Of a DNA stretch of 57,821 nt, positions 1-57,821 are shown piece after piece. Position 1 is the stretch's first letter, and every line of letters begins with the position of its first letter. A model generated the notes under the pieces. The model saw only the letters and a list, made by a program, of their open reading frames with translations. It was not told the origin of the DNA and made no database searches. The translations under genes and the position numbers were made by a program. This stretch comes from a virus. The DNA is taken from the IMG/VR virus record IMGVR_UViG_3300041402_001073, positions 1 through 57,821 of that record. One strand, 5' to 3'.

Positions 1-264
1 CCTTCTATATATCTGACTGGGACATTGGGTGTAGAGTGCTCATACTTTATAGAAAGATGATTGCCTTTAATTTCATCACCAGCCCTATGTTTAAAGTCTA
101 CATGTGGCTTATCTGATGGGTTTGGCACCTGAGACAGTTTCTTTTCATGATTAAATGTTGTACTTCCATCTATCGCAACGGTTCTTACTATTTCACCAGA
201 GGCCTCGGCTCCACATCTAAAGACTTCTTCCATCCATTGTATTCTTCTTCCATTGCCATCGATC
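1..264. repeat. Left copy of the terminal direct repeat (partner 57558-57821)
   Basis: Bases 1-264 align without gaps to 57558-57821. Bases 138-264 are identical over 127 bases; the outer 137 bases carry 15 substitutions. The two copies translate to the same protein segment with six amino-acid differences. The simplest reading is a circular or circularly permuted genome whose assembly ended on a shared 127-base word, with the first 137 bases from a slightly different strain. A genuine variable terminal repeat cannot be excluded. Confidence 0.9.
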
Positions 265-2633
265 TCGAAAACTAAATTGCTTACTATGGTTTCTCCATCA
301 TCAAGATTGCCGGTATTTATTCTTCTAACAAAACCGTCTTGACAACCAGCCAATTGAATAACTGGAATATTTCCACTTGCAGCACCAACTTCACCAACTG
401 CTGAAATATCATATCCCCAGATATCCTCTGTCCAGTTTTCAGTTGCTGGGTCTAAAACAAAAAACTTATTTGGCTTTGTGGCCGTACTACCTGAAACAAG
501 TCCCATCAATATTACATTATTAGCAGAATCATATCCAAGAAAATGTTTATCTTCATATCCAGCGCGTATAGATTCGGGCTTTTTGGGATCAAAGAAATTG
601 GCAATTCCACCCGTTATGTCTTTAGGAAAACTCCCGTCTGTCTTCCAAACTCCTGTTATGGAAATAAAATAAGCTCCAGTCATAATCGGCGTTCTGGTGT
701 TTAAGTCAGACATGGATACACCTTCAAGAACTACAGCACATTTACTATTCATTATCCCCAAAGTTGGAGAAACTAATTGCGAGGCATATCCTGCCGCTGT
801 ATCTCCAGGCTCTAAGATGTTAAAACTGCCACCCTCGGAACCTTTTTCTTCTAACCATACCAGAAGAAAATTATAAAATTTCCTCATACACTTTACTTTA
901 TTGCTTCTATGATCTCCTATCGGGACCACAGCCATATCGTCGCCATTAAGACCTGTCACATTGAAAGCTGCTGCTCCGTAAAGATAATTGTCATTAAAGC
1001 AGTACCATACCCTTCTATCCCATGCCATAATATTTTCTACGGTAGGGTAAATATTATCCATATTGAAATAAGGCATAGTTAAAACTGCCCATGTTAATGA
1101 GGCCGATAAAGCTTTGTCGAAACTCACCCTATACCAATAAGAATGGTATCTGGAGCCATTGAAATTCAGTTTTCTGGGCGTAACACTTCTATTCCACGTT
1201 ACAAATCCAGATGTAGAGCCTCCTGCAGTTCCATCATCGAGACTAGCGCCAACAGTAGCCCATGCCGCACCGGTCCATGTTCCTACCAAGTCAAGCACTG
1301 TAGTGCCTGTCGTATTTGGTGTTTTACCTATATCCAGATAAATTCCAAACAGAGGATCTAGTGAATTAAAGTAAATGTAATCGGCAGTAGCCAATCCCCC
1401 AGCTTTTATTATTTGAGAGCTATATATTGAGTATGCGCTATCTGCATTGGTGTAAATTCTAGCCTCTACAGCTTCCAGCATTACACCATCCCATACGTTC
1501 TGAATATCCTGAAAGCCTCCTGTATATTCGCATGTAAGGGAAGTTAATTGTACTGATGAGTCGAAGGTGTTTGAACCATGGGAATGACTTATTTGATAAA
1601 TAAAACCAGAACGTCCAAAAGCAAAATAAGGGAGTTCATCTGTCGTAGCCGTCCAAGACAGAGATCCATCCTTACCAAATTCAATCGCACCGGCCCCACC
1701 AGAACCATCGCCTTGAGTTCCATCTACAAGGCTAGATACTGCCGTCAGGTCTGAGCCGTTCCAATATTTAACAGCCAGATTACCAACTTCAGTAGAGTTC
1801 CATGCAGAAAAAGCCAGATTGAATTTATTGATAGGAAAGTCGGTGATAACAAAAAGGCAATGATTGTCAGCAAGAGAGTCGAGGCTTCCCAGGTCTGCAT
1901 ATGTCGTTGTAAGCCCATCCGTTACTTCCTGGGTATAATCTGCACCTTCTTCTGGTATGTTTGGAATAACAGCAGTTCCTTTGTATACATTGAAGGCATA
2001 TATTGGATATTCTTCGCCGGTATACACTTGGGCCCTTCCGGCGCCATCAGCATGTAAAAGAAGATCTCTAAAGCTTGAAAATACTCCCGGGCCAGAACCA
2101 CTTCTTGCTGGCAGCACCTGACTGCCAAAAGGTCCGGTTGTCGTATCGGGAGGATTATCTGTAGCTTTTCTCACTTCGCCATTATCATACTTGGCAAAGA
2201 AAGATAATTCATCCCTGCGTCCTTTACTTAATCCAAATATAGATGTTATTTCCCTGAGCCGACAAGTCCATGTAACTCCACCGTCTACTACAGTATCTCC
2301 AACAACTACTGGCCAAGTAGGTTCTCCACTATCAGTAGTTCCATCATCAGTACATTCATACTGAAATCCATTTTCTGTTGTGGGTGCTACAAAGTTTGTT
2401 AAGGAATAAGCGGTAGATGCTTCCCATGCAGCTTCTGAAAGTGAAGAATGCTTGGCCATGCCCCCTCTTTGATCAAATTCTGGCAGTAGAGGCCTGACGT
2501 TTTGGGCTTGAGAAAGGCCTACTGCAACCCTTTCATCAATCACTGCTACTGGCCTAAGATTAGGAAGCGAATGAACCTCGTCTATGCCTCCTTGGAAATC
2601 AAACGCTTTTGATGATGTTAAAGTTTTGCCCAT
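1..2633 (-). CDS. Large beta-rich virion/tail protein, N-terminal part (crosses the circle join)
   Basis: From an ATG at 2631-2633 the leftward frame stays open to base 1 and leaves the window. Through the terminal repeat it continues at 57821 and stops with TAA at 57527-57529. The joined gene (265-2633 plus 57527-57821) is an exact 888 codons. The start overlaps the upstream stop as TAATG. Residues about 70-124 form a module I know from many phage virion proteins (aromatic W70, YECT, EPTWP, TWTC). The rest is Ser/Thr/Gly-rich and beta-like, with a GCQDGFVRR segment near the C-terminus. Position after the lysis genes and before the ejection proteins suggests a tail hub, nozzle or fibre-related protein. 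The exact role is inference; the open frame is seen directly. Confidence 0.8.
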   Translation of the reverse strand, partial: MGKTLTSSKAFDFQGGIDEVHSLPNLRPVAVIDERVAVGLSQAQNVRPLLPEFDQRGGMAKHSSLSEAAWEASTAYSLTNFVAPTTENGFQYECTDDGTTDSGEPTWPVVVGDTVVDGGVTWTCRLREITSIFGLSKGRRDELSFFAKYDNGEVRKATDNPPDTTTGPFGSQVLPARSGSGPGVFSSFRDLLLHADGAGRAQVYTGEEYPIYAFNVYKGTAVIPNIPEEGADYTQEVTDGLTTTYADLGSLDSLADNHCLFVITDFPINKFNLAFSAWNSTEVGNLAVKYWNGSDLTAVSSLVDGTQGDGSGGAGAIEFGKDGSLSWTATTDELPYFAFGRSGFIYQISHSHGSNTFDSSVQLTSLTCEYTGGFQDIQNVWDGVMLEAVEARIYTNADSAYSIYSSQIIKAGGLATADYIYFNSLDPLFGIYLDIGKTPNTTGTTVLDLVGTWTGAAWATVGASLDDGTAGGSTSGFVTWNRSVTPRKLNFNGSRYHSYWYRVSFDKALSASLTWAVLTMPYFNMDNIYPTVENIMAWDRRVWYCFNDNYLYGAAAFNVTGLNGDDMAVVPIGDHRSNKVKCMRKFYNFLLVWLEEKGSEGGSFNILEPGDTAAGYASQLVSPTLGIMNSKCAVVLEGVSMSDLNTRTPIMTGAYFISITGVWKTDGSFPKDITGGIANFFDPKKPESIRAGYEDKHFLGYDSANNVILMGLVSGSTATKPNKFFVLDPATENWTEDIWGYDISAVGEVGAASGNIPVIQLAGCQDGFVRRINTGNLDDGETIVSNLVFEIDGNGRRIQWMEEVFRCGAEASGEIVRTVAIDGSTTFNHEKKLSQVPNPSDKPHVDFKHRAGDEIKGNHLSIKYEHSTPNVPVRYIE

Positions 2634-3091
2634 TATACCGTCCTTGTTTCGACAAACCTTAATAGAGGGGAAGTAACTATTTGACCTGGCGAGACATGAC
2701 TAGCAGGAATTCTTTCCAGCAAATTCACCTCTCCAGCAGAAACGCCTTCCATGGCAAGCTCTGAACAAAACCACTTTTCATCCTTTGGTTCTGCCCTCCT
2801 ACTCATAAATCTCACAATGCTTCCAAAGTCATATTTCTTGCCAACTTGATCTAGCAAAAATGCACTGATTGCGATCTCATCAATTTTAATTGTAATATCA
2901 AAGACATCAACTAAAGTACCTTTGGTATGCACAGTTCGGAAATCTTTATTATGTGCCACACCACCGACATGCCATGCTTCAATTACACTTCCATTATCCA
3001 GCTCTATAGCAATGTGAGAATACTTAGATCTAGTTTGCCATCTGATAACCTTACTTATCCAACTCTTACCTCTATACGCTAATATCTTCAC
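2633..3091 (-). CDS. YiiX-type permuted papain-like (NlpC/P60 superfamily) enzyme
   Basis: 152 residues from a GTG start. The protein shows the circularly permuted papain pattern: an early His in YSHIAIE (about residue 26), a GxxYDFG segment, then the Cys nucleophile in WFCSELA (about residue 108) and a late proline-containing strand. Such enzymes cleave amide or ester bonds in peptidoglycan peptides or lipids. It follows the amidase and a TM/coiled-coil gene, so it could assist lysis or act as a virion-associated wall enzyme at entry. There is no signal peptide. Family membership is fairly clear from the motifs; the substrate is unknown. Confidence 0.7.
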   Translation of the reverse strand: MKILAYRGKSWISKVIRWQTRSKYSHIAIELDNGSVIEAWHVGGVAHNKDFRTVHTKGTLVDVFDITIKIDEIAISAFLLDQVGKKYDFGSIVRFMSRRAEPKDEKWFCSELAMEGVSAGEVNLLERIPASHVSPGQIVTSPLLRFVETRTV

Positions 3092-3094
3092 ATT

Positions 3095-3457
3095 CTACCC
3101 CTTAGCCTTAATCTTGGCTTCTTTAAGGTCTTCTCGGTAGTCTTCAAGATCCTCTTCCCAGTCCTTGTAAATTTCCTTCTGTCTATCAGTGGCATCCTTA
3201 AGGTCCTTGCCATAGTCATCACGGTATTCCTTCATAAGCCCCTCAACGAGTCTTATATCCTTCCGGATGTCCTTTACCTCATGTTGGGCCAGATGCACCT
3301 GAAACTCTGCATTTTTGGCGAATACGATAGTTGCATACCAGCCTCCACCACTTCCACCACCTATCAGCAGAGCGACAATGCCAGCGACTATAGTTTTCTT
3401 GGCTTTACTAGACAGTCCGTTAAGAATATCCTCTAGCCACTTTAACTTAATCCCCAT
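3095..3457 (-). CDS. Single-TM coiled-coil protein, spanin/holin-accessory candidate
   Basis: 120 residues. A short basic N-terminus is followed by one Gly-rich hydrophobic segment (about residues 22-45) and then a highly charged helical region to the C-terminus (KDIRKDIRLVEGLMKEY and similar), likely coiled coil. The layout of an N-terminal anchor with a periplasmic coiled coil matches inner-membrane spanins (Rz-like), and the gene directly follows the endolysin. No overlapping outer-membrane lipoprotein (Rz1) frame was identified. The ribosome site GGAGGG precedes the ATG. Function is inferred from topology and position. Confidence 0.5.
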   Translation of the reverse strand: MGIKLKWLEDILNGLSSKAKKTIVAGIVALLIGGGSGGGWYATIVFAKNAEFQVHLAQHEVKDIRKDIRLVEGLMKEYRDDYGKDLKDATDRQKEIYKDWEEDLEDYREDLKEAKIKAKG

Positions 3458-3937
3458 TTAGCCCTCCTTTACATCGCTTGAGAATAATTCCCATGGAAAG
3501 CCATCGCCAGGGTCAACTTTATTGTCAGGATCTATAGTGCTATGCTGTACGATTTCACTTACAGGATAATGGCCAAGGATACTCCTTACAAAGTCAACGC
3601 CGGCTTTATACTGAATCTCTCTCACCCAGTCGGTTTGTATTGTCTTTCTAAACGTCTCCCATGTATGAGCACCGGGCACCATAAATTCGACACCAATGGA
3701 TTTAAAGTTAAAACCCTGAGCCCTTGCATGCCATGCTATCTGATCGTTGCTTCTTGCCACTATTACCTCGCCGGAAGGGGAGATGAAGGCATGGGCAGAT
3801 TCACCCCTAGAACGTAAAAAACGAGGAGCATAAATGTCTTCGTCTTTAAGTCTAAGGTATTCACCTATGGCATGTATTACGATTGCTGTAGGCTTAAGTC
3901 CTTCCTTGCCATGTACTGAGGGCATATTAATTATCAC
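3458..3937 (-). CDS. N-acetylmuramoyl-L-alanine amidase (Amidase_2) endolysin
   Basis: 159 residues, GTG start after GGGAGATTGAT. It belongs to the T7-lysozyme/PGRP amidase family, which cuts the bond between muramic acid and the stem peptide. Visible zinc ligands are H22 (in AIVIHAIGE), H132 (VQHSTID) and D142 (KVDPGDGF), with the catalytic-type E84 in SIGVEF and the SAHAFISPSGEV strand between. There is no signal peptide or cell-wall-binding domain, as in Gram-negative-type globular endolysins. It lies directly after the holin-like gene and before the spanin-like gene, so it is the main lysis enzyme. Confidence 0.88.
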   Translation of the reverse strand: MIINMPSVHGKEGLKPTAIVIHAIGEYLRLKDEDIYAPRFLRSRGESAHAFISPSGEVIVARSNDQIAWHARAQGFNFKSIGVEFMVPGAHTWETFRKTIQTDWVREIQYKAGVDFVRSILGHYPVSEIVQHSTIDPDNKVDPGDGFPWELFSSDVKEG

Positions 3938-3938
3938 A

Positions 3939-4184
3939 TCAATCTCCCAATGGCGCCTTCAATTTCATATAAGCAGCCATTCCAAGCCAAAATATCCCTA
4001 TTAAACCAGCAACGACACCTGTAATGAAAGAAACAATAACGCTTTTTCTGACCAAACCGAATGTTCTAATCCAACCTTCCATTTCTTTGTGATGAAGAAA
4101 ATGAGTCTCAGGATCTACCCAGAACTTCTTTCTGGCATCATTGATAACTTCTTCCAGTATTGATCTGATTTTAGCTTCTTCCAC
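3939..4184 (-). CDS. Holin-like small membrane protein
   Basis: 81 residues, GTG start with AGGAG five bases upstream. The N-terminal half is soluble and contains a His-rich FLHHKEM segment; one hydrophobic Gly-rich helix spans about residues 48-72, with a short charged tail. Size, one TM segment and the place immediately before the endolysin fit a pinholin- or holin-like role that releases or activates the amidase. The resemblance to small phage membrane proteins of the form 'vdpExHxxHH...W' is from memory. No functional residue is diagnostic. Confidence 0.55.
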   Translation of the reverse strand: MEEAKIRSILEEVINDARKKFWVDPETHFLHHKEMEGWIRTFGLVRKSVIVSFITGVVAGLIGIFWLGMAAYMKLKAPLGD

Positions 4185-4195
4185 CTTAACTCCTA

Positions 4196-5632
4196 TTAGT
4201 CAGTTAATGAGATATAGTCCCAACCCCTTGAAGCGCCATTACAAATATACAAACGGTTATTGTCTGTATCTATATACTGCCTACCCCACTCTGAGTCAGC
4301 ATTGCAATCTGCCGCAAGAGGAACTGCTCCTGAATGATTCCCAAATTGAGCAAACATTCCATCAGGCACTACAACTTCATTAGGGTCTACAAAGAGATAG
4401 CTTGTAGTATTATTAAAGTTGTTTATTTTAAATACATCACCAACAGGAGTATCGGAGTCACTTATAGTAAAACCATTCTGCGCTGCATTTAATACTATCT
4501 CAGGACTACCAGGAGAGCTGTTGTTGTAGGCTCCTTGAAGAGTAATCGCAGCCGTAGTGATTGAACCTCCAGCAAAACCAATTCTAGGTCTAGCATCAAT
4601 TATGCTGACAATGTTAGAGTCGTTCTTCTTTACAAGGATTTGGGCTACAGGAACTAGCCCTGAAGTATGTTGGTCTGTAAACGGCCCGAAGTCTATGCCT
4701 GAGTCAATGGCATCTTGAAGGTCTGAGTGTTGAGATTGACAGTGTATTAAGAAAAATCTTACATTACTAAACTCAGCATCCTGTGTACCTCTTGGTGTCA
4801 TCAAAAGAGTGTTGCTGCAATGATAATTATTGTTCTGCATCGCAGTCAAGTCTGTTCCATTGTCATAATTCGTATCATCTAAAAGCAATGTCTCCTCAAC
4901 TATTGTCCACGCACCGCTATCGTGGTAAACATGGAGGCCTGACAGATTAGCAAATGAATCCCAAGTTTGATTCATCCTGTCTGAATCGTATAGCCCTCCA
5001 GCACTAAAATCTAATTGAAGGGCTGTTGAGCTTTCGGTTGTTAATCCTCCTGTTACAAACAAAGCCCCTATAGCTTCTGATAAATATTTCTCATTACGGT
5101 ATCCATCTTCCGCTATCAGGTATCTGTGGTCAAACACACCAAGGTCGGAAATGTCTGACCCTGAACCTGTCTGCCCTACTTTGGCTTGTATTCTGGCAAT
5201 AGGCATAATTGTTCTTTTCTGAGCATTACTAAACTTCCCCTGCTGTTTTACTATGCCAGAGGTTCCTACTCCAATCCATTGCTCACCTTCCCCAACTCCA
5301 AATCCAGGGTCAACTAAGGTGGTAGCCTCAAGTTCATAATGCGCGCCTTGAATATGCACTTCACATTCGGCTATGTCTATCTTGGTAATATCTCCTGAGT
5401 TACGAGTTACTTTACAAGAGGCATCTGATCCTGCTTCATGGGATTCAACGCCAGTGCTAAGTGTTGAGCTTATGACTGCATCATCCCAATTAGTAATAGA
5501 ATCATATCCTATGGTGTTCGCAGTTAAGTCACCATGAAATATACTTCCACTAGGATTATCTGTTCTTTGTGGCCCATCAGCCCAAGCATACCCACCGATG
5601 GACATAAATAGTAAGAATATTAATACGCGCAT
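4196..5632 (-). CDS. Signal-peptide-bearing fibre-like virion or secreted protein
   Basis: 478 residues. It begins with a typical Sec signal peptide (Arg then a hydrophobic run, predicted cleavage near AWA-DG). The mature part is Ser/Thr/Asp-rich with fibre-like strands (HDSGAWTIVEETLLL, SGLVPVAQILVKK). The C-terminus has a compact head-like motif (two cysteines in ADCNADSEW and YICNGAS) seen in phage fibre tips. The gene is the last of four exported proteins lying between the adaptor and holin genes. A fibre with an export signal is unusual; it may instead decorate or modify the infected cell surface. Confidence 0.6.
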   Translation of the reverse strand: MRVLIFLLFMSIGGYAWADGPQRTDNPSGSIFHGDLTANTIGYDSITNWDDAVISSTLSTGVESHEAGSDASCKVTRNSGDITKIDIAECEVHIQGAHYELEATTLVDPGFGVGEGEQWIGVGTSGIVKQQGKFSNAQKRTIMPIARIQAKVGQTGSGSDISDLGVFDHRYLIAEDGYRNEKYLSEAIGALFVTGGLTTESSTALQLDFSAGGLYDSDRMNQTWDSFANLSGLHVYHDSGAWTIVEETLLLDDTNYDNGTDLTAMQNNNYHCSNTLLMTPRGTQDAEFSNVRFFLIHCQSQHSDLQDAIDSGIDFGPFTDQHTSGLVPVAQILVKKNDSNIVSIIDARPRIGFAGGSITTAAITLQGAYNNSSPGSPEIVLNAAQNGFTISDSDTPVGDVFKINNFNNTTSYLFVDPNEVVVPDGMFAQFGNHSGAVPLAADCNADSEWGRQYIDTDNNRLYICNGASRGWDYISLTD

Positions 5633-5641
5633 AGTATCTCC

Positions 5642-5995
5642 TTACTGATTAAGTATTGCGTCCACTGCTGCTCTATCATCTTCACTGTCCAATGCCTCAT
5701 ATTTCAAATCATTGGCAATTGCTCTATCTTTCCTGGCTTGGCTTAGGTTTTGAAATTGATGCTTAGACCCAGAATAGGTCCTCTTAAGGACATCAAACAT
5801 ATGGGACAAAGCTACTTCCATGTGATATTCTATTGTCTTCCCTGACCTGCTTTCAATATTTGCGACAACGGCACTGGCCGGGGCCGGAGCGTCCCATGTT
5901 ATATCTACTGTCTTGAATGTAAAAGACCCTGAATCTGCATTTGCTATTGTAGCGGTAAAAAGCACACACAATATCACTATTAGTAGTTTTTTCAT
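5642..5995 (-). CDS. Small exported protein of unknown function
   Basis: 117 residues. An N-terminal Sec signal peptide (MKKLLIVILCVLFTATIANA, predicted cleavage before D21) is followed by a short beta-like segment and a helical, charged C-terminal half (LSQARKDRAIANDLKYEALD). I recognise no family. It is packed nine bases from the upstream end of the next exported gene and shares its ribosome-site style, so it belongs to the same operon of exported structural-region proteins. Confidence 0.6.
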   Translation of the reverse strand: MKKLLIVILCVLFTATIANADSGSFTFKTVDITWDAPAPASAVVANIESRSGKTIEYHMEVALSHMFDVLKRTYSGSKHQFQNLSQARKDRAIANDLKYEALDSEDDRAAVDAILNQ

Positions 5996-6016
5996 CTCAT
6001 TATTCTCCTTAATTAA

Positions 6017-6823
6017 TTATTCCCATACCTGCCAATTAGCTCCGTCAGAACATACCTCTACGTTTTCCCCTGAAGTATTCAAGGCACTATAGTTGAGAAA
6101 AGAATTTACTCCATCAGGGCTTAAAGTTTCAGACCCCGCACCCTCTAAAAAACATCTATTCCCAGACGCATTAGTTATCCTGACTGGGTAACATTTACCC
6201 TCTATACCAACTGCCGTAGGTAAATTCAAAGTCACATCATTATCATTTGTTAAGCAATCTATTCTATGGTAAGTAGCGGCCACTGCTACAGTCGCAGATG
6301 ATACATTAATAAAAGGAGTAATTATTGAACCATTAAAAATAGTCCCGGTTGTTGTTATTCTTTGTCCTTCCACAGCACCAGCAATCAAGGAAAGTGCGTC
6401 TTCTGCGGCACGACCTACTCCAGTATCCTCATCGGTATAGCCAAAAACAAAAGGCGTAGTAGACGTAGACCCGCTATAACTTAATCCCCCACCAAAATTT
6501 ACTACTGAAGCAAGTCGAGTCTTAGTAATTTGCCACCTAACAACTCCCTGATTAGTCACTCCAATAGCATTATTACTTATTGCATAAAGCCCTGTATCCC
6601 AATCGCCTCCAATACCTACACTAGGGTCTGCTGCTGTACCGTCACCAACCTCTATACTGTCAGCAGAGATATCACTGAAATTGGCATCACCAGAGTATTC
6701 GCTAAAAACATTCTCGGAAGTTAATACGCCAGTAACTTTTGAAACAGTTGAAACCTCAGCCTGGATGTTGCTGGATGATAGAAGTCCGACAAATACCAGC
6801 CCTAGGATTAGTATCTTTTTCAT
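6017..6823 (-). CDS. Exported fibre-like protein with C-terminal tip domain
   Basis: I choose the ATG at 6821-6823, not one 14 codons upstream, because it opens a clear signal peptide (MKKILILGLVFVGLLSSSNIQA) and follows a GGGGG ribosome site. This gives 268 residues. The mature protein has beta-helix-like repeats (GDGTAADPSVGIGGDWDTGLY, typical of fibre shafts). The C-terminal block (TLNLPTAVGIEGKCYPV ... VCSDGANWQVWE) resembles phage tail-fibre tip domains. An export signal on such a protein is odd. It may be secreted to the envelope, or assembled on virions outside the cytoplasm. Confidence 0.62.
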   Translation of the reverse strand: MKKILILGLVFVGLLSSSNIQAEVSTVSKVTGVLTSENVFSEYSGDANFSDISADSIEVGDGTAADPSVGIGGDWDTGLYAISNNAIGVTNQGVVRWQITKTRLASVVNFGGGLSYSGSTSTTPFVFGYTDEDTGVGRAAEDALSLIAGAVEGQRITTTGTIFNGSIITPFINVSSATVAVAATYHRIDCLTNDNDVTLNLPTAVGIEGKCYPVRITNASGNRCFLEGAGSETLSPDGVNSFLNYSALNTSGENVEVCSDGANWQVWE

Positions 6824-6824
6824 A

Positions 6825-7235
6825 TCAAACCCCCATAGTGACGGTAACTGCTGCATCGGTCCCACTTATTGCGCTCACATTGGCCTTTGCGTAGGCCCAC
6901 TTTGCATTCATAGCAAATCCATCTACATCACTTGTAGTTCCTGAAAGAGTTATAGTGCCTGCAGTTATCCAATCATCATCATCCCCGGTATTTGACACAT
7001 AGATGATTACCGTAGCTGTTACGGCGCCAGTGCCTACGACCTTGGCATCAAAAGTCCGAGCCCATGGAGATACAGCAAAAATATCGCTGTCTCCGGTAGA
7101 TGTCTTGCCGTTTAGCATGCGCGCGATATAATTATCTCTGTCTACGATAGGTCCATTGTCAACCTGTTTAATTGAAGCATAGGCGACTGTAGATACAAAT
7201 ACTGCCAGCAACAGTCCAATGAATATACTTTTCAT
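6825..7235 (-). CDS. Exported beta-sandwich phage domain protein
   Basis: 136 residues. A Sec signal peptide (cleavage expected near AYA-S) precedes one beta-sandwich domain with the pattern VIIYVSNTGDDDDWITAG, TITLSGTTSDVDGF and NAKWAYAKANVSAISGTDAAV. This pattern is common among small phage head/tail decoration-type proteins, which normally lack signal peptides. The gene overlaps the upstream gene by four bases (ATGA type), so the two are probably translationally coupled. Function unproven. Confidence 0.6.
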   Translation of the reverse strand: MKSIFIGLLLAVFVSTVAYASIKQVDNGPIVDRDNYIARMLNGKTSTGDSDIFAVSPWARTFDAKVVGTGAVTATVIIYVSNTGDDDDWITAGTITLSGTTSDVDGFAMNAKWAYAKANVSAISGTDAAVTVTMGV

Positions 7236-7495
7236 TTGTCCTCCTTGACGGCTTCTTTAAAGGCATCCTCAAACTCGTCCTCCGCCATGCCGCCTTTTTT
7301 CATCTTAGGAAGGATTTTTGCAAGCGTTTCGGTTACTTCATCGAGATCCTTGGCAAGCAATGTTTTATCTTCCCTGGAAGGGCCACAACAAACTTCATCC
7401 TTATCGTCCTTCTTTTTCTTTATCTTTACCCTTACATGGATGATATAACCTCCATCATCAGTCTTTGCGATAGAAACCATTTCCTCTGTATACAT
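7232..7495 (-). CDS. Small charged protein of the head operon
   Basis: 87 residues: an N-terminal beta hairpin (GGYIIHVRVKIKKKKDD), a CCGPS segment and an acidic helical C-terminus (MAEDEFEDAFKEAVKEDK). The C-terminal helix resembles the N-terminus of the scaffold-like protein (VDEFEEAFKEAIEEE), which may mean a shared interaction surface. It sits between the adaptor and the exported proteins. No family recognised. Confidence 0.6.
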   Translation of the reverse strand: MYTEEMVSIAKTDDGGYIIHVRVKIKKKKDDKDEVCCGPSREDKTLLAKDLDEVTETLAKILPKMKKGGMAEDEFEDAFKEAVKEDK

Positions 7496-7507
7496 ATCTT
7501 CCTCCTT

Positions 7508-8641
7508 TTATGAGAATCCGAATTCTTTATCTCTTACTCTTCTATTTTTTGGATTTCTTCTACTAGTGCCTTCTTTTATGGCCGAAGGTGGTGGCCCAAA
7601 TCTCTGAGAAAATAATGCTTCGTGAGTGAGCGACTTTCTTATATGCTCTGTATCTTTATCGTGATTGCCCAATGCCCGGTAAGTAATCCAGTCTATGAGT
7701 CCAAAATGATACTCTTCTGCCACTTCCGGTGATTCTGAAGAAGTAGATGTTATGTCGCCCGTAGCTGGCGTTGCAGGTGTTCCTGAAACAGGAAATGAAT
7801 AATTGTCATCATCTATCCGGGTTACAACTGCCGTAGTATTGTATTCAGCTTGATTGGCTCCTTCATGTGTAACGGTGTCATCTGTGGAATATCCGTGGTC
7901 CGGAAGATTAACAGTGGCTACTGCACCAGATCTAGTGATACCAGTTACAACTTTAGACCCAATGACCATATCGGCCAGAGGAAGCCTTTGTACCTCAAGG
8001 GTGAGGGTATCAACCAGAGTAGCGGTGATTGTCCCTGTAGCGGGTGTATCTGGCGTTCCTGATACGGTATATGAATAAGAATCGTCGTCTATCTTAGTGA
8101 TAACTGCTGTTACATTGTATTCAGCCTGGTCAGCATCGGCATGTGTAACGGTTGCACCGTCATCAAACCCATGGGATACAAGCCCGACTGTAGCAACGCT
8201 TCCTACGCGAGTAATGCTTGAAACAGCTTGGGACTCATTTGCTATTGGCTGAGGAACAAGGGTTATCTCGCCCTTCTCTTCCAAAAAGTATACCGGTGTG
8301 CCTGTGCTTAATCTCCAGTCCGGGTAAAATTCATTCAACCAGCCTTCTGTCTTCTTCTCAAGCTCGATTGAATTCCAAGAAGGAACACACTTTCTTATCC
8401 TAATTATTTTTTGGGAAATGGCATAAGAGGATGTTTCTGCCACTAAATTAAGTAAGCACAATGGAACGGAGGAGAGATCGCTTGCCGTAGTCTTATCTAC
8501 GAGGAGACTTGATCTACGGCAAGCCTCTTGCTCCGAATCATTTAAAAACCTTTCGAGGAGATAATTAGACCATGTATAGGGGACAGAGTTATCGAATAGA
8601 TATCCCTGTCTAGTCAGCTGTATTATCTCCGCGCCGGTCAT
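7508..8641 (-). CDS. Head-tail adaptor with two inserted Ig-like repeats
   Basis: 377 residues. The helical core looks like podoviral adaptor proteins that dock under the portal: an N-terminal helix pair (YTWSNYLLERFLNDSEQEACRR), a beta part (GEITLVPQP ... LTLEVQRLPLADM) and the closing helix (PEVAEEYHFGLIDWITYRAL). Two copies of an approximately 69-residue beta domain are inserted, residues about 140-208 and 232-300, both with the pattern ITRxGxVATV, HGxxxxxTVTHxxAxQAEYN, DDDxYS and SGTPxTPATG. Without them the protein would be near the usual adaptor length. The inserts fall on either side of the LTLEVQRLP strand, suggesting surface loops. Confidence 0.7.
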   Translation of the reverse strand: MTGAEIIQLTRQGYLFDNSVPYTWSNYLLERFLNDSEQEACRRSSLLVDKTTASDLSSVPLCLLNLVAETSSYAISQKIIRIRKCVPSWNSIELEKKTEGWLNEFYPDWRLSTGTPVYFLEEKGEITLVPQPIANESQAVSSITRVGSVATVGLVSHGFDDGATVTHADADQAEYNVTAVITKIDDDSYSYTVSGTPDTPATGTITATLVDTLTLEVQRLPLADMVIGSKVVTGITRSGAVATVNLPDHGYSTDDTVTHEGANQAEYNTTAVVTRIDDDNYSFPVSGTPATPATGDITSTSSESPEVAEEYHFGLIDWITYRALGNHDKDTEHIRKSLTHEALFSQRFGPPPSAIKEGTSRRNPKNRRVRDKEFGFS

Positions 8642-9115
8642 TTACTTTACTTCTCCATATACTGTCATGGCAAACCTGGATATATCTTTCCATACTTCGT
8701 TGCCTTCGTCATCATACGAAAGCTTTCCGGTAACAGATTCCCTTAGGTTATTTACAACTCCTACTGGAACTCTTACTTTTTGACCTCGTTGTATTAAAAA
8801 CGGTGTGCCGTCAGAAGGATCAGTAACAAAAACATCCCCGCCATCAGGTCCGTCATTCTCGGCAATCATGATTTCAAACATGCGCTTCTTGGGCTTATTG
8901 GGTCCCTTGCCTGCAGGGATAACCTTGTCTTTCTTGGCTGGAACCTCATCCTCTGCCGGCTCCTCTTCAATAACTTCCTCTTCGGCCACCTCAGGAGTTT
9001 CTTCCTCGGATACTTCTACTTCTACTACAACTTCCTCGCTCCCAGTAGCCCCTTCTGTAGGCTTCTCAGTCTTTCCGGCCTCGGGCGGTTTAGGCCCTGT
9101 TCCTTTTCTTGCCAT
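8642..9115 (-). CDS. Virion-associated protein with acidic Pro/Glu N-terminus
   Basis: 157 residues. The first ~90 residues are low-complexity Glu/Pro/Val/Lys sequence. The C-terminal ~65 residues form a compact domain with DGGDVFVTDP, PFLIQRGQKVRVPVGVVNNLRESV. That 'RG-x-x-V-x-VP-x-x-VV' segment is typical of small proteins found beside N4-gp56-type capsid genes. It is translationally linked to the adaptor (stop and start adjoin). Likely a head-completion or decoration protein; role inferred from position. Confidence 0.6.
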   Translation of the reverse strand: MARKGTGPKPPEAGKTEKPTEGATGSEEVVVEVEVSEEETPEVAEEEVIEEEPAEDEVPAKKDKVIPAGKGPNKPKKRMFEIMIAENDGPDGGDVFVTDPSDGTPFLIQRGQKVRVPVGVVNNLRESVTGKLSYDDEGNEVWKDISRFAMTVYGEVK

Positions 9116-9137
9116 GATATTTCTCCTTGTTTTAATG

Positions 9138-9163
9138 AAAGGGCCCCGAGATTGGGGCCCTTT
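9138..9163 (-). terminator. Perfect 10-bp hairpin, likely intrinsic terminator/attenuator
   Basis: AAAGGGCCCC pairs perfectly with GGGGCCCTTT around a six-base loop. On the leftward transcript the stem is followed by TTTCATT. It lies between the stop of the exported protein (9167-9838) and the ATG of the next gene, so it could trim or attenuate the late transcript after the capsid group. Confidence 0.6.
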
Positions 9164-9166
9164 AGG

Positions 9167-9838
9167 TTAATCAGATTCTACATACTCCGCAAAGAGTACA
9201 AGTTTACCAGCGGTTATATCGCCTGCAGCGGAACTCAATATTGAGAACGTAAACGCTCTGGCATCGGTTGTCTTCGTAGAGAAGCTGGCTGCAGTCCCAG
9301 TTTGGATTGCTTCGTGATAACCGGCATCCCAGACATCTCCTGAGTCACCACTACTTATCGATGCGAAAGCTGCAATACCTTGTGCATCATCGGTGGGAAG
9401 ACCGATACCCAAAATGGCAGCATCAGAACCACCACTTTCAAAGGCGGTTATAACCTCATACCATGCTCGGGTAATAACGGCATTGTCGGGAAGATCCACA
9501 CCCATATCATAATCTGTATTGTGTGTTCCACCATCTACACCAAAGTCAAAAGTCGCCCTGGCTATCCTGTTCGCATGGAGAGCATCTGCGGTATAAGCAG
9601 ATAGCTTCCCTTCCGTCACAACCAAGGCAGCTATGGTAGTTACACCAGTGCTGGCCACGGTCATGTCTCCAGTCATCCCTGAAAGACTGCCAGCAGCAAC
9701 AGGTATGTCACCCTCAGCCAAGTCAATTATAAGCTGCTTAATAGCCTGTATCTTCGCCTCAACTACTGGCGCGCGATAAGTGGCAGCTAAGACAGCTATA
9801 AAGGCAAAGGCTATGAATATTTTAAAAGATTTCTTCAT
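9167..9838 (-). CDS. Exported phage decoration-like protein
   Basis: 223 residues. A Sec-type signal (KKSFKIFIAFAFIAVLAATYRAP, with VEA-K as possible cleavage site) precedes an A/T/G-rich linker. The beta domain (DLPDNAVITRAWYEVITAF, AILGIGLPTDDAQGI, AGKLVLFAEYVESD) is frequent in phage structural regions from aquatic metagenomes, to my recollection. It is followed by the hairpin at 9138-9163. A capsid-proximal protein with an export signal is unexpected; this is the first of five such genes. Confidence 0.62.
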   Translation of the reverse strand: MKKSFKIFIAFAFIAVLAATYRAPVVEAKIQAIKQLIIDLAEGDIPVAAGSLSGMTGDMTVASTGVTTIAALVVTEGKLSAYTADALHANRIARATFDFGVDGGTHNTDYDMGVDLPDNAVITRAWYEVITAFESGGSDAAILGIGLPTDDAQGIAAFASISSGDSGDVWDAGYHEAIQTGTAASFSTKTTDARAFTFSILSSAAGDITAGKLVLFAEYVESD

Positions 9839-9849
9839 AATTCCCTCCC

Positions 9850-10320
9850 TTAGCTTTCAGTTACGATAGAACTGACATCCTGGTAAGTATCAGTGACCTG
9901 TCCAGCATCCAGAGCAGTTGTGCCAGCTATGAATGTACCGCCAGCGCTAGTTGCCACTTGGAAGTAACCTACTGGCGCACTGTCTGCAGGAAGGTCAGGT
10001 AACAGAGCAAGGACAGCGGTAGCGGCATCGTTACCTTTAGTAGTGGTCACAGTTCCGTCGGCAATTATACTTACCAGGTACTTACAGAACGTGGAAATAG
10101 GCTGTTCTGCTCCGGCAGTAATAACAATATTGTCAGTAATAGCCTTGGAATACATAAGGCCATTAACGCAATATTTAAGTGCTACGGCAATCTTGATCTT
10201 AGTGGACGTGCCACCAATAGTCAGGCCAGCTGCGGTGAAGCTCCTGTTCAACAGACTGGTGAGAATATCTCTCAATGGCTGTTTTACAACGGCCCCAGTA
10301 ATTTTATTTACATCTCCCAT
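9850..10320 (-). CDS. Capsid-adjacent hypothetical protein (decoration or fibre candidate)
   Basis: 156 residues, no signal peptide. The sequence is Ala/Thr/Val-rich and beta-like (GLTIGGTSTKIKIAVALKYCV, STFCKYLVSIIADGTVT, PVGYFQVATSAGGTFIAGT). It sits directly downstream of the major capsid gene, where cement or head-fibre proteins are usual. Its ribosome site is GAGGAG in CGAGGAGAATTATT. No confident family. Confidence 0.6.
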   Translation of the reverse strand: MGDVNKITGAVVKQPLRDILTSLLNRSFTAAGLTIGGTSTKIKIAVALKYCVNGLMYSKAITDNIVITAGAEQPISTFCKYLVSIIADGTVTTTKGNDAATAVLALLPDLPADSAPVGYFQVATSAGGTFIAGTTALDAGQVTDTYQDVSSIVTES

Positions 10321-10344
10321 AATAATTCTCCTCGATTAAATTGT

Positions 10345-10363
10345 GGGGCTCAAAAAGAGCCCC
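10345..10363 (-). terminator. Hairpin behind the major capsid gene
   Basis: GGGGCTC and GAGCCCC pair over seven bases around a five-base loop, directly after the capsid stop. On the leftward strand the loop is TTTTT and no U-tract follows, so it is more likely an mRNA-stabilising or processing hairpin than a strong terminator. Confidence 0.5.
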
Positions 10364-10379
10364 GTTAAATTACAGTTGA

Positions 10380-11375
10380 TTACGCCAACTCAGTTGCAGA
10401 CACTTCGGCTACAGCCATGAATGCGTCGTTCAGGATAAGTGCATTCTGCATGGTCTTCCATGAAACAGAACCCCTCTGACCAAGTGGGTCAGACTTTGAA
10501 GGAGTTGGGTTGATAACGGAAGTTTTTACTGCAAACTGGCCCTTCAGTGCAACTCCAGCCCAAGCATTTTTCCCGAGGTAGATAACAGGATAAACGTCTG
10601 CTTTCGTTCCGGAAGTAGTGACCATGCCATTCTCGACACCACCACCATCTTCATAAGGAGTGAAGATGTTGGAGAGGATATACCTCACGTTATTTACAGA
10701 GCCAATTTCACCCTCAAAAGGAGTAGTGCCGTGGCCGTAATCCTTAGCATCAATGAAGCCAGTCATGTTCCTGATGTCGTCCTCAAGGTCAGTATGACCA
10801 AGGCCAACATAACAAGGAAGAACCGCCTCAGTGTTAAAATCAGGTGAAGATTTGATTATAGAGGTGATAAACATGGCGTTCTGACGCTTAAGGGCTCTTA
10901 TTATTTTCTTTTGGAGAGTAGTGGAAAGAGCTGTGTTCACGTCAGTCCTGGCAGTACCGTTGGCGTAGAACTTATTAGTACCAGCCTTAAGTACGTTATA
11001 ACGGACGGTCTCGATAGTCTGAGCAGACTGTTCACCAAGAATACCCATTGTTTCCTTAAGAACAGGGTCTTCGTGTGTATCTGCTACAACGTCGGTGATT
11101 TCAACCAGATCACCATACTGGTTAAGGGTTACATCGACATCTACATAAGTCAGCTTCTTGCTGGTAGGCGTAACACCCTCAACAAGAGGAGTAGTTGCCA
11201 GAGCGAGAGCAAGGTAACGTCTGAAAGACATAGACTTTGTGCTTCTGGCAGGAAGAGGCTTGCCCTGCATGAACTTCTCAAGTACGAGAAGAGGCAGTCC
11301 CCTTACTAAAAGATCTTTTGATGCAAATGCTGCTGTTCTTGGTGAAATATCACCGTAACTTGTTAATGGTGGCAT
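10380..11375 (-). CDS. Major capsid protein, N4-gp56 family
   Basis: 331 residues with AGGAGG ahead of the ATG. It matches the N4-gp56 capsid family along its length: YGDISPRTAAFASKDLL at the N-terminus, the FRRY and TTPLVEGVTPTSKKLTYVDV segments of the E-loop/P-domain side, QYGDLVEITDVVADTHEDPVL, and GEQSAQTIETVRYNVLKAGTN. The C-terminal half forms the A-domain (VYPVIYLGKNAWAGVALKG, near-invariant in the family). It is preceded by a scaffold-like gene and followed by decoration candidates, the normal order for head genes. Confidence 0.9.
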   Translation of the reverse strand: MPPLTSYGDISPRTAAFASKDLLVRGLPLLVLEKFMQGKPLPARSTKSMSFRRYLALALATTPLVEGVTPTSKKLTYVDVDVTLNQYGDLVEITDVVADTHEDPVLKETMGILGEQSAQTIETVRYNVLKAGTNKFYANGTARTDVNTALSTTLQKKIIRALKRQNAMFITSIIKSSPDFNTEAVLPCYVGLGHTDLEDDIRNMTGFIDAKDYGHGTTPFEGEIGSVNNVRYILSNIFTPYEDGGGVENGMVTTSGTKADVYPVIYLGKNAWAGVALKGQFAVKTSVINPTPSKSDPLGQRGSVSWKTMQNALILNDAFMAVAEVSATELA

Positions 11376-11403
11376 TGTATCCTCCTAAGAGATTAATTTA
11401 TTT

Positions 11404-12333
11404 TTATGCTTCCTTCCAAGCGCCATCGAAATCATTCATGTCGACTGCGCCTTTTCCTTTTCCGGATATAGGAGTTTTTTTGGTATCAACAACTTCCATA
11501 TCTTCAAGTTTGCTGGTATCTACCTCCTCCTCTTCCTCCGGAGTTTTCTGCTTTTCTTCTGAGTAGCCCTTATCTTTCCTGAAAGCAGCAACAAGTTCTA
11601 TTACGTCTTGAGTGTCGCCCTCTGTGTAGGCCGCCTGAAAAGCCTTTCCATTTGAACCTGGCTGAGATTCAACCCATTCTTCAAGCTCACCATTTTCCAC
11701 ATAAGTATGGTAGTCAGGGTGTGCCTCTATTACTGAGTTATCAAAAGCATCTCTTCCAGACTGAGCATATTGTACCTGAAGAGGATTGACCATCTCTGAA
11801 ACTTCACCAAATTGGTTTTTAAGCCTTTTAGATACATCGCCCATAACCGATTTGATTACTAGGCCTGCAACATCATTTAAGGCACCTCCAATCTCGTCGC
11901 CGTACTCTTCTTTCAATGCCTTGACAGAATCGAGCTCTCCAATCTGTTTCGACATTGCTTCGGTAACGGGTGCAAAATCCTCTTCCTCTTCCTCTGGCTC
12001 TTCGGATATAGGCTCTTCTTTTGGAGCCTTATCTTTCTTAACCTCAGAATTATACATCCCCTGCAATGTTGAATGCTTCTGATTTAGCGCATCAAGATCT
12101 TCTTGAAGCTCGGCCAATGTTTTCTCTGCCGGTGCTTCTTCTTTAGGCTCTTCCTCAGCAGGTTCTTCTTCAACAGGCTCTTCTTCTTTAGGTGTAGGAG
12201 CTTCTTCCTCCTCATCCTTAGGCTCCAGGTCTTCGGTAGGCGCTTCTTCCTCGCCCCCTTCTTCCTCTATAGCCTCTTTAAAAGCCTCTTCAAATTCATC
12301 TACTTCTACGACTTCTTCTTTCTCTTCTGCCAT
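11404..12333 (-). CDS. Capsid scaffolding protein
   Basis: 309 residues from the ATG at 12331-12333, chosen because GGGAGG lies five bases upstream; an ATG ten codons earlier lacks such a site. The N-terminal ~110 residues are almost wholly Glu/Pro/Ala. The middle is helical (KSVMGDVSKRLKNQFGEVSEM), and the C-terminus is a short basic/amphipathic tail (SGKGKGAVDMNDFDGAWKEA) of the kind scaffolds use to bind capsid. Position immediately before the capsid gene and composition support a scaffold; no protease domain is visible. Confidence 0.7.
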   Translation of the reverse strand: MAEEKEEVVEVDEFEEAFKEAIEEEGGEEEAPTEDLEPKDEEEEAPTPKEEEPVEEEPAEEEPKEEAPAEKTLAELQEDLDALNQKHSTLQGMYNSEVKKDKAPKEEPISEEPEEEEEDFAPVTEAMSKQIGELDSVKALKEEYGDEIGGALNDVAGLVIKSVMGDVSKRLKNQFGEVSEMVNPLQVQYAQSGRDAFDNSVIEAHPDYHTYVENGELEEWVESQPGSNGKAFQAAYTEGDTQDVIELVAAFRKDKGYSEEKQKTPEEEEEVDTSKLEDMEVVDTKKTPISGKGKGAVDMNDFDGAWKEA

Positions 12334-12392
12334 CTGTTCCTCCCGGCCCCGAATGTAGGCCATCTAGTCTGTGTCGGCTTACGCCGCAAATT

Positions 12393-12448
12393 AAAAAAAC
12401 CCGATTAATACAACGAGGCGAGATGCCTACTGCGTGTATTAATTCGGG
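12393..12448 (-). terminator. Intrinsic terminator between packaging and capsid modules
   Basis: On the leftward strand CCCGAATTAATACA pairs with TGTATTAATCGGG (13 pairs, one bulged A). The intervening loop contains a second small hairpin (AGGC/GCCT), and a run of seven T follows. It separates the terminase/portal genes from scaffold and capsid, so capsid expression probably needs its own promoter or antitermination. Confidence 0.75.
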
Positions 12449-12491
12449 CTTTAAGTTACCTGTTAAGGTTTAAAGGTGCCGCTATGTAAAA

Positions 12492-12650
12492 TTACTTTTT
12501 CATAATTTTAATCTCCACAGAACCTATATTCCCTTCTGGCGAAATATTCAGTACGACTTGACCTTGCGCTGGAGGAAGATTATTGGTCTCCTTCAATGCT
12601 TGCCTTAAAACTCTTTTGTCGTTATCCGAAAGTTTCATTGCCTCTTTCAT
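12492..12650 (-). CDS. Small protein upstream of the capsid terminator
   Basis: 52 residues if the first ATG (12648-12650) is used; a second ATG four codons on (12636-12638) has a better AGAGG site. The sequence is helical at the N-terminus (KLSDNDKRVLRQALKETNNL) and beta-like after it (GQVVLNISPEGNIGSVEIKIMKK), ending TAA. A clean frame with plausible composition, but no recognised family. Confidence 0.45.
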   Translation of the reverse strand: MKEAMKLSDNDKRVLRQALKETNNLPPAQGQVVLNISPEGNIGSVEIKIMKK

Positions 12651-12675
12651 ACCTTAAAGTAAATATAGTTGTCAA
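12646..12675 (-). promoter_or_regulatory. Candidate sigma70 promoter ahead of the capsid group
   Basis: Leftward TTGACA (12670-12675) and TATGAA (12646-12651) are 18 bases apart. Transcription would start near 12639, at the second ATG of the small gene. The terminator at 12393-12448 lies downstream, so this promoter would still have to be read past it. A match by sequence only. Confidence 0.3.
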
Positions 12676-12875
12676 GCTATTTTTTGCTTTAAAGTCTTTT
12701 TCAGCGATCTATACGCTCTTATTTCACCTTGGATTGTAGGAAACTCTTCTTCTTTAGCAACTTCAAGGTCTTTATGAAATTCACCTATCAAGCTGTCTAA
12801 ATATTTCATAGTACATTTAGCGGCACTAGCACTTATATTGCCTAGAAATTCCTTACTCAGATCTTTTTTCGACAT
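12672..12875 (-). CDS. Small helical protein downstream of portal
   Basis: 67 residues, mostly charged helices (KCTMKYLDSLIGEFHKDLEVA, RAYRSLKKTLKQKIA). Its start overlaps the portal C-terminus by 23 bases. Similar small coiled proteins often lie beside podoviral portals, but I recognise no family and give no function. Confidence 0.55.
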   Translation of the reverse strand: MSKKDLSKEFLGNISASAAKCTMKYLDSLIGEFHKDLEVAKEEEFPTIQGEIRAYRSLKKTLKQKIA

Positions 12876-14835
12876 CCTGCCTCCCTTGCTTTATTGCTGT
12901 TAGGGCATTAATCATTGTGTCTATTTCCTCATTGCCAATTTTCTTAACCGTAGCCTGAGCTTTTGAATTCATATTCGCAGCCTTTGCGTCTGTATACCCG
13001 ATATCTGCTTCAAGTCTTAACTTCTCAAGCTCGACAGCCTCTGAGTCACTTGCAGCTTCGATATTGGCCTGAGCTTCCTCTTCACTATAGAGAAGTTTTT
13101 CCGGATCAAGGTCGTGTGCCTTTGCTCTTTCCTCAAGCAGAACCCTGTTTTTAACAAAAGGCTTATCTTCTGGCTGTAATGTCTGAGCGAAGAAATCGAG
13201 TGCCTGAGTCCTTTGCTCTTTACTAACAAGAGATGATGAACCAACTGCCTTGACATTCATATCTCCCTTTATGGTCTTATCAGGATTATACTCTAAATTC
13301 CAAGCGTAGAAATTTCTAACAAGGCTTTCATTTGGCTCGTCGAAGTTTTTAACGATATCATTGATGGTGAGGTTTGTATTTGACTGTCTTATGGAAATGC
13401 CTTTTGATGTCTCATTTGTTGTCTTGGCAGCCTCCCCAAATAAGAATGCAGGCACAGTTGACTCCATATCGCCATTACGCTCGAACTTGCCAATGATTGC
13501 CAAATATTCACTCATACGAGAATCAATTTGATGCACTCTCAGCGCTGGGGTTTGGGCATCCAGTCCACGGCCTTCTCTTTCCAACTGTCTGCCAGGGTAT
13601 ATATCGTCAAGCTCTTCATCTGGCATTAACTCGGTATTTGTCTCAAATATAGGCCCGGCAACCCATGCGGCATTATCCAGCATAGCTCTTGTTGCAGAGC
13701 ATATAGAAATCTGGGTATCCCTTATGATCCTTGGCAGCCCTTCACCGAATATACTGGAATCATCTTTATCAAAATAGAATATGTGATACAGGTCAGTGAG
13801 TGATTCGATGGGATGGATTATGGCCTTAATGACTTCGTTTCCAAGCAACCATATATTCACAAACCAATCTTTTTCTACTTCATCGCCCTCTTTGATTATG
13901 CCAGCCTCAAGGAGATCGTGCCCGTCAAGATATCCGTTGTATTCCAGCACTTCATACTTGTTTGTGCTTTCCTGAACATCTTCCTGCTCTTTTATCGTCT
14001 TAAGATCTATCTCCCATTGCCTGAGCTTATAATCACCCTTTTTATGAGATTTTATATACTCTGTTATTACATCGTTCTTGAAATTTTTCCTCCTGCCTAG
14101 CTTTCTTAATTCATGCTTTGTCATGGCATGAAGTTCAAAAACAAAATTACAGTGCTCAAATTCAGTTGAAGACATATCCGGGAACCACTTCCAAATCAAT
14201 ACATTGTCAACAACTGGCTTAAATCCTTTCTTCTCCTCTTGATTATATCCGTTGTCAGTTTTTACAATCTTTCTTGATATATGCCCTTTAGATAGAGGGC
14301 CCTTGAATATGCCGGTCCCATACATTACGCTGGATCTTATTACAGCCTTAGCCTTGGCTTTGTAGTTGGATTCAAGAAGCTGGTCATCTACAGTTACAGT
14401 CATTCTCTGTGCGGTAGCCTTGACATACTCCATTACACCTTTTTCTACATCTTGAGGAGTTAGCTCTTCGCCTGGTTCAAGGCCTAAACTTAAATGCTCT
14501 ATTACAAAATCAATCTCTTCTTTACTTATTTCTGGCTTTGGAGTTGGTAAGATTTCCCAGTTTCTATCGTTATCCGGGAAGAGAGTATCGTTAAGCTTGG
14601 CTATTAATGGCTGGACTTTTGATCTGGTATACCTTGGATAGACTTTACTTCTAACCGGTCCTATTTTATCAAGAACTTCTGGATCGTATATGCCCTTGTA
14701 CTGCCTGAGGTCTTCAAGCCACGCATCTTCCCTGAAGTTCTGCCTGCGCGATTCGGTCTCATTAAAGTCGCCCTTAAGCTTTTTGCCTATGGCTTTTATC
14801 TTCTTCTCACTTATCGACAGTTCTCTTTCCGGCAT
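12853..14835 (-). CDS. Portal protein
   Basis: 660 residues with AGGAGG nine bases before the ATG. Features of large podoviral portals are present: an N-terminal helical region (RSKVYPRYTRSKVQPLIAKL, TLFPDNDRNWEI), a beta wing (VIRSSVMYGTGIFKGP, WKWFPDMSSTEFEHCNF), the stem/crown region (GEGLPRIIRDTQISICSATRA) and a late segment TTNETSKGISIRQSNTN. The C-terminal ~100 residues are charged coiled helix. It follows the terminase and two small genes. The ring it forms receives the terminase and, later, the adaptor. Confidence 0.85.
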   Translation of the reverse strand: MPERELSISEKKIKAIGKKLKGDFNETESRRQNFREDAWLEDLRQYKGIYDPEVLDKIGPVRSKVYPRYTRSKVQPLIAKLNDTLFPDNDRNWEILPTPKPEISKEEIDFVIEHLSLGLEPGEELTPQDVEKGVMEYVKATAQRMTVTVDDQLLESNYKAKAKAVIRSSVMYGTGIFKGPLSKGHISRKIVKTDNGYNQEEKKGFKPVVDNVLIWKWFPDMSSTEFEHCNFVFELHAMTKHELRKLGRRKNFKNDVITEYIKSHKKGDYKLRQWEIDLKTIKEQEDVQESTNKYEVLEYNGYLDGHDLLEAGIIKEGDEVEKDWFVNIWLLGNEVIKAIIHPIESLTDLYHIFYFDKDDSSIFGEGLPRIIRDTQISICSATRAMLDNAAWVAGPIFETNTELMPDEELDDIYPGRQLEREGRGLDAQTPALRVHQIDSRMSEYLAIIGKFERNGDMESTVPAFLFGEAAKTTNETSKGISIRQSNTNLTINDIVKNFDEPNESLVRNFYAWNLEYNPDKTIKGDMNVKAVGSSSLVSKEQRTQALDFFAQTLQPEDKPFVKNRVLLEERAKAHDLDPEKLLYSEEEAQANIEAASDSEAVELEKLRLEADIGYTDAKAANMNSKAQATVKKIGNEEIDTMINALTAIKQGRQDVEKRSE

Positions 14836-15019
14836 TATCCGAATCCTCCTGTACGTTAATAAATATTCTCATGCCAAGCATCCACACCCATTTAGGCACA
14901 AATCTGGGTTTTGGCTTGATTATAAGTTCAAATAGTTCGTAAAGTCCACCGTTTTCAAGAAAATACTGCACATCCTTACGGTATTGCTTGCGAAGTCCTT
15001 TTGCTTTTTTATCACTCAT
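14807..15019 (-). CDS. Small basic protein between terminase and portal
   Basis: 70 residues. A basic N-terminus (KKAKGLRKQYRKDV) precedes a hydrophobic-aromatic middle (FVPKWVWMLGMRIFINV), which could be a membrane-associated helix. It overlaps the portal start by 29 bases and the upstream gene by four. Function unknown; the tight packing supports a real gene. Confidence 0.55.
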   Translation of the reverse strand: MSDKKAKGLRKQYRKDVQYFLENGGLYELFELIIKPKPRFVPKWVWMLGMRIFINVQEDSDNAGKRTVDK

Positions 15020-15264
15020 TCTAATATTTCTCCGTTGTGTAATACAAAAAGATTCATTTTTGAGTCTCCCTGTCCACTGGGTTTCGCTATCATCTGAATG
15101 TTGTTTCTATCAAAAATCTCTGTAAGCTTCTCAGAGGCCTCAATCAGTTTGTTCATGTCAGTGTCAGGATCTTTTGTTGCCTCCACAAGTGCATCAAATT
15201 CTTTCTTGTCTGACTCATTGAGTATTTTTCTGACGACATTTTGGGCTTTAATCTTGTCCATCAA
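15016..15264 (-). CDS. Small helical protein following the large terminase
   Basis: 82 residues, charged and mostly helical (AQNVVRKILNESDKKEFDALVEA), ending in a short beta segment (MNLFVLHNGEILE). It overlaps the terminase stop by four bases (ATGA), so translation is coupled. No family recognised. Confidence 0.6.
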   Translation of the reverse strand: MMDKIKAQNVVRKILNESDKKEFDALVEATKDPDTDMNKLIEASEKLTEIFDRNNIQMIAKPSGQGDSKMNLFVLHNGEILE

Positions 15265-16727
15265 TATCCTCCCTTAGATGCAGGCGAATATGCCTTCTGT
15301 GGCCTTCTTCTTTTTTTAGACCTTGTTTCCTTTGAAATTGTTCCTGCTATAAACATACATCCGTACTGAAGGGCATCATGAGGATGAGACCATGCGTTTT
15401 TTGCTGGCTCCTCGGTATATCTCTCTCCAGACCCCTGAATACGTCTGAAAGAGTACCCACTATTAAAACCCTTCCTCAATACTTTACAGGAAGGATCTAG
15501 TTGAAATGTAGCCTTACCGTCCGTTAGCCTTGTCAAGAATCCCTCAACGGCACCGGTTCTGGCCACAAGATCGTTTGAATAAGCTGGCGTTACCTTAAAC
15601 CCTTCTTCTCGAAGTACATCAAAGCAAGTTCTTTCATCTGTTTGAGCTCTCTGGTTTCCAGCAGGGTCTCCTGTAACAGAAATCCGGAAGCCATTATATT
15701 TTGTAGCCAAAAGAGGTTTGACGCTATTTTGGACAAATCTCTGGATACCAATACCTTCAGATATTAACTCATCATAGATTTTAACAAAGCCGCGCGTAGT
15801 TGCCTGCATAAATATCGCCGAAGGTGTAAGCCCGAAGTCAAAGGCTACAACAATCTCCCTGCTTTTTTCTGGGGTAAGGGTGTGTTCGGATACATGAATA
15901 TTGTCGTTGTAGCACATTTCATATACAGGCTTACCTTCCTTGGTGTAACCGTACTGACCTTTGATGTAGACGTCAACATACGATTTATCCTTACCTTTCA
16001 TCATGTTAGTGTAATAGTCAGAAGTAAGGCCTGGCTTCTCGCCTTCCGGATAATCTTCAGGTGTCTTACCTTTAGCACAAATATTCTCGGCATTAGCGGC
16101 TAAACCGGATGGCTGCTTAAATAGCCTTGCATTATCTGGCTTATCCACTTCAAACATCTTATGCCACCATGATTCATCGTCAGGCGGATTAGTATCCAGA
16201 ATCATCCCGGTCCACGTTCTGCCACCATCCCTATTGGAAGGATATCTATCCAGGCGACCATCAAGGGCGTCTATGATGGCCTTAGGGACCTCGCGCGCCT
16301 CATTGACCCAAGCGCCAGTCAACTCCAGCGAGAGGAGGTTTGAGACATGCTCAGGTTTATCTAGTGCACGAAACAGCAGCTCTATTTCCACACCCTTAAA
16401 TCCTGTTATTGTGTAATCGTGAGATGCGCTGCGATAGTTCCCAAAAACTATAGGAGGGAACCAGTCGAGAATTGTTTTGATTGTCGTGTCATTAAGCTGA
16501 GGGAAGGTGTTCCTTACTACAGCCCATCTTGTGCGGCGGATACCGTCCTTGCCTGGCGCCTGTTCGTGTCCTCGATGTATAATCTCCCATAACATACCAG
16601 ACGACTTGCCACTTCCAAATGGCCCCATGACGCCACGGATACGGCTGCCATCTTGCATGAATTCCCCTATTGTGGGTACATGCTTGCAAGTGTATCTAAT
16701 ATCTATTTTAGGAGTTGCTACTTCCAT
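15261..16727 (-). CDS. terL: Terminase large subunit (DNA-packaging ATPase/nuclease)
   Basis: 488 residues from ATG 16725-16727, which overlaps the preceding TGA as TGATG; a TTG one codon earlier is less likely. The ATPase domain has Walker A GPFGSGKS (about residues 35-42), the 'WxVVRNTFPQLNDTTIKT' segment after it and a Walker-B-like LELTGAWVNEARE. The RNase-H-like nuclease begins at VAFDFGLTPSAIF with its first metal Asp, followed by GDPAGNQRAQTDE and the late Asp in SHPHDALQYG. This protein cuts and pumps DNA into proheads through the portal. Confidence 0.92.
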   Translation of the reverse strand: MEVATPKIDIRYTCKHVPTIGEFMQDGSRIRGVMGPFGSGKSSGMLWEIIHRGHEQAPGKDGIRRTRWAVVRNTFPQLNDTTIKTILDWFPPIVFGNYRSASHDYTITGFKGVEIELLFRALDKPEHVSNLLSLELTGAWVNEAREVPKAIIDALDGRLDRYPSNRDGGRTWTGMILDTNPPDDESWWHKMFEVDKPDNARLFKQPSGLAANAENICAKGKTPEDYPEGEKPGLTSDYYTNMMKGKDKSYVDVYIKGQYGYTKEGKPVYEMCYNDNIHVSEHTLTPEKSREIVVAFDFGLTPSAIFMQATTRGFVKIYDELISEGIGIQRFVQNSVKPLLATKYNGFRISVTGDPAGNQRAQTDERTCFDVLREEGFKVTPAYSNDLVARTGAVEGFLTRLTDGKATFQLDPSCKVLRKGFNSGYSFRRIQGSGERYTEEPAKNAWSHPHDALQYGCMFIAGTISKETRSKKRRRPQKAYSPASKGGY

Positions 16728-16915
16728 CAATCGCCTTTGTCTGTATTTTTAGACCGAGTTGCTGTTATTTGAGCTTGACTTGCCATGTGTTGCTGTAGGG
16801 CTTTACTATTTATTTGGCTGTTTTCCTGACAATTCTCCAGACCGCCTTCTAGCTCTTCTTCATTTTCGCTGTCAGCAAAAGGCTTTCTATAGGCATGGCC
16901 TAGAATTTTTATCAT
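16727..16915 (-). CDS. Small polar protein before the large terminase
   Basis: 62 residues, Gln/Asn/Glu-rich (ENEEELEGGLENCQENSQIN), lacking clear secondary-structure hallmarks. It overlaps both neighbours by one to four bases, consistent with a coupled gene of the packaging operon. No recognised family. Confidence 0.5.
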   Translation of the reverse strand: MIKILGHAYRKPFADSENEEELEGGLENCQENSQINSKALQQHMASQAQITATRSKNTDKGD

Positions 16916-17373
16916 GACTTATCTGGCGTTATGTCTATGGTTTTAGGGGGAAGTCCGAAATCAAAAGTAACAGTAACTCCGCCGCCGCCACCTAGTTCTT
17001 TATCTGAGTCAGTCTTAAGTATATTGGCCATCAGAGTATAATATTTCCCGGGGTTATCTTTTGCCCACTTCTTCATAGCCCTCGTGCCCCCCATATCGTG
17101 AAATACTTGCAGGATCTGATCTTTAAGCTTCTTTCTGTCTAGTTTACCAAGCTGCTTTTTAACTTGAGTATCTACAGCATCATCAATAGTCTCACTGAGA
17201 TCACCAAGTTTTTCATCTAATTTAGCTATCTCTTTTTCACGCTTCTTCTTGGCATTGACTTCTCGCGCTCTTTCCAGGTTCTTATTACGCGCTCTTGTCT
17301 GGAATTTAGTGGGCTCAATCTTTTTTTTCTCAACAGGCTTTTCATCTGCAGGAGATACTTTTCTTTTTCTCAT
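16912..17373 (-). CDS. Probable terminase small subunit
   Basis: 153 residues. The N-terminal half is Lys/Arg/Glu-rich coiled helix (NKNLERAREVNAKKKREKEI). The second half has the segment VFHDMGGTRAMKKWAKDNPGKYYTLMANIL, a 'GG-x-x-x-x-x-WA-x-x-NP-x-x-Y/F' pattern I associate with small terminases or their DNA-binding partners in podoviruses. It stands directly upstream of the large terminase with one small gene between. The call rests on this motif and position. Confidence 0.55.
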   Translation of the reverse strand: MRKRKVSPADEKPVEKKKIEPTKFQTRARNKNLERAREVNAKKKREKEIAKLDEKLGDLSETIDDAVDTQVKKQLGKLDRKKLKDQILQVFHDMGGTRAMKKWAKDNPGKYYTLMANILKTDSDKELGGGGGVTVTFDFGLPPKTIDITPDKS

Positions 17374-17555
17374 TTCTTCTTCCTTTGAGATAGAGCATAA
17401 GACAGCGAACCTTCCACGGCACCACGGAATGATTCCCAGTCAATATTACCATTTGGAAGCACATTCCTCTTTCCCTCTATAGTTGCGTCAAGAACTCTAT
17501 TGAAAGCTGCCTTTGCCTCAACTGCAGCTACAGCACACTGAGGGCACTCGCTCAT
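17370..17555 (-). CDS. Small protein with N-terminal CxxC
   Basis: 61 residues using ATG 17553-17555, chosen because it overlaps the upstream stop as ATGA. It begins with a SECPQCAVAAVEAK segment and continues as a helical, polar protein ending in RKKK. The CPQC pair could bind metal with a partner chain. It overlaps the small-terminase start by four bases. Function unknown. Confidence 0.5.
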   Translation of the reverse strand: MSECPQCAVAAVEAKAAFNRVLDATIEGKRNVLPNGNIDWESFRGAVEGSLSYALSQRKKK

Positions 17556-17926
17556 TGGATGCCCATTAGCCGATATCTGATGTGTCCTATGCACATCCTC
17601 ATAAATGGTCTCAAGGTGTCACGGTATAAATTGCCATAGCAATCGAAGCACGTCATTTTCTTTGGGATTTCGTCCGACATATAATAAAACCGTGTCTTCC
17701 CATCGGGGTTCACTTTGTGATATTTCTTTGCTCTTCGCCAAGCAGCCTTATATGCATCATCCTCTGTCGTATAGAATAAGTGTTTCCCATCAGAAATAAT
17801 TCCATTTCCATCTACTGTTCTTATATCTGATAGCTTTGTGCCACCGACAAATATGTAGAAAAAATAACACATAACCCCACCATCAACCAGATCACTTTCA
17901 TTTTGCTTCTTTTTATCATTTGCCAT
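17552..17926 (-). CDS. Hypothetical protein with a C-terminal cysteine cluster
   Basis: 124 residues using ATG 17924-17926, which has GGAGG seven bases upstream. It contains an aromatic beta region (MCYFFYIFVGGTKL, HLFYTTEDDAYKAAWRRAKKY) and a CFDCYGNLYR segment followed by a basic C-terminus (RPFMRMCIGHIRYR). The C-x-x-C with later cysteine and His could form a zinc site. No family recognised. Confidence 0.55.
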   Translation of the reverse strand: MANDKKKQNESDLVDGGVMCYFFYIFVGGTKLSDIRTVDGNGIISDGKHLFYTTEDDAYKAAWRRAKKYHKVNPDGKTRFYYMSDEIPKKMTCFDCYGNLYRDTLRPFMRMCIGHIRYRLMGIQ

Positions 17927-17980
17927 CTTTAAATCCTCCATTACTTCAATCCTTGACAGGTTATGTCCTTGTTATCTCCC

Positions 17981-18664
17981 TCAATATTCAATCCTCAGCT
18001 TTATACCACCACTCTCAGATCTTCCATAAAGAGACCGGTATTCGTTTTTGTAGTTAAATAGAAGAGAGATGTGGTCTTTTATCTTGGCCAACTTCAGGTC
18101 GCCTGTAAATTTGGTAATATAATCGGCGCTATTCTGCATGCTTGGCTGGTAAAAATAGATGAGAGATAGGAAGTCGTTATTGAATTTGGCTCTATAGGAG
18201 TATCGGCCTTGGCCGGTTTGTTCGCATGTAGCGGGATCGCTACAGTTTAGAGATGTAAACTGATACAGAAACCCTCCACTGAAGGAGAGCTTTGTGCTTT
18301 TTTTCTTGTAGATGTAATACTTGAGTCCAGCTCCAATATCATTCTCAAAATCAATACCCAGAACCTTATTGTAGCCCACTCTTTCATCTAGCCATAAGCT
18401 CCATCTTTCGTTAATGGCAGGGCTATAATTTAAATCCAACTCCCCTTCATCCTGGGTAACGATGCCGTCCGTCTTGCCTTTGCGGTAATATGCCGACAAT
18501 TCCAGTTTATCTTCAATAGTGTCAGCAAAATCAATTCCAAGAGTAGAGTTCTTGATGCCTCTGACGTTGGACCCACTCCATAAAAAATCTATATTGCCAG
18601 CTGAAGCGGTCCCGGAACATCCGGCAATCATCAAAAATATAACTACAAATATAAGTTTAGGCAT
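17981..18664 (-). CDS. Outer-membrane beta-barrel protein, DUF481/YdiY-like
   Basis: 227 residues. The signal peptide (MPKLIFVVIFLMIAGC...) could be cleaved by signal peptidase I after TASA or, at IAGC, as a lipoprotein. The mature chain is a run of alternating beta strands with aromatic girdles (SAYYRKGKTDG, WSLWLDERVGYNKV, LKYYIYKKKSTKLSFSGGF, DHISLLFNYKNEYRSLYG) and ends in an aromatic residue (KLRIEY), as outer-membrane barrels do. The pattern matches the DUF481 family. An infecting phage or prophage could use it to alter or block surface receptors. One Cys pair (NCSDPATC) lies in a loop. Confidence 0.68.
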   Translation of the reverse strand: MPKLIFVVIFLMIAGCSGTASAGNIDFLWSGSNVRGIKNSTLGIDFADTIEDKLELSAYYRKGKTDGIVTQDEGELDLNYSPAINERWSLWLDERVGYNKVLGIDFENDIGAGLKYYIYKKKSTKLSFSGGFLYQFTSLNCSDPATCEQTGQGRYSYRAKFNNDFLSLIYFYQPSMQNSADYITKFTGDLKLAKIKDHISLLFNYKNEYRSLYGRSESGGIKLRIEY

Positions 18665-18875
18665 CTACCCTCTTTTGTATAACAAAGTCTTCTATGACTT
18701 CATTTAAATCTGCTGCACAGCCATCGCATAAGTCATCCAAATCTATCGGCACATCTTCAGGAGGAGTTTTAAGCGCCTCAATGCCTGGCCTTACAAGCTG
18801 CCCTTGAATCCCATTATCATTCTCCTCTTTCATGGGCTGCTTGCAGCAATCACAATGTACGATACTTACCTGCAT
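18657..18875 (-). CDS. Small zinc-binding-type protein
   Basis: 72 residues with an N-terminal HCDCCKQPM and a later CDGCAADL, giving two CxxC pairs about 40 residues apart. The C-terminus is an acidic/hydrophobic helix (LNEVIEDFVIQK). It overlaps the start of the outer-membrane gene by eight bases. Likely a small zinc ribbon; partner unknown. Confidence 0.55.
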   Translation of the reverse strand: MQVSIVHCDCCKQPMKEENDNGIQGQLVRPGIEALKTPPEDVPIDLDDLCDGCAADLNEVIEDFVIQKRVDA

Positions 18876-18921
18876 AGTCTCTCCTTCATACCATTCCTAT
18901 TGATAAATTGCAAGAGTAAAA

Positions 18922-18997
18922 TGGTCTGGGTGGCAGGACTCGAACCTGCGGCTTCCGGAATCCAAGGCCGGCTGTCTACCAACTGACATACACCCAG
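18922..18997 (-). tRNA. tRNA-Pro, anticodon UGG
   Basis: A complete 76-base cloverleaf is read on the minus strand. Acceptor stem CTGGGTG/CACCCAG has the C1-G72 pair and A73 discriminator typical of bacterial proline tRNAs, followed by an encoded CCA. The D arm is TGTC/GACA, the T arm GCAGG/CCTGC with loop TTCGAGT, and the variable loop is five bases. The anticodon TGG is at 18962-18964. The only flaw is a C-T mismatch at the top of the anticodon stem (31-39). It starts seven bases after the rtcB stop codon and is probably cut from that transcript. Confidence 0.92.
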
Positions 18998-19003
18998 AAA
19001 ATT

Positions 19004-20176
19004 CTATCCTTTTATCACAGCCAATGGCTTTAACTCAACTAAAATATCAACTAGATCAGACTGGTTCTCCATAACAGTAGCGATATCTTTATAAGCTCCG
19101 GCAGCCTCATCAAGGTCTTTCTCGCCCCTTATAGCATGGATAACTCCAAGATCATCTAGTCTTTTTATCTCCTCCTCAAGATTAAGCTCTCTCTGGGCTT
19201 GCTTTCTGCCCATCCTCCTGCCTGCTCCATGGGAACAGGAATGGAAGCTCTCAGGATTACCCTTACCTTTGACTATATAGCTGGCTGTGCCCTGAGAACC
19301 GGGGATGATACCTAGTTGTCCAGCGGCGGCCTTAGTCGCACCTTTACGATGAACCATTACGTTCTTACCAAAATGATTCTCCATAGTAGCGTAGTTATGT
19401 GCAATGTTTATAGACTCTTCCACATCTAAATATACAGATTCGCTGGCAAAACAATCCAGAACGCGATCCATCATCAGTCTTCTATTGGCCAATGCAAACT
19501 CTACACAATAATTCATTTCAGCAAGGTAATTTTGCCCCTCATCTAAATCCCAAGGAAGGAAAGCAAGTTGCCATTCTTTAGGAACCTCACTGTGCCATCT
19601 TTCATTCAATTTAATGGCAAGCTTATTGTAGTGATCAGCTACCTTTAATCCAAGATTTCGGCTTCCAGAGTGAATCATAACCCAGATGTAGCCATCACTG
19701 CCTTTTTGAATCTCAATGAAATGATTTCCACCTCCAAGAGTGCCAAGAGAGATCAGAGCGTTTTCGTATTCTCTCCCAACGATAGAACTAAATGGTTTCA
19801 TTACATTATCATTCTCTTTAGGCATTAGGCCTTCGGGCTGTTCGTGCTTGTGCTTTTTGAATCCCACCGGTACAACTTGACGTATCTTGCCTATAATCCT
19901 CTTCAGCATATCAACATCAATCTCAGTCAAAGAGGTCTTAACAGCACACATGCCACAGCCTATATCCACACCAACAGCATTAGGAACTATCACACCTTGA
20001 GTAGCCATCACCCCGCCAATAGGCATACCATACCCTTGGTGAGCATCAGGCATCAGCGCTATATGTTTAAACACAAAAGGAAGGTTCGCTAAATTTCTAG
20101 CCTGTTCCATTGCCCCATCTTCAATATCATCCAGCCATATCTTGATAGGCTTTTTTCCATTAGTATCAACTCTCAT
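19004..20176 (-). CDS. rtcB: RtcB-type RNA ligase
   Basis: 390 residues, close to the bacterial length of about 400. RtcB joins 2',3'-cyclic-phosphate or 3'-phosphate RNA ends to 5'-OH ends using GTP and Mn2+. The metal and catalytic residues are present: D71 and C74 in GVDIGCGM, the NHFIE segment with H152, H169 in MIHSGSR, H260 in IAHNYA, and the guanylated H276 in VHRKGAT; SCSHGAGR (about 313-320) is also intact. It precedes tRNA-Pro by seven bases. Phages use such ligases to mend tRNAs cut by host anticodon nucleases; here that role is inference. Its start overlaps a tiny membrane gene. Confidence 0.93.
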   Translation of the reverse strand: MRVDTNGKKPIKIWLDDIEDGAMEQARNLANLPFVFKHIALMPDAHQGYGMPIGGVMATQGVIVPNAVGVDIGCGMCAVKTSLTEIDVDMLKRIIGKIRQVVPVGFKKHKHEQPEGLMPKENDNVMKPFSSIVGREYENALISLGTLGGGNHFIEIQKGSDGYIWVMIHSGSRNLGLKVADHYNKLAIKLNERWHSEVPKEWQLAFLPWDLDEGQNYLAEMNYCVEFALANRRLMMDRVLDCFASESVYLDVEESINIAHNYATMENHFGKNVMVHRKGATKAAAGQLGIIPGSQGTASYIVKGKGNPESFHSCSHGAGRRMGRKQAQRELNLEEEIKRLDDLGVIHAIRGEKDLDEAAGAYKDIATVMENQSDLVDILVELKPLAVIKG

Positions 20177-20297
20177 AAACTCCTCCTATACACATCACCA
20201 CAAATATCAGCATACCAATAAATCCGAAAGCAGCCACCACACCGTACATCCAGACAAATTCCTGCAGCCTCACAAAGTCTTTCCGTTTACGTCTCAC
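20166..20297 (-). CDS. 43-residue single-TM protein
   Basis: A GTG start (20295-20297) has a near-perfect AAAGGAGG four bases upstream and overlaps the previous stop as GTGA. The frame ends TGA eleven bases inside rtcB. A basic N-terminus (RRKRKDFVRL) precedes one hydrophobic helix (VVAAFGFIGMLIFVVMCIGG). The strong ribosome site and double overlap support translation. Function unknown. Confidence 0.6.
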   Translation of the reverse strand: MRRKRKDFVRLQEFVWMYGVVAAFGFIGMLIFVVMCIGGVYES

Positions 20298-20680
20298 GCT
20301 CCCTCCTTTAGTCTAAGTGTTCCACCGTTTATACAAAAACTTAGCCGTATTGCTACTTTGCTGGCCTCTAAACATTCCGCCATCGTAGCCTGTCTTGTGA
20401 TAGTTCCTGTGCCGTTGCATACCTCACACATAATATCGTTCATTTCACCTTCGCCACCGCACTCACCACAATGTCTTGTCCACTCGATGCCCTCTATAGC
20501 TTCTGGCGTAGGTCTGGTGTTCCAAAGCCTCGATGCTTCCTTCACTGACACCGCAGAAGGGCCACAAGATACACAACATGGACACACCCAGTAATACATT
20601 CCCAATTTATCAGGCGTTGGCTCTGTCGTATCGTTAATGCAATTACTCCCACAAAAGGGACATTCTCTCAATTCCTCCAT
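20294..20680 (-). CDS. Lar-like restriction-alleviation zinc protein with DnaJ-type finger
   Basis: 128 residues. The N-terminal ~57 residues follow the Lar pattern: ECPFCGSN, a W-x-C-x-x-C strand (YYWVCPCCVSCG) and a closing EASRLWNTRP. A second part carries CGECGGEG and CEVCNGTGT, the CxxCxGxG repeats of DnaJ-type fingers. Lar family proteins soften type I restriction in Rac-like prophages. The fusion is less common, so the anti-restriction role is a reasonable but unproved inference. The gene lies near a cytosine methylase, another anti-restriction function. Confidence 0.6.
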   Translation of the reverse strand: MEELRECPFCGSNCINDTTEPTPDKLGMYYWVCPCCVSCGPSAVSVKEASRLWNTRPTPEAIEGIEWTRHCGECGGEGEMNDIMCEVCNGTGTITRQATMAECLEASKVAIRLSFCINGGTLRLKEGA

Positions 20681-20694
20681 TACTTAATCCTCCT

Positions 20695-20988
20695 TTAATT
20701 AAGCTCTAAGATGATTCTGTAATTATTATTTAGATAAGTCTTGTCTTCGTCACCTACACTAAACCAAGCCAAATACCATACTCCACCTTTGTATTTGCCT
20801 TTCCACATTTTCCCAATATATACACCAGACGGGGTTGAATGAGAATACTCAGGTAATTTATCAAATGCACCTTTTTCCATTAATGCGTGGGTATCGTCAA
20901 TTTCAATTTCGCTAGGTTTAGGTTGCCTCCAATATTGTCCTAGCGGGTCGACCATAGGAGGTATAAAGTTCTCTATATCATTCTTCAT
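20695..20988 (-). CDS. Small protein of unknown function
   Basis: 97 residues from ATG 20986-20988. The frame extends upstream, but that part overlaps the HNH gene and lacks a ribosome site, whereas GGGAG precedes this ATG. The C-terminal half is aromatic beta sequence (GVYIGKMWKGKYKGGVWYLAWFSV). No recognised family. Confidence 0.5.
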   Translation of the reverse strand: MKNDIENFIPPMVDPLGQYWRQPKPSEIEIDDTHALMEKGAFDKLPEYSHSTPSGVYIGKMWKGKYKGGVWYLAWFSVGDEDKTYLNNNYRIILELN

Positions 20989-20989
20989 G

Positions 20990-21604
20990 TCACTCTCCCT
21001 CCTTTGGTTTCTTATACCTTCTTCCTTTAGCTGCCATATCATCCATATTATCTTGATGAGTACCAAGAAATAAGTGAGCAGGGTTGATGCAAGGCGGGTT
21101 GTCACATCTATGTAAAACGTGCATACCCTCTGGTATCCCCCCAAATTTATGAATATATGCAGCCCTGTGAGCAGACATTAATCTCCTTTTATATCTAGTT
21201 CTCCCGTAGCCACAACTGTCTACAGAATCTTGCCACTCCCAGCATCCAGAAGAAGCTATTTTGACTTTCTCAAATAACGCCTTGCTGTTTTCTTTAACTC
21301 TATACTCCCCTGTACATGGCTTAGAACAAAAGTGATTTGGGGATCGCTTTATTTCTGCCTCTCTTTTCTTAAATTCTTTATCACAATTTAAACAAATAAC
21401 ATTCACCATTGTCATCTTGTGTTGTGGAAACAACGTCAACAACTTCTCTACTGCTTCCCTATTACTATTTGATTGAAGTAATATTCTTTCTAAAGTCTCA
21501 GGTAAGTCCATTAGCTTTGCTCCTTTACACTCATGCCCTGTATGCCAGTCTTGTCCACACTCTTTACATTTAGGGGTGCCAACATTAGTAAATATACCAT
21601 CCAT
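20990..21604 (-). CDS. HNH endonuclease with N-terminal zinc modules
   Basis: 204 residues from ATG 21602-21604. The N-terminal part has two cysteine clusters (CKECGQDWHTGHEC; CLNCDKEF ... FCSKPC). The C-terminal domain is a homing-type HNH: SAHRAAYIHKFGGIPEG, VLHRCDNPPCINPAHLFLG, then QDNMDDMAAKGR. These enzymes nick or cut DNA and spread by homing. Its first ~60 residues may derive from an unrelated host gene it invaded, since residue 11 onward (IFTNVGTPKCKEC) reads like a separate small protein. It lies in a string of small accessory genes. Confidence 0.75.
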   Translation of the reverse strand: MDGIFTNVGTPKCKECGQDWHTGHECKGAKLMDLPETLERILLQSNSNREAVEKLLTLFPQHKMTMVNVICLNCDKEFKKREAEIKRSPNHFCSKPCTGEYRVKENSKALFEKVKIASSGCWEWQDSVDSCGYGRTRYKRRLMSAHRAAYIHKFGGIPEGMHVLHRCDNPPCINPAHLFLGTHQDNMDDMAAKGRRYKKPKEGE

Positions 21605-21608
21605 ATCC

Positions 21609-21965
21609 CTACCCCTTCCCTTTAAGAAATTCAAGCATTAGTGGTGCTAAGTTGTCTCGGTGGAAGGCGTCCATCAGAACAATAAAACATAAATCACTAA
21701 TATCCTCATGGCTACGTTTGGTTGCTAGTAATGGTCGCAGTATGTAAGCCATGAATCTTGCCCTCTTTTTCTCATCCCACCCATCATACACATCTCTCAG
21801 CTTACCGTAGCCTTCGTCGGTGAAGTAATCTAGTTCATCATTATAATAAAAAGGATCATCACACTTAGAGCATTTATAGAGCCCCATTGTTTCAGCTGTA
21901 ACTTCTTCGTGCCAACACTCCCCCAACAACTCAGTCAATTCCTTATTTATCGCTCGCTTGTTCAT
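21609..21965 (-). CDS. Hypothetical protein with CxxC and acidic/aromatic segments
   Basis: 118 residues. It contains an early Cys-His pair (GECWHEE), a CSKCDDPFYYNDEL motif and helical C-terminal half (KKRARFMAYILRPLL, LMLEFLKGKG). The four potential ligands could bind zinc. The ATG overlaps the upstream stop as TAATG. No family recognised. Confidence 0.5.
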   Translation of the reverse strand: MNKRAINKELTELLGECWHEEVTAETMGLYKCSKCDDPFYYNDELDYFTDEGYGKLRDVYDGWDEKKRARFMAYILRPLLATKRSHEDISDLCFIVLMDAFHRDNLAPLMLEFLKGKG

Positions 21966-22141
21966 TATGCCTCCCCCTCTTCAACTCTCCCAACTTTATC
22001 CAGCCAGGCCTCTATAGCCTTAAAACTATAAGGATTCAGCTTCCCGGCCTTAATATGGCGCCGTATAGTCTCCGGGTGCCGGCCTGATAGATCAGCAAGG
22101 ACCTTTACTGTTATTTTTAAATATGGCGTGTAGTATCCCAT
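21965..22141 (-). CDS. Small helix-turn-helix protein (excisionase/MerR-like fold)
   Basis: 58 residues, ATG 22139-22141 directly abutting the preceding TAG, and ending TAATG with the next gene. The segment ITVKVLADLSGRHPETIRRHI followed by KAGKLNPYSFKAIEAWLDK is a classic short HTH of the excisionase/MerR-like type (helix-turn-helix plus wing that reads 'aiea-W-L'). It could be an excisionase or a transcriptional regulator; distance from the integrase (24 kb) makes the regulator role as likely. Confidence 0.65.
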   Translation of the reverse strand: MGYYTPYLKITVKVLADLSGRHPETIRRHIKAGKLNPYSFKAIEAWLDKVGRVEEGEA

Positions 22142-22369
22142 CTATTCCTCCACATAAAAACCACCAACATATTCATTGAGTTTACTCAGCCTGCAGCGTG
22201 TAGGATTATGGCCTGGTGTTAGCACCCATATAACTCCTTTTTCGATAACAACGGGGGCTGAAGGAACACTTATCGGTGGAATCCCAAAGGAAAAGGATAC
22301 TCGCCCCCCTACCATTACTTCAGTTCCATGCAAATCGAATATACCTGTTTTAAGCAGGTCTTCCCTCAT
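22142..22369 (-). CDS. Small hypothetical protein
   Basis: 75 residues, mainly beta-like (EVMVGGRVSFSFGIPPISV, APVVIEKGVIWVLTPGH), with a GGRV-type turn and a late LSKLNEYVGGFYV segment. The layout recalls small YopX-like phage domains but I cannot confirm it. It overlaps its upstream neighbour by four bases (ATGA). Confidence 0.5.
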   Translation of the reverse strand: MREDLLKTGIFDLHGTEVMVGGRVSFSFGIPPISVPSAPVVIEKGVIWVLTPGHNPTRCRLSKLNEYVGGFYVEE

Positions 22370-22575
22370 ATATCCCCTTTTAATCTTATCTCACAAATAA
22401 CAACAGATTCTGGCCCAGCCATAACATAACCTTCGTGAACCTTGTTAAACTCACATTCAAATTCTTCAATTTCACCTATAACATTCATCCGGTCTGTTAC
22501 TTGAAACTCAACCTCTACGTTGCCATGGTGATGTCTGAAGCCTGCCAGCTCCATCATAAGGTCATCTATCTTCAT
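22366..22575 (-). CDS. Small hypothetical protein
   Basis: 69 residues with a His-rich FRHHHGNVEVEFQV segment and an acidic middle (EIEEFECEFNKVHEG). It is coupled to both neighbours by four-base overlaps. No family recognised. Confidence 0.5.
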   Translation of the reverse strand: MKIDDLMMELAGFRHHHGNVEVEFQVTDRMNVIGEIEEFECEFNKVHEGYVMAGPESVVICEIRLKGDI

Positions 22576-22961
22576 AAATCCTCCTTCAGCTTTAATTGCC
22601 CATTCCAGATGAAGCCATATACTTCAGGACCATCAGGCCCATAGAAGGTAACGGTAGTCTCGTTATCTGACACCCGCAGAATCTCATTACCGCCAACCAC
22701 AAAAGACAATGAATCATTCGACTGATAACCCCCTATACCTGTATCTGCTAATCCCCATTGCCCCTCTCCGCCACTAAAGGATATACTTGGAGTGGTAGAG
22801 TCTGTGTATTCCCCAGGCGGGTAGACTTCCGTAATAGACACACTTACCCCTTCAAAAGGTGTTTTAGGCTGTGAGTCCATGCCAGCAACAGTAGCCCATA
22901 TGTACAATACAAAACAAAATAGGATGATGGATGCTATACCTGCAAACAATTTTCTTTTCAT
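22572..22961 (-). CDS. Membrane-anchored or exported beta protein
   Basis: 129 residues. One N-terminal hydrophobic helix (residues about 5-25, RKLFAGIASIILFCFVLYIW) acts as a signal anchor. The remainder is beta-like (VSVSITEVYPPGEYTD, SLSFVVGGNEILRVS, TTVTFYGPDGPEVYGFIWNGQ) with fibre-like character; the 'FVVGGNEILRVSDNETTVTFYG' stretch resembles repeats of phage tail fibres. Location outside the tail region argues for a surface role during infection; that is inference. Confidence 0.5.
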   Translation of the reverse strand: MKRKLFAGIASIILFCFVLYIWATVAGMDSQPKTPFEGVSVSITEVYPPGEYTDSTTPSISFSGGEGQWGLADTGIGGYQSNDSLSFVVGGNEILRVSDNETTVTFYGPDGPEVYGFIWNGQLKLKEDL

Positions 22962-22969
22962 AAATACCC

Positions 22970-23122
22970 TTATTTAAAGACTTGATTTATTAATATCTCA
23001 AGAGTTATTCCATCGACTATTATTGCTCCGATGCCCAATACGAACCCAAATGCAACTGCAAAATCGCTTATATCTGAGTCTTTACATTTAACAATCATCC
23101 ACATTACCGCCCAAGTCAGCAT
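22970..23122 (-). CDS. 50-residue membrane protein
   Basis: ATG 23120-23122 follows AAGGAGG by six bases. The protein has two hydrophobic segments (MLTWAVMWMIV and AFGFVLGIGAIIVDGITLEIL) around a short charged loop (KCKDSDISD). Clean frame, good ribosome site; no known function. Confidence 0.55.
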   Translation of the reverse strand: MLTWAVMWMIVKCKDSDISDFAVAFGFVLGIGAIIVDGITLEILINQVFK

Positions 23123-23131
23123 ATATCCTCC

Positions 23132-23458
23132 TTAAATTAAACTGGCAACACCAGCCATAAACAATATGTGCAGTATATTATCCGTCACAATAATCGACCA
23201 CGGCGCACAGGGCCCGGTACCGAACTTCTCACTCCCCTTAACCTTCATAAGCCACACAACAAACTGTGTCCGGTCTTGCAGGAAGTGTTGTACTCCAATC
23301 AAAATGATCTGCCAAAACAAAAGCCCCGTGAATAGGAAAGGCACCATATACACTACAACGTGCACCAGGCAATGCCACGAACTCTGCTTCTTATTCAACG
23401 CCATCCAATCATTCTGTAACAGGTAATCTCCTATCAAGTGTGCATATATCCAGTGCAT
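23132..23458 (-). CDS. DUF3307-type membrane protein
   Basis: 108 residues from ATG 23456-23458, chosen because GGGAGGG lies just upstream. It shows the DUF3307 signature: IYAHLIGDYLLQNDWMAL (His, Asp and Gln conserved), then a Lys and WHCLVHVVVYMVPF. Four hydrophobic stretches suggest a polytopic inner-membrane protein. The family's function is unknown; it is found scattered in bacteria and some phages. Confidence 0.6.
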   Translation of the reverse strand: MHWIYAHLIGDYLLQNDWMALNKKQSSWHCLVHVVVYMVPFLFTGLLFWQIILIGVQHFLQDRTQFVVWLMKVKGSEKFGTGPCAPWSIIVTDNILHILFMAGVASLI

Positions 23459-23486
23459 AAACCCTCCCATTTATCCTTGCGTCCTT

Positions 23487-23720
23487 CTACAATTTGGCAA
23501 CCATCTTCTTCACAGCAATTATTTCTGCTAGTATCGTGCCTTTCTCTTCCAGTTCTTCTATCCTAGCGCTCATACTTTCTATATATTGCTCGTAATATTT
23601 ACGCAGATAGTCATATACCTCTCTATCTTTGGAGGCCCTTTCTCTCGGGTTTTCTTCTCGGTGTGCAGCATTAAGCAATCCAATTACATATTTCATATCA
23701 GGTCTTTCAACTGTATTCAT
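23487..23720 (-). CDS. Small helical protein
   Basis: 77 residues, charged helix throughout (RASKDREVYDYLRKYYEQYIE, SARIEELEEKGTILAEII), likely coiled coil. GGGAGGGG precedes the ATG. No family recognised. Confidence 0.5.
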   Translation of the reverse strand: MNTVERPDMKYVIGLLNAAHREENPRERASKDREVYDYLRKYYEQYIESMSARIEELEEKGTILAEIIAVKKMVAKL

Positions 23721-23729
23721 AACCCCTCC

Positions 23730-23969
23730 CTACCCCTTCCGTATAGATTCATTGATAACATCCCCAGCGTGTTTAATCGTCACATCGAGTTCGCCCATTT
23801 CATCAGGCCTCTCCAGTATCACCACATACTCCTCAGGCCATGTCTTCAGCTTCCACATCCACCTCATCTCTAAAGAGCCCTCATCGTCCAAAGACAGAGT
23901 ACAGATACACCTCACCCGAACCACTTCTTTCATCATAGTCAATATAGCAATTGGTGACATACTATCCAT
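23730..23969 (-). CDS. Small hypothetical protein
   Basis: 79 residues from ATG 23967-23969, chosen for the upstream GGAGGG; a longer frame would overlap the methylase. The sequence alternates beta strands and charged loops (VVRVRCICTLSLDDEGSLEM, KLKTWPEEYVVILERP). No family recognised. Confidence 0.5.
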   Translation of the reverse strand: MDSMSPIAILTMMKEVVRVRCICTLSLDDEGSLEMRWMWKLKTWPEEYVVILERPDEMGELDVTIKHAGDVINESIRKG

Positions 23970-23982
23970 AAACACCCTCCAT

Positions 23983-25188
23983 TTAGTCCAATTGTAGTTC
24001 ATCAACTATCTGTATTCTTTCTCCCAACCATTTAACAACTGGGACCGCGAAGCTATTTCCCAAAGCTTTATAGCGGGGCCCATCCGGACAGTTTTCAGGA
24101 GCCTTGCCGCGCCATGGTATGCGAGTGTAGTTATCAGGAAAGCCCTGCAGCCTTTCGCATTCCACTGGGGTAAGTCGGCGTACTTGCATATTTTGAGCTA
24201 CATTCCAAGGTTTCGTAGAATCAAGGGCCCCTACTTTTTCTACCATCGAATGAGGTGGGCGTTCAGGCCTATTAACTTTTGGCTCGGCGCCTCTATTGCG
24301 TCCAGAAAATGCGATCACATTCTCTTGGCCACTATTCTGCCCGAGAGCAAAAGCCTTGTCGGATACACAAGGATCTTGGGTGCCATGGACAACATAGGTG
24401 GACTCGTTCGGGTCAAGTCGGCCTGTCGCTGTATTACTGCTGGTTAAAACCCTGGCAGTTTCACCCCCATTTAAACCTGTTGTAGCGATTAAATGCCCTG
24501 CTTGTCCTTGGTTGTCGTCTGCACCACACGTTCCAACGCCGTTTGCAGTAAGGGCGGCAACTGGCGACCCCGTTTCTCTGCTCGGCGTAGTATTCCCGCA
24601 CAAGCTTTGGCGCTCAAATAAAACCGCTGCGGGAGGTCTCCAGTCTCCAAAATATGCGACAACAAACACGCGTCTCCTTCGCTGTGGAACTCCGAAGTAC
24701 TGAGCGTCAAGAACTCTGTAGGCGAACCCATACCCGAGTTCTTCCAATCCCGCGAGGAAGCATCCGAAATCACTTGTTTCTGTAGCTTCCCATTCTTGTC
24801 CTTCTTCCAAATCACTCGGCGGCTCATCGCCAGACCATGAGGAAAGGATGCCGGGGACGTTCTCCCAGACCAACCAGCGGGGCCCAAGTCGTTTAGCAAG
24901 CCTAAGATACTCAAGCGCCAGGTTACCACGCTCGTCCTCCATTCCTTTTCTAAGTCCTGCAACTGAGAACGATTGACAGGGCGTTCCTCCGACAAGAAGC
25001 TCAATTGGCTCATAATCCCCTCCTTTGATTGTTGTAAAGTCCCCATGCAATGAAACCTCAGGATATCGAGCCCCGAGCACAGCCCTTGGGAACTTCTCTA
25101 TCTCCGAGAAGAAGCTAGGCTTCCATCCCATAGGCTCCCACGCCACACTCGCTGCCTCTATTCCACTACATACACTACCGTAAATCAC
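23983..25188 (-). CDS. dcm: DNA (cytosine-5) methyltransferase
   Basis: 401 residues. Motif I is SVCSGIEAASVAWE, motif IV holds the catalytic Cys in GGTPCQSFSVAG (about residue 70), motif VI is WLVWENVPG and motif VIII QRRRRVFVVA. The variable target-recognition region spans about 200-330, and the C-terminal motifs IX-X appear as RRLTPVECERLQGFPDNYTRIPW and KALGNSFAVPVVKWL. It transfers methyl groups to C5 of cytosine, probably to protect phage DNA from restriction. It is first in the leftward operon behind the promoter at 25239-25267. A second gene lies wholly inside it in another frame. Confidence 0.9.
   Translation of the reverse strand: MIYGSVCSGIEAASVAWEPMGWKPSFFSEIEKFPRAVLGARYPEVSLHGDFTTIKGGDYEPIELLVGGTPCQSFSVAGLRKGMEDERGNLALEYLRLAKRLGPRWLVWENVPGILSSWSGDEPPSDLEEGQEWEATETSDFGCFLAGLEELGYGFAYRVLDAQYFGVPQRRRRVFVVAYFGDWRPPAAVLFERQSLCGNTTPSRETGSPVAALTANGVGTCGADDNQGQAGHLIATTGLNGGETARVLTSSNTATGRLDPNESTYVVHGTQDPCVSDKAFALGQNSGQENVIAFSGRNRGAEPKVNRPERPPHSMVEKVGALDSTKPWNVAQNMQVRRLTPVECERLQGFPDNYTRIPWRGKAPENCPDGPRYKALGNSFAVPVVKWLGERIQIVDELQLD
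24489..25013 (-). CDS. Overlapping gene nested in dcm in a different frame
   Basis: 174 residues from ATG 25011-25013, which has AAAGGAGG five to six bases upstream, one of the best ribosome sites in the window, although that DNA also encodes the methylase. The sequence looks like real protein: GPAGWSGRTSPASFPHGLAM, then NSGMGSPTEFLTL, SEFHSEGDACLLSHILETGD and the basic LSAKACAGILRRAEKRGRQL. I recall the last two blocks from small phage proteins that accompany Dcm enzymes elsewhere. It covers methylase residues about 59-233, including its catalytic motif. Function unknown; DNA-modification-related role is a guess from context. Confidence 0.7.
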   Translation of the reverse strand: MSQLSFLSEERPVNRSQLQDLEKEWRTSVVTWRLSILGLLNDLGPAGWSGRTSPASFPHGLAMSRRVIWKKDKNGKLQKQVISDASSRDWKNSGMGSPTEFLTLSTSEFHSEGDACLLSHILETGDLPQRFYLSAKACAGILRRAEKRGRQLPPLLQTALERVVQTTTKDKQGI

Positions 25189-25238
25189 TCAAATACCCCT
25201 CTTTGTAGTCGCAACCCGTCTTAGATACGACAAACACC

Positions 25239-25267
25239 ACTCTACAGCACTCTCCACTCAATGTCAA
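25239..25267 (-). promoter_or_regulatory. Sigma70-like promoter for the dcm/late-side operon
   Basis: Leftward TTGACA (25262-25267) and TAGAGT (25239-25244) are exactly 17 bases apart. An A/T-only stretch lies upstream (25267-25300) and could be an UP element. Transcription would start near 25232, about 45 bases before the dcm ATG. Confidence 0.65.
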
Positions 25268-25488
25268 AAAAAATAACAAAAAAATTTAAAAATAGCAAAA
25301 CCACACACCAGCAAGCCCTACAGATCATACACCCTCCAACCTCACACAACATCCCGCAAACCTAGATATAGCATAGTGTATGGACGATTGCCGTATATAT
25401 AAGAGAGGGGGGTGTTTTAGAAAAAGGGGTCCCCATACCCCCTTCCACAATAAGTATTGTTTTTTATTTTACCGAGGATTAACCCTTG

Positions 25489-25755
25489 TCATGGTATAGG
25501 AAGGGAGGACAGAACAGGGGACAGATCAACCTGGACAGCCCGCAAAGCCTTATACTGTAGGGGTTTACAGATAGGGCACACCTGATTAGTAATCAGGTGG
25601 GCCTTGTATCGATGGGAGCCAGGACAATAAGCCCTTATCAAGGTATCAATCCAGCACCAGGTCAAGCCTGCTCTGTGTGCATGAGCCGTCTTTTTATACC
25701 ATTCTATTGCCTTTCCTGCTGCTTTCGGAGTTGTTATAGATTTTCCCGATGGCAA
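25489..25755 (-). CDS. Doubtful small gene in the origin region
   Basis: A frame of 88 residues that must start at TTG (25753-25755), with only AAGG upstream. It reads reasonably (KAIEWYKKTAHAHRAGLTW, CPGSHRYKAHLI, VCPICKPLQ) and the C-x-x-C plus Cys/His could be a zinc site. The frame stays open upstream without an ATG, so it may be a decayed gene. Treat as tentative. Confidence 0.35.
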   Translation of the reverse strand: MPSGKSITTPKAAGKAIEWYKKTAHAHRAGLTWCWIDTLIRAYCPGSHRYKAHLITNQVCPICKPLQYKALRAVQVDLSPVLSSLPIP

Positions 25756-26466
25756 GTATAGCCTTTTTCTATATGGCGTGAAGTGGTAGAAGTTGAGGCT
25801 TGAGGCTGCCTGGGTGCTGGTGTGGCTTTGTTTGGTATTATGGCTTGAATTGCTTGATTATATGGAGAGAGGGAAACCCCCTCAAAAAAAAGCGTCTTGT
25901 CTCTTCTATGCTTCCCTGTGGAGAGTCTTTAAACCTTAAAGCCTTTGTAGTAGGCTGGAAAGTGTCAAGCGGCTTGTTGTGGCTCATCCTGCGAGGCCTT
26001 GCCAATACTGGGCGCTGTGATAATCCCCAGGGGGAAACCCAAGAGCAAAACCTTGAGAGCTTACACCCCTTGAAAGATCATCAAAACCCCTCTTATACTA
26101 TGCCGAAAAATGCCATCTAAAGTGACAATATTTGGCTCTATGTGACACTTTTTGCACCCCTTACAAAACAGGCACTTACAGAGTTATCCACATTTTAAGC
26201 CTATTTTATGATGATTTTCAAAGCTGTAAACCCTTACCACTACTGGCTTCCTTCGGGGAGTGACAATCCACGGCTCGACTTATCCACAAACTGCCATTGA
26301 TTGTCATATTTTAGACTGTGCATAACTTTTTGGCACGTTTCTTTTGCCTCCTTTTAAATTTTTATTCCTTTATATTTCAAGCACTTATCATGCTTACATA
26401 ATAATAATCATAATCATGGCATATGGTGTGCAAGGTATAAGACAAACAACAGCGGAGGAAAAGATA
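25756..26466. other. Non-coding region with probable replication origin
   Basis: No convincing gene is present. Between 26123 and 26325 are two perfect DnaA boxes TTATCCACA (26184-26192 and 26280-26288) and one TTATGCACA on the minus strand (26317-26325). The heptamer TGACAAT also occurs three times (26123-26129, 26261-26267, and inverted 26300-26306). AT-rich sequence follows at 26345-26420. The region divides leftward from rightward genes, a common origin position. The stretch 25268-25488 is also non-coding and holds A/T runs and a G6/C6 inverted repeat (25407-25442). Confidence 0.6.
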
Positions 26467-26715
26467 ATGGGTAGATATAAAGAAATAAGGCAAAAGATAG
26501 AAAGCATTAAAAAGGTGGCTCATACTTACGGCGCAAGAAGAAATGGCTGTGAGCTTCTTAAGACTGTACACGCTACGGGCCAAACAACATGGTACATGAT
26601 AAGCCCCTGGACTGGCATTCACGCCATCCAAACAGACGGCCCAGAAATAAGCGAAAGAGTCAAAGCCCACTGGGATGGATTTGTAGAGAATAACAGTATT
26701 GAAAATCTGACTTAA
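26467..26715 (+). CDS. First early-block gene, hypothetical
   Basis: 82 residues from ATG 26467, with GGAGG ten bases upstream; the frame extends 41 codons further but those are hydrophobic low-complexity residues with no ribosome site. Sequence: basic helix (RYKEIRQKIESIKKVAHTYG), then beta strands (TGQTTWYMISPWTGIHAIQ). No family recognised. It is followed at once by the first structured intergenic element. Confidence 0.55.
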   Translation: MGRYKEIRQKIESIKKVAHTYGARRNGCELLKTVHATGQTTWYMISPWTGIHAIQTDGPEISERVKAHWDGFVENNSIENLT

Positions 26716-26768
26716 CTTTTTAACCTGCTTCCCTTTGAGGAAGGGCGGCAGACTTAAGAGGTTAAATT
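26711..26768 (+). repeat. Structured intergenic element, copy 1
   Basis: Begins at the stop of the preceding gene. TTTAACCT pairs with AGGTTAAA (outer stem), CTGC with GCAG (middle) and CTTCC with GGAAG (inner hairpin), with the shared string GGGCGGCA in the 3' arm. Two more copies follow at 27541 and 27803 with the same architecture. It ends about 20 bases before the next ATG. Confidence 0.6.
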
Positions 26769-26786
26769 TAAAGGGAGGCATTAGCA

Positions 26787-27038
26787 ATGAAAAAGGTTTA
26801 TGTAGTTAGCGAAACGGGCGAAGGCGTACACGCTGTTTTTTCAAACTTCGACGCGGCATATCAAAGGGTGTGCTTGTTGGTAGACGGTGAACAACTAAAC
26901 CACCCAAGAGAGGGCGCAAGGGTTGAAGCAGACAAGCTAAAATGTGGCGGCGTTAGCTTAAGAAGGCTGGGCGGCACTACAGTTTTCCACATTGACGCCC
27001 ACCCATTGCAGAAAGATAACAGCCTGTTTTTAAATTAG
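26787..27038 (+). CDS. Small early protein
   Basis: 83 residues: KKVYVVSETGEGVHAVFSNF at the start, then RVCLLVDGEQLNHPREGARV and a beta C-terminus (LRRLGGTTVFHIDAHPL). The pattern suggests an alpha/beta fold but no family is recognised. GGGAGG precedes the ATG. Confidence 0.55.
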   Translation: MKKVYVVSETGEGVHAVFSNFDAAYQRVCLLVDGEQLNHPREGARVEADKLKCGGVSLRRLGGTTVFHIDAHPLQKDNSLFLN

Positions 27039-27050
27039 GGGGCAAAAACA

Positions 27051-27224
27051 ATGCTAACACAAGCGACCAGGCCACAAGAGAGGCCACTACAAGCGGAAAC
27101 TATCACTATATGCCCTATATGCAGCAGGGAGACATTGAAAGAGGGTAAAAACGGTTTTGCTCTGTGCCCTGTTCATAGCTGGATAAAAGGCGTTAAAACT
27201 ATAGATATTAAAGGGAGGGCTTGA
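27051..27224 (+). CDS. 57-residue zinc-finger-like protein
   Basis: Too short for most gene callers. ATG 27051 follows AGGGGG; TGA is at 27222-27224. It has ITICPICSRETLKEG and FALCPVHSWIKGVK, i.e. C-x-x-C and C-x-x-H, a compact zinc-binding layout. It lies between two early genes with normal spacing. Confidence 0.55.
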   Translation: MLTQATRPQERPLQAETITICPICSRETLKEGKNGFALCPVHSWIKGVKTIDIKGRA

Positions 27225-27226
27225 AA

Positions 27227-27541
27227 ATGACAACTACAGACTTAAGTAAGTTCGGATGGAGAGAAAGAGAAATGGCAGCGGAATTGTTAACAGTGTCTTG
27301 CAAAGACGGATTTCCAATTGATTTTGAGAACGATGAGGTTACAGTCATGTTTAATCAAAACAGCGGTAATGTGTTTTTGACAAACTCAGAGTTTCAAGTT
27401 GCCATGATGAACGGTGACGACCTCGAAAGCTTCTATTCTTGCCCTCAATGTGGACATGAGGGCTTTCTTGCTGAAATGGATCACAACGAAGACGACGAGG
27501 ATTGCCAAGAATACCTGAAAGACATCAAAGAAAACGCTTAA
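27227..27541 (+). CDS. Early protein with C-terminal CxxC and acidic tail
   Basis: 104 residues from ATG 27227 (AAAGGGAGG upstream). The N-terminal half is mixed (FGWREREMAAELLTVSCKDG, DEVTVMFNQNSGNVFLT); the end has YSCPQCGHEGFL and an acidic tail with HNEDDEDCQEYL. The C-x-x-C and later His/Cys could form a zinc knuckle. Function unknown. Confidence 0.55.
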   Translation: MTTTDLSKFGWREREMAAELLTVSCKDGFPIDFENDEVTVMFNQNSGNVFLTNSEFQVAMMNGDDLESFYSCPQCGHEGFLAEMDHNEDDEDCQEYLKDIKENA

Positions 27542-27598
27542 TCTTTTACCCTTGTCACCTCTTCAGGAGGAGAGGCGGCAAGTCTTATGGGATTAAAC
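27541..27598 (+). repeat. Structured intergenic element, copy 2
   Basis: Begins on the stop codon of the previous gene. Outer arms TTTTACCC and GGGATTAAA, middle stem CTTG/CAAG and an inner stem CCTC/GAGG around a TTCAGGAG loop. The string GGCGGCAAG matches copy 1. The middle stem has changed on both sides relative to copy 1 (CTGC/GCAG), which preserves pairing. Confidence 0.58.
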
Positions 27599-27632
27599 CG
27601 AAAACAACAATAATAACGCAGGAGGGAGACAA

Positions 27633-27806
27633 ATGAAAAAGGGATACAAGCATAACGAGTTAAGCGACAGAGTTTGCGAGGCTAAAGGCTGCAATAAGCG
27701 ATTAAAGAAAAGGAGGGTTGAGGAGCACAACGATAGTCTTTGCTTTGATTGCAACCAGAGGGCCAACGGAAGAGGAAAGTATAACGCAAACAAGAAAAAG
27801 CTTTAA
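27633..27806 (+). CDS. 57-residue basic zinc-finger-like protein
   Basis: ATG 27633 with GGAGGGAG upstream; TAA 27804-27806. Pattern: VCEAKGCNKRLKKRR and LCFDCNQRANGRGK, giving four cysteines in two pairs on a strongly basic chain. This suggests nucleic-acid binding. No specific family. Confidence 0.6.
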   Translation: MKKGYKHNELSDRVCEAKGCNKRLKKRRVEEHNDSLCFDCNQRANGRGKYNANKKKL

Positions 27807-27855
27807 TCCTTTACCCTGCTTTTCAGTGGAGGCTGGACGGCAAGAGTAAACGACT
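27803..27855 (+). repeat. Structured intergenic element, copy 3
   Basis: Starts at the stop of the preceding gene. Outer stem TTTAC/GTAAA, middle TGC/GCA, inner TCAG/CTGG hairpin, and the string GACGGCAAG corresponding to GGCGGCAAG of copy 2. It is the most diverged copy but keeps the same three-tier layout. Confidence 0.52.
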
Positions 27856-27880
27856 AAACAATCCAAAGGAGGACGACATC

Positions 27881-27991
27881 ATGAAAGCAAAAAAGGATAC
27901 GGAGCAAACGAGGGTTATTTTCAGGAAATTTAAAGACGGAGACGTTATCGCCTTATTCCCTGAACTGTCAGAAAGAGGAGGCAGGTCATGA
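27881..27991 (+). CDS. 36-residue early protein, perhaps truncated
   Basis: ATG 27881 with AAAGGAGG eight bases upstream; TGA 27989-27991 overlaps the next ATG (ATGA). The core TRVIFRKFKDGDVIALFPEL matches a small phage protein family I know in longer form, in which this segment is followed by a conserved 'SY-x-H-x-GQH' part. Here the frame stops first. Either a short natural variant or a decayed copy. Confidence 0.55.
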   Translation: MKAKKDTEQTRVIFRKFKDGDVIALFPELSERGGRS

Positions 27992-28389
27992 GAATGGTTA
28001 GAGTAAATGAAGAAGCAGAGCGCCTTGATTTTGCAGATAGAGCCGCTAAGTGCTTTGAAGAGAGGCCGGAGGTTAGGACTTACACTGACAGCGGCAAGGT
28101 AGAGCAGGGAGAATTGTTTGCAGTACGCTGGGGAATGGATGCAGACTGTGTTGTTGTGCTTAAGGTAGATGAATACTTTGAGCCTGCAAACTACCAAAAC
28201 ATTGTGGACAATATGAAGGCTAAAGAACATACGCGCCTTATAGCGGCAAGCACTGATCTATTGGAGGCTTGCAAAGCTCTACTATCTAGCGAGATGTGCG
28301 AGAGAGAATTGCCGCCTGCCTTATTGCCAGAAGCGGAGAGGGTAGTTCATATGGCAAGGCAAGCAATCGCCAAGGCCGAAGGGAGGTAG
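27988..28389 (+). CDS. Early protein with C-terminal LLEAC module
   Basis: 133 residues. The first ~70 residues are mixed alpha/beta (GELFAVRWGMDADCVVVLKV). The end carries ASTDLLEACKALLSSEM ... HMARQAIAKAEGR, a helical module frequent at the C-terminus of small phage proteins and repeated in the next gene. Function unknown. Confidence 0.55.
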   Translation: MRMVRVNEEAERLDFADRAAKCFEERPEVRTYTDSGKVEQGELFAVRWGMDADCVVVLKVDEYFEPANYQNIVDNMKAKEHTRLIAASTDLLEACKALLSSEMCERELPPALLPEAERVVHMARQAIAKAEGR

Positions 28390-28391
28390 AT

Positions 28392-28658
28392 ATGCAAGAA
28401 TGTTGCAGACAAAGAAAAAACGCCACTTGCATAGGGGCACAGAATGATGGGCCAGCCAAAGAGATGATGTGCCGGGAATGTAAAACCACCTGGCATGAGC
28501 TTGTCAATCCTGAAGCGGGGCCAGAACTACTAGAAGCTTGTGAAGAGCTAATGGAAACTTACAAGGCAGCTTTAGAATTTTTCGGTAGTGGAGATCCGGA
28601 TGCGGCCGCAGCTTACCGCAAAGCAAAAAAAGCTGTACTTAAAGCCGAAGGTAAATAG
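28392..28658 (+). CDS. Early protein: zinc-finger-like N-terminus plus LLEAC module
   Basis: 88 residues from ATG 28392 (GGGAGG upstream). N-terminal ECCRQRKN and MMCRECKTTWHEL supply CC and C-x-x-C-x-x-x-x-H ligands. The C-terminal part (PELLEACEELMETYKAA ... KAVLKAEGK) repeats the helical module of the preceding gene, so the two are partial paralogues. Confidence 0.55.
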   Translation: MQECCRQRKNATCIGAQNDGPAKEMMCRECKTTWHELVNPEAGPELLEACEELMETYKAALEFFGSGDPDAAAAYRKAKKAVLKAEGK

Positions 28659-28712
28659 CGATAACGACGCAGGGCAAAATAACATTAAAATCAAATAAGG
28701 GAGGTAAGACAA

Positions 28713-29078
28713 ATGGCTAAAATATTTTACGTTGAGGATGACAAAACATTAAGGGATCTTTACTGCTTATTACTAACTAAGCCGGGGCATAGCGTGATAG
28801 ATAGGTGTGATACTGGCAAAGCCGACGCCATAATAAGTATCTGGAAGCCGGACTTGGTTATAACAGATCATAATCTCGGCGCTGGCAAAGAGACAGGGCT
28901 TAGTTTGGCCAGGAGACTTCATGCTGATGGTATTAAGGTTGCCATACTGTCAAGCTGCCATGAGACAGAGGATATCGCAGGAGATGAAGGAATCCCCTTC
29001 TTCAGAAAAGGGACTAGCATCAACAAAGTCTTGGGAGGTATGAAAATAGATGAATTTCATCAAAAACCACTTCATTGA
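28713..29078 (+). CDS. CheY-like response-regulator receiver protein
   Basis: 121 residues, a single receiver domain. Acidic pocket E8-D9-D10 (FYVEDDKTLRD), phospho-acceptor D52 in DLVITDHNLG, the Ser/Thr switch position in AILSSCH (about 80) and the conserved K99 in FFRKGTS are all present. There is no output domain, so it would act as a phosphate sink, a partner-binding switch or a decoy for a host histidine kinase. GGGAGG lies upstream of ATG. Signalling function in phage infection is inferred; the fold assignment is strong. Confidence 0.85.
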   Translation: MAKIFYVEDDKTLRDLYCLLLTKPGHSVIDRCDTGKADAIISIWKPDLVITDHNLGAGKETGLSLARRLHADGIKVAILSSCHETEDIAGDEGIPFFRKGTSINKVLGGMKIDEFHQKPLH

Positions 29079-29133
29079 GACCATCTTTGCTATTTGGCTG
29101 GGGATTTATTTGTTCAACAGGTTTGTAACATGA
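29050..29133 (+). CDS. 27-residue single-TM peptide
   Basis: ATG 29050 to TGA 29131-29133. Polar start (NFIKNHFIE) then TIFAIWLGIYLF and a short basic end. It overlaps the receiver gene by 29 bases and the next ATG as ATGA. The overlap supports coupling, but the ribosome site is distant (GGGAGG, 11 bases). Confidence 0.4.
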   Translation: MNFIKNHFIETIFAIWLGIYLFNRFVT

Positions 29134-29324
29134 CCTTCAAAGTCTTAAGCCACACTGATGACGGCACAATGAATGTCTTAATAGACAGCAAAGAGTATAT
29201 CTATTTCCTCGATGCAATATGGATTGATACCGTCATAAAGAAGGCAAAGAGGTCTGGAGGAGAGGCGTTGAATTTTTTAAAAACTAAAGCGAGAGATTGC
29301 AGGAGGATAAATGAAACTGACTAA
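29130..29324 (+). CDS. 64-residue early protein
   Basis: From ATG 29130, overlapping the previous stop as ATGA and lacking its own good ribosome site. Sequence beta then helix (FKVLSHTDDGTMNVLIDSKE, DTVIKKAKRSGGEALNFLK) with a basic C-terminus. No family recognised. Confidence 0.5.
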   Translation: MTFKVLSHTDDGTMNVLIDSKEYIYFLDAIWIDTVIKKAKRSGGEALNFLKTKARDCRRINETD

Positions 29325-29556
29325 TTTTAGGCTAGTGGAAACAAAAGGGAAAGATTGCCTGACATGGGAATATATTGCCGAGGTGGATGTAATAACAAGA
29401 GGGATTCTTTTTTGGATAAAACGCATGAATACAAAAAAGATACGCAGGACATATGGGAACTCTTGGCATTTTGTTGACACTGGAGAGTGGACACCTGATC
29501 GTCAAGCAGAAAATCTCGCAAGAGCATGGACGGCCCAAACAGGAGAACCTACATAG
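29311..29556 (+). CDS. Small early protein
   Basis: 81 residues, GGAGG seven bases before ATG; overlaps the previous gene by 14 bases. Beta-rich N-terminus (FRLVETKGKDCLTWEYIAEV), aromatic middle (GILFWIKRMNTKKIRRTYG), helical end. No family recognised. Confidence 0.5.
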   Translation: MKLTNFRLVETKGKDCLTWEYIAEVDVITRGILFWIKRMNTKKIRRTYGNSWHFVDTGEWTPDRQAENLARAWTAQTGEPT

Positions 29557-29567
29557 GAGGATAAACG

Positions 29568-29693
29568 ATGATGACGCAGGGCTTTGATGGTGTAGATTTT
29601 GTAATAGTGGCTGCCTTGTTCTTTTTGGGTGGCTGGATACTCTTCAGGAAGATTGACAAAGAAAAGGAGGACAGACATGGGGAAGGTCATTGA
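29568..29693 (+). CDS. 41-residue single-TM protein
   Basis: ATG 29568 follows AGGAGG by eight bases; TGA 29691-29693, overlapping the next gene. One hydrophobic helix (FVIVAALFFLGGWILF) is followed by a charged tail (RKIDKEKEDRHGEGH). Topology is like other tiny membrane proteins in this phage. Confidence 0.5.
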   Translation: MMTQGFDGVDFVIVAALFFLGGWILFRKIDKEKEDRHGEGH

Positions 29694-29913
29694 TTTAACT
29701 GGCAAGAAGTACGGCAGGTGGACTGTGATATCGCAAGGCAAGAGTAATCCTGAAAAACAGGCCATGTGGAATTGTAAATGCAAGTGTGGCAATACTGGAC
29801 TAATAAAAGGCTACACTTTGAGGCATGGACAATCGACTTCATGTGGATGTTACCGTAGCGAGATCCAAAGAGCGAAATGCCTGGAATATACAAAAGGAGG
29901 ATTTGATACATGA
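29677..29913 (+). CDS. Homing-endonuclease-associated zinc domain protein
   Basis: 78 residues from ATG 29677 (AAGGAGG upstream). It is a single copy of the module found at the N-terminus of many phage homing proteins: DLTGKKYGRWTVIS, MWNCKCKCGNTG, LRHGQSTSCGC. The same module opens the longer gene at 40782-41378. No nuclease domain follows here, so it may be a remnant of a larger mobile gene or a stand-alone DNA-binding protein. Confidence 0.65.
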   Translation: MGKVIDLTGKKYGRWTVISQGKSNPEKQAMWNCKCKCGNTGLIKGYTLRHGQSTSCGCYRSEIQRAKCLEYTKGGFDT

Positions 29914-30350
29914 GAGGATATGCGTGTATAGGTTTAGACAATCCTAAAAGTGCTGTAAACGTAGGATCGGCTTTAAGGGCCGCAGGGTGTTATGGGGCTG
30001 CTATGATTGCCGTGACAGGCAATAGATGCGGCAAGACACCCACCGACACCATGAAGCAATACCGACACCGGCCTTTACTCCGAGTTAAAGACCTAAAGGA
30101 CATTATCCCTTATGATTGTGTTCCAGTGGCAGTTGACTTAATAGAGGGCGCTATACCGTTGCAGGAATATAAACATCCTGAGAGAGCTTTCTATATTTTC
30201 GGTGCTGAAGATGCCACATTGGGTGAAAGAGTGACTTCTTGGTGTAGGGACACCATCTATATTCCCACTGATGGTTGCATGAATTTAGCAGCAACGGTTA
30301 ATGTGGTTCTGTATGACAGGCTATTAAAGCAAAAAGGAGAGGACTTATGA
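29910..30350 (+). CDS. SPOUT-family (TrmH/SpoU-like) RNA 2'-O-methyltransferase
   Basis: 146 residues, single SPOUT domain without an RNA-binding extension. Motif 1 is LDNPKSAVNVGSALRAAGC with the conserved Asn and Arg, motif 2 YIFGAEDATLG and motif 3 IPTDGCMNLAATVNVVLYDRL. These residues form the knotted SAM site. Such enzymes methylate ribose in tRNA or rRNA. With the phage tRNA-Pro and RtcB it suggests attention to tRNA integrity. ATGA overlap with the previous gene. Confidence 0.85.
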   Translation: MRGYACIGLDNPKSAVNVGSALRAAGCYGAAMIAVTGNRCGKTPTDTMKQYRHRPLLRVKDLKDIIPYDCVPVAVDLIEGAIPLQEYKHPERAFYIFGAEDATLGERVTSWCRDTIYIPTDGCMNLAATVNVVLYDRLLKQKGEDL

Positions 30351-30658
30351 GAGAAAAATGTAAATGCAAACGCGCTACTTGTGGATGGGAATGGGTATCG
30401 AGAATAAAAGGGGGCCCTAAGTGTTGCCCAGGTTGCAAATCGCCTACTTGGCGTACAGTTAGCAGCGCCCAGGAGAAGAGCAAAGTCAAGATGGCATGTG
30501 CTATCTGCAAGAAGGGCTTTCAGGAAGGGCAGGCAATCTACCGCTTCCAGGAGGGAAGGAATACCAACGGAGTTTTTGTACCTGAAGGAGTTGAGAATCA
30601 AGGCCTGTATTGTGAAAAATGTTCACCTTCTGAAGATGTGCTGCCTTTCGCGGAATAA
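30347..30658 (+). CDS. Zinc-ribbon protein ending the early block
   Basis: 103 residues with three cysteine groups: CKCKRATCGWEWVSR, KCCPGCKSPTW and ACAICKKGFQEGQ plus YCEKCSP. The first half resembles rubredoxin-like ribbons frequent in small phage proteins. It overlaps the methylase stop as ATGA and is followed by terminator hairpins. Confidence 0.6.
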   Translation: MREKCKCKRATCGWEWVSRIKGGPKCCPGCKSPTWRTVSSAQEKSKVKMACAICKKGFQEGQAIYRFQEGRNTNGVFVPEGVENQGLYCEKCSPSEDVLPFAE

Positions 30659-30663
30659 TGTAA

Positions 30664-30718
30664 GGGCCTTCGGGCCCATATATTCCACCTTTTAAAGCGC
30701 CGGGGGCCGAAACCCCCG
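30664..30718 (+). terminator. Paired terminator hairpins at the convergence of early blocks
   Basis: GGGCC-TTCG-GGCCC (30664-30677, a UUCG tetraloop) and CGGGGG/CCCCCG (30701-30718) lie right after the last rightward gene and face the end of the leftward block (30810). U-tracts are weak on the plus strand; on the minus strand the second stem is followed by GCGCTTTAAAA. Probably a bidirectional stop region. Confidence 0.6.
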
Positions 30719-30809
30719 ACTATTATTTAAGCTCTACCGGCTTTGGGTATGCCGTCACCCTTTAAGCTATCCAGCGCACCACCTCCCGTCTTTAGTCCTC
30801 CATTATGTG

Positions 30810-31094
30810 TTATGTATTTATTTGATAATCTTTGCAATCAATATTTGCATTCAGATCGTGGCTCTCTAAATCAATGTCCGTTGCCTCACAATACCATGAT
30901 GGCCCTTCATAATGTGTTGCTCCGTAATCAAGCGGCTCTGTGTATCCAGGCTCATAAATCATATGTTTACATTTCCCGCATGTAGTTCTTTTTGGGTTCT
31001 TTCTGCAATAATGAGTCTCATGCCTAGCAACAGAACCTTTTCTTCTACTTACCATTGAGCAATGTTCACAACCGTATACACTTATTAATTCCAA
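30810..31094 (-). CDS. Zinc-finger-type protein
   Basis: 94 residues. CEHCSMVSRRKGSVARHETHYC gives a C2H2/C-like finger and TTCGKCKHMIYEP a second pair, with a further Cys pair (WYCEA ... DCKDY). It is the last leftward gene of the replication block. Specific role unknown. Confidence 0.6.
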   Translation of the reverse strand: MELISVYGCEHCSMVSRRKGSVARHETHYCRKNPKRTTCGKCKHMIYEPGYTEPLDYGATHYEGPSWYCEATDIDLESHDLNANIDCKDYQINT

Positions 31095-31158
31095 CTTAGC
31101 CTCCTTTTCAATTTACGGCAACATAACCTGCCGCTTGAAGCTTTGCTTCATCTATGTG

Positions 31159-31404
31159 TTAGATTTTCTCCAAATAAAATATATTCTGTGAGATATATTC
31201 ATTGTATGCTTGAACTATGCAGCCTTGATACTCCTTAGTTGAAGGATTAAATCTTCCCCATTTTAAAACAGTATATGGGAATCTTCTCGGATGAACTCTA
31301 CTTGAATATGCCATCACCATTAATTCACTTATGTCTTTGAGGTAAGGCACTGCAAATCTAACCCCACGGTGAAATTTCGACTCACTACACTTCGTTTCGT
31401 TCAC
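31159..31404 (-). CDS. Small hypothetical protein
   Basis: 81 residues from a GTG (31402-31404) that overlaps an upstream TGA as GTGA. Aromatic and basic (FHRGVRFAVPYLKDISELM, RRFPYTVLKWGRF). GGGAGG lies upstream. No family recognised. Confidence 0.5.
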   Translation of the reverse strand: MNETKCSESKFHRGVRFAVPYLKDISELMVMAYSSRVHPRRFPYTVLKWGRFNPSTKEYQGCIVQAYNEYISQNIFYLEKI

Positions 31405-31496
31405 GATTTACCTCCCTGTTGCACCCCTTTCCTCTTCCTGTAGCTTTCCCAATTGAATATGATTAACTTACCATTTTCACGGAAACGATCTATCAC
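31401..31496 (-). CDS. Possible 31-residue gene or read-through tail
   Basis: A frame opening at GTG (31494-31496) reads IDRFRENGKLIIFNWESYRK and ends TGA overlapping the next GTG start. It is in the same frame as the upstream exported gene, separated by one TAA (31530-31532), and the codons between (WKSGAPLGVR) also look protein-like. It may be a separate gene, a read-through extension, or the end of a gene broken by the stop. Confidence 0.35.
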   Translation of the reverse strand: MIDRFRENGKLIIFNWESYRKRKGVQQGGKS

Positions 31497-31529
31497 CCTA
31501 ACACCTAAAGGTGCGCCTGATTTCCATCG

Positions 31530-32174
31530 TTAACGCAACCTATCAATAATCCCATCCCCTAACCATGGCTTTATATTTCTACGCCCAGAAGAAGTAGGTT
31601 TTGAAGCTGGCTTTTGTTGTTGAGATGTGTCAGACCTTATAACCGTATGCTTTGTCACCGTCTTTATGATTATTTGCGGCCTAACATTCACAGGTTTATC
31701 TGTCACCGGAGGACGGGAAGACTGAGCCGGCTTTTTATGTGGAGTAAAATATGACTTTCTTGATGAAGTATTTTTCTTAGACTTTGGCGCTCTAACTGTT
31801 TTTTTCACTGGTTGATACTTTGGCTTAATGTAGTCCTGGTCAAGAGTCCATACCGTTATACCCATCGATTTAGCTACGGCCTTAAGTTGTGTAAGTTCGA
31901 GATATTTCTTTTTATTGTAAATAACCACTATGCCGGCGCGCTTACCTGGAGCTGCCAACCTCAAAGCATCAGCTTTACTTATTATATCTTCCCATGTAGT
32001 CAATTTGGAGACTTCTACTGCATGATTCTTTGTCAAGCAATCAACAGTGACGCCACCTATAACCTGGTTCAACTTACCACGTTTATCTTTACACCACTTT
32101 TCCTTGTAAAGATTTTCATTTGCAAAAACGAATGATGGCGCCAGTAAAAGAATTAACAATAAAACTTTCTTCAT
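31530..32174 (-). CDS. Exported protein with PD-(D/E)XK-like domain
   Basis: 214 residues. A Sec signal peptide (MKKVLLLILLLAPSFVFA) is followed by a domain with VTVDCLTKNHAVEVSKLTTW and KRAGIVVIYNKKKYLEL. This Asp ... Glu-x-x-Lys arrangement resembles small restriction-endonuclease-fold proteins that share the 'DCLT ... A-x-E ... AGIV' pattern. The second half is Lys/Ser/Pro/Gln-rich and probably disordered. If active it would be a periplasmic nuclease, e.g. against incoming rival DNA; catalysis and role are inference. Confidence 0.5.
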   Translation of the reverse strand: MKKVLLLILLLAPSFVFANENLYKEKWCKDKRGKLNQVIGGVTVDCLTKNHAVEVSKLTTWEDIISKADALRLAAPGKRAGIVVIYNKKKYLELTQLKAVAKSMGITVWTLDQDYIKPKYQPVKKTVRAPKSKKNTSSRKSYFTPHKKPAQSSRPPVTDKPVNVRPQIIIKTVTKHTVIRSDTSQQQKPASKPTSSGRRNIKPWLGDGIIDRLR

Positions 32175-32306
32175 GATTACCTCCTTAAATTTCGATTCTG
32201 AGACGTTATTCTTGTTTTATGGCTACATTGCCCTTTATTAGGCAGAGCTATTTGAGTCTGTGTGTCATTTCTTTCCTTCAGTGAAGATTTAAGGCAACAT
32301 TAAATA

Positions 32307-33686
32307 CTATCTTTCCCAATCTCCGCGACTACTGTTGTTATTCATTGAGTAATCCGCGAATCTCTGATATTCCAATTCCTCTTTTAGAAATATAGTCCCT
32401 AATTTTATATCCCTACCTTTAGCTATATCTAATTCGGCTAAGCCTTGCAATGTTTTAGGCTTCTCATCCATCCCTCTATATAGCTTATCGATATCATCAT
32501 CCGTAAAACCGTAGTCCGGATAGCCTGGCCGGTAAATAAACATAATCACGTCAGCGTCAAACTCAAGCATACCTGATTCTCTTAAGTCTGAGAGCATAGG
32601 ACGCTTATCAGGCCTTTCATCTACCTTTCTATTTAATGCTGTTAAGGCTACCAGTGGGATATTTAGGTCTTTAGCTAAACCTTTCAGCTTACTTGATATC
32701 TCGGAAACTTCCTGCTCTCTGCTTCTACCTCTACAACTAATGAATTGAAGATAATCAATAACGATCATGCCAATCTGCTTCTCTTCATAAAGTCTCTCAG
32801 AAATGCTTACTATTTTATCTATATTGAGATTGCTTTTGTCTATAACATAAATGGGCTTGCTGGATAAATCTCCAGCAGCGCGGGTAAGTTTAGGCCAGTC
32901 ACTCTCTTGGAATTGTGCAGAGGTGGTTCTTGCATGGTTTACTCTTCCGGAAGAAGATAAAGACCGCTTACAATATCTCTCCTTGCTCATCTCTAAAGAA
33001 AAAAACAAAGCTGGAACTCCGCAAGCATTCAGGAATCCATCGCAAAGGACCGACTTGCCCATGCTTGGTCTACCACCCAATAGAATAAAATCTCCAGGTT
33101 GGAACCCAGAGGTGGCCTTATCTAAATCTTTCAGCCCAGTAGGCAGCCCAGTCAGAGACCCTTTATTCTCATAAGAGGCCTCAAGGTGCTTGAACGTCTC
33201 CTTTACAACTTCTCCCATGGTATAAACTTCAACATCAGAGTGGTGTGATGCCACCTGGGAGGCGTCGTACCTCAACTTACTCATTATTTCAAGCACATCT
33301 CCGCCTTCTGATATAGCGTTTTGCACCTCATTGGTTAATTCGAGAGATCTTCTAGCTAGAGATTTATTTTTTATAATTTTACAGTAATGTTTAATATTGG
33401 CAGCCGTAGCCACCCCATCAGCCAGAGATGAAATATAAGCTGGACCACCGGCATTATCTAATACCCCAAAAGACCTCAGTGAATCGCACAAGGTTATTAT
33501 ATCAATTGGCTCTTTCTTTTGATCAAGGGCCATCATTGCGGAGAATACCCTGCGGTTTTTTTCTAAATAAAAATCAATACGGTCTATTACTTCAAGAGCT
33601 CTCTTTAATGCCTTATTGTCAATCAGTATCCCGCCGAGGACATGAATCTCTGCATCAAGGTCTTGTGGTGGTAGATTAGTACTCAT
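32307..33686 (-). CDS. dnaB: Replicative DNA helicase, DnaB family
   Basis: 459 residues. The N-terminal primase-interaction domain (PPQDLDAEIHVLGGIL) and the RecA-like ATPase are both present. Walker A is GRPSMGKS (about 205-212), followed by ALFFSLEMSKERY, Walker B MIVIDYLQFI, the KGLAKDLNIPLVALTALNR segment with its sensor and arginine region (SDLRESGMLEFDADVIMFIYR). It unwinds DNA at the fork as a hexamer. Its ATG overlaps the upstream replication-protein stop, so loader and helicase are coupled. No DNA polymerase is encoded; the host's is presumably used. Confidence 0.92.
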   Translation of the reverse strand: MSTNLPPQDLDAEIHVLGGILIDNKALKRALEVIDRIDFYLEKNRRVFSAMMALDQKKEPIDIITLCDSLRSFGVLDNAGGPAYISSLADGVATAANIKHYCKIIKNKSLARRSLELTNEVQNAISEGGDVLEIMSKLRYDASQVASHHSDVEVYTMGEVVKETFKHLEASYENKGSLTGLPTGLKDLDKATSGFQPGDFILLGGRPSMGKSVLCDGFLNACGVPALFFSLEMSKERYCKRSLSSSGRVNHARTTSAQFQESDWPKLTRAAGDLSSKPIYVIDKSNLNIDKIVSISERLYEEKQIGMIVIDYLQFISCRGRSREQEVSEISSKLKGLAKDLNIPLVALTALNRKVDERPDKRPMLSDLRESGMLEFDADVIMFIYRPGYPDYGFTDDDIDKLYRGMDEKPKTLQGLAELDIAKGRDIKLGTIFLKEELEYQRFADYSMNNNSSRGDWER

Positions 33687-34396
33687 GCTTTAATCACCTT
33701 CCTTCTTTTCACTGGCTCAGTAGATTTAATCAAACTCCCCATATTTTTAGGAATCAACCAATCTTCATTTTTAAGAATAGCAGCGTAATGTTTTATATAT
33801 GGGTCCTTTTTCTTTGTCTCAATATGTTGGCTTAATCTTTCGACCATAGCTTTAGCAACATCTTTCCCATATTTATTTTTTAATTTTTCTACCTCATCAA
33901 GTGTTAATAAAATATTTTTAAATTCCCCGTAAGCATTCTTTTTAGGTTCTTCTGGTTCTAAGGGATTCTTCTTTGTCCCTTCACCGTCCCTTCCCTGTCC
34001 TTTTGCTGTCCTTTTGCTGTCCTTTTTCCCGTTTTCCCATCCAAGATAAACCTTTAGATTTACTAGGCTTATTATAGTTCTATGACTGTCCCTTTTTTTA
34101 AACAAAATAGATTCTCTTTTTTCCAAATACTCAAGGAAGTGTATAACTTTATTTTTAGACCATTGCCATCTAATTCCGAGGAACCTGGCGGATATATATA
34201 TGTCTCCAAACTCCAAAACATATGACCCTCGCTTATCTAACAAAGTCTCCGGCTCTTCACCCCATCGAGCCATCTCTATTAAATCTATCCATGCCTCAGC
34301 TTTAGAATATTTCCTTTTCTCTTGCCACAATTCACTATCAAAGAATTTGCGGTAGAGCTTTATATATCCGTTATCTATGGTTCTTTTATCTGGCAT
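33683..34396 (-). CDS. Replication initiator/helicase-loader-like winged-helix protein
   Basis: 237 residues. The N-terminal region (GYIKLYRKFFDSELWQEKRKY, AEAWIDLIEMARW, ISARFLGIRWQWSKNKVIHFL) is the helix-rich winged-helix layout of phage replication organisers. A basic/polar linker (about 135-160) precedes a helical C-terminus (VEKLKNKYGKDVAKAMVERL, DPYIKHYAAIL). It stands directly before dnaB. It probably binds the origin or loads DnaB; which of the two is not visible. Confidence 0.65.
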   Translation of the reverse strand: MPDKRTIDNGYIKLYRKFFDSELWQEKRKYSKAEAWIDLIEMARWGEEPETLLDKRGSYVLEFGDIYISARFLGIRWQWSKNKVIHFLEYLEKRESILFKKRDSHRTIISLVNLKVYLGWENGKKDSKRTAKGQGRDGEGTKKNPLEPEEPKKNAYGEFKNILLTLDEVEKLKNKYGKDVAKAMVERLSQHIETKKKDPYIKHYAAILKNEDWLIPKNMGSLIKSTEPVKRRKVIKA

Positions 34397-34826
34397 GATT
34401 ATTTTTTAGTAAAGAAAGTGAGTCCAGATATTTAGATCTCAATTCTTGTTGTATTTTAGGGTTTGTTAATATCCAGTGAATAATCGTAGAGATAGAATCT
34501 GGGTCTTCAGCCAGATCTATTTCATGAAAACCCATCGAAATTATTAACATGTCATTTAACGAGAAGTTCTTCTTAATGGAATCTGTTAAAAACCGACTAA
34601 TAAGAGGTTCGTTGGAGTGAAATTCTTTATGGCAACCCTCACATAAAGACTGTAATAAGTTATTGTCATAATCCCACGGCTCTTTATTTTTTACATAAAC
34701 ATTATGATGAACATGTAAGGTTGATTTATCGCTACCACAGTTTGTGCAGCACCACCCGTCTCTCTCCAATATCTCCAGTCTCTTCTTCTGCCACCTTGGA
34801 TCTTTGAGTTTTTCTTGGTAAGTCAT
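34386..34826 (-). CDS. HNH endonuclease
   Basis: 146 residues. N-terminal DPRWQKKRLEILERDGWCC with TNCG, then LHVHHNVYV and LCEGCHKEFHSNEP: a standard HNH with a structural four-cysteine zinc site. The C-terminal half is helical (DSISTIIHWILTNPKIQQELR). It overlaps the replication gene by 11 bases and the upstream gene by one base. May be homing-type or a packaging/recombination helper. Confidence 0.75.
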   Translation of the reverse strand: MTYQEKLKDPRWQKKRLEILERDGWCCTNCGSDKSTLHVHHNVYVKNKEPWDYDNNLLQSLCEGCHKEFHSNEPLISRFLTDSIKKNFSLNDMLIISMGFHEIDLAEDPDSISTIIHWILTNPKIQQELRSKYLDSLSLLKNNHAR

Positions 34827-35833
34827 TATACCCTCCTAAATTCCACTACCCATACAAAAGGATTATCTGCCCAGTTTTTATAGATTGAATTCCAAAGAGC
34901 TTGAAAAGCACCAGTTGGGCTACCGTGTCCATTTACTGCACCACCATTAAATCCATAAGCATAATCGTTTTTGTGAGGCCACTTTTTTAATCCTTCGGCA
35001 AGAGCATCTTCACGTGTTATGTCCTGCACCCTCTCGATTCTGATATCTGTTATTTCAAGATTGATACGGGAAGCTACACGAGGCATATTTGGAGGATTAG
35101 CAACCGTATTTTCACTCCACACCTTATTGTTAACAATTGCCCAAATTAGAGACTGAGAGACCTCGTATTTTTTTGACAAAGATCTTTGTGATATATTCCC
35201 GCAAAGATAATCACCTCTAATATCTTTTACGATCTCGTGGCTTAATTTTGAGTTATGATGGCTTTCTCCCATTCCAGTGCCATGAACAGCCCTATCAGAC
35301 CAGTTGTCTTCCTGTGTTCCCCAATCAAGATTGTCAGGAGCATTATTTAACTGATCACCATCAAGATGTCTAACTTGCTTAAATCCTTTTGGTTCATATC
35401 CGTAATATGCTTCAGCAACCAATCTATGAATCAACCTAGTTTTATATTTTCCACCAACCGATGGAGTAACGCAAAGATAACCCTTGGAAGTAGGGGCCCC
35501 TTTTAATATTTTCCAAGTTCTGCCATCTCGCGCCCTAGACCAAATACGCCCATAGGTATCTGCACAATAATTGCGGTTTAAAGAAGGGATTTCCATCGCA
35601 GGAATAAGCCGATCACCCAATTGACCATAAGGACAATACTTAACAACATCTTTAACGGAAACAGCTTCATGGTCTAAGTTCCATCCGTGGAAAAATGTTC
35701 CAAAACAACCTGGGACAGACTCGTTTTCTCTATGTTCAGGCTGAGGCTTTACTAAACGCCGCGTCTGAGTCTTCCGTCCATCAAGTAAAGCTTTCACCAT
35801 TTCTGTATTGTATAAAATAGGACGTTCTTTCAT
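34826..35833 (-). CDS. ASCH-like phage protein with an in-frame HNH endonuclease insertion
   Basis: 335 residues built from two sources. Residues 1-75 (MKERPILYNTEMVKALLDGR, KTQTRRLVKPQP, YGQLGDRL) and about 250-335 (NMPRVASRINLEITDIRIER, VQDITREDALAEG, NPFVWVVEFRRV) are the two ends of a well-known phage ASCH-type protein. Between them lies an HNH homing module (LNRNYCADTYGRIWSR, LIHRLVAEAYYG, VRHLDGDQLNNAPDNLDWGT, then a helix-turn-helix tail SQRSLSKKYEVSQSLIW). The frame is continuous, with no intein splice residues that I recognise. The usual middle 'WVRETW' part of the ASCH protein is missing. Confidence 0.75.
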   Translation of the reverse strand: MKERPILYNTEMVKALLDGRKTQTRRLVKPQPEHRENESVPGCFGTFFHGWNLDHEAVSVKDVVKYCPYGQLGDRLIPAMEIPSLNRNYCADTYGRIWSRARDGRTWKILKGAPTSKGYLCVTPSVGGKYKTRLIHRLVAEAYYGYEPKGFKQVRHLDGDQLNNAPDNLDWGTQEDNWSDRAVHGTGMGESHHNSKLSHEIVKDIRGDYLCGNISQRSLSKKYEVSQSLIWAIVNNKVWSENTVANPPNMPRVASRINLEITDIRIERVQDITREDALAEGLKKWPHKNDYAYGFNGGAVNGHGSPTGAFQALWNSIYKNWADNPFVWVVEFRRV

Positions 35834-36153
35834 GAATGCTCCTTAAAATGAGAAACCCCCAACAGGGCTCGTGGTTCCTGAAGGGGGTTTCAATGCTTGT
35901 CCATAAAAGAACAAACTTTAACTATTAAATCCCACGAGGACTATTAAGCTGATCTGTGCCTTCAATCTACCAGACTAAATCTACCTTTGTCAATAATAAT
36001 AAGCCGGTATCTGACAATTGATCAGGTAAACCGGCAGCCCTGATTATAAAGGTCCCTTAAGGGTCTAAGTATTTTACGGACTCTACCCTTAAAGGAGGCG
36101 CGCATTGTCAGCAACTTTGCCATAATAATGTAAGAGTCCAACCTCACGGAAAA
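35834..36153 (-). other. Structured 320-base leader without a gene
   Basis: No coding frame. It holds a nine-pair stem GAAACCCCC/GGGGGTTTC (35852-35891) with an inner CAGG/CCTG, a GCCGGT/ACCGGC hairpin with inner CTGA/TCAG (36003-36035) and a GGACTCT/AGAGTCC pairing across 36079-36139. A promoter-like pair lies at 35964-35993. The region precedes the HNH-containing gene and the replication genes. Confidence 0.55.
35964..35993 (-). promoter_or_regulatory. Candidate promoter for the replication genes
   Basis: Leftward TTGACA (35988-35993) and TAGATT (35964-35969) are 18 bases apart, preceded by an A/T run (TTATTATTA). It would drive 35833 down through dnaB, with the 35852-35891 hairpin in the 5' leader. 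Confidence 0.5.
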
Positions 36154-36516
36154 TTAAAATTTGAAGTCTATTTTAGGCTGAGGAATAAACCTACTTTTAA
36201 TGTAAAACAATATTCTGAATTCCTCTGGGCAGTCTTTCAACGTCTCTCCTACTGGAACATCGTTCATATGTCTTACTGAAGGTTCATTCATACAAAATCT
36301 GTGAAACTCTTCCGGATACTTGACAGCAATAATGCCGTCAATAACGCTGGTCACATCGGCAGTTATGCGCTTAAATTCGTCATTTGTGTATCTTAGATCG
36401 TTGCTCTCATCAGTCAACTTCTCGTATTCCTTGTCAACTTCCCTTTTTTGCTGGGAAAGTTCCAGAATTGCATCTTCCAGCCTTTCTACTTTTGCTTCTA
36501 AATCTTTTTTCAACAT
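36154..36516 (-). CDS. Coiled-coil hypothetical protein
   Basis: 120 residues. The first ~55 are a clear heptad coiled coil (KDLEAKVERLEDAILELSQQ); the rest is globular (SVIDGIIAVKYPEEFHRFC, GETLKDCPEEFRILFYIK). It follows the J-domain gene. Function unknown. Confidence 0.55.
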   Translation of the reverse strand: MLKKDLEAKVERLEDAILELSQQKREVDKEYEKLTDESNDLRYTNDEFKRITADVTSVIDGIIAVKYPEEFHRFCMNEPSVRHMNDVPVGETLKDCPEEFRILFYIKSRFIPQPKIDFKF

Positions 36517-36528
36517 GTCGTACCTCCT

Positions 36529-37152
36529 TTATAAATTCCAACTAGTATATTCGCTAGGTTTAATTATTGTCGGTGCTGGTTCAAGCGGTTCAGGCATACC
36601 TTCAAATTTATCGTAATATTTTATGAGGCCGAGAAGTTTCTCCCTTATTGCAACTTCCTCACTTCTTACAAGTATTTCCTGCTCGGCCTGCTTTATGAGC
36701 CCTAAGATAGTGTTGCCCACAATATCAAACTTGACTCCTTCTTTTGTCTTCAACGCTTCTTTTTGTCCACTCATGCTATTGATAGCTTTCTGGCACAACG
36801 CGATTTCTTCCTTGAGGTCGTCTATTGCGTCAGTTATTTCTTCCTCTATTTCGTTAATGAGATGAGAGGAGGGAATATCTCTTGCTAGACATCCGTTGAT
36901 TATTTGTGCAAGCAATCCCTGAATTTTAGCCATATCAGCATCTTTCCTGGAGAAACCATACTCATCATACATCTCTCTCTCTTCAACATCTGACAGCACA
37001 TCGTAAGCCATTTGGATATCAATGAATGCCTCAGAATGATCCCCACCGTTTTTATCTGGATGATGTTCTTTGGCAAGGTAGCGATAAGCTTTCTTAATAT
37101 CATCCTTTGTGGCATTGCTGTCTAAGCCTAGAATTTCGTAGTAATCTCTCAC
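36529..37152 (-). CDS. J-domain (DnaJ-like) co-chaperone
   Basis: 207 residues from GTG 37150-37152, overlapping the rusA stop as GTGA. The J domain fills residues 1-66: [21 protein letters not shown], the HPD tripeptide in [28 protein letters not shown]. No Gly/Phe or zinc region follows; the C-terminal ~130 residues are helical ([20 protein letters not shown]). J domains stimulate the DnaK ATPase. In lambda, DnaJ/DnaK free the helicase at the origin, so a phage-owned J protein among replication genes could do similar work; that link is inference. Confidence 0.85.
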
Positions 37153-37541
37153 AATATCACCTCTTCAATTTTAATCATAACGCCCGGTACAAATCCCTCT
37201 GAGACGTATTCTTTTGTGGCATGCAACTCGACTATCTGGGCATCATCCTTGTAGGCCAATTTATTTAAAGCATCCTTTGTTCCCTTGCAATAGTTGTCCA
37301 CATCGCCAACAGGATAAGGATTGGCTGGTTTTTTAGGCCGCTTAATGCGGAAGGTAAGGGATATCTTTAAAGGGCCCTCAAGTGGCTTAACTCCGGCAGC
37401 CTGAGCCTGAAGAGCAACGACCTCTTTCCATGCTTTAGATTTTGGTGGATCGTAGACCGTGACAAATTTCCCCCTTCTTGCGAATTTAGGTCGGCCTTGA
37501 GGTGCGGGATGGCCTGCAATGAAAAATTGAATTGACATCAT
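37149..37541 (-). CDS. rusA: RusA-family Holliday-junction resolvase
   Basis: 130 residues. Recognisable RusA features: [34 protein letters not shown], the catalytic Asp cluster [21 protein letters not shown] and [14 protein letters not shown]. The enzyme dimer cuts four-way DNA junctions, resolving recombination intermediates before packaging. Coupled to the J-domain gene and to its upstream neighbour by short overlaps. Confidence 0.9.
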
Positions 37542-38077
37542 TTCTCCTTTGGCCAGCTTAGTTTCATTGTCATTTTCGGTTTATTGGGTAGGTCACGAGG
37601 CAATGATTGCTTCTCAGCAGAAGGCATCATGTCTCCATCTCCGTCCTCATACCACCTCACCCCCTCAATAACAATTTCCTCAACATCCTCTTTTACTGGA
37701 GATGGGGATACACGAGTCCAGTGCTGAAAATTACCGTCATATTCGGAAATTTTGTTAGACTTAGGAGTGCCGTCACCTATTCCAATGCCAACAAGTATCA
37801 AGTCGCCTTCTTCATCTTCCTCGGTATGCCAAAAGGTTCCATTTGGAGATGTCCATAGCTCCCCTACCTCCTCTGGTGCTATCTGTCCTACTGGATGGTA
37901 GGGTTCGTAATCTTCAAATATTTCTTCGTGCGTTAAAGCACACCTTTTAAGATCATTAGATTTCCCAAACCAACACAATTCTCCTTCGTGCCATGCAACA
38001 TAACCTGTTATACCGTTACAAGGGTTATGTTTATTTATCGCCTTCTCTGTTTCCTTCAAAACATCTTGTATTTTCAT
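37538..38077 (-). CDS. Acidic hypothetical protein
   Basis: 179 residues, rich in Glu, Asp, Trp and His (GYVAWHEGELCWFGKSNDL, ELWTSPNGTFWHTEEDEEGD). It may have repeated small beta motifs. ATGA overlaps on both sides place it in the rusA operon. No family recognised. Confidence 0.5.
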   Translation of the reverse strand: MKIQDVLKETEKAINKHNPCNGITGYVAWHEGELCWFGKSNDLKRCALTHEEIFEDYEPYHPVGQIAPEEVGELWTSPNGTFWHTEEDEEGDLILVGIGIGDGTPKSNKISEYDGNFQHWTRVSPSPVKEDVEEIVIEGVRWYEDGDGDMMPSAEKQSLPRDLPNKPKMTMKLSWPKEK

Positions 38078-38385
38078 GGTCTATCCTCCAATTCTGTTTC
38101 GTTTTCGTTATTAAAAAGACGAGCAGGCAAGCCAAGCTGAGAGAGAAATTCCTTTTTAAATAACTCCATATTCTGTCTATTGGCTTCTATTCCTACAGCA
38201 AAAGAAGGGTATAGTTTTTGTAATCGTAAAGCCTCATCCTTGTAAAACTCCATGTCGCTGTATATATCTTTAATCATGGTCTCTCTAGCCGCACCTGAGG
38301 ACTTAATTCCTACAAATATTCCTGCATGTAGGCCGATAAATAATCCAATAAGTACCGGAATTACATATTTACGTTTCTTTTTCAA
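38074..38385 (-). CDS. Signal-anchored small membrane protein
   Basis: 103 residues. A basic start (KKKRKYVIP) and one hydrophobic helix (VLIGLFIGLHAGIFVGI) precede a charged, helical outer domain (DMEFYKDEALRLQKLY). Topology suggests a periplasmic C-terminus. Function unknown. Confidence 0.5.
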   Translation of the reverse strand: MKKKRKYVIPVLIGLFIGLHAGIFVGIKSSGAARETMIKDIYSDMEFYKDEALRLQKLYPSFAVGIEANRQNMELFKKEFLSQLGLPARLFNNENETELEDRP

Positions 38386-38449
38386 TCAAAACTCCCACTT
38401 TTGGCGTTTATTTGTCATGTTGTATCGCATGCGGTCCGTATATTATAGG

Positions 38450-38854
38450 TTATGTCTCTAATGCTTTAATAGCTTTTTTCAGCAGCTTTATGGCTCCAAT
38501 AAGCCCATCATCCTTGCACCATTTCTTGAGCGATCTCGCTATTTTTGAAGGTGGTTGCCTGTTGTCAACTCCGCTAACGCACTCTTTATCTGTTATGTAT
38601 ATCGCAGGTGGCGCTAATGGATTTAATGTACTAATAGGGTATGCTGCAACCATTTGTCCGTTAGCTAATCGTATACCCATCAACCATGCCTTATCGTACA
38701 CAGTATCAGTGTCTATACCTGCGCTGGCAATCTTGGCTAGGGCTTTCTCGTTTAAGGTAGTTAGATTGATAGACATAACCCCACGCTCATCTTTGCAATT
38801 CCCCCTACATCTGGGGTTTCTACAGTATTCCATATGCCCTATATGTTTTCCCAT
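38450..38854 (-). CDS. Hypothetical protein with N-terminal cysteines
   Basis: 134 residues, GGAGGG before ATG. N-terminal YCRNPRCRGNC forms a possible metal knuckle. The middle (NEKALAKIASAGIDTDTVYD, WLMGIRLANGQMVAAYPIS) looks like a compact alpha/beta domain; the C-terminus is basic. No family recognised. Confidence 0.5.
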   Translation of the reverse strand: MGKHIGHMEYCRNPRCRGNCKDERGVMSINLTTLNEKALAKIASAGIDTDTVYDKAWLMGIRLANGQMVAAYPISTLNPLAPPAIYITDKECVSGVDNRQPPSKIARSLKKWCKDDGLIGAIKLLKKAIKALET

Positions 38855-38883
38855 AATCCCTCCGCTTGCTGGTTAGCTTTTCG

Positions 38884-39120
38884 TTATAATTTTAATTCCT
38901 TATCCCTTAAGTCGTCACAAAATCCACATCTTCCACCACCAGTATGAGTATCACAGTCAGGACAATGCTCGGAAGGCGGTTCCATTTCGTATGTTTTAAG
39001 GCCTATAATATCTCTGGCATTATTAGCACAGGATAGGCACATATATATTCTGATTGCACTTTGAGCAAGTCCTTTTCTCCAGTGTGTTGCTTTTTTTTCG
39101 GGATGTAAATCGCAATTCAT
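38884..39120 (-). CDS. Double zinc-finger small protein
   Basis: 78 residues from ATG 39118-39120 (AAAGGAG upstream). N-terminal CDLHPEKKATHW with IYMCLSCANNARD, then CPDCDTHTGGGRCGFC at the end: two four-ligand clusters. The first resembles B-box-type 'C-x-x-H' knuckles. Function unknown. Confidence 0.55.
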   Translation of the reverse strand: MNCDLHPEKKATHWRKGLAQSAIRIYMCLSCANNARDIIGLKTYEMEPPSEHCPDCDTHTGGGRCGFCDDLRDKELKL

Positions 39121-39136
39121 ATTATCTCCTTTAAAA

Positions 39137-39345
39137 TGGAGGGAGGACACTACTCCTCCCTCCTACTACCCTATATAACGTAGACACCTTATGTGTCCTC
39201 GGCTAAGGTCTGCCGCAACCCTTTGTTAGCGGCCCATAAGTCATCACCTCCCGTTATTTAAAGGACAGGTGGTACGACGCATGAATAACTGTCAGCCAAT
39301 CCTGCGTCTACATGCTTAGACTTTTCTCTGGCTCCACCTGCCCAT
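39137..39345 (-). other. Intergenic structured RNA region with GGAGG-rich hairpin
   Basis: Between two leftward genes. A perfect ten-pair hairpin GGAGGGAGGA/TCCTCCCTCC (39138-39163) stands just upstream of the ribosome site of the 39120 gene. Further upstream, CAGGTGG/CCACCTG encloses GACGCA/TGCGTC and GTCTA/TAGAC stems (about 39266-39340). No gene of note. Confidence 0.5.
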
Positions 39346-39349
39346 CTCT

Positions 39350-40393
39350 TTAACTCTCTGAATCAATTCTGTTTTGCAGCTGACTGAGTGCCCTTGTAAG
39401 ATCCTCGTCGGAAGCCTTGTTAATATCTTCAATAAATGTAGGTACGCCGTCCTTTTCACGATACGAGACTTCCTGAAGAACTTGCTGGGACATGATCATG
39501 TCGCCGTTGCAGTAAGTGTCCAACGCTACCATGAGCTTTTCTTTAGGAGTTCTGTCGGCTTCTTTCTTTGTGGTAGCCTTGCGACCTGTCTTGACTTCAG
39601 CCTTTTTCTCAGTTTTTTTGAATTTATCCATTACATCTTGAGCTCCGCCAGGTTTTTCTTCAACATCTGGAGAGAATGCCATTTCAACAGTAGTATCTCC
39701 ATCTTTAATGGCGGTGGCAAGGCCCCTGAGAATAACAATATGATCAAGACCAATATCCTCTATGCCGGGAACTCCAAGTTTTTCGCAAACCATTTCCTCA
39801 GTGGCACCCATCTTTTGAAGGAAACCGAGGGCATCAGCTCTTCTGTTCGCAAGAGTCTGGGCATCACCCATAACAGTTTTCCTTGCCGCTTCATACATAT
39901 CATCCCAAAAAGCCTTTGGTACGCCCTTTAGGATAGCATTACGGAGACCTATAGAGCATGCTGCGTTGGCAGTCACACCAATCATATCGGGCTTAAACCT
40001 TTTACCATGCTTGTCGGTAATTCTACGTTTAACCTCATAGGTGATGGAAACATTCCTTTCAAGGTCGTGGAATATGCCTTGAGCAATAATAAAGTCCTTT
40101 TCCTCTCCGACTACCCTGGCACCGGCTCTACAATTCCCCCATGCTGAGGCAACAACTTCAGCAAACCTTGCGCTTGGGCCTTCAATGTTCTTGCCTGCCC
40201 GAGGAAGAGCATATATGCACTCTCCGGCTATCTTCTCGGTAAGAGTTACCATGTCCAGGCATTCCTTCCTGAATGCTTTTATGGAACGAGGGTATTGCTT
40301 TGCTGTCGCTATTTGCGTATCGATCTCTGCCTTACTTAAGGTTGCGAGGGTATCGCTGCTGGCCACTTCTACTTCCATTTCATTTTCTGCCAT
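39350..40393 (-). CDS. Putative recombination partner protein of the RecE-like exonuclease
   Basis: 347 residues. The first ~240 residues match a conserved phage family I know only as hypothetical: TLSKAEIDTQIATAKQYPRS, ECIYALPRAGKNIEGPSARF, GVTANAACSIGLRNAILKGV, KAFWDDMYEAARKTV. The C-terminus is a Lys-rich linker plus a short helical domain (DRTPKEKLMVALDTYCNG). It lies with an exonuclease (42749) and an SMC-like ATPase (43689), so it may be a single-strand-annealing protein. That role is contextual. Confidence 0.55.
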   Translation of the reverse strand: MAENEMEVEVASSDTLATLSKAEIDTQIATAKQYPRSIKAFRKECLDMVTLTEKIAGECIYALPRAGKNIEGPSARFAEVVASAWGNCRAGARVVGEEKDFIIAQGIFHDLERNVSITYEVKRRITDKHGKRFKPDMIGVTANAACSIGLRNAILKGVPKAFWDDMYEAARKTVMGDAQTLANRRADALGFLQKMGATEEMVCEKLGVPGIEDIGLDHIVILRGLATAIKDGDTTVEMAFSPDVEEKPGGAQDVMDKFKKTEKKAEVKTGRKATTKKEADRTPKEKLMVALDTYCNGDMIMSQQVLQEVSYREKDGVPTFIEDINKASDEDLTRALSQLQNRIDSES

Positions 40394-40431
40394 GACTTAC
40401 TCCTTTAAAAAGTTAACTAATCTTTCGTTGC

Positions 40432-40674
40432 TCAGGTTAAATATATTTTTTCAAGTTCTTGCCGATCATAAGGACTGTTAATAGTCACCAGAAATATGAG
40501 CCAACTAATATTTATTTCGTATTTATAAACCCACCCATATTTTAGATTGATTTCAATGTGAGGCAACCAATAACACCACCACCTACCAAATTGAGGATTT
40601 GAGCCAGCCTCTTTACAGCGTTGTCTTTCTTCCTCTGATTCACATTTTGCGCTTACTATAAAATCTATTTTCAT
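40432..40674 (-). CDS. Small hypothetical protein
   Basis: 80 residues from ATG 40672-40674. Sequence: KIDFIVSAKCESEEERQRCK, then aromatic beta segments (RWWCYWLPHIEINLKYGWVY, WLIFLVTINS). Possibly a small sensor-like fold; no family recognised. Confidence 0.45.
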   Translation of the reverse strand: MKIDFIVSAKCESEEERQRCKEAGSNPQFGRWWCYWLPHIEINLKYGWVYKYEINISWLIFLVTINSPYDRQELEKIYLT

Positions 40675-40781
40675 TCTCAATTCTCTTTGTTAAAAGTTGG
40701 CGGGGGCAGTTGGTCTGCAATATCACCGATGTTCCCTATGTCACCGCATAATACCAGGCTACCACGCCACCCCGCCGTTAA

Positions 40782-41378
40782 TTACACTACGGGCACCATT
40801 GCCCTTTCTACCGTCCATCCCCTACTTAACCGCTTGCTTAAAGTACTATAATTTATTCCAAGCTCTTCTGCCCAGTCCACAAGTGGTTTAGTTTTCCCGT
40901 TGTAAGTCACAAGGTAGTTGTTTCTTCTGTTCCTCATCTGTTCCTTGCGAGTTGCCCACTTGCAGTTCATGGGGTAATATCCACTATCATTATGAATTCT
41001 TTCGATTGACATACCTTTAGGACGCTCACCCATATCCTGCAAGAAATTCTCAAAATCATACCATCTGTCGCAGACCTTAATACCGCGACCTCCATAGTCG
41101 TTATATCTTTTATCGTTTGAGTTGTTACAACGCGTCAACATTTTCTGCCATGATTTGTAAGCAGGCGTTCCTGACATGCCATGTGTCGTCATTCTTTCTT
41201 TGGTAATACAGCCACATGATTTAGTGGCACCACCCGTTAAATGGCCATGCCGTACCGTCGATGAATTACCACATTCACATTTTACATACCAATATTTCAG
41301 GTTGTGATTATTAGTGTGGCTAAAGCCTAGTACAGTAAGCCTACCAAACACTTTCCTAGTTAAGTCCTTTCCTTTCAT
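40782..41378 (-). CDS. Homing-endonuclease-like DNA-binding protein
   Basis: 198 residues from ATG 41376-41378 (AAGGGAGG upstream). A longer start at 41483 with AAAGGAG is also possible and would translate the structured RNA upstream. N-terminal zinc module: KVFGRLTVLG, YVKCECGNSS, LTGGATKSCGC. The central region has the phage signature YKSWQKMLTRCNN, YGGRGIKVCDRWYDFENFL, MSIERIHNDSGYYPMNCKWAT. The C-terminus holds a helix-turn-helix (PLVDWAEELGINYSTLSKRL). It is likely a mobile selfish gene; no canonical HNH triad is evident. Confidence 0.65.
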   Translation of the reverse strand: MKGKDLTRKVFGRLTVLGFSHTNNHNLKYWYVKCECGNSSTVRHGHLTGGATKSCGCITKERMTTHGMSGTPAYKSWQKMLTRCNNSNDKRYNDYGGRGIKVCDRWYDFENFLQDMGERPKGMSIERIHNDSGYYPMNCKWATRKEQMRNRRNNYLVTYNGKTKPLVDWAEELGINYSTLSKRLSRGWTVERAMVPVV

Positions 41379-41406
41379 TATAACCTCCCTTGATTCAGAC
41401 GCAAAG

Positions 41407-41472
41407 AAGCCCGAGATTTGTCTACGCTCAAAGGAACGCCCCGGACCTCGCGGTGTCGGGAATCTCAGGCTT
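41407..41472 (-). ncRNA. Structured RNA with GCGA tetraloop upstream of the homing-type gene
   Basis: On the leftward strand AAGCC-t-GAGATT pairs with AATCTC-g-GGCTT, enclosing CCCG-ACACC-GCGA-GGT-C-CGGG (GNRA loop) and a single-stranded GCGTTCC. The core CCGCGAGG with GCGTTCC recalls phage C4-type antisense RNAs, from memory. The same bases are an open frame (FPTPRGPGRSFERRQISGF). A strong promoter lies about 40 bases upstream. It may also terminate the preceding operon. Confidence 0.5.
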
Positions 41473-41514
41473 TCATTTAACATAAGTTTTACTCCTTTGA
41501 ATTAGACGATTAAA

Positions 41515-41543
41515 ATCATAAGGGATTGAGATTAAAATGTCAA
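41515..41543 (-). promoter_or_regulatory. Strong sigma70-like promoter
   Basis: Leftward TTGACA (41538-41543) and TATGAT (41515-41520) with a 17-base spacer, the best consensus match seen in the window. Predicted start near 41508, just ahead of the structured RNA at 41407-41472 and the homing-type gene. Confidence 0.7.
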
Positions 41544-41544
41544 G

Positions 41545-42462
41545 CTAGTACCAATTGGTAGCTCCACAGATGGAGCAGGCGGAATTATCGATCCCGTCCT
41601 CTTCTACATCTTTCGGCTCATCAAAGCCTTCACCGCACTGTGCACAGGTATAAGTATGAGTTTTCTCTCCTTCATCCTTGGGCACCTCGGCAGCCTCAAC
41701 AGGAGTTTCCTCTTCCTCTACAGCTTCTGGCGGAGGAGTTGCCTCGCTGCAGTCTTTGACGCGATCACAATTGCCACACTCAGGATCATCGTCAACAAAA
41801 GTCCCAAAGCAATCTTCTGGAGCGTCGTCGCTGGCAGGCTCACCCTCTTCCTTGGCTTCATCTGGACCATCACTAGACTCTTCATGCCCTGGCTCACCTT
41901 CAGCTTCCTCGGTTCCTTCAGATCCAGCTACAGATTCCATTATGTTCTTGGCGTTGTCAGCAATATGCTGTTTGGTTTCCTCGGCCTGTTCTGCTAGACC
42001 TTCAACAGCTTGCTCTTTTTCCGGCTCAGGCTTCTTTTCTTTCTTTTCAGCCTTTTTATCCTCAGCCTTCTTCACGGCCTGGGACATCTCACCGTTTTCG
42101 TTCTTGCTCTCAATGAACTCCATATGCCTCTGGCGCTCCATGGCAGAAATGGTCTCACCCTTAACCCTTTCGCCAGTGTCTTTACGGTACAAGACTTTCT
42201 CGCCCTCGTCGAAGTTAAACTCCCAGAAGCAATTTACATCCCGAGCTTCTTTCTTGGTGATGACTTTACGCCCAAGAACATTCACTCCAGATTCAAGATG
42301 CTGAAGCTTGGCGCCATAGTCCTTCATTTTCTCTTTCTTTTCTGCCTCAACCTCAACCTTCCTCTGGTTAAGCTCGGCCATTTCCTGAGAATATTTAGCG
42401 ACTTCCTCCTCAGTTAACGCACATGATAAGTGCTCAACACAATCTTGTATTTCTGTACTCAT
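41545..42462 (-). CDS. Acidic protein with C-terminal zinc ribbon
   Basis: 305 residues. The N-terminal ~130 residues are a helical hairpin plus beta domain (ALTEEEVAKYSQEMAELNQR, GRKVITKKEARDVNCFWEF, MERQRHMEFIES). About 135-270 is extremely Glu/Ala/Lys-rich linker containing a Cys cluster (DPECGNCDRVKDC). The last 40 residues form a zinc ribbon (YTCAQCGEGF ... SACSICGATNWY). It lies within the recombination genes; function unknown. Confidence 0.55.
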   Translation of the reverse strand: MSTEIQDCVEHLSCALTEEEVAKYSQEMAELNQRKVEVEAEKKEKMKDYGAKLQHLESGVNVLGRKVITKKEARDVNCFWEFNFDEGEKVLYRKDTGERVKGETISAMERQRHMEFIESKNENGEMSQAVKKAEDKKAEKKEKKPEPEKEQAVEGLAEQAEETKQHIADNAKNIMESVAGSEGTEEAEGEPGHEESSDGPDEAKEEGEPASDDAPEDCFGTFVDDDPECGNCDRVKDCSEATPPPEAVEEEETPVEAAEVPKDEGEKTHTYTCAQCGEGFDEPKDVEEDGIDNSACSICGATNWY

Positions 42463-42484
42463 TTGTTACCTCCTGTTTAGTTTA

Positions 42485-42721
42485 TTAATGTGAACAACAA
42501 CAGCAATGATGATCATGGCAACTACAACTACAATGACATGAACAACCTGTCTTTCTTAGCCATGCTGTGTCTATCCATGTACTACAGCCACATTCTTTTT
42601 CGACTTTAACTAAGTCGTCTCTTTCTTTATCTATTTTAATTATTGTGCCTTTAAATGGCTGTTGTGTTTTAAGCATTTGGGTATAATTGCAACTCGTCCT
42701 TACTTTGTCTCCAATATTCAT
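42485..42721 (-). CDS. Small protein with metallothionein-like Cys/His tail
   Basis: 78 residues. The first ~50 look like a KOW/SH3-type barrel (IGDKVRTSCNYTQML, FKGTIIKIDKERDDLVKV). The last 20 residues (CSCHCSCSCHDHHCCCCSH) are nearly all Cys and His, a dense metal-binding tail unlike its neighbours. GGAGG precedes the ATG. Could sequester zinc or iron or anchor a metal cluster; no precedent recalled. Confidence 0.6.
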   Translation of the reverse strand: MNIGDKVRTSCNYTQMLKTQQPFKGTIIKIDKERDDLVKVEKECGCSTWIDTAWLRKTGCSCHCSCSCHDHHCCCCSH

Positions 42722-42748
42722 ACTTCCTCCTTTAAAGTTGGTGTTATT

Positions 42749-43579
42749 TTAAAGCCCTTTATAGGCCGGGAGCATGCTGTCGCGCGCCCCAGCGTCTTTG
42801 TAATGTGGCCAGTGATTATCTTCCCTGCACTTTGCTTCCAGCCTCAAGAGATCATGAAACTCCCGACTACCCCATGCCAAGTAATCAGCATCTATTGTGC
42901 AAACATCCATCCTATGAGGAAACTCCCATTCGCAGGCAATGAGCACAAAGGCATCGTACTGTTCGCCAGTTACTTTAGAGATACCCTCAAGGTACATAGC
43001 GGCCTGACGGTAATAGAAATATGTCGAGATTGCCTTATCAAAGCCATATGGACTGGCATCCTTTGTGCCCTTAAAGTCAACCAAGATTTTATGGCCGGAT
43101 GGCATGCGGTCCGGTCTGCACCGACACATAATCCCAGTCTCTTCATCTTTCCAGATAACTGTTTGCTCACTTAAGCCTGTCTCAAGTAATTGTTTCGCGA
43201 AAGGATGAGCCCTTACCGCCTGGCTCATACCGTATATTTTAACCCAGTCCTTTTGAGATACTACTGTTTTGGTTAGATTATCAGTTGCAAAATCAACCCA
43301 TGCCTTCTTGCCTGCCTTGCTACGTCTATCACCAAGGGGTGCCACTGCAAACTCACTGTCAAAGGCGTCCTTTCCTTCCAGTACCAGAGAGTGTGCTGCC
43401 CTGCCTAAGAGGAGTGACGGAGTATCTTTCTGCATTGCGGTCCTCGCCTTGGCCGGACAGTAATCCATATTATTGAGATACGAATTCCGGATTATATTCA
43501 TCGGGAGGTTGTTATATTCCTGATGGCTCATATCGGTGTAGAGCCCGGGCTTTATCTCAAGCTTTTTAGCCTTTCTCAC
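42749..43579 (-). CDS. RecE-like PD-(D/E)XK exonuclease
   Basis: 276 residues, GTG start overlapping the upstream TGA (GTGA). Family hallmarks: GLYTDMSHQEYNNL, NSYLNNMDYCPAKAR, LLLGRAAHSLVLEG, MCRCRPDRMPSGHKILVDFKGTKDAS (metal Asp and Asp-x-Lys) and YYRQAAMYLEGI. This is the DUF3799-type exonuclease domain of phage RecE, which digests one strand to produce recombinogenic single strands. It partners an annealing protein and sits next to an SMC-like ATPase. Confidence 0.85.
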   Translation of the reverse strand: MRKAKKLEIKPGLYTDMSHQEYNNLPMNIIRNSYLNNMDYCPAKARTAMQKDTPSLLLGRAAHSLVLEGKDAFDSEFAVAPLGDRRSKAGKKAWVDFATDNLTKTVVSQKDWVKIYGMSQAVRAHPFAKQLLETGLSEQTVIWKDEETGIMCRCRPDRMPSGHKILVDFKGTKDASPYGFDKAISTYFYYRQAAMYLEGISKVTGEQYDAFVLIACEWEFPHRMDVCTIDADYLAWGSREFHDLLRLEAKCREDNHWPHYKDAGARDSMLPAYKGL

Positions 43580-43692
43580 TTGTTCACCATTTTTATGAGG
43601 CCATCCAGAATATCAGGATCACCATTAATTAACATAAGGACAATCGTTGACCATATAAATAGGACTACAAGCACCTTGTCTCCACTCGTCAT
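43576..43692 (-). CDS. 38-residue single-TM protein
   Basis: ATG 43690-43692 overlaps the ATPase stop as ATGA; TGA 43576-43578 overlaps the exonuclease GTG as GTGA. One hydrophobic helix (VLVVLFIWSTIVLMLI) then an acidic/amphipathic tail (DPDILDGLIKMVNK). The double overlap argues that it is translated. Confidence 0.55.
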   Translation of the reverse strand: MTSGDKVLVVLFIWSTIVLMLINGDPDILDGLIKMVNK

Positions 43693-45005
43693 TTTGCCCC
43701 CTTGACTTCCCCATCCTCAATATAAATTCCCATCTTGCCGGACTCGTCAACTATCTCGACCCAAACCTGGAAGTCATGCTCTTTTACCATATCCTGAATG
43801 ATCTTCATATTTGCACTGTCCAGAAGAGATCCGTCCATAATTCTCAGAACTCTAAGCTTTGGATTGATAGCCATGGCGATTGATAGTGACACTCTCAGCG
43901 TCTCAGCAGCCGAGCACTGGCCAAACGGTATGTCTTTGTAGGTAACACCTGTCTCATCGAATCCAAGGTGCTCTATGGGGAATTCTGCCTTTTCTATGGC
44001 ATCAGACTTGGTTTTATCCATCCCATCAAGTTCATCGGTGAGGTCTTGGCTTTCCCTCTTGGCAGTATAGAGACTCTTCTGGGTGTCTACTCTCTTCTGG
44101 TTTTCACGGAAGACCTTGTTTACATCTTCGACGTTCTTTAGTTTTTCCTGGAAGGCTTCCATATCGGGATCAACGAGAGCAGTGACTACGGAGTTTGTTT
44201 TTAACAGATGGCCTTTAGCTTCCTTCATGTCGGCCTGTATCTGTTCTTTCTTTTTCTCTCCTTCAGTAAGTCGGTTTGTAAGAGTATCGATACCAGCAAC
44301 AACTTCGGCCAGTGTCTCTTCCAGCCCAGCCAACTCCTGCCTCTGCTCAGTAAGGTCTTTCCGCTTATCATCGTTGGCAACCTTCACTTCCTGAGCCTTG
44401 GTGATTTCTGTCATGATATCAGCAGCACTTACCTCTTTAGTGGGGGCGCCTTCTTCTGGCTCCGGAAGTCCAGACAGCTGACCTTCAAGGTCCTTAACTT
44501 TCCGGTTTACACCAGTCCTCTCTTCGTAAGCTTCGGTGCGGTCCTTCTCCCATTCATCAAGATCAAGCTCGATATCAACTAGGTCGAGGAGGATTTCTTT
44601 CTGCTCCTTGTCGGACATATGGCTGAAGGCAAGAGGATCGAAAGACAGATTGCCGATGAGCTCATCAAGGATTGCTTGGGGAGACTTGAATGTGGCGCCG
44701 TCACGATTTTCAATTGTAAGGTAGCTCTTCGTATCACTTGTCCACTTTCGGGTTACGATAATATCCCCGAGGTCCACGGTGACATGAGCCTTCTCTTCAC
44801 CATCACGAATAGGCTTCTTCAGGTCTTTTGATGCCGCTTTGCCGCCAAGTGCCAGCCAGATGCTGTCTAAAATACTCGACTTCCCCATTTCGTTTCTACC
44901 GCTGATGACAATTGTACTGTCCTTCGGTATAATCTCAATGGCCTTAAGTTTCTTTACGTTCTCCGCTTCCAGCCTGATTATCTTCAATCCCTTCTCTTTG
45001 CTCAT
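43689..45005 (-). CDS. SMC/SbcC-type ATPase
   Basis: 438 residues. Walker A is GRNEMGKSS (about residues 35-43). The head also has a signature-like segment (FGQCSAAETLRVSLSIAM) and a Walker-B-like LRVLRIMDGSLLD. The middle (about 150-330) is antiparallel coiled coil (LTEQRQELAGLEETLAEVV and similar). It is short compared with bacterial SbcC/Rad50 but like phage recombination ATPases (T4 gp46-like in layout). With the RecE-like nuclease it probably processes DNA ends. No SbcD nuclease is adjacent. Confidence 0.82.
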   Translation of the reverse strand: MSKEKGLKIIRLEAENVKKLKAIEIIPKDSTIVISGRNEMGKSSILDSIWLALGGKAASKDLKKPIRDGEEKAHVTVDLGDIIVTRKWTSDTKSYLTIENRDGATFKSPQAILDELIGNLSFDPLAFSHMSDKEQKEILLDLVDIELDLDEWEKDRTEAYEERTGVNRKVKDLEGQLSGLPEPEEGAPTKEVSAADIMTEITKAQEVKVANDDKRKDLTEQRQELAGLEETLAEVVAGIDTLTNRLTEGEKKKEQIQADMKEAKGHLLKTNSVVTALVDPDMEAFQEKLKNVEDVNKVFRENQKRVDTQKSLYTAKRESQDLTDELDGMDKTKSDAIEKAEFPIEHLGFDETGVTYKDIPFGQCSAAETLRVSLSIAMAINPKLRVLRIMDGSLLDSANMKIIQDMVKEHDFQVWVEIVDESGKMGIYIEDGEVKGAK

Positions 45006-45033
45006 GCTATTCTCCTTTACTTATGCTTTAGGG

Positions 45034-45213
45034 CTAAAACTCCACTTCTTCTGTTTTGGTTTCCCATTTCACAGTATCACCGTCAACGCTAGTTAATTCT
45101 CCATGTGGGTTCTGGTCATGGATAGCCCTAGCACAATCATGTATAGATGCTGGTGCTGAATCTATATCCAATACTTCTACTGTGATTGTTACTGTAACTT
45201 TATTTGCTTTCAT
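45034..45213 (-). CDS. 59-residue protein
   Basis: ATG 45211-45213 (GGAGAG upstream) to TAG 45034-45036. Beta-rich: NKVTVTITVEVLDIDSAPAS, GDTVKWETKTEEVEF. It overlaps the upstream HNH gene by 14 bases. Unknown function; clean frame and good composition. Confidence 0.55.
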   Translation of the reverse strand: MKANKVTVTITVEVLDIDSAPASIHDCARAIHDQNPHGELTSVDGDTVKWETKTEEVEF

Positions 45214-45577
45214 ATCCTCTCTCCTCTATGAATTGTTGTAGGCACTCTATCTGCACCTCTTTAAAGTCAACCCCGTATTTTTCCTGAAACTTCACCTGAG
45301 ACAAGTGCCCCTCAGTGTGGTGCATGTCGTGTAGAGGAATAGCAGTCAAATCACTTCCTCCACTTCCGGTGCTTTTGCAATGATGGGCTTCAACTTTACG
45401 TCCCTTATCCTTCCTCATTTCATTTTTCTTTTTACACCCCGGGACACAACAAGGGAGATTTCTAATAAACTCCAGGTACTCTTCGTTCTCATACCTCTTT
45501 TGCTTCGGAAAGCTCTTAAACATCCAATATCTCCATGGGGTATCCGGCTTTACCGCAGAAGCCTTTTCTGGGGTCAT
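45200..45577 (-). CDS. HNH nuclease, DUF968/Ref-like
   Basis: 125 residues. LEFIRNLPCCVPGCKKK, then KVEAHHCKSTGSGGSDLTAI, PLHDMHHTEGH, and FQEKYGVDFKEVQIECL. This Cys-pair plus 'EAHH ... GSDLTAIPLH-x-x-HH' pattern is typical of DUF968/Ref-type HNH enzymes found near phage recombination genes. Ref cuts DNA at RecA-bound D-loops; whether this one does is unproved. Confidence 0.78.
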   Translation of the reverse strand: MTPEKASAVKPDTPWRYWMFKSFPKQKRYENEEYLEFIRNLPCCVPGCKKKNEMRKDKGRKVEAHHCKSTGSGGSDLTAIPLHDMHHTEGHLSQVKFQEKYGVDFKEVQIECLQQFIEERGYESK

Positions 45578-45728
45578 CGGTATCTCTGGGGCCCGAGTAA
45601 TCTTCAGCCCAGCGCCACATCATACAACTAGAGGCGGCACAATTTGAGTTTGAAGCTTTTTCTAGCATAGCCCCAGCATATATATCAGGGCAAAACTTTC
45701 CCTTAGCCTCCTTCTCAGTGACTACCAT
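45516..45728 (-). CDS. Cysteine-containing small protein
   Basis: 70 residues from ATG 45726-45728 (GAGAGG upstream; a GTG three codons earlier is possible). KFCPDIYAGAMLEKASNSNC, SCMMWRWAEDY, KGFCGKAGYPMEI: four cysteines that could bind metal. Overlaps both neighbours. This looks like a phage family of small 'CP ... GK-x-GxP' proteins; function unknown. Confidence 0.5.
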   Translation of the reverse strand: MVVTEKEAKGKFCPDIYAGAMLEKASNSNCAASSCMMWRWAEDYSGPRDTDDPRKGFCGKAGYPMEILDV

Positions 45729-45882
45729 TCTGATCACCTCTCACTTCAGTTTCCTGTGCCTTCATAGTCTTACAGTCATGGTGATGAGGACATCCTGAAC
45801 ACTGAACATCATCGTAGTTCTTTGCTGCCTCACCTATCTCCACTCTTTCTTCCTCAAAAAAACATCCCACACCGTTACTCAT
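45715..45882 (-). CDS. 55-residue Cys/His protein
   Basis: ATG 45880-45882 overlaps the repressor stop as ATGA; TGA 45715-45717. Sequence includes VGCFFEEERVEIGEAAKNYDD and QCSGCPHHHDCKTM, a compact C-x-x-C-x-H-H-H-x-C cluster. Likely metal-binding. It overlaps the next gene by 14 or more bases. Confidence 0.5.
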   Translation of the reverse strand: MSNGVGCFFEEERVEIGEAAKNYDDVQCSGCPHHHDCKTMKAQETEVRGDQNGSH

Positions 45883-46157
45883 AGAGCCTCCTTTTCCATA
45901 TTGCCGTATTCTAATATCTGTTTGTATAAATCTGGCCTTAAGTCCTTCAGTGTTACTTCCATCTCAGTCTCGCAAGCTATTCTGTTTACCAGCTGTAAAG
46001 ATGCTTGCTTATTACCACTCAGTATTAAGGAGAGGTGGCCCTTTGAGATCTTTACTGCCTCTGCAAACTTAGTGTGGCCCCGGTCAAATAGATATTCGCT
46101 TAAGGCCTTTATTTTGTGTGTCTTATTGTTGGGCTTTCTTCCTACCTTTTTAGCCAT
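45879..46157 (-). CDS. Cro/CI-like helix-turn-helix repressor
   Basis: 92 residues. The HTH occupies about residues 28-50: RGHTKFAEAVKISKGHLSLILSG, followed by NKQASLQLVNRIACETEM. A basic N-terminus (MAKKVGRKPNNK) may contact DNA. It is transcribed away from the integrase block and faces the palindrome at 46233-46246. It could be the lysogeny regulator or a Cro-like early repressor; there is no separate cleavage domain. Confidence 0.75.
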   Translation of the reverse strand: MAKKVGRKPNNKTHKIKALSEYLFDRGHTKFAEAVKISKGHLSLILSGNKQASLQLVNRIACETEMEVTLKDLRPDLYKQILEYGNMEKEAL

Positions 46158-46232
46158 AAGCTATTCTCCTTTGTGCTTCTTGAGACATAAGCTAACACGC
46201 GCAATTTATAAATGCAAGTATTATTTTCATTT

Positions 46233-46246
46233 GGAAAACATTTTCC
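46233..46246. promoter_or_regulatory. Candidate operator palindrome
   Basis: GGAAAA and TTTTCC form a perfect six-base inverted repeat around CA, in the 147-base gap between the divergent repressor and integrase-block genes. Its symmetry fits a dimeric HTH regulator. AT-rich flanks could hold overlapping promoters for both directions. Confidence 0.5.
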
Positions 46247-46304
46247 TTGTATTCATCTTAAAGCTGTGTTAATTTGAGAATGCGAATCAGAAAAAGGAGA
46301 TAAT

Positions 46305-46508
46305 ATGAACTGTGAAATAACCTCGGGGAAAATAAAAGAGTTCCAAAAAGAATTTGGTATAAGAGGGGCAGTAAAAATCATGTGCATTCTTCATGAACTA
46401 CCATTGGATATTGTACGGAGTGGAGCCGAGATGAAAGATTTTGTAGCTGAAAAAGAAAAGCAAGATAAACTTAACGCGGCTAAGATTGGAGATATCGTTG
46501 AGCTATAA
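46305..46508 (+). CDS. Small protein upstream of integrase
   Basis: 67 residues with AAAGGAG before ATG. Helical: SGKIKEFQKEFGIRGAVKIM, HELPLDIVRSGAEMKDFV. Its end overlaps the integrase start. Position suits a cII-like or excisionase-like regulator, but no HTH is clear. Confidence 0.5.
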   Translation: MNCEITSGKIKEFQKEFGIRGAVKIMCILHELPLDIVRSGAEMKDFVAEKEKQDKLNAAKIGDIVEL

Positions 46509-47574
46509 GTTAGAAAGATGTCGTGCATGTGGTTACAAACGCCGGGAGCCAAAGCCGAAGAAGGCTGGCGTTTGTCCGACGTGTAGCCAGGCTATGTACT
46601 ATTCAAAGAACTTTTATTTTGCATATTATTTAACCGGGAAAAGATACGAGCAAGTTGCAGGTCCTGATAAAAAGTTAGCCCAGGAGGCAGAATGGAAAAA
46701 AAAGATAAGTATCACGGAAGGCACCGTTTATACTCCGACTTCATGGAAGAATGCTGTAGAAGAATTGGAAAGGACATATCCCAGCTTGTCACCAAAGACT
46801 GTAGAGATGTATCGGAACTGCGTGATCAATCTTTCGTTGGAATTTTCATCGATGAATTTATCGGACATAACGGGGAGGCACTTAGAGACATTCAAATCAC
46901 AGCACTTACAGAAGGGTCTGTCTGCTTCAAGTTTCAATCAACACCGGGCGACATTAAAAAGGATCTTCGCTCTCTCGGGTGTGGACTGGAGATTCAAAAA
47001 GTCGACATTTTTAAAGGAGAAGGAGACGGCAAGGGATAGGTTTCTGGACGATAACGAGAAGCAAAGGTTTATCGAGGCCTGCAAAAAGACACCGTATCTC
47101 TTCACGGCCATCCTGATAGGACTGGATACCGGATTAAGGAAGACTCCGCTACTTACGCTGCAGTGGGCAGATGTAGATTTTAAAAAGGATGTAATATCCA
47201 AAGAAGGGAAGGGCGGTAAGGCCAGCAGTATTCCAATGACTCAGCGCCTTAGAAAGCATCTTCTGTCTTATAGGTTGCAGCAAGGTCTCAAGTCGCCCTA
47301 TCTTTTCCCCAGCCCTGTCGATGCCGGGAAGCCTATGACTGATGTCAGGAAAGCGTTTAAGTCGGCCTGTGTGGTAGCTGGGGTGCCTGACTTGCGCCTG
47401 CATGATATTCGCAGGACGTTTGGATCACACCTGGCCATGGTTACGAAGGACTTGGTGCTGGTGCAAGAGATGTTGGGGCATTCAGATATCAGTACCACGC
47501 GGAAGCACTATGCACATTTAACGGATGATCACAAGAGGGAAGGGATGGAGATGTTTGAGTCCGCGACTAAATAA
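46498..47574 (+). CDS. int: Tyrosine-recombinase integrase
   Basis: 358 residues if translation begins at TTG 46498 with GGAG six bases upstream; a TTG at 46486 is also in frame. The N-terminus has a zinc ribbon (CRACGYKRR ... CPTCSQAM). A core-binding domain follows (LSPKTVEMYRNCVINLSLEF). The catalytic domain shows Arg in DTGLRKTPLL, Lys in GKGGKAS, H-x-x-R in LHDIRRTF, His in MLGHSDIS and the Tyr nucleophile in RKHYAHL. It catalyses site-specific insertion and, with a helper, excision of the phage genome. attP was not identified. Confidence 0.9.
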   Translation: MSYKLERCRACGYKRREPKPKKAGVCPTCSQAMYYSKNFYFAYYLTGKRYEQVAGPDKKLAQEAEWKKKISITEGTVYTPTSWKNAVEELERTYPSLSPKTVEMYRNCVINLSLEFSSMNLSDITGRHLETFKSQHLQKGLSASSFNQHRATLKRIFALSGVDWRFKKSTFLKEKETARDRFLDDNEKQRFIEACKKTPYLFTAILIGLDTGLRKTPLLTLQWADVDFKKDVISKEGKGGKASSIPMTQRLRKHLLSYRLQQGLKSPYLFPSPVDAGKPMTDVRKAFKSACVVAGVPDLRLHDIRRTFGSHLAMVTKDLVLVQEMLGHSDISTTRKHYAHLTDDHKREGMEMFESATK

Positions 47575-47597
47575 ATAGGATTAAAAAGGAGGATAAT

Positions 47598-47819
47598 ATG
47601 GATATGCACGAAATTAAAAAGTTGTCTGACCAAGTTGAAGGCTATCAAGAAAGTTATCTCGGGAAAATCAAGGAGTTACAGGAGAAGAAGGGAGAAAAAA
47701 GCGAGTTGGATTTTTTCTACAATTGTGAGGAATGTGGACAAAGCCTAGATACTAGGGATTTAACTCAAGTCCTTCGTCATCATGTGCCAGGACACGAGCC
47801 CATCCCCAATGATGCTTAG
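47598..47819 (+). CDS. Small protein with zinc-finger-like C-terminus
   Basis: 73 residues, AAGGAGG before ATG. Helical start (HEIKKLSDQVEGYQESYLGK) and a finger-like YNCEECGQSLDTRDLTQVLRHH (C-x-x-C and H-H). Behind the integrase, so possibly a regulator; unknown. Confidence 0.55.
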   Translation: MDMHEIKKLSDQVEGYQESYLGKIKELQEKKGEKSELDFFYNCEECGQSLDTRDLTQVLRHHVPGHEPIPNDA

Positions 47820-47916
47820 ACATTAGTTTAGAAGAAGGCGTGGAGAATCTAGCCAGCAACAACGGCACCGCCAGGTGGACTCCAATGAGGAGAACAGCAA
47901 ACAGGAACGCTCCAGA

Positions 47917-48045
47917 ATGTTTGTTAAGGGTCATAGCAAGTGTCTTGCTCCAAAGGCAAGGCAGATGGCGGGAGTAAGGTGCGGCAACTTACCTTCTAAT
48001 ATTTCTTCAAGAAACTACCATAAAAGAAAGGAGGCAACATCGTGA
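47917..48045 (+). CDS. Possible 42-residue basic peptide
   Basis: ATG 47917 to TGA 48043-48045, overlapping the next GTG as GTGA. Basic: VKGHSKCLAPKARQMAGVRC, then NYHKRKEATS. No good ribosome site. The stretch 47820-48041 otherwise holds no gene and could contain attP. Confidence 0.3.
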   Translation: MFVKGHSKCLAPKARQMAGVRCGNLPSNISSRNYHKRKEATS

Positions 48046-48299
48046 GTGAACAGTGGGGAAAGGACAGGGAAAGGCCTATAGAGTTTGGCAAGTATCGAGG
48101 GGTACCATGGAAAGATGTCCCCGAAGAGTATCTTGTTTGGCTAATTAATTACCTTGCCGAGCATAAGGATACTATGGGCATCACAAGGCAAACCCATTCC
48201 CTAATGGCGAGAGAGGAGTTGAAGATCCGGGGATTTTTTGCCGAGTATCCAGTAGAGGAGGCAAGTCATGAGAGCAATAAAGCACAGGAAGACATTTAG
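48042..48299 (+). CDS. DUF3820-like small protein
   Basis: 85 residues from GTG 48042 (AAAGGAGG upstream). EFGKYRGVPWKDVPEEYLVWLI is the hallmark of DUF3820-type proteins. The rest is helical and acidic. The family is common in phages and bacteria; biochemical role not established. Confidence 0.65.
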   Translation: MSEQWGKDRERPIEFGKYRGVPWKDVPEEYLVWLINYLAEHKDTMGITRQTHSLMAREELKIRGFFAEYPVEEASHESNKAQEDI

Positions 48300-48468
48300 T
48301 GAAGTGTTGAACAATGGAGATGATCAGGTAGCTGTAAAGGTTATTCTGAAAAATCTACTCTCAGACGATCTTAAAGATGAGGTTGTGATTCTATACAATA
48401 AGCATGTCACTATTTACAATGATATGGTTGCCAGCATGCAGCGCCCAACAGAAAAGCCCCTCGATTAA
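48268..48468 (+). CDS. Small helical protein
   Basis: 66 residues overlapping the previous gene by 32 bases; GGAGG precedes its ATG. TFSEVLNNGDDQVAVKVILK and a helix-rich end. Its stop codon lies in the loop of the terminator at 48451-48480. Confidence 0.5.
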   Translation: MRAIKHRKTFSEVLNNGDDQVAVKVILKNLLSDDLKDEVVILYNKHVTIYNDMVASMQRPTEKPLD

Positions 48469-48480
48469 AAGGGGCTTTTC
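48451..48480. terminator. Bidirectional intrinsic terminator
   Basis: GAAAAGCCCCT and AGGGGCTTTTC pair perfectly over 11 bases around an eight-base loop. T-runs occur on both strands. It ends the rightward integrase block and the leftward late block, whose last stop codon is at 48543. Confidence 0.85.
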
Positions 48481-48542
48481 AATTCAATTTGTGCTATCCA
48501 GCATCTGATAAAGTCTTATTATCTACAAAATCCCACGGCATG

Positions 48543-51500
48543 TCAATTCTTTTCACGCTCTCCCCTTGCAGCTTCACGAACAATCCTTTTTCTGGCACCC
48601 ATTTCTATGCGTAGTTCTCTTTTTCGCTCGGGAGTTGTGGCAGCTGCTACAGCCCTGTCTCTTGCAGACTTTATAAATGTGCTACTCATTGACCACCTTG
48701 GAACTCTACCTCTCAGCAAACTAGAGATGTCTTTGTTGCTTATTTTGGCAGCCCTCAGAGACTGGCGAATCTCGCTTTTCTTGACCCCCAGCTTCATTGC
48801 TCCCTCCACAAGCTTGCTCATTTCACCATAGGCTCTCTTTCTGGCCAGCATCATAGAGCTGACTGCATTCTTTATTTCTTTTTCAGAAACAGTTCCGGCG
48901 CTTCCAACTGCACGATTAAGTATTCTGGATGCCTGTGATTTCTTATCCGAGAAGCCATAACCCTTATAAATCATGGATTGTCTGAGATTTAAAGTTCCAA
49001 ACCTCAGCCCTAGCCATGCGAGGCCTTCATCTTTAACGCTAAACTTTTTACCTGAACGAGAAACATCCCCTTCAATGGCCTTAATAGTTCTCTCCATGTT
49101 TGACAATACCCCAGGCTGAGCCGCTTTGCGTAAGTGTTGCAGGATGTCATTGGCTTTTTCGTGGCCTTGCGCCTCAGGGTTATACACCTGCCCACCTGCT
49201 TCTTTTTGGTTGTAGATGATTTCGCCTATGGCTCCGGCTGCAATGTCAGCACCAATGAAAGGATCTAAAAATTCCCTCATGGCATCAACTATTTTGTCAT
49301 CGATACCTACGTTATTGCCACTAAGGATAGCAGTCAAAGGCTTCTTAACGTAAGTATAAGGGTCCAGATAGGACAGGTCTAGGTATGTAGGCAAGCCGTC
49401 CTCGTCATACCCAGTATATAGCAACTGTGAATTGCGAGACCATTCTGGAAGCTGTGCTCTTACCGCCTCATCATCATCTGAATCCATTCCCATTGCGGCC
49501 ATGGAAGTTATAGATGCGCTATATGCGGCAGCTGAGGCCATAGCAAAGCCCAAGGCTCTTCGTGCCCCCATAGACCTAGTTTCAGGCTTTGCCATATCTT
49601 CCTTTATGAAATCAAGCTGATTCCTTGTTGTCCTCATGATCTCATAAGGGAAGCTGACGAATGTGCCCAACAATGGCCACCTACGAATTGCCTTTATCCC
49701 CTTAGGAACCATAGAGTAAGTGGGGTATCCGTTTCTTATTCTGAAAGCAGCCTTCTTCTCGGCTTCTTGCTGCGACAAGCCGACTTTTTTCTGTAGAGCA
49801 ACTTCATTCTCGTATCCTATAATCTTCCAGAAATCATCACCTACCTGGTAAGACCTCTGGAAAAAATCAAGTATCTTCCTGAAGTTCTGGTTGGGCCCTG
49901 TTGAATAGGTATCATAATCTGTGAAGTCTTTGATAGCATCACGCAATTCCCCGGCAAAAGGATTGTCGTGGACAACACCCATCCCTATCAACTTGTCCAA
50001 ATAAGCTCTCCACTCTTTATCCTGCGTAAACAGATCTGACCTTGCTGCCTTGAAGGCCTTGCCCATATGCGTCCAGTCGAAATGCCCATTCATAACGCTA
50101 AACATTGCAGCTGACATGAAGTTCCTGGCTTGAGTGGTTGGAGAAAGTATGGTCTTGCCATATTTAATCATAGAGTTTACGCGGATAATATTCCGCATGA
50201 GTTCAGTTCCCTGGAATTTATCAGAAGCATCCTTGAGTCCTTGCTTAAAGTCTGCAGTGGTATACAGTCCATTAAGAGGATTCATTGCATCGGAGTCTTT
50301 AGTTGCTACCTGTGCATCATAAGACCCGCCCTTGTTCACAGTGGCCTTTTCAAACAGGAACGTATTGAGCCCTGAACGCCTCAGGTCCATAAGAAAGTTA
50401 TGGTTGGCAATGTAATATTGCATCTTGGAAGCAGACCGCACAAAATTTATCTTTGGATCTCTATATTCTCCCAACAATTCCAGTATAACTGGAGGGATGT
50501 CTTTGCGCCTTGTAATTATAGACGTATCCTTAGACCCCAGCTTCTCTCCTTGGCTTATGAGAGTCAGGAAGTCCCCAGACTCTTTTGCACTCTGCAGGAT
50601 AGCGCTGACTTCACCAAGAACTTCCCCTTCAGACAGAGATGGATTCTGATCCCGGATGAAAGCCTTGGCTCTATTCATAAGGCCTTTCTTTCGTAAAGTT
50701 TTTTCTTTCCAGTCTGGATCTTCAAAGGCCTGATAAGATCTGGTGAGATACTGCCCTTTGTTCTTATTAATGGTCTCGTAAAGGCTCCAGTATTTCTGCA
50801 ATGACTTAGGAAGGACAGCGCCCTCCTCTTTATTGAGAACTCTCTGGAGAGCCTTCTTGTCAGAAGGTGACAATTTTTGTCGCTGTATAGCCTCCATGTC
50901 ACGGATAGCTTGCATCATTCCGTCAGACAGCATATCCAACATATCTCTTAAAGGTTGGATCTCTTCTTTTAGTCCGGCAGGTAGGGTCACATCCTTGCCA
51001 GCCATAAATCCGTTTATTTTAGCCAGGTCCTCTGCCGGTACGTCCTGGTATTTCTTAACGCCGTATGCTTTAGATACAGCCTTATTGAAATCAGTCACCA
51101 TGGCAGCAATATCTTGCTCACCCACGTTCTTAGCCGAATCCATCTCGATGCGCTTTTCAAAAGCTATTTTATTGAGCAGTCCCTCCTTAGTAAAGAATCT
51201 CTTTGCCCAACGCTGCACTCCTTTCCTGGCCTTACTCGCCGGAGCGTCTATTTTGCGCGCATCCTCATCTGTTTCTTCTGCGGGAGGTTTACGCTTGGCA
51301 GTGTTCTCGAAAGCCTTTCTCAGGGTTTCCAGTTTGACCGTTGGATCGGCAGTCTTTTTGGAAAATACTGCAGGTCCAGAAAGAGACAATGATTTATTCT
51401 CTGCCTTAACAAACTGAGCAGCATCTTCCATCATAGACTGGATATCATTGTCTGACAGTTTAATATTGAAGCCCATCTTTCTCAGCCATTTCCTTATTGC

Positions 51501-54305
51501 AGCGATGGCTTTCTTTATTATTCCTGGATCACTATTCGTCTGGGCAATATTGGCCAGAACTTCCTCTGCTGCTTGGCGCCGGCCCTCTGGTTTACTCGTA
51601 TCAAAACCGTATTGTTTGGCTATCTTCTGTGCTTCCTCGCGGTGCTTTGCGTAGACCTGATTGAGGACAGGAGTGATATCTTTGCCAAGTAATTCACGGA
51701 TACCAAAGTGGCCCAAAGATTCATGGAATAATACATCCAAGACCCTATCTGTAGAATCAATATTTCCTGCTACAAGATATACGTTCTGAGTTTCTGGGTC
51801 AAAAATACCCTCAACATGCTCCTGGCCTTTAGCTAGAACAACAGCATCTTGCAGGTGAGCAGGAAGGTCGGCTATACCATCCACAGCGATAACCTTCGGA
51901 GCGTTCTTCCATTTAGTCGTAATAGTAGCGACCAGCGACTCCACTTCGGCTTTAGACAGCTCAACCTTCCTCTCTGGAGTTCTAAATATCTTTCCAACCT
52001 CTATCTCTTCTCTACGCTTGAATGGAATATCTACCGTCTTCTTTGCCTTGATGGGCTTCATTTCCTCAAAGGTGACAATCTGCTTTTCGCCAGTCTTCTC
52101 ATTCTCTATTTCAAAGTACCTTTCGCCGGCAGCTTCTTCTTCCTTGGTCGTTACTTCGCTGAGAACCTTCCATCCTTGAGGAGACTTGCCTATTCTTACG
52201 CGGCCAGTCTTAAAGTCGGAGAATTCAGGAGTCGGCTCCTTGACAGCCTCTTCAATTTTAACCTGAGCTTTCTCGGCGGCAATCTCTTTTGGTTTTAATG
52301 ATTCGATCTGTTTTTCTAAGAAGCCTACCGCATCTTCCATTTGTTGAATGCTGTCATCAGTTAGAGCTGGGTCTGCTTTTTCGTCTGCCAAATCTGATTG
52401 TATATCATCTCGCATAGATGACAAAACTTTAATGTCGGATAATTCCTTCCTGTTTAAAGTTCTTTCAGAGACAAATTCTTGACCATCTCTAAATTCAGGT
52501 TCTTGAATACGAAGCCATTCGTTTTGAGTTAAGGCCGGTTTATCTTCCTCGGCAATAGTCTTAGATTTTTGAATCGCTTTGGCACCTTTCACAACGGCAA
52601 CATCTTCTGCAACAGGAACCTCCACAGCGACTTCGGGCTCAATTACTGGAGCTTCCACCTCGGCAATCTCTGGAAGAGCCTCCTCTGCCACGATTTCGGC
52701 CTCTGGGATGATTTCTGGAGCTACTTCTTCAGGCAATACTTCTATTTCAGGTAGGACTTCTTCAGCAACAGGAGCTTCTTCTATAATCTCAGCTGCAGGC
52801 AAGGCCTCTTCTAAGGCAGGAATCTCCTCTAATATTTCAGCCTCGGGTAGCTCTGCTTCGATAACAGGCTCAACGATGTCTGTTTTAGCCAGCTCATCCT
52901 GTAGCATGCCCTTGACTTGTTGACCTAGATCGGTTTCCGGCTCTATTGTATCGAGAGTTTCGAGCGCTTTTGTTTTAATATTCTCTCTGGCCACAGCAAC
53001 TTTAGTTTCTGTAGTCTCAGGAATGATTTCTTCAGGTATTACTTCTTCGGGAGCTACGGCAACCTCTGGAGCTATCTCTTCAGGTGCAGCAATTTCATCT
53101 TCAATTCCCACACCAGCTTCTTCCATGAGTGAGCTGAGAATACTTATATTTTCTTCAGGTGTTAAATCAGGAGATGACATCTCTTCAAAGTCAGCAATCA
53201 TTTGTTCGCCAACTGCAGAATCTAGCCCTTCGGCTACGAGTTCATCAACAACACTTTTTACTGCATTTGGAGGGGCAGGTTCTCCCTCGGCGCCACTACC
53301 TATAACATTAAAGCCGGCACCCATTGCCACTCCGGCCAACATGCCCATTGCTGACTGGCTGCCAACTCCTTCCATTAAAGGTCTGCCTTCAGCTGAGTTC
53401 ATCCACATTGTTTCTTGGGCTGATTGAGGCAATTCTTCCAATAGTCCTTCGGAAATACCACCTTCCACTATTCGCCTGACAACGCCTTTCTCTGTCTGTT
53501 TGCGAATTCCACCGGCCAGTAAAGTATCGACATCGGCAATACCAGCCTTTTGAGCTATCCTGCCACCAAGTAATCCAAAGAGGCCTGTACCTACACCGGA
53601 AGCCAATGACTTCAAAGACTCCTCGGGAGTAATCAGTCCGGTCTCTGCCTTGGAACGTAGTTCTTCTGCTGCCGATCCTGCCGACACAGCTCCTTCACCT
53701 ATGGCTGCTGCAACAAGAGCTCCAAGTTTAGGCGCTACCTTAATGATACCCCGGGCAATACCGGCACCACCTAACATAGATGGTGCTGATTCAATAACTG
53801 CCTGAGCAATTACACTGGGATTTTTAATGGCTGCTTCTACTGTAGGAAGGAAACCTTCTGCTTCTGCGACTTCTTTGCTTGCTGCCTGCTGTGCCGGCGA
53901 CAAGAAAGTGCTGAGAATACGCTGCGCTACTTCAGGCCTAAATCCGGCCTTTTCAAACAACTTCCCCGCGTGGCCGCCTGTAGGTATATCTAATAAGCCA
54001 ACGGCAGCTTGAGGCAGAGCTATGGCACCTTTGAGAGCACTTATACCTATATCCTTTGCTGTTCCAAGAACAGTTCTATCCTCTACGCCTCTGACAGGGG
54101 TTATGGATGGTGTGGCAATAGGTTCAACGACTGGCGCTGCAACACTGACTGCAGGTTCTGCCGTGAGATGTCCCAATATATCTTCATCAGTATAGCCCTC
54201 ACCGACAGCACCTTCGTAATCAAAATTGCTTGTTCCGGAAAGATGTCTTGCTATATCTGAATCACTATATCCTTCTAGTCGTGCACCTTCTATATCAAAA
54301 GCCAT
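48543..54305 (-). CDS. Giant polyvalent/ejection virion protein
   Basis: 1,920 residues. The N-terminus has two repeats of 'F-D-x-E-GA-x-x-EGY-x-D-x-DI-x-x-HL' (about 3-24 and 28-49). A Gly/Ala hydrophobic region (100-350) follows, then a long Glu/Pro/Ile/Ala repeat linker (about 400-600). Around residue 860 a metallopeptidase-like segment reads FHESLGHFGIRE. The C-terminal third includes LLGTFVSFPYEIMRTTRN and DLSYLDPYTYVKKPL, which match the large-polyvalent-protein domain LPD38 as I recall it. Such proteins are packaged in the head and injected with DNA. Last gene of the late block. Confidence 0.7.
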   Translation of the reverse strand: MAFDIEGARLEGYSDSDIARHLSGTSNFDYEGAVGEGYTDEDILGHLTAEPAVSVAAPVVEPIATPSITPVRGVEDRTVLGTAKDIGISALKGAIALPQAAVGLLDIPTGGHAGKLFEKAGFRPEVAQRILSTFLSPAQQAASKEVAEAEGFLPTVEAAIKNPSVIAQAVIESAPSMLGGAGIARGIIKVAPKLGALVAAAIGEGAVSAGSAAEELRSKAETGLITPEESLKSLASGVGTGLFGLLGGRIAQKAGIADVDTLLAGGIRKQTEKGVVRRIVEGGISEGLLEELPQSAQETMWMNSAEGRPLMEGVGSQSAMGMLAGVAMGAGFNVIGSGAEGEPAPPNAVKSVVDELVAEGLDSAVGEQMIADFEEMSSPDLTPEENISILSSLMEEAGVGIEDEIAAPEEIAPEVAVAPEEVIPEEIIPETTETKVAVARENIKTKALETLDTIEPETDLGQQVKGMLQDELAKTDIVEPVIEAELPEAEILEEIPALEEALPAAEIIEEAPVAEEVLPEIEVLPEEVAPEIIPEAEIVAEEALPEIAEVEAPVIEPEVAVEVPVAEDVAVVKGAKAIQKSKTIAEEDKPALTQNEWLRIQEPEFRDGQEFVSERTLNRKELSDIKVLSSMRDDIQSDLADEKADPALTDDSIQQMEDAVGFLEKQIESLKPKEIAAEKAQVKIEEAVKEPTPEFSDFKTGRVRIGKSPQGWKVLSEVTTKEEEAAGERYFEIENEKTGEKQIVTFEEMKPIKAKKTVDIPFKRREEIEVGKIFRTPERKVELSKAEVESLVATITTKWKNAPKVIAVDGIADLPAHLQDAVVLAKGQEHVEGIFDPETQNVYLVAGNIDSTDRVLDVLFHESLGHFGIRELLGKDITPVLNQVYAKHREEAQKIAKQYGFDTSKPEGRRQAAEEVLANIAQTNSDPGIIKKAIAAIRKWLRKMGFNIKLSDNDIQSMMEDAAQFVKAENKSLSLSGPAVFSKKTADPTVKLETLRKAFENTAKRKPPAEETDEDARKIDAPASKARKGVQRWAKRFFTKEGLLNKIAFEKRIEMDSAKNVGEQDIAAMVTDFNKAVSKAYGVKKYQDVPAEDLAKINGFMAGKDVTLPAGLKEEIQPLRDMLDMLSDGMMQAIRDMEAIQRQKLSPSDKKALQRVLNKEEGAVLPKSLQKYWSLYETINKNKGQYLTRSYQAFEDPDWKEKTLRKKGLMNRAKAFIRDQNPSLSEGEVLGEVSAILQSAKESGDFLTLISQGEKLGSKDTSIITRRKDIPPVILELLGEYRDPKINFVRSASKMQYYIANHNFLMDLRRSGLNTFLFEKATVNKGGSYDAQVATKDSDAMNPLNGLYTTADFKQGLKDASDKFQGTELMRNIIRVNSMIKYGKTILSPTTQARNFMSAAMFSVMNGHFDWTHMGKAFKAARSDLFTQDKEWRAYLDKLIGMGVVHDNPFAGELRDAIKDFTDYDTYSTGPNQNFRKILDFFQRSYQVGDDFWKIIGYENEVALQKKVGLSQQEAEKKAAFRIRNGYPTYSMVPKGIKAIRRWPLLGTFVSFPYEIMRTTRNQLDFIKEDMAKPETRSMGARRALGFAMASAAAYSASITSMAAMGMDSDDDEAVRAQLPEWSRNSQLLYTGYDEDGLPTYLDLSYLDPYTYVKKPLTAILSGNNVGIDDKIVDAMREFLDPFIGADIAAGAIGEIIYNQKEAGGQVYNPEAQGHEKANDILQHLRKAAQPGVLSNMERTIKAIEGDVSRSGKKFSVKDEGLAWLGLRFGTLNLRQSMIYKGYGFSDKKSQASRILNRAVGSAGTVSEKEIKNAVSSMMLARKRAYGEMSKLVEGAMKLGVKKSEIRQSLRAAKISNKDISSLLRGRVPRWSMSSTFIKSARDRAVAAATTPERKRELRIEMGARKRIVREAARGEREKN

Positions 54306-54308
54306 ACA

Positions 54309-55508
54309 TTAGCTCCCAAAATCTGATAGTGGTTTTCTTCCTCCTGGCGGTGGAGATACAACAGGTCGACCTCCTACTCCTCTTGCTGTTGCAGCAGGCT
54401 TAAGCCGTTTGCCTTGCGCGCGGATGCCGTCCTCTATTTCCTTCCATTCTAAAGGATCGTTGGCTAAATCAGGATCGGACTTGAGTACCTTAAGATAAAC
54501 ATCAAATATCTGATCGTCAATAGATTTAACTTTTGTCCCACTGAGGCTCTCTCTCCAGTTAAAGAAATCTTTCTTATATTCATTCGTGCCTCTAGTAGCT
54601 GGGTCAGTGCCGGTCACAGATTCAAAATTAGTTACCACAGTGGACACATCTCCCCTAGAAGCGCCTTTGCCATGTTTCTTGGGATCATACTTGGCCACAG
54701 GTATCTCTACCGTCTGCCCTTCTATTTCAGTCGTAATGGTCTGCTCGGCCTTTTTTATTTCACTGACGCCACGGAGCCTCATGAGCTGACCTGCCTGCTT
54801 AAGAATTTCATTTCTGGCTTCAGGATTTTGCTTTAACAGTCTTTGAGTATTCTGCACTATTTTATTTCTCAATGCAGTTTTTTCTTCAAATGTTTCAGGT
54901 ATGCCGGAAATTGGTTTACCTGAGATATCAGCTCTCGATTCCCTAAAAGCCCTACGAGCCTCGCCTAAGCCCTTTCCGGATTCCTTGGCAATCTCCCCAA
55001 CTATCCTGTCTTCTCTTTGCTGATCGGTCTCATCTGCGCGCGCCAATGCTTTTGCAGTCTCAGGAGTAAGCTCACCAAATAATTTGGAACCACCTACACC
55101 TACTGCCACAGGTTCTTCAAAAGGCTTAAATGTCGCATTAGCAGGTGCTGTTTCTGGTTTATTGGTAGCATGACGAACACCTTTTTCGTCTGTCCATTCA
55201 TAGAAACCGCCACCTTCTTCACCTCCTCGTCTTACACCTGTAAGTGTAGATTCTTCAGGAATCACTTTTGTCGGGAAGGGGCCTTTTACCCTGGCAGGCC
55301 GAGATACTTCTTCTGGTGGCAATTCAAGTCGAGTTGTTAAAGCTGCTGTACGAGCTTCCTCAGTAAGAGGTGCCGACGTTGCACCAACTCCTCTTATTGT
55401 GTCATCACTTCTCACTGCATCCAAGATAGCACTAAGTACGGATTGCCTATTGGCTGCAGGCTCTCCAATCCTCAAAAAGTCTTCCGGTAAGTCTACTCTT
55501 TCTGCCAT
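54309..55508 (-). CDS. Internal virion protein candidate with DUF4124-like motif
   Basis: 399 residues, polar and Ala/Arg/Glu-rich. It contains GGFYEWTDEKGVRHATNKPE, a short segment typical of DUF4124-like domains (usually periplasmic). The middle is helical (TQRLLKQNPEARNEILKQAG), and the C-terminus Pro/Gly/Arg-rich. It sits before the giant ejection protein and probably belongs to the ejected core; no catalytic motif. Confidence 0.55.
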   Translation of the reverse strand: MAERVDLPEDFLRIGEPAANRQSVLSAILDAVRSDDTIRGVGATSAPLTEEARTAALTTRLELPPEEVSRPARVKGPFPTKVIPEESTLTGVRRGGEEGGGFYEWTDEKGVRHATNKPETAPANATFKPFEEPVAVGVGGSKLFGELTPETAKALARADETDQQREDRIVGEIAKESGKGLGEARRAFRESRADISGKPISGIPETFEEKTALRNKIVQNTQRLLKQNPEARNEILKQAGQLMRLRGVSEIKKAEQTITTEIEGQTVEIPVAKYDPKKHGKGASRGDVSTVVTNFESVTGTDPATRGTNEYKKDFFNWRESLSGTKVKSIDDQIFDVYLKVLKSDPDLANDPLEWKEIEDGIRAQGKRLKPAATARGVGGRPVVSPPPGGRKPLSDFGS

Positions 55509-55518
55509 AATTTCCTCC

Positions 55519-56070
55519 TTACCTTAACAGATCTGTAGTAAAGTCAATTGCTGTAGGTACTGTTGTTTTTCTAACCACACCTCTAGTCGGTGTACCAACT
55601 CGTGCATCCAGTCTTGCTTGTGCTGACCTGAATGTTTCACTGCTGGGATCTATCCTGCTCCTTGCAATAGACCTTTCTTCTTCTCTCTGTTTATCGATTT
55701 GTTTCTGCCGGAATCTCAATAGAGCCGCCTGGACTTTAGCTTGAAACTCAGGGGCTTGTAAAGCAAAAGCCGCCTTAGTTGCTCCAGCCTGTGCTGTACC
55801 TAGAGCTTCACCACCGCCCCTTATTGCTTCTCTCAGTTGTACGCCGCGCGCAGTTGGAGTAGGAGCCCTGCTGGCCTGTACTCCCTGGACAAACCTTCTT
55901 ATCTTGCTCACAGTAGGAGCTAATATCTCTTGAGTCCGTTCTTTAACACGCCCCAGATCGATTTTTGGAGCTTTGAATTCAATAAGGTCTTCTTCTGTCT
56001 CCCCAGATCTCCCCACTACAAGCGAAGGTTCTGTTGACCGAAATCCTCGTGCTGGTTGTGTTTGTGGCAT
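55519..56070 (-). CDS. Helical virion-associated protein
   Basis: 183 residues, Arg/Gln/Ala-rich helices (GRVKERTQEILAPTVSKIRR, RFRQKQIDKQREEERSIARS). Its composition resembles small internal virion proteins of podoviruses. Position between the tail genes and ejection proteins supports that. Family not recognised. Confidence 0.5.
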   Translation of the reverse strand: MPQTQPARGFRSTEPSLVVGRSGETEEDLIEFKAPKIDLGRVKERTQEILAPTVSKIRRFVQGVQASRAPTPTARGVQLREAIRGGGEALGTAQAGATKAAFALQAPEFQAKVQAALLRFRQKQIDKQREEERSIARSRIDPSSETFRSAQARLDARVGTPTRGVVRKTTVPTAIDFTTDLLR

Positions 56071-56083
56071 AAGCTCTTCCTCC

Positions 56084-56479
56084 TTACCATTTATTTAATT
56101 CGCAAAGTTTATCTATATTCATTTTAGCTTTATTATCCATAGGACAACCACACTCCGTACATTCATAGCCCTTATGGGAATCACATCTACCGCAAACAGT
56201 AAGGCGCTCAGCAAATACTCTTAGGCTCACTACTGGCATACCTGCTTTAAACCATCTAGTCATAGTCTTTCTATAGTTATTAGCTTTCTTCAGCATTGAA
56301 GGTGATTCAGGCTCATTGTCTCCACAACACCCCTCGCCATCTTCAACTTTTGGCGTTGACTCCATTCTGGCAATAGCTTCTAAATCCTTAACGCTTTTAT
56401 GTTTAATGCCTTTAGCCCCTAAGGCATCTAATACTTTTTGAGCGTTTTCAGCTTCTACTATTATCTCTATATCTTTCAT
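56084..56479 (-). CDS. Zinc-ribbon protein of the tail region
   Basis: 131 residues from ATG 56477-56479, overlapping the upstream stop as ATGA. The N-terminal part (DIEIIVEAENAQKVLDALGA) is alpha/beta. The C-terminal ~45 residues are a metal domain common in phage small proteins: LTVCGRCDSH, YECTECGCPMDNKAKM, then KLCELNKW. A GEGCCGDNEP segment adds two more cysteines. Role unknown. Confidence 0.55.
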   Translation of the reverse strand: MKDIEIIVEAENAQKVLDALGAKGIKHKSVKDLEAIARMESTPKVEDGEGCCGDNEPESPSMLKKANNYRKTMTRWFKAGMPVVSLRVFAERLTVCGRCDSHKGYECTECGCPMDNKAKMNIDKLCELNKW

Positions 56480-57525
56480 GGGCAAATCCATTCGTAGATG
56501 GAGAGTTGATTAACATATTGAATATTCCCGCTAGTACAAGTATCAGGCCAACAACTAGGAACGCTTGGCCCAAAAATACTACACTCGGGACAGTTTATAA
56601 ACTTACATCTATAAGTACCTGTATACCTAAGAACACCTATAACACAATCTTGAGGAGAGCTAGAGCCTGTATGAGCATTTGCACACGCATCGGCTATATG
56701 TGCGCATGTAGGGCCACTAACTCCACCAGTATCCGAGCTAATAACACTCCATTGACCAAAGCCTATTACTCTAACCTGTTTATCTTGGCAGACCGAATGA
56801 TGAACTGTTATAGTTCCACAAGCTGTACCATCTGTAGTAAGCAGCCCATTTTGATCTATACTTGCACCTGTGCCTGTTACTGACCAAACCCCACCACTGC
56901 CAGGGCAAAAGTATTGCTTAGTATCATTCCTTCCTATTTCATAGTCGGTACCATCTTCAGTCAGACAACAATCTGATACACAATCATCTGCACTCTCACA
57001 ATCACAATCCGTACAATCAAGACAATCACCAGAACTGTCCTCTAACCATATAGTACCAGAAGCACATCCACAATTATCACAAGCACTGTATATTATCCAA
57101 GGAGGGTATGAGCCTTGGCAAACACCTTCCTCTAATGTGATAAGCCCTGTGGCTGGGTCTATAACTGCTATATCACCATTCTCATTAACTTCAGAAAAAA
57201 ATGGGTCCATAGAATATGTGACATCACCAACTGCACCTGAAACTCTCGTCTGGAATTCTTTAACATCACCATCTCTAGGAATACCACCTTCCCCGCTTCC
57301 CCACTCTGTCTGGGTTAAAACCGTTAAAGATCTGCCGGCACAACCATCACCTTTTACTTGCCGCGGTAAAACAGGATATGGGAATGGTCTATATGTTCCT
57401 TCATGGTAATTCTCCACTTCTGCGAAGTTTCCAGCCAGCCAAGGTTTCTTTCTCTTGGGAGGATAATCCTTTTTCGTAGACCTCGTAATGTCCCTTATAT
57501 TTTTAGAAAGCCATGGCTTAAACAT
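56476..57525 (-). CDS. Cysteine-rich virion/tail protein with Ig-like segments
   Basis: 349 residues with 24 cysteines, a dozen of them within about residues 135-195 (SACDNCGCASG, DCLDCTDCDCESADDC). The sequence includes bacterial-Ig-like strands (GGVWSVTGTGASIDQNGLLT, FGQWSVISSDTG). No signal peptide. It follows the large beta-rich protein with two bases between stop and start. Many cysteines suggest disulfide or metal-stabilised folding after release. Probably a tail-associated protein. Confidence 0.6.
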   Translation of the reverse strand: MFKPWLSKNIRDITRSTKKDYPPKRKKPWLAGNFAEVENYHEGTYRPFPYPVLPRQVKGDGCAGRSLTVLTQTEWGSGEGGIPRDGDVKEFQTRVSGAVGDVTYSMDPFFSEVNENGDIAVIDPATGLITLEEGVCQGSYPPWIIYSACDNCGCASGTIWLEDSSGDCLDCTDCDCESADDCVSDCCLTEDGTDYEIGRNDTKQYFCPGSGGVWSVTGTGASIDQNGLLTTDGTACGTITVHHSVCQDKQVRVIGFGQWSVISSDTGGVSGPTCAHIADACANAHTGSSSPQDCVIGVLRYTGTYRCKFINCPECSIFGPSVPSCWPDTCTSGNIQYVNQLSIYEWICP

Positions 57526-57526
57526 A

Positions 57527-57821
57527 TTATTCCGTTACTTCATCTAGTCCAAAGCCCCCTTCTATATATCTGGCGGGAACATTGGGTGTAGAGTGCTGAT
57601 ACTTTATAGAAAGATGGTCGCCTATGATTTCACTACCAGCCCTATGCTTAAAGTCTACATGAGGCTTATCTGATGGGTTTGGCACCTGAGTTAATTTCTT
57701 TTCATGATTAAATGTTGTACTTCCATCTATCGCAACGGTTCTTACTATTTCACCAGAGGCCTCGGCTCCACATCTAAAGACTTCTTCCATCCATTGTATT
57801 CTTCTTCCATTGCCATCGATC
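57527..57821 (-). CDS. C-terminal part of the large beta-rich virion protein
   Basis: Right-hand end of the gene that starts at 2633. This stretch encodes the last ~97 residues: RRIQWMEEVFRCGAEASGEI, STTFNHEKKL, GDHLSIKYQHSTPN and a unique end EGGFGLDEVTE. A separate start at an internal ATG (57788-57790) is unlikely, since the frame continues upstream through the repeat. TAA at 57527-57529. Confidence 0.78.
   Translation of the reverse strand, partial: IDGNGRRIQWMEEVFRCGAEASGEIVRTVAIDGSTTFNHEKKLTQVPNPSDKPHVDFKHRAGSEIIGDHLSIKYQHSTPNVPARYIEGGFGLDEVTE
57558..57821. repeat. Right copy of the terminal direct repeat
   Basis: Matches bases 1-264; the final 127 bases are identical. This copy continues into a complete reading frame with a stop codon, so it is taken as the reference version of the join, while the left copy is cut off by the window edge. 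Confidence 0.9.

Follow-up and report, generated by a model that had tools for sequence, protein, structure and literature searches.

Virion proteins of tailed phages are, in the textbook view, assembled in the cytoplasm. The described systems closest to the locus analysed here (the window, a 57,821 bp stretch of DNA that makes up one IMG/VR virus record from an environmental sample) are those of tailed Cellulophaga phages, namely phi19:1, phi18:3, Ingeline, Nekkels and phi46:3. These share with the window a run of three to five successive genes of fibre or lyase type, located near lysis genes, whose products carry a Sec/signal peptidase I (SPase I) signal peptide (SP). By the prediction rule described below, phi19:1 gp101, gp102, gp103 and gp104 as well as phi18:3 gp85, gp86 and gp87 bear such signals (gp85 and gp104 being weaker calls), and Ingeline possesses four consecutive SP genes. 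The GenBank records mark all of these phi19:1 and phi18:3 products as structural proteins on the basis of experimental MS/MS proteomics, and the PHROGs names of phi19:1 gp101-104 are virion structural protein, pectate lyase, tail fiber and virion structural protein, respectively. Lyases with signaling peptides had been noted earlier in Ingeline and Nekkels (PMC8776804). As in the window, genes for transmembrane (TM) proteins and for lysozyme or glycosyl hydrolase come within a few kb of the SP cassette in phi19:1 and phi18:3. The Cellulophaga cassettes differ in that they include pectate lyases and obey the Q rule (Gln at +1), which PMC10367356 describes for phage signals in Bacteroidetes, whereas the window combines AxA-type sites with a decoration-like gene placed among those of the head; moreover, tblastn searches of the cultured-phage collection with SP1, SP3 and SP5, three of the five SP-positive window ORFs (SP1-SP5, at 4196-9838), yielded no match.

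Porphyromonas gingivalis phages (Nixviridae) likewise contain genes that use the general secretion pathway of the host and are suited to its signal peptidase, but these genes have no assigned function, their authors propose them to be host-surface modifiers, and virion-type domains are not reported in the accessible part of that study (PMC10367356). Sec-exported endolysins, such as Lys44 of fOg44 and the SAR endolysins, are also tailed-phage proteins exported by Sec ahead of lysis (PMC6116005). They are, however, lysins, whereas the window endolysin is signal-less and no lytic domain was detected in the putatively exported SP1-SP5 by Pfam and PHROG profile searches. Finally, SP1 and SP2 resemble ordinary decoration and fibre proteins (the KPP25 structural protein, the CW02 putative tail fiber and the KHP40 cement protein) in fold and gene position, but most of the examined homologues are devoid of an SP.

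Gene order of the window and predicted signal peptides

The two ends of the window overlap (264 bp, 94% identity), from which we conclude that it is close to a complete genome, either circular or terminally redundant. Judged by its portal and adaptor, the virus looks like a podovirus of the SU10 type. Read leftward, the minus strand encodes terminase, portal, scaffold-like protein, major capsid protein (MCP), the gene at 9850-10320, SP1, the gene at 8642-9115, adaptor, the gene at 7232-7495 and SP2-SP5 (7235-4196), after which come a TM protein, the amidase endolysin and a second TM protein (3095-4184) and then tail genes (Table 1). The original prediction had five signal-bearing ORFs embedded in the structural cassette. 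All five were found on the minus strand at the coordinates it gave, within 4196-9838; their placement can be refined, in that SP1 stands by itself, with head genes on one side and the adaptor on the other, and SP2-SP5 lie together in one block flanked by 7232-7495 and by the lysis genes.

Table 1. Features of the window around SP1-SP5 (L0nn, comparison loci)
Feature	Position	Strand	Basis
Terminase	15261-16727	minus	Assigned by reading the sequence
Portal	12853-14835	minus	SU10_portal, slightly below the Pfam cut-off
Acidic scaffold-like protein	11404-12333	minus	
Major capsid protein (MCP)	10380-11375	minus	phrog_1357 major head protein, 1.2e-57; Pfam Phage_capsid_4, 1e-8
Conserved gene between MCP and SP1, without SP	9850-10320	minus	Homologues in many MCP-related loci
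SP1, 223 aa: SP, linker and C-terminal fibre/decoration domain	9167-9838	minus	SP rule; domain homologues; fold matches of a weak model
Unnamed gene between SP1 and adaptor	8642-9115	minus	
SU10-type head-tail adaptor	7508-8641	minus	Pfam SU10_adaptor, 1.2e-14
Small conserved gene immediately upstream of SP2-SP5, without SP	7232-7495	minus	Homologues in L003, L004, L006, L007, L009, L013, L014, L023
SP2, 136 aa: SP and small beta-sandwich virion-type domain	6825-7235	minus	SP rule; SP-less phage homologues; fold matches
SP3, 268 aa: SP, fibre motif (DPSVGIGGDWDTGLY...) and C-terminal domain, two Cys pairs	6017-6823	minus	SP rule; weak PHROG match
SP4: SP and 97 aa with no assigned family	5642-5995	minus	SP rule
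SP5: SP and 458 aa fibre-like protein, three close Cys pairs	4196-5632	minus	SP rule
Holin-like by position, 81 aa, single C-terminal TM segment	3939-4184	minus	Sequence; no family match
Endolysin (N-acetylmuramoyl-L-alanine amidase), without SP, two genes past SP5	3458-3937	minus	Pfam Amidase_2, 6.4e-19; PHROG amidase/endolysin

Rule-based signal prediction agreed with the Sec signals originally proposed for the five proteins: each has a K/R-containing n-region, a hydrophobic core (best 8-residue Kyte-Doolittle mean of 3.1-3.9) and an SPase-I-type site. All five ORFs start with ATG preceded by a Shine-Dalgarno-like sequence. The predicted cleavage sites (arrows) are MKKSFKIFIAFAFIAVLAATYRAPVVEA↓K in SP1, ...TVAYA↓S in SP2, ...SSNIQA↓E in SP3, ...TIANA↓D in SP4 and ...GYAWA↓D in SP5, i.e. 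AxA-type sites with K, S, E, D and D as the mature +1 residues; the SP1 site was picked by eye, as L004 and L003 conserve VEA↓K / VDA↓A, the site chosen by the script being residue 18. Unlike typical particle-building proteins, which are made in the cytoplasm and have no export signal, all five carry an SP.

The hand-written rule gave 1.5% positives on shuffled N-termini, and 2-22% positives when the first 30 residues of SP1-SP5 themselves were shuffled, because these are rich in hydrophobic residues. Among genes of at least 80 aa, 5 of 8 in the 4196-9838 region were SP-positive vs 4 of 61 in the remaining window (Fisher p = 5e-4), a value that is optimistic because the region was picked for its signals. 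Conservation is better evidence that the signals are real. SP1 and its L004 homologue are 83% identical and differ at 12 of 30 signal residues, yet the VVEA↓K / VVDA↓A site is kept, as are the charge and the hydrophobic core, and SP-bearing homologues of SP1 and SP2 occupy corresponding positions in L003, L004, L002 and L037. The signals also seem to follow the habits of the host peptidase, with AxA sites in the window and +1 Gln in the flavophages: Gln occupies +1 in 10 of 11 signals of phi19:1, phi18:3 and Ingeline and in none of the five of the window. Such fitting to the host peptidase argues for real cleavage.

Homologues with and without signal peptides

The mature parts of several of these proteins had been likened to ordinary phage decoration or fibre domains. 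The comparison holds for SP1 and SP2, which have SP-less homologues in phage structural cassettes, and moderately so for SP3 with its fibre motifs; it is not established for SP4 and SP5, for which no relatives were detected. A search of other phages for the same domains with and without a signal, as originally suggested, recovered both kinds for SP1 and SP2. The view that at least these two are ordinary virion-type domains with an SP added in front is therefore supported by sequence comparison.

The C-terminal domain of SP1 (ATFDFxVDGG...) was found in 20 loci, with an SP in 7 (the window, L004, L002, L036, L037, L041 and L052) and without one in 13; the N-terminus from L036 scored as TM by the rule and was counted as SP by eye (MKKILLSVLVFTMLAWLPIQNGYTA↓W). 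The 13 SP-less loci are phage or prophage cassettes, and in one of them (L044) the domain terminates a 736-aa fibre. Conversely, L003 encodes a signal and linker of the SP1 type followed by a different C-terminal domain. Viral fold matches of SP1 include phage structural and tail-fibre proteins, such as those of KPP25 (structural protein), CW02 (putative tail fiber) and phiAxp-2, but are supportive only, because the SP1 model is poor (mean pLDDT 48.7, about 62 for the domain). SP1 is ~70% identical between the window and L037, while the capsid proteins of the two are without BLASTP similarity (E=0.15); the SP1 gene therefore moves between phages. In the SP1-domain tree (L052 omitted as partial), the SP label needs at least two changes, of which the starred branches force no more than one, and, within its limited sampling, SP versions are placed inside phage fibre families. 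An Rz-like spanin function for the SP1-type domains of L037 and L047 (phrog_20969, E of 0.009 and 0.002) was rejected, the matches being weak and the domain lacking a TM anchor. A scan of genome contigs for the SP1 domain returned two SP-less matches among phage genes, in a deltaproteobacterial MAG and an Acidimicrobium MAG; an MCP search of 400 genomes from the phylum of the former gave one weak match. The window integrase had no match in the SP-bearing relatives, which are mostly fragments.

SP-less homologues of SP2 are encoded in phage loci L027 (49% identity over 75 residues), L028, L029, L031 and L036, and their starts fall only a few residues away from the mature end of the SP-bearing versions. 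The SP2 model is beta-rich (pLDDT 73); lambda tail tip proteins, YomS and the KHP40 cement protein are among its PDB fold matches. Syntenic SP2 homologues come both with and without the SP, which acts as an added piece of ~20 residues. In L036, SP1 has a signal and the adjacent SP2 homologue has none, the latter beginning where the mature SP2 of L002, L004 and L037 begins. A third domain family repeats the pattern, with an SP in L037 (8919-9560) and none in L058 (67% identical) or L002 (11862-12428). In L052 an SP is followed immediately by a fibre-type start, DTKISDLTAIAAAGLASDDEFAIVD, in a protein matching phrog_16122 virion structural protein (2.4e-11). Among MCP relatives, signals are present in L003 and L004 (79-82% MCP identity) and absent in the more distant L006 and L007, which have no SP2-SP5 block; the block is accessory for this reason.

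The premise that virion proteins normally lack export signals is borne out: none of 72 assessable fibre homologues of the L052 protein, drawn from 79 other viral loci and in some cases cut or of uncertain start, was called SP-positive, and the rule that virion proteins carry no signals therefore holds generally. Across all genes of those 79 loci, the SP rate is 9/617.

Possible fates of the five SP-bearing proteins

The reading we favour, and to which we give an even chance, is that SP1-SP5 are exported, cleaved virion appendage proteins that meet the particles, most likely at or after lysis. Appendage (fibre or decoration) genes would have acquired Sec signal peptides; their products, expressed late within the minus-strand head-tail-lysis gene run, would be exported via the host Sec pathway, cut by signal peptidase I and retained in the periplasm or on the cell surface, and the Cys pairs of SP3 and SP5 could oxidise outside the inner membrane. 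Upon opening of the envelope by the adjoining lysis genes, SP1-SP5 would encounter finished heads and tails and attach as accessory fibres. The analysis establishes the signals, synteny, the virion-type nature of the SP1 and SP2 domains and the presence or absence of an SP among homologues, and analogous proteins of other phages carry MS/MS-based annotation; export and cleavage in the window phage, their timing, the disulfides and the attachment to particles are inferred. Among the roles originally proposed for an envelope-delivered protein set, the one in which virion parts join the particle during lysis or later is backed by the GenBank MS/MS annotation of SP-bearing proteins in two cultured Cellulophaga phages, so that this proposal finds partial support. 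Nothing pointing specifically to surface remodelling or superinfection exclusion emerged for the window, although either may apply. On the other side, MS/MS on phage stocks can pick up contaminants from vesicles or lysate, and a protein located beyond the inner membrane would be diluted by the time lysis brings it to the heads. The orphan status of SP4 and SP5, the accessory SP2-SP5 block and the Cys content of SP proteins, which is not raised, also count against post-export attachment.

The absence of the block from L006 and L007 also speaks for another fate, in which SP1-SP5 would be envelope or secreted proteins made from virion domains and without a virion role, like morons; they would coat the host or drift unattached, and so block receptors (as decoys or for superinfection exclusion) or alter the surface. 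To this main rival we assign a substantial chance, albeit one clearly below even. Outer-membrane modification is what the authors suggest for the SP genes of P. gingivalis phages (PMC10367356), and the signal-bearing polysaccharide lyases of Ingeline and Nekkels (PMC8776804) and a DUF481 protein whose N-terminus is of the export type, also encoded in the window, point the same way. However, SP1 lies within the head-gene order and retains a fibre-type linker and domain, the analogous SP proteins are annotated from phage particles, and SP1-SP5 have neither a membrane anchor past the signal nor a clear lipobox.

The annotation of such proteins in the particles of other phages would also be accounted for if the N-terminal hydrophobic segment, instead of exporting the protein, served as an uncleaved anchor or as a propeptide for cytoplasmic assembly; PMC10367356 describes MCPs with predicted signal peptides that the prohead protease presumably removes. 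We consider this improbable: the sites match SPase I and vary by host group, and the segment can be missing, the protein then starting at the mature end. That SP1-SP5 are captured host proteins, secreted, equipped with common adhesion domains and merely residing in a phage genome, is very unlikely. No homologues of SP3 and SP5 were found in cultured phages, and their C-terminal beta-rich domains are presumably of a kind that also occurs in bacterial surface proteins; but the relatives found for SP1 and SP2 sit in phage or prophage cassettes, including the two genome matches of SP1; the SP1 gene moves between phages with BLASTP-unrelated capsids, and its tree, limited as the sampling is, roots the SP versions inside phage fibre families.

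Returning to appendages that would be exported before joining the particle, unrelated tailed-phage lineages with different hosts may have converged on one maturation route, putting Sec signals on accessory fibres whose production, and possibly oxidation, would take place outside the inner membrane, and which would join particles only after lysis; we advance this tentatively, as falling a little short of an even chance. Recurring signal-bearing appendage genes, partly MS/MS-annotated in cultured phages, make it testable whether some fibres are attached outside the cell. Possible reasons for outside assembly are oxidative folding, avoidance of early binding to the host surface and a block to superinfection. 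A missing signal peptide, which has been used as an argument for phage origin (PMC6199706), is poor support for it.

Cysteines and relatives of SP3, SP4 and SP5

Disulfide folding was considered as a general cause of export and rejected: SP and non-SP cassette proteins do not differ in Cys content (0.71 per 100 aa in SP proteins vs 0.75 in their neighbours), about half of 22 SP proteins lack Cys in the mature part, and there is just a mild preference for even Cys counts. Disulfide formation as a reason for export may be limited to the SP3 type, with two Cys pairs, and the SP5 type, with three near pairs. SP3 weakly matches phrog_28766 tail fiber (E=0.0018), and its fibre motif recurs in an SP-less protein of L059 (10520-11329). 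L002, L004 and L037 have its C-terminal domain in genes that bear an SP; the two Cys of its second pair occur together in the window and L037 and are jointly missing from L002 and L004.

SP4 had no homologue among the comparison viral loci searched. SP5 contains six mature Cys, at 73/90, 272/298 and 443/464, and no relative of it was recovered from viral contigs, either by protein or by its C-terminal motif used as a DNA pattern, or from cultured phages. The DNA pattern did bring out L067, a further phage whose fibre genes are of the SP type, and it was an SP-bearing fibre-like gene of L067 that led to the Cellulophaga phages.

Signal-bearing proteins in other viral contigs

By number of signal-bearing genes, the nearest parallel to the window is the viral locus L037, where a single structural cassette contains four of them (at 5649, 6496, 6869 and 8919). 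In the viral contigs L038 and L039, the gene for the C-terminal fibre/decoration domain of the window protein SP1 is devoid of a signal, and large signal-bearing proteins are encoded slightly downstream in both; these contigs possibly represent another lineage with exported appendages. The two fibre-like signal-bearing genes of L067, probably a Bacteroidota phage, are adjacent.

Features of the window and of the compared viral contigs
Feature	Contig	Position	Strand	Remarks
Large signal-bearing protein	L038	4529-6391		β-helix and PKD domains
Large signal-bearing protein	L039	6682-10251
Fibre-like signal-bearing gene	L067	2590-3999		YSQ-type site
Fibre-like signal-bearing gene	L067	3999-6218		YSQ-type site
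DUF481 protein	window	17981-18664	-	Pfam 6.8e-9
tRNA-Pro(TGG)	window	18922-18997
RtcB-like RNA ligase gene	window	19004-20176	-	recognised from sequence
Sixth signal/anchor-type protein	window	22572-22961	-	fibre-like stretch PSISFSGGEGQWGLADTGIGGYQ...
Tyrosine integrase-like gene	window	46498-47574

Further export-type or signal/anchor-type proteins in the window

The DUF481 protein, encoded between tRNA-Pro and the terminase region, has an export-type N-terminus with a possible lipobox (IAGCSG) and is a possible phage-encoded outer-membrane protein. The sixth signal/anchor-type protein is encoded at a distance from the structural block.

Lifestyle and completeness

Given its tRNA-Pro and tyrosine integrase-like genes, the phage may be temperate. 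The window ends (1-264 and 57558-57821) overlap over 264 bp with 94% identity, which makes the contig near-complete; the mismatches lie mostly towards one side, and the left-end tail ORF (877 aa) extends into the overlap.

Follow-up and report, generated by a model that had tools for sequence, protein, structure and literature searches.

Recurrent linkage of phage RtcB RNA ligase genes with tRNAPro(UGG), a possible repair-and-replace module

Viral genes for the RNA ligase RtcB are recurrently accompanied by a tRNAPro(UGG) gene that lies beside them or, in three phages, within their coding sequence. The linkage appears from sequence comparisons to have arisen repeatedly and independently, and we propose, with a probability of about 0.5, that ligase and tRNA form a small repair-and-replace module against tRNA damage.

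Results and discussion

An rtcB gene followed by a complete tRNAPro(UGG)

The viral record analyzed here, the window, comprises 57,821 nucleotides. On its minus strand, an intact rtcB gene (19004..20176) encodes a 3'-phosphate/5'-hydroxyl RNA ligase of 390 amino acids and is preceded by a strong Shine-Dalgarno sequence, AGGAGGAG (20180..20187, minus strand), read from the sequence. The original prediction that a complete tRNAPro(UGG) follows the rtcB stop codon on the same strand is borne out by the coordinates (18922..18997, minus strand), ARAGORN and Rfam, and the first base of the tRNA is indeed the seventh after the stop codon, six bases lying between them (18998..19003, minus strand). A consensus scan of this strand found no promoter- or terminator-like site between the two genes. 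The single transcription unit that had been proposed is therefore plausible, given the shared strand, the six-base gap and the absence of a terminator signal, and co-transcription of rtcB and tRNAPro appears likely at the level of sequence. An open reading frame of 72 amino acids with its own Shine-Dalgarno sequence and no Pfam match (18657..18875, minus strand) lies 46 bases beyond the end of the tRNA and probably shares the same transcript.

The ligase matches the full RtcB domain in Pfam (PF01139, positions 1-426 of 426, E = 2e-114, 383 bits) and PHROG 1075 over its full length (E = 6e-125). Alignment to the Pyrococcus horikoshii RtcB (P. horikoshii) identified D71, C74, H152, H169, H260 and H316 as the metal and guanylate residues, in keeping with the claim that the enzyme retains its metal and histidine positions, all six of which are present; these predicted active-site residues are also invariant among 16 aligned close relatives. 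By its full-domain profile match, its metal ligands and the histidine predicted to be guanylylated, the window protein is a member of the RtcB family.

tRNAPro(UGG), for which the Rfam score is 61.9 bits with ARAGORN in agreement, is the only tRNA that either program found in the whole 57.8-kb record. It has a cloverleaf, a UGG anticodon, C1-G72, A73 and an encoded CCA end, with one C31-U39 mismatch in the anticodon stem; minimum free energy folding of the single strand did not by itself recover this cloverleaf. The anticodon loop reads CUUGGAU, and thus carries A at position 37 in place of the near-universal bacterial G37, the site of m1G37.

Pfam searches of the open reading frames neighboring the window rtcB revealed no RtcR, Ro60 or RtcA, so that the locus does not have the composition of an RtcR-type operon. 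Directly upstream of rtcB lies a gene for a small zinc-ribbon-like protein (20294-20680, minus strand) whose match to the restriction alleviation protein Lar stays below threshold, and elsewhere in the window there is an open reading frame of 1,920 amino acids (48543-54305, minus strand). The capsid encoded in the window is closest, at 41-44%, to those of Pseudomonas and Pseudoalteromonas phages, which makes a Gram-negative host likely, without fixing it.

tRNAPro(UGG) is the most regular neighbor of viral rtcB

From four scans of viral contigs we collected 100 non-redundant rtcB loci, including the window, and called a tRNA linked if it lay within 200 nucleotides of rtcB or inside it. With the window excluded, tRNAPro(UGG) is linked to rtcB in 15 of 99 loci, three have only other tRNAs nearby (Met; Asn; Asn-Arg-Gln), and the remaining 81 have no tRNA within 200 nucleotides. 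tRNAPro makes up 15 of the 26 near tRNAs versus 4 of the 77 located farther away (Fisher P = 4e-8, window excluded). The first scan, for which the window's own RtcB was the query, is the cleaner test of this enrichment, since the later queries were RtcB sequences from Pro-linked loci; on its own it gives 11 of 17 near versus 4 of 60 farther (P = 2e-6). Relative to a uniform expectation, the clustering of tRNAPro near rtcB has a binomial P of 4e-19, and every one of the 27 near tRNAs (window included) shares the rtcB strand. Of the protein families encoded beside rtcB, none is shared by more than 6 of the 100 loci; the neighborhoods are thus otherwise scrambled, and tRNAPro is by far the most regular neighbor of rtcB. 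Among 45 whole records there are several in which the rtcB-linked tRNAPro is the sole tRNA, while lone tRNAs located elsewhere in other whole records vary in identity (Gly, Arg, Thr, Met, Gln, Glu, Trp).

Two further rtcB scans, yielding 40 fresh non-redundant and mostly more distant loci, contained no linked tRNAPro at all, a significantly lower rate than in the first set (P = 0.006); the enrichment pooled with these loci has P = 9e-8. The expectation that the tRNA beside rtcB would be constant in identity holds for 15 of the 18 tRNA-bearing loci, the few other pairs involving Met or Asn. That relatives would carry a tRNA in the first place holds only in part, considering the 81 loci above and 16 isolated-phage records, in whose annotation no tRNA lies within 200 nucleotides of rtcB. 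Given that most rtcB relatives have no near tRNA and a few have other ones, the rtcB-tRNAPro pair is best described as recurrent but optional.

Some of these loci have unusual tRNA genes. Two (L005 and L006) carry an array of 25 tRNA genes, including an A37 tRNAPro, about 600 nucleotides after rtcB. One rtcB-linked tRNAPro (L037:6229-6300) has C33 where U33 is near-universal. About 2.5 kb from one viral rtcB lies a tRNA with a CUA anticodon (L063:8628-8703), labeled Pyl by ARAGORN, which is a possible amber suppressor.

The linkage arose repeatedly

In an RtcB tree with 109 rows, the loci with a linked tRNAPro are dispersed and require 16 state changes, a figure that is approximate because the tree was made by a quick method, with many weakly supported forks and two long-branched isolate rows. 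The arrangement of the tRNA, downstream of, upstream of or inside rtcB, changes six times on the same tree. Vertical inheritance of a single ancestral pair does not account for the scatter of the Pro-linked loci on this quick tree. As judged from the RtcB sequences, the linkage has arisen repeatedly and independently, the number of origins being approximate. Repeated linkage with a near-constant Pro(UGG) identity is what a functional pair for repair plus replacement would predict.

tRNAPro nested in frame within rtcB

Three phage loci encode a whole tRNAPro(UGG) in frame within rtcB, the insertions falling at two different variable loops of the ligase. In L022 (5367-5443) and L035 (5358-5432), the tRNA lies between the LMP and LGTLGGGNHF motifs of RtcB. 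The tRNA in L249 (starting at position 534 of the reverse complement) is located at a different variable loop of the ligase, directly before the MINIAHNY motif. All three nested tRNAs start at codon position 1 with the reading frame open, that of L249 ending at the contig edge. An AlphaFold model of the L022 RtcB (pTM 0.84) is confident throughout except for residues 122-148, and this sole low-confidence segment is the tRNA-coded stretch; on paper, the insert would be tolerated as a flexible loop. The L022 record has a second tRNAPro(UGG) 12.7 kb away, which has G37, versus A37 in the nested copy. As far as we are aware, tRNA genes nested in frame in this manner are a form of gene overlap without earlier description.

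In the nested case, one message might serve either to make the ligase or to release the mature tRNA, but not both. Loss of tRNAPro would stall ribosomes at the proline codons of rtcB, allowing the tRNA to fold and be excised, while ample tRNAPro would favor the ligase; the gene would in effect sense its own tRNAPro damage. We consider this a speculative idea that is probably wrong.

Adenosine 37 is typical of phage tRNAPro

A37 is present in all 16 linked viral tRNAPro genes (window included) versus one of the four located far from rtcB in the same set (P = 0.0035). Among 142 genomes of Alphaproteobacteria, a pattern left open at position 37 gave G37 in about 103 of 106 matches, and the A37 tRNAPro pattern gave 37 stretches in 84,980 bacterial and archaeal genomes. 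The same pattern identified at least 120 A37 and at least 60 G37 tRNAPro stretches in viral contigs (L144-L263 and L264-L323, respectively), so that A37 is a phage-typical state instead of one confined to rtcB-linked copies. As an rtcB-specific mark A37 is ruled out, being frequent in phage tRNAPro without rtcB. Among the matches listed, rtcB lies within 400 nucleotides of 9 of 120 A37 versus 1 of 60 G37 viral tRNAPro, a difference that is not significant (P = 0.17); pooled, the linked copies have A37 in 21 of 22 cases, above the viral background (P = 0.003).

For viral tRNAPro(UGG) of this acceptor type, then, A37 is at least twice as frequent as G37, unlike in bacteria. Five of the genome stretches (L324, L325, L334, L337 and L347) carry A37 tRNAPro within dense tRNA arrays in Gimesia and other Planctomycetes.

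A candidate repair-and-replace module and its alternatives

RtcB ligases join 3'-phosphate or 2',3'-cyclic-phosphate ends to 5'-hydroxyl ends, and ends of these kinds are the products of metal-independent RNases. We propose that the phage ligase would reseal RNAs cut in this way, with tRNA anticodon loops as its likely substrate, and that the co-expressed tRNAPro(UGG) would supply a spare copy of the damaged tRNA. The damaged species would putatively be tRNAPro, the target of a host nuclease; its repeated occurrence in one unit with RtcB is explained most simply if tRNAPro is the species whose loss counts. With A37 in place of m1G37, the spare copy may be a poor target for such a nuclease, and it would be independent of methylation by the host TrmD. 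We know of no tRNAPro-specific nuclease in the likely hosts, and the analysis found none. The altered loop fits a published proposal that phage tRNAs evade anticodon nucleases through changes in the anticodon loop (PMC10264068).

The repair-and-replace reading is favored by the pair itself, its enrichment and repeated independent origin, A37, the nesting in three phages and the tRNA genes of bacterial operons described below. Against it stand the 81 of 99 loci without a near tRNA and the absence of linked Pro from the 40 further loci; moreover, A37 is not specific to the pair, and the bacterial operons mostly have other tRNAs, two of them having a tRNAPro with G37. The counter-defense or replacement role originally suggested is accordingly strengthened by the recurrent Pro(UGG) linkage and its repeated origin, and weakened by the majority of rtcB relatives that lack a tRNA within 200 nucleotides and the few that have Met or Asn.

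The presence of A37 could instead reflect a supply of tRNAPro that does not depend on TrmD. Such a tRNA needs no m1G37, and would keep the reading frame and remain chargeable when methylation runs short during infection or stress, with rtcB as a fellow translation-maintenance gene. In Escherichia coli, loss of m1G37 lowers the charging efficiency of tRNAPro 17.5-fold, and tRNAs with A37 are described as not suffering from this loss (PMC8643618); the abundance of A37 tRNAPro in phages without rtcB also fits. This explanation, however, does not predict that tRNAPro should lie repeatedly beside or inside an RNA ligase gene, and we rank it well below the nuclease version, which alone explains the ligase; we regard it as unlikely, though it is the best placed of the alternatives. 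Somewhat less probable again is codon supply with loose hitch-hiking, in which the tRNA reads phage proline codons and both genes belong to an accessory translation block. Codon use is a common explanation for phage tRNAs, and proline in the window is mostly encoded by CCU and CCA (206 and 134 of 442 codons), but rtcB has no other recurrent accessory neighbors, the tRNA is mostly Pro(UGG) instead of a mixture, and nesting at two sites within rtcB is hard to reconcile with drift.

The six-base spacing in the window and the nesting within coding sequence in three phages would also suit a tRNA acting mainly as a processing or regulatory element of the rtcB transcript, for RNase P cleavage, 3' end formation or as a decoy for RtcB or a nuclease, and not mainly in decoding. 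A parallel exists in Salmonella, whose repair operon includes a tRNA-like Y RNA for which a role as nuclease inhibitor has been proposed (PMC7790460). Yet every linked copy retains C1-G72, A73 and the UGG anticodon, a fixed identity that a structural element would not need, and we think this role doubtful. Finally, the tyrosine integrase of the window (46486-47574, plus strand) indicates that the phage is or was temperate, and raises the question of whether the tRNA is an attachment-site copy gained on integration. That origin is very improbable: 27 kb separate the integrase and the tRNA, whereas attP normally adjoins int, the window tRNA is complete at both ends, and the tRNA in relatives also occurs upstream of or inside rtcB.

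Relation to known systems

A counter-defense role for RtcB and a tRNA in phages was already put forward in 2011, when protection against host tRNA cleavage was suggested for the cluster K1 mycobacteriophages, which have RtcB and a tRNATrp (Pope et al. 2011, PMC3203893). These phages resemble the window in having one tRNA plus an RtcB homolog. Their tRNA is instead a tRNATrp at the other end of the genome, neither adjacent to rtcB nor nested in it, and their RtcB is only about 38% identical to that of the window. Proteus phage Privateer and Sphingobium phage Lacusarx likewise have RtcB in or near tRNA regions, with a proposed role in tRNA upkeep (PMC7881722, PMC5648845); unlike in the window, the accompanying phage tRNAs are several, mixed and about 1 kb or more from RtcB.

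Replacement of cleaved host tRNAs by phage tRNAs has been described in connection with retron Ec78 and loop variants (PMC10264068, PMC11555353). Together with T4 Rnl1 and Pnkp, which mend tRNALys cut by PrrC, such replacement tRNAs share with our proposal the mending or substitution of a cut tRNA. RtcB is a different ligase, joining 3'-phosphate or cyclic-phosphate ends directly to 5'-hydroxyl ends, and the window differs from these systems in having both strategies in one unit, for tRNAPro and against a putative nuclease.

Bacterial RtcR-regulated operons, such as rsr-yrlBA-rtcBA in Salmonella, are similar in that RtcB and a tRNA or tRNA-like RNA share one unit (PMC7790460). The phage pair differs from them in having no RtcR, Ro60, RtcA or sigma-54 control in view, and in that its tRNA is Pro(UGG) with A37 instead of a Y RNA or a mixed set. 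In open-access papers we found no report of a fixed RtcB-tRNAPro(UGG) pair, of tRNAs nested in rtcB or of tRNAPro in RtcR operons. A 2016 survey by Burroughs and Aravind reportedly describes RtcB repair systems with tRNA-like RNA.

Clear roles have been lacking both for RtcB in phages and for tRNAs that a phage carries singly; a fixed, repeatedly re-evolved partner, tRNAPro(UGG) with A37, provides a concrete candidate substrate for phage RtcB. The pair also predicts a new class of defense system or toxin that hits tRNAPro.

tRNA genes in bacterial RNA-repair operons

Several of the 37 A37 genome stretches fall within RNA-repair operons. In Sphingomonas jatrophae, RtcR is divergent from a tRNAPro-rtcB pair, and in Litoreibacter roseus from Ro60-tRNAPro-tRNAAsn-RtcB, the tRNAPro having A37 in both. 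Comparable RtcR-operon layouts with an A37 tRNAPro occur in four other stretches (L332, L341, L353 and L354) and a like layout in two (L326 and L342) that have no RtcR within the stretch covered; one further A37 stretch (L344) looks phage-like. More generally, alphaproteobacterial RtcR-regulated operons have tRNAPro(UGG), Asn, Gln, Lys or Asp between RtcR or Ro60 and RtcB. Among loci selected by RtcR, tRNA genes are present in 8 of 13 from Rhodobacterales (Asn, Gln, Lys, Asp, Pro) and 3 of 15 from Sphingomonadales (Pro with G37 twice, Asn once); these tRNA-bearing RtcR-[Ro60]-RtcB operons are L409-L411, L413, L416, L418-L420, L422, L423 and L431. Eight newly examined RtcR-selected loci from an Alphaproteobacteria-wide sample had no tRNA gene, tRNAPro included, apart from a single weak tRNA-like match. 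Bacterial RNA-repair operons thus mostly have tRNAAsn, Gln, Lys or none, with tRNAPro in a minority of those of Rhodobacterales and Sphingomonadales, and the loci selected by RtcR alone show tRNA genes in RNA-repair operons to be a wider habit.

RtcR responds to tRNA halves ending in cyclic phosphate, and such halves induce the Salmonella operon with its tRNA-like Y RNA (PMC7790460). The spare tRNAs of these operons suggest that bacteria share the logic of repair plus replacement. A weak tRNA-like match (L371:3938-4012, 30 bits) lies in the gap between Ro60 and RtcB, and could represent either a Y RNA or the remains of a tRNA. In two Sphingomonadales loci (L429 and L435), the RtcR-Ro60-RtcB operon is followed 1-2 kb on by a second RtcB gene, which adjoins the gene for a PrfH-like release-factor homolog.
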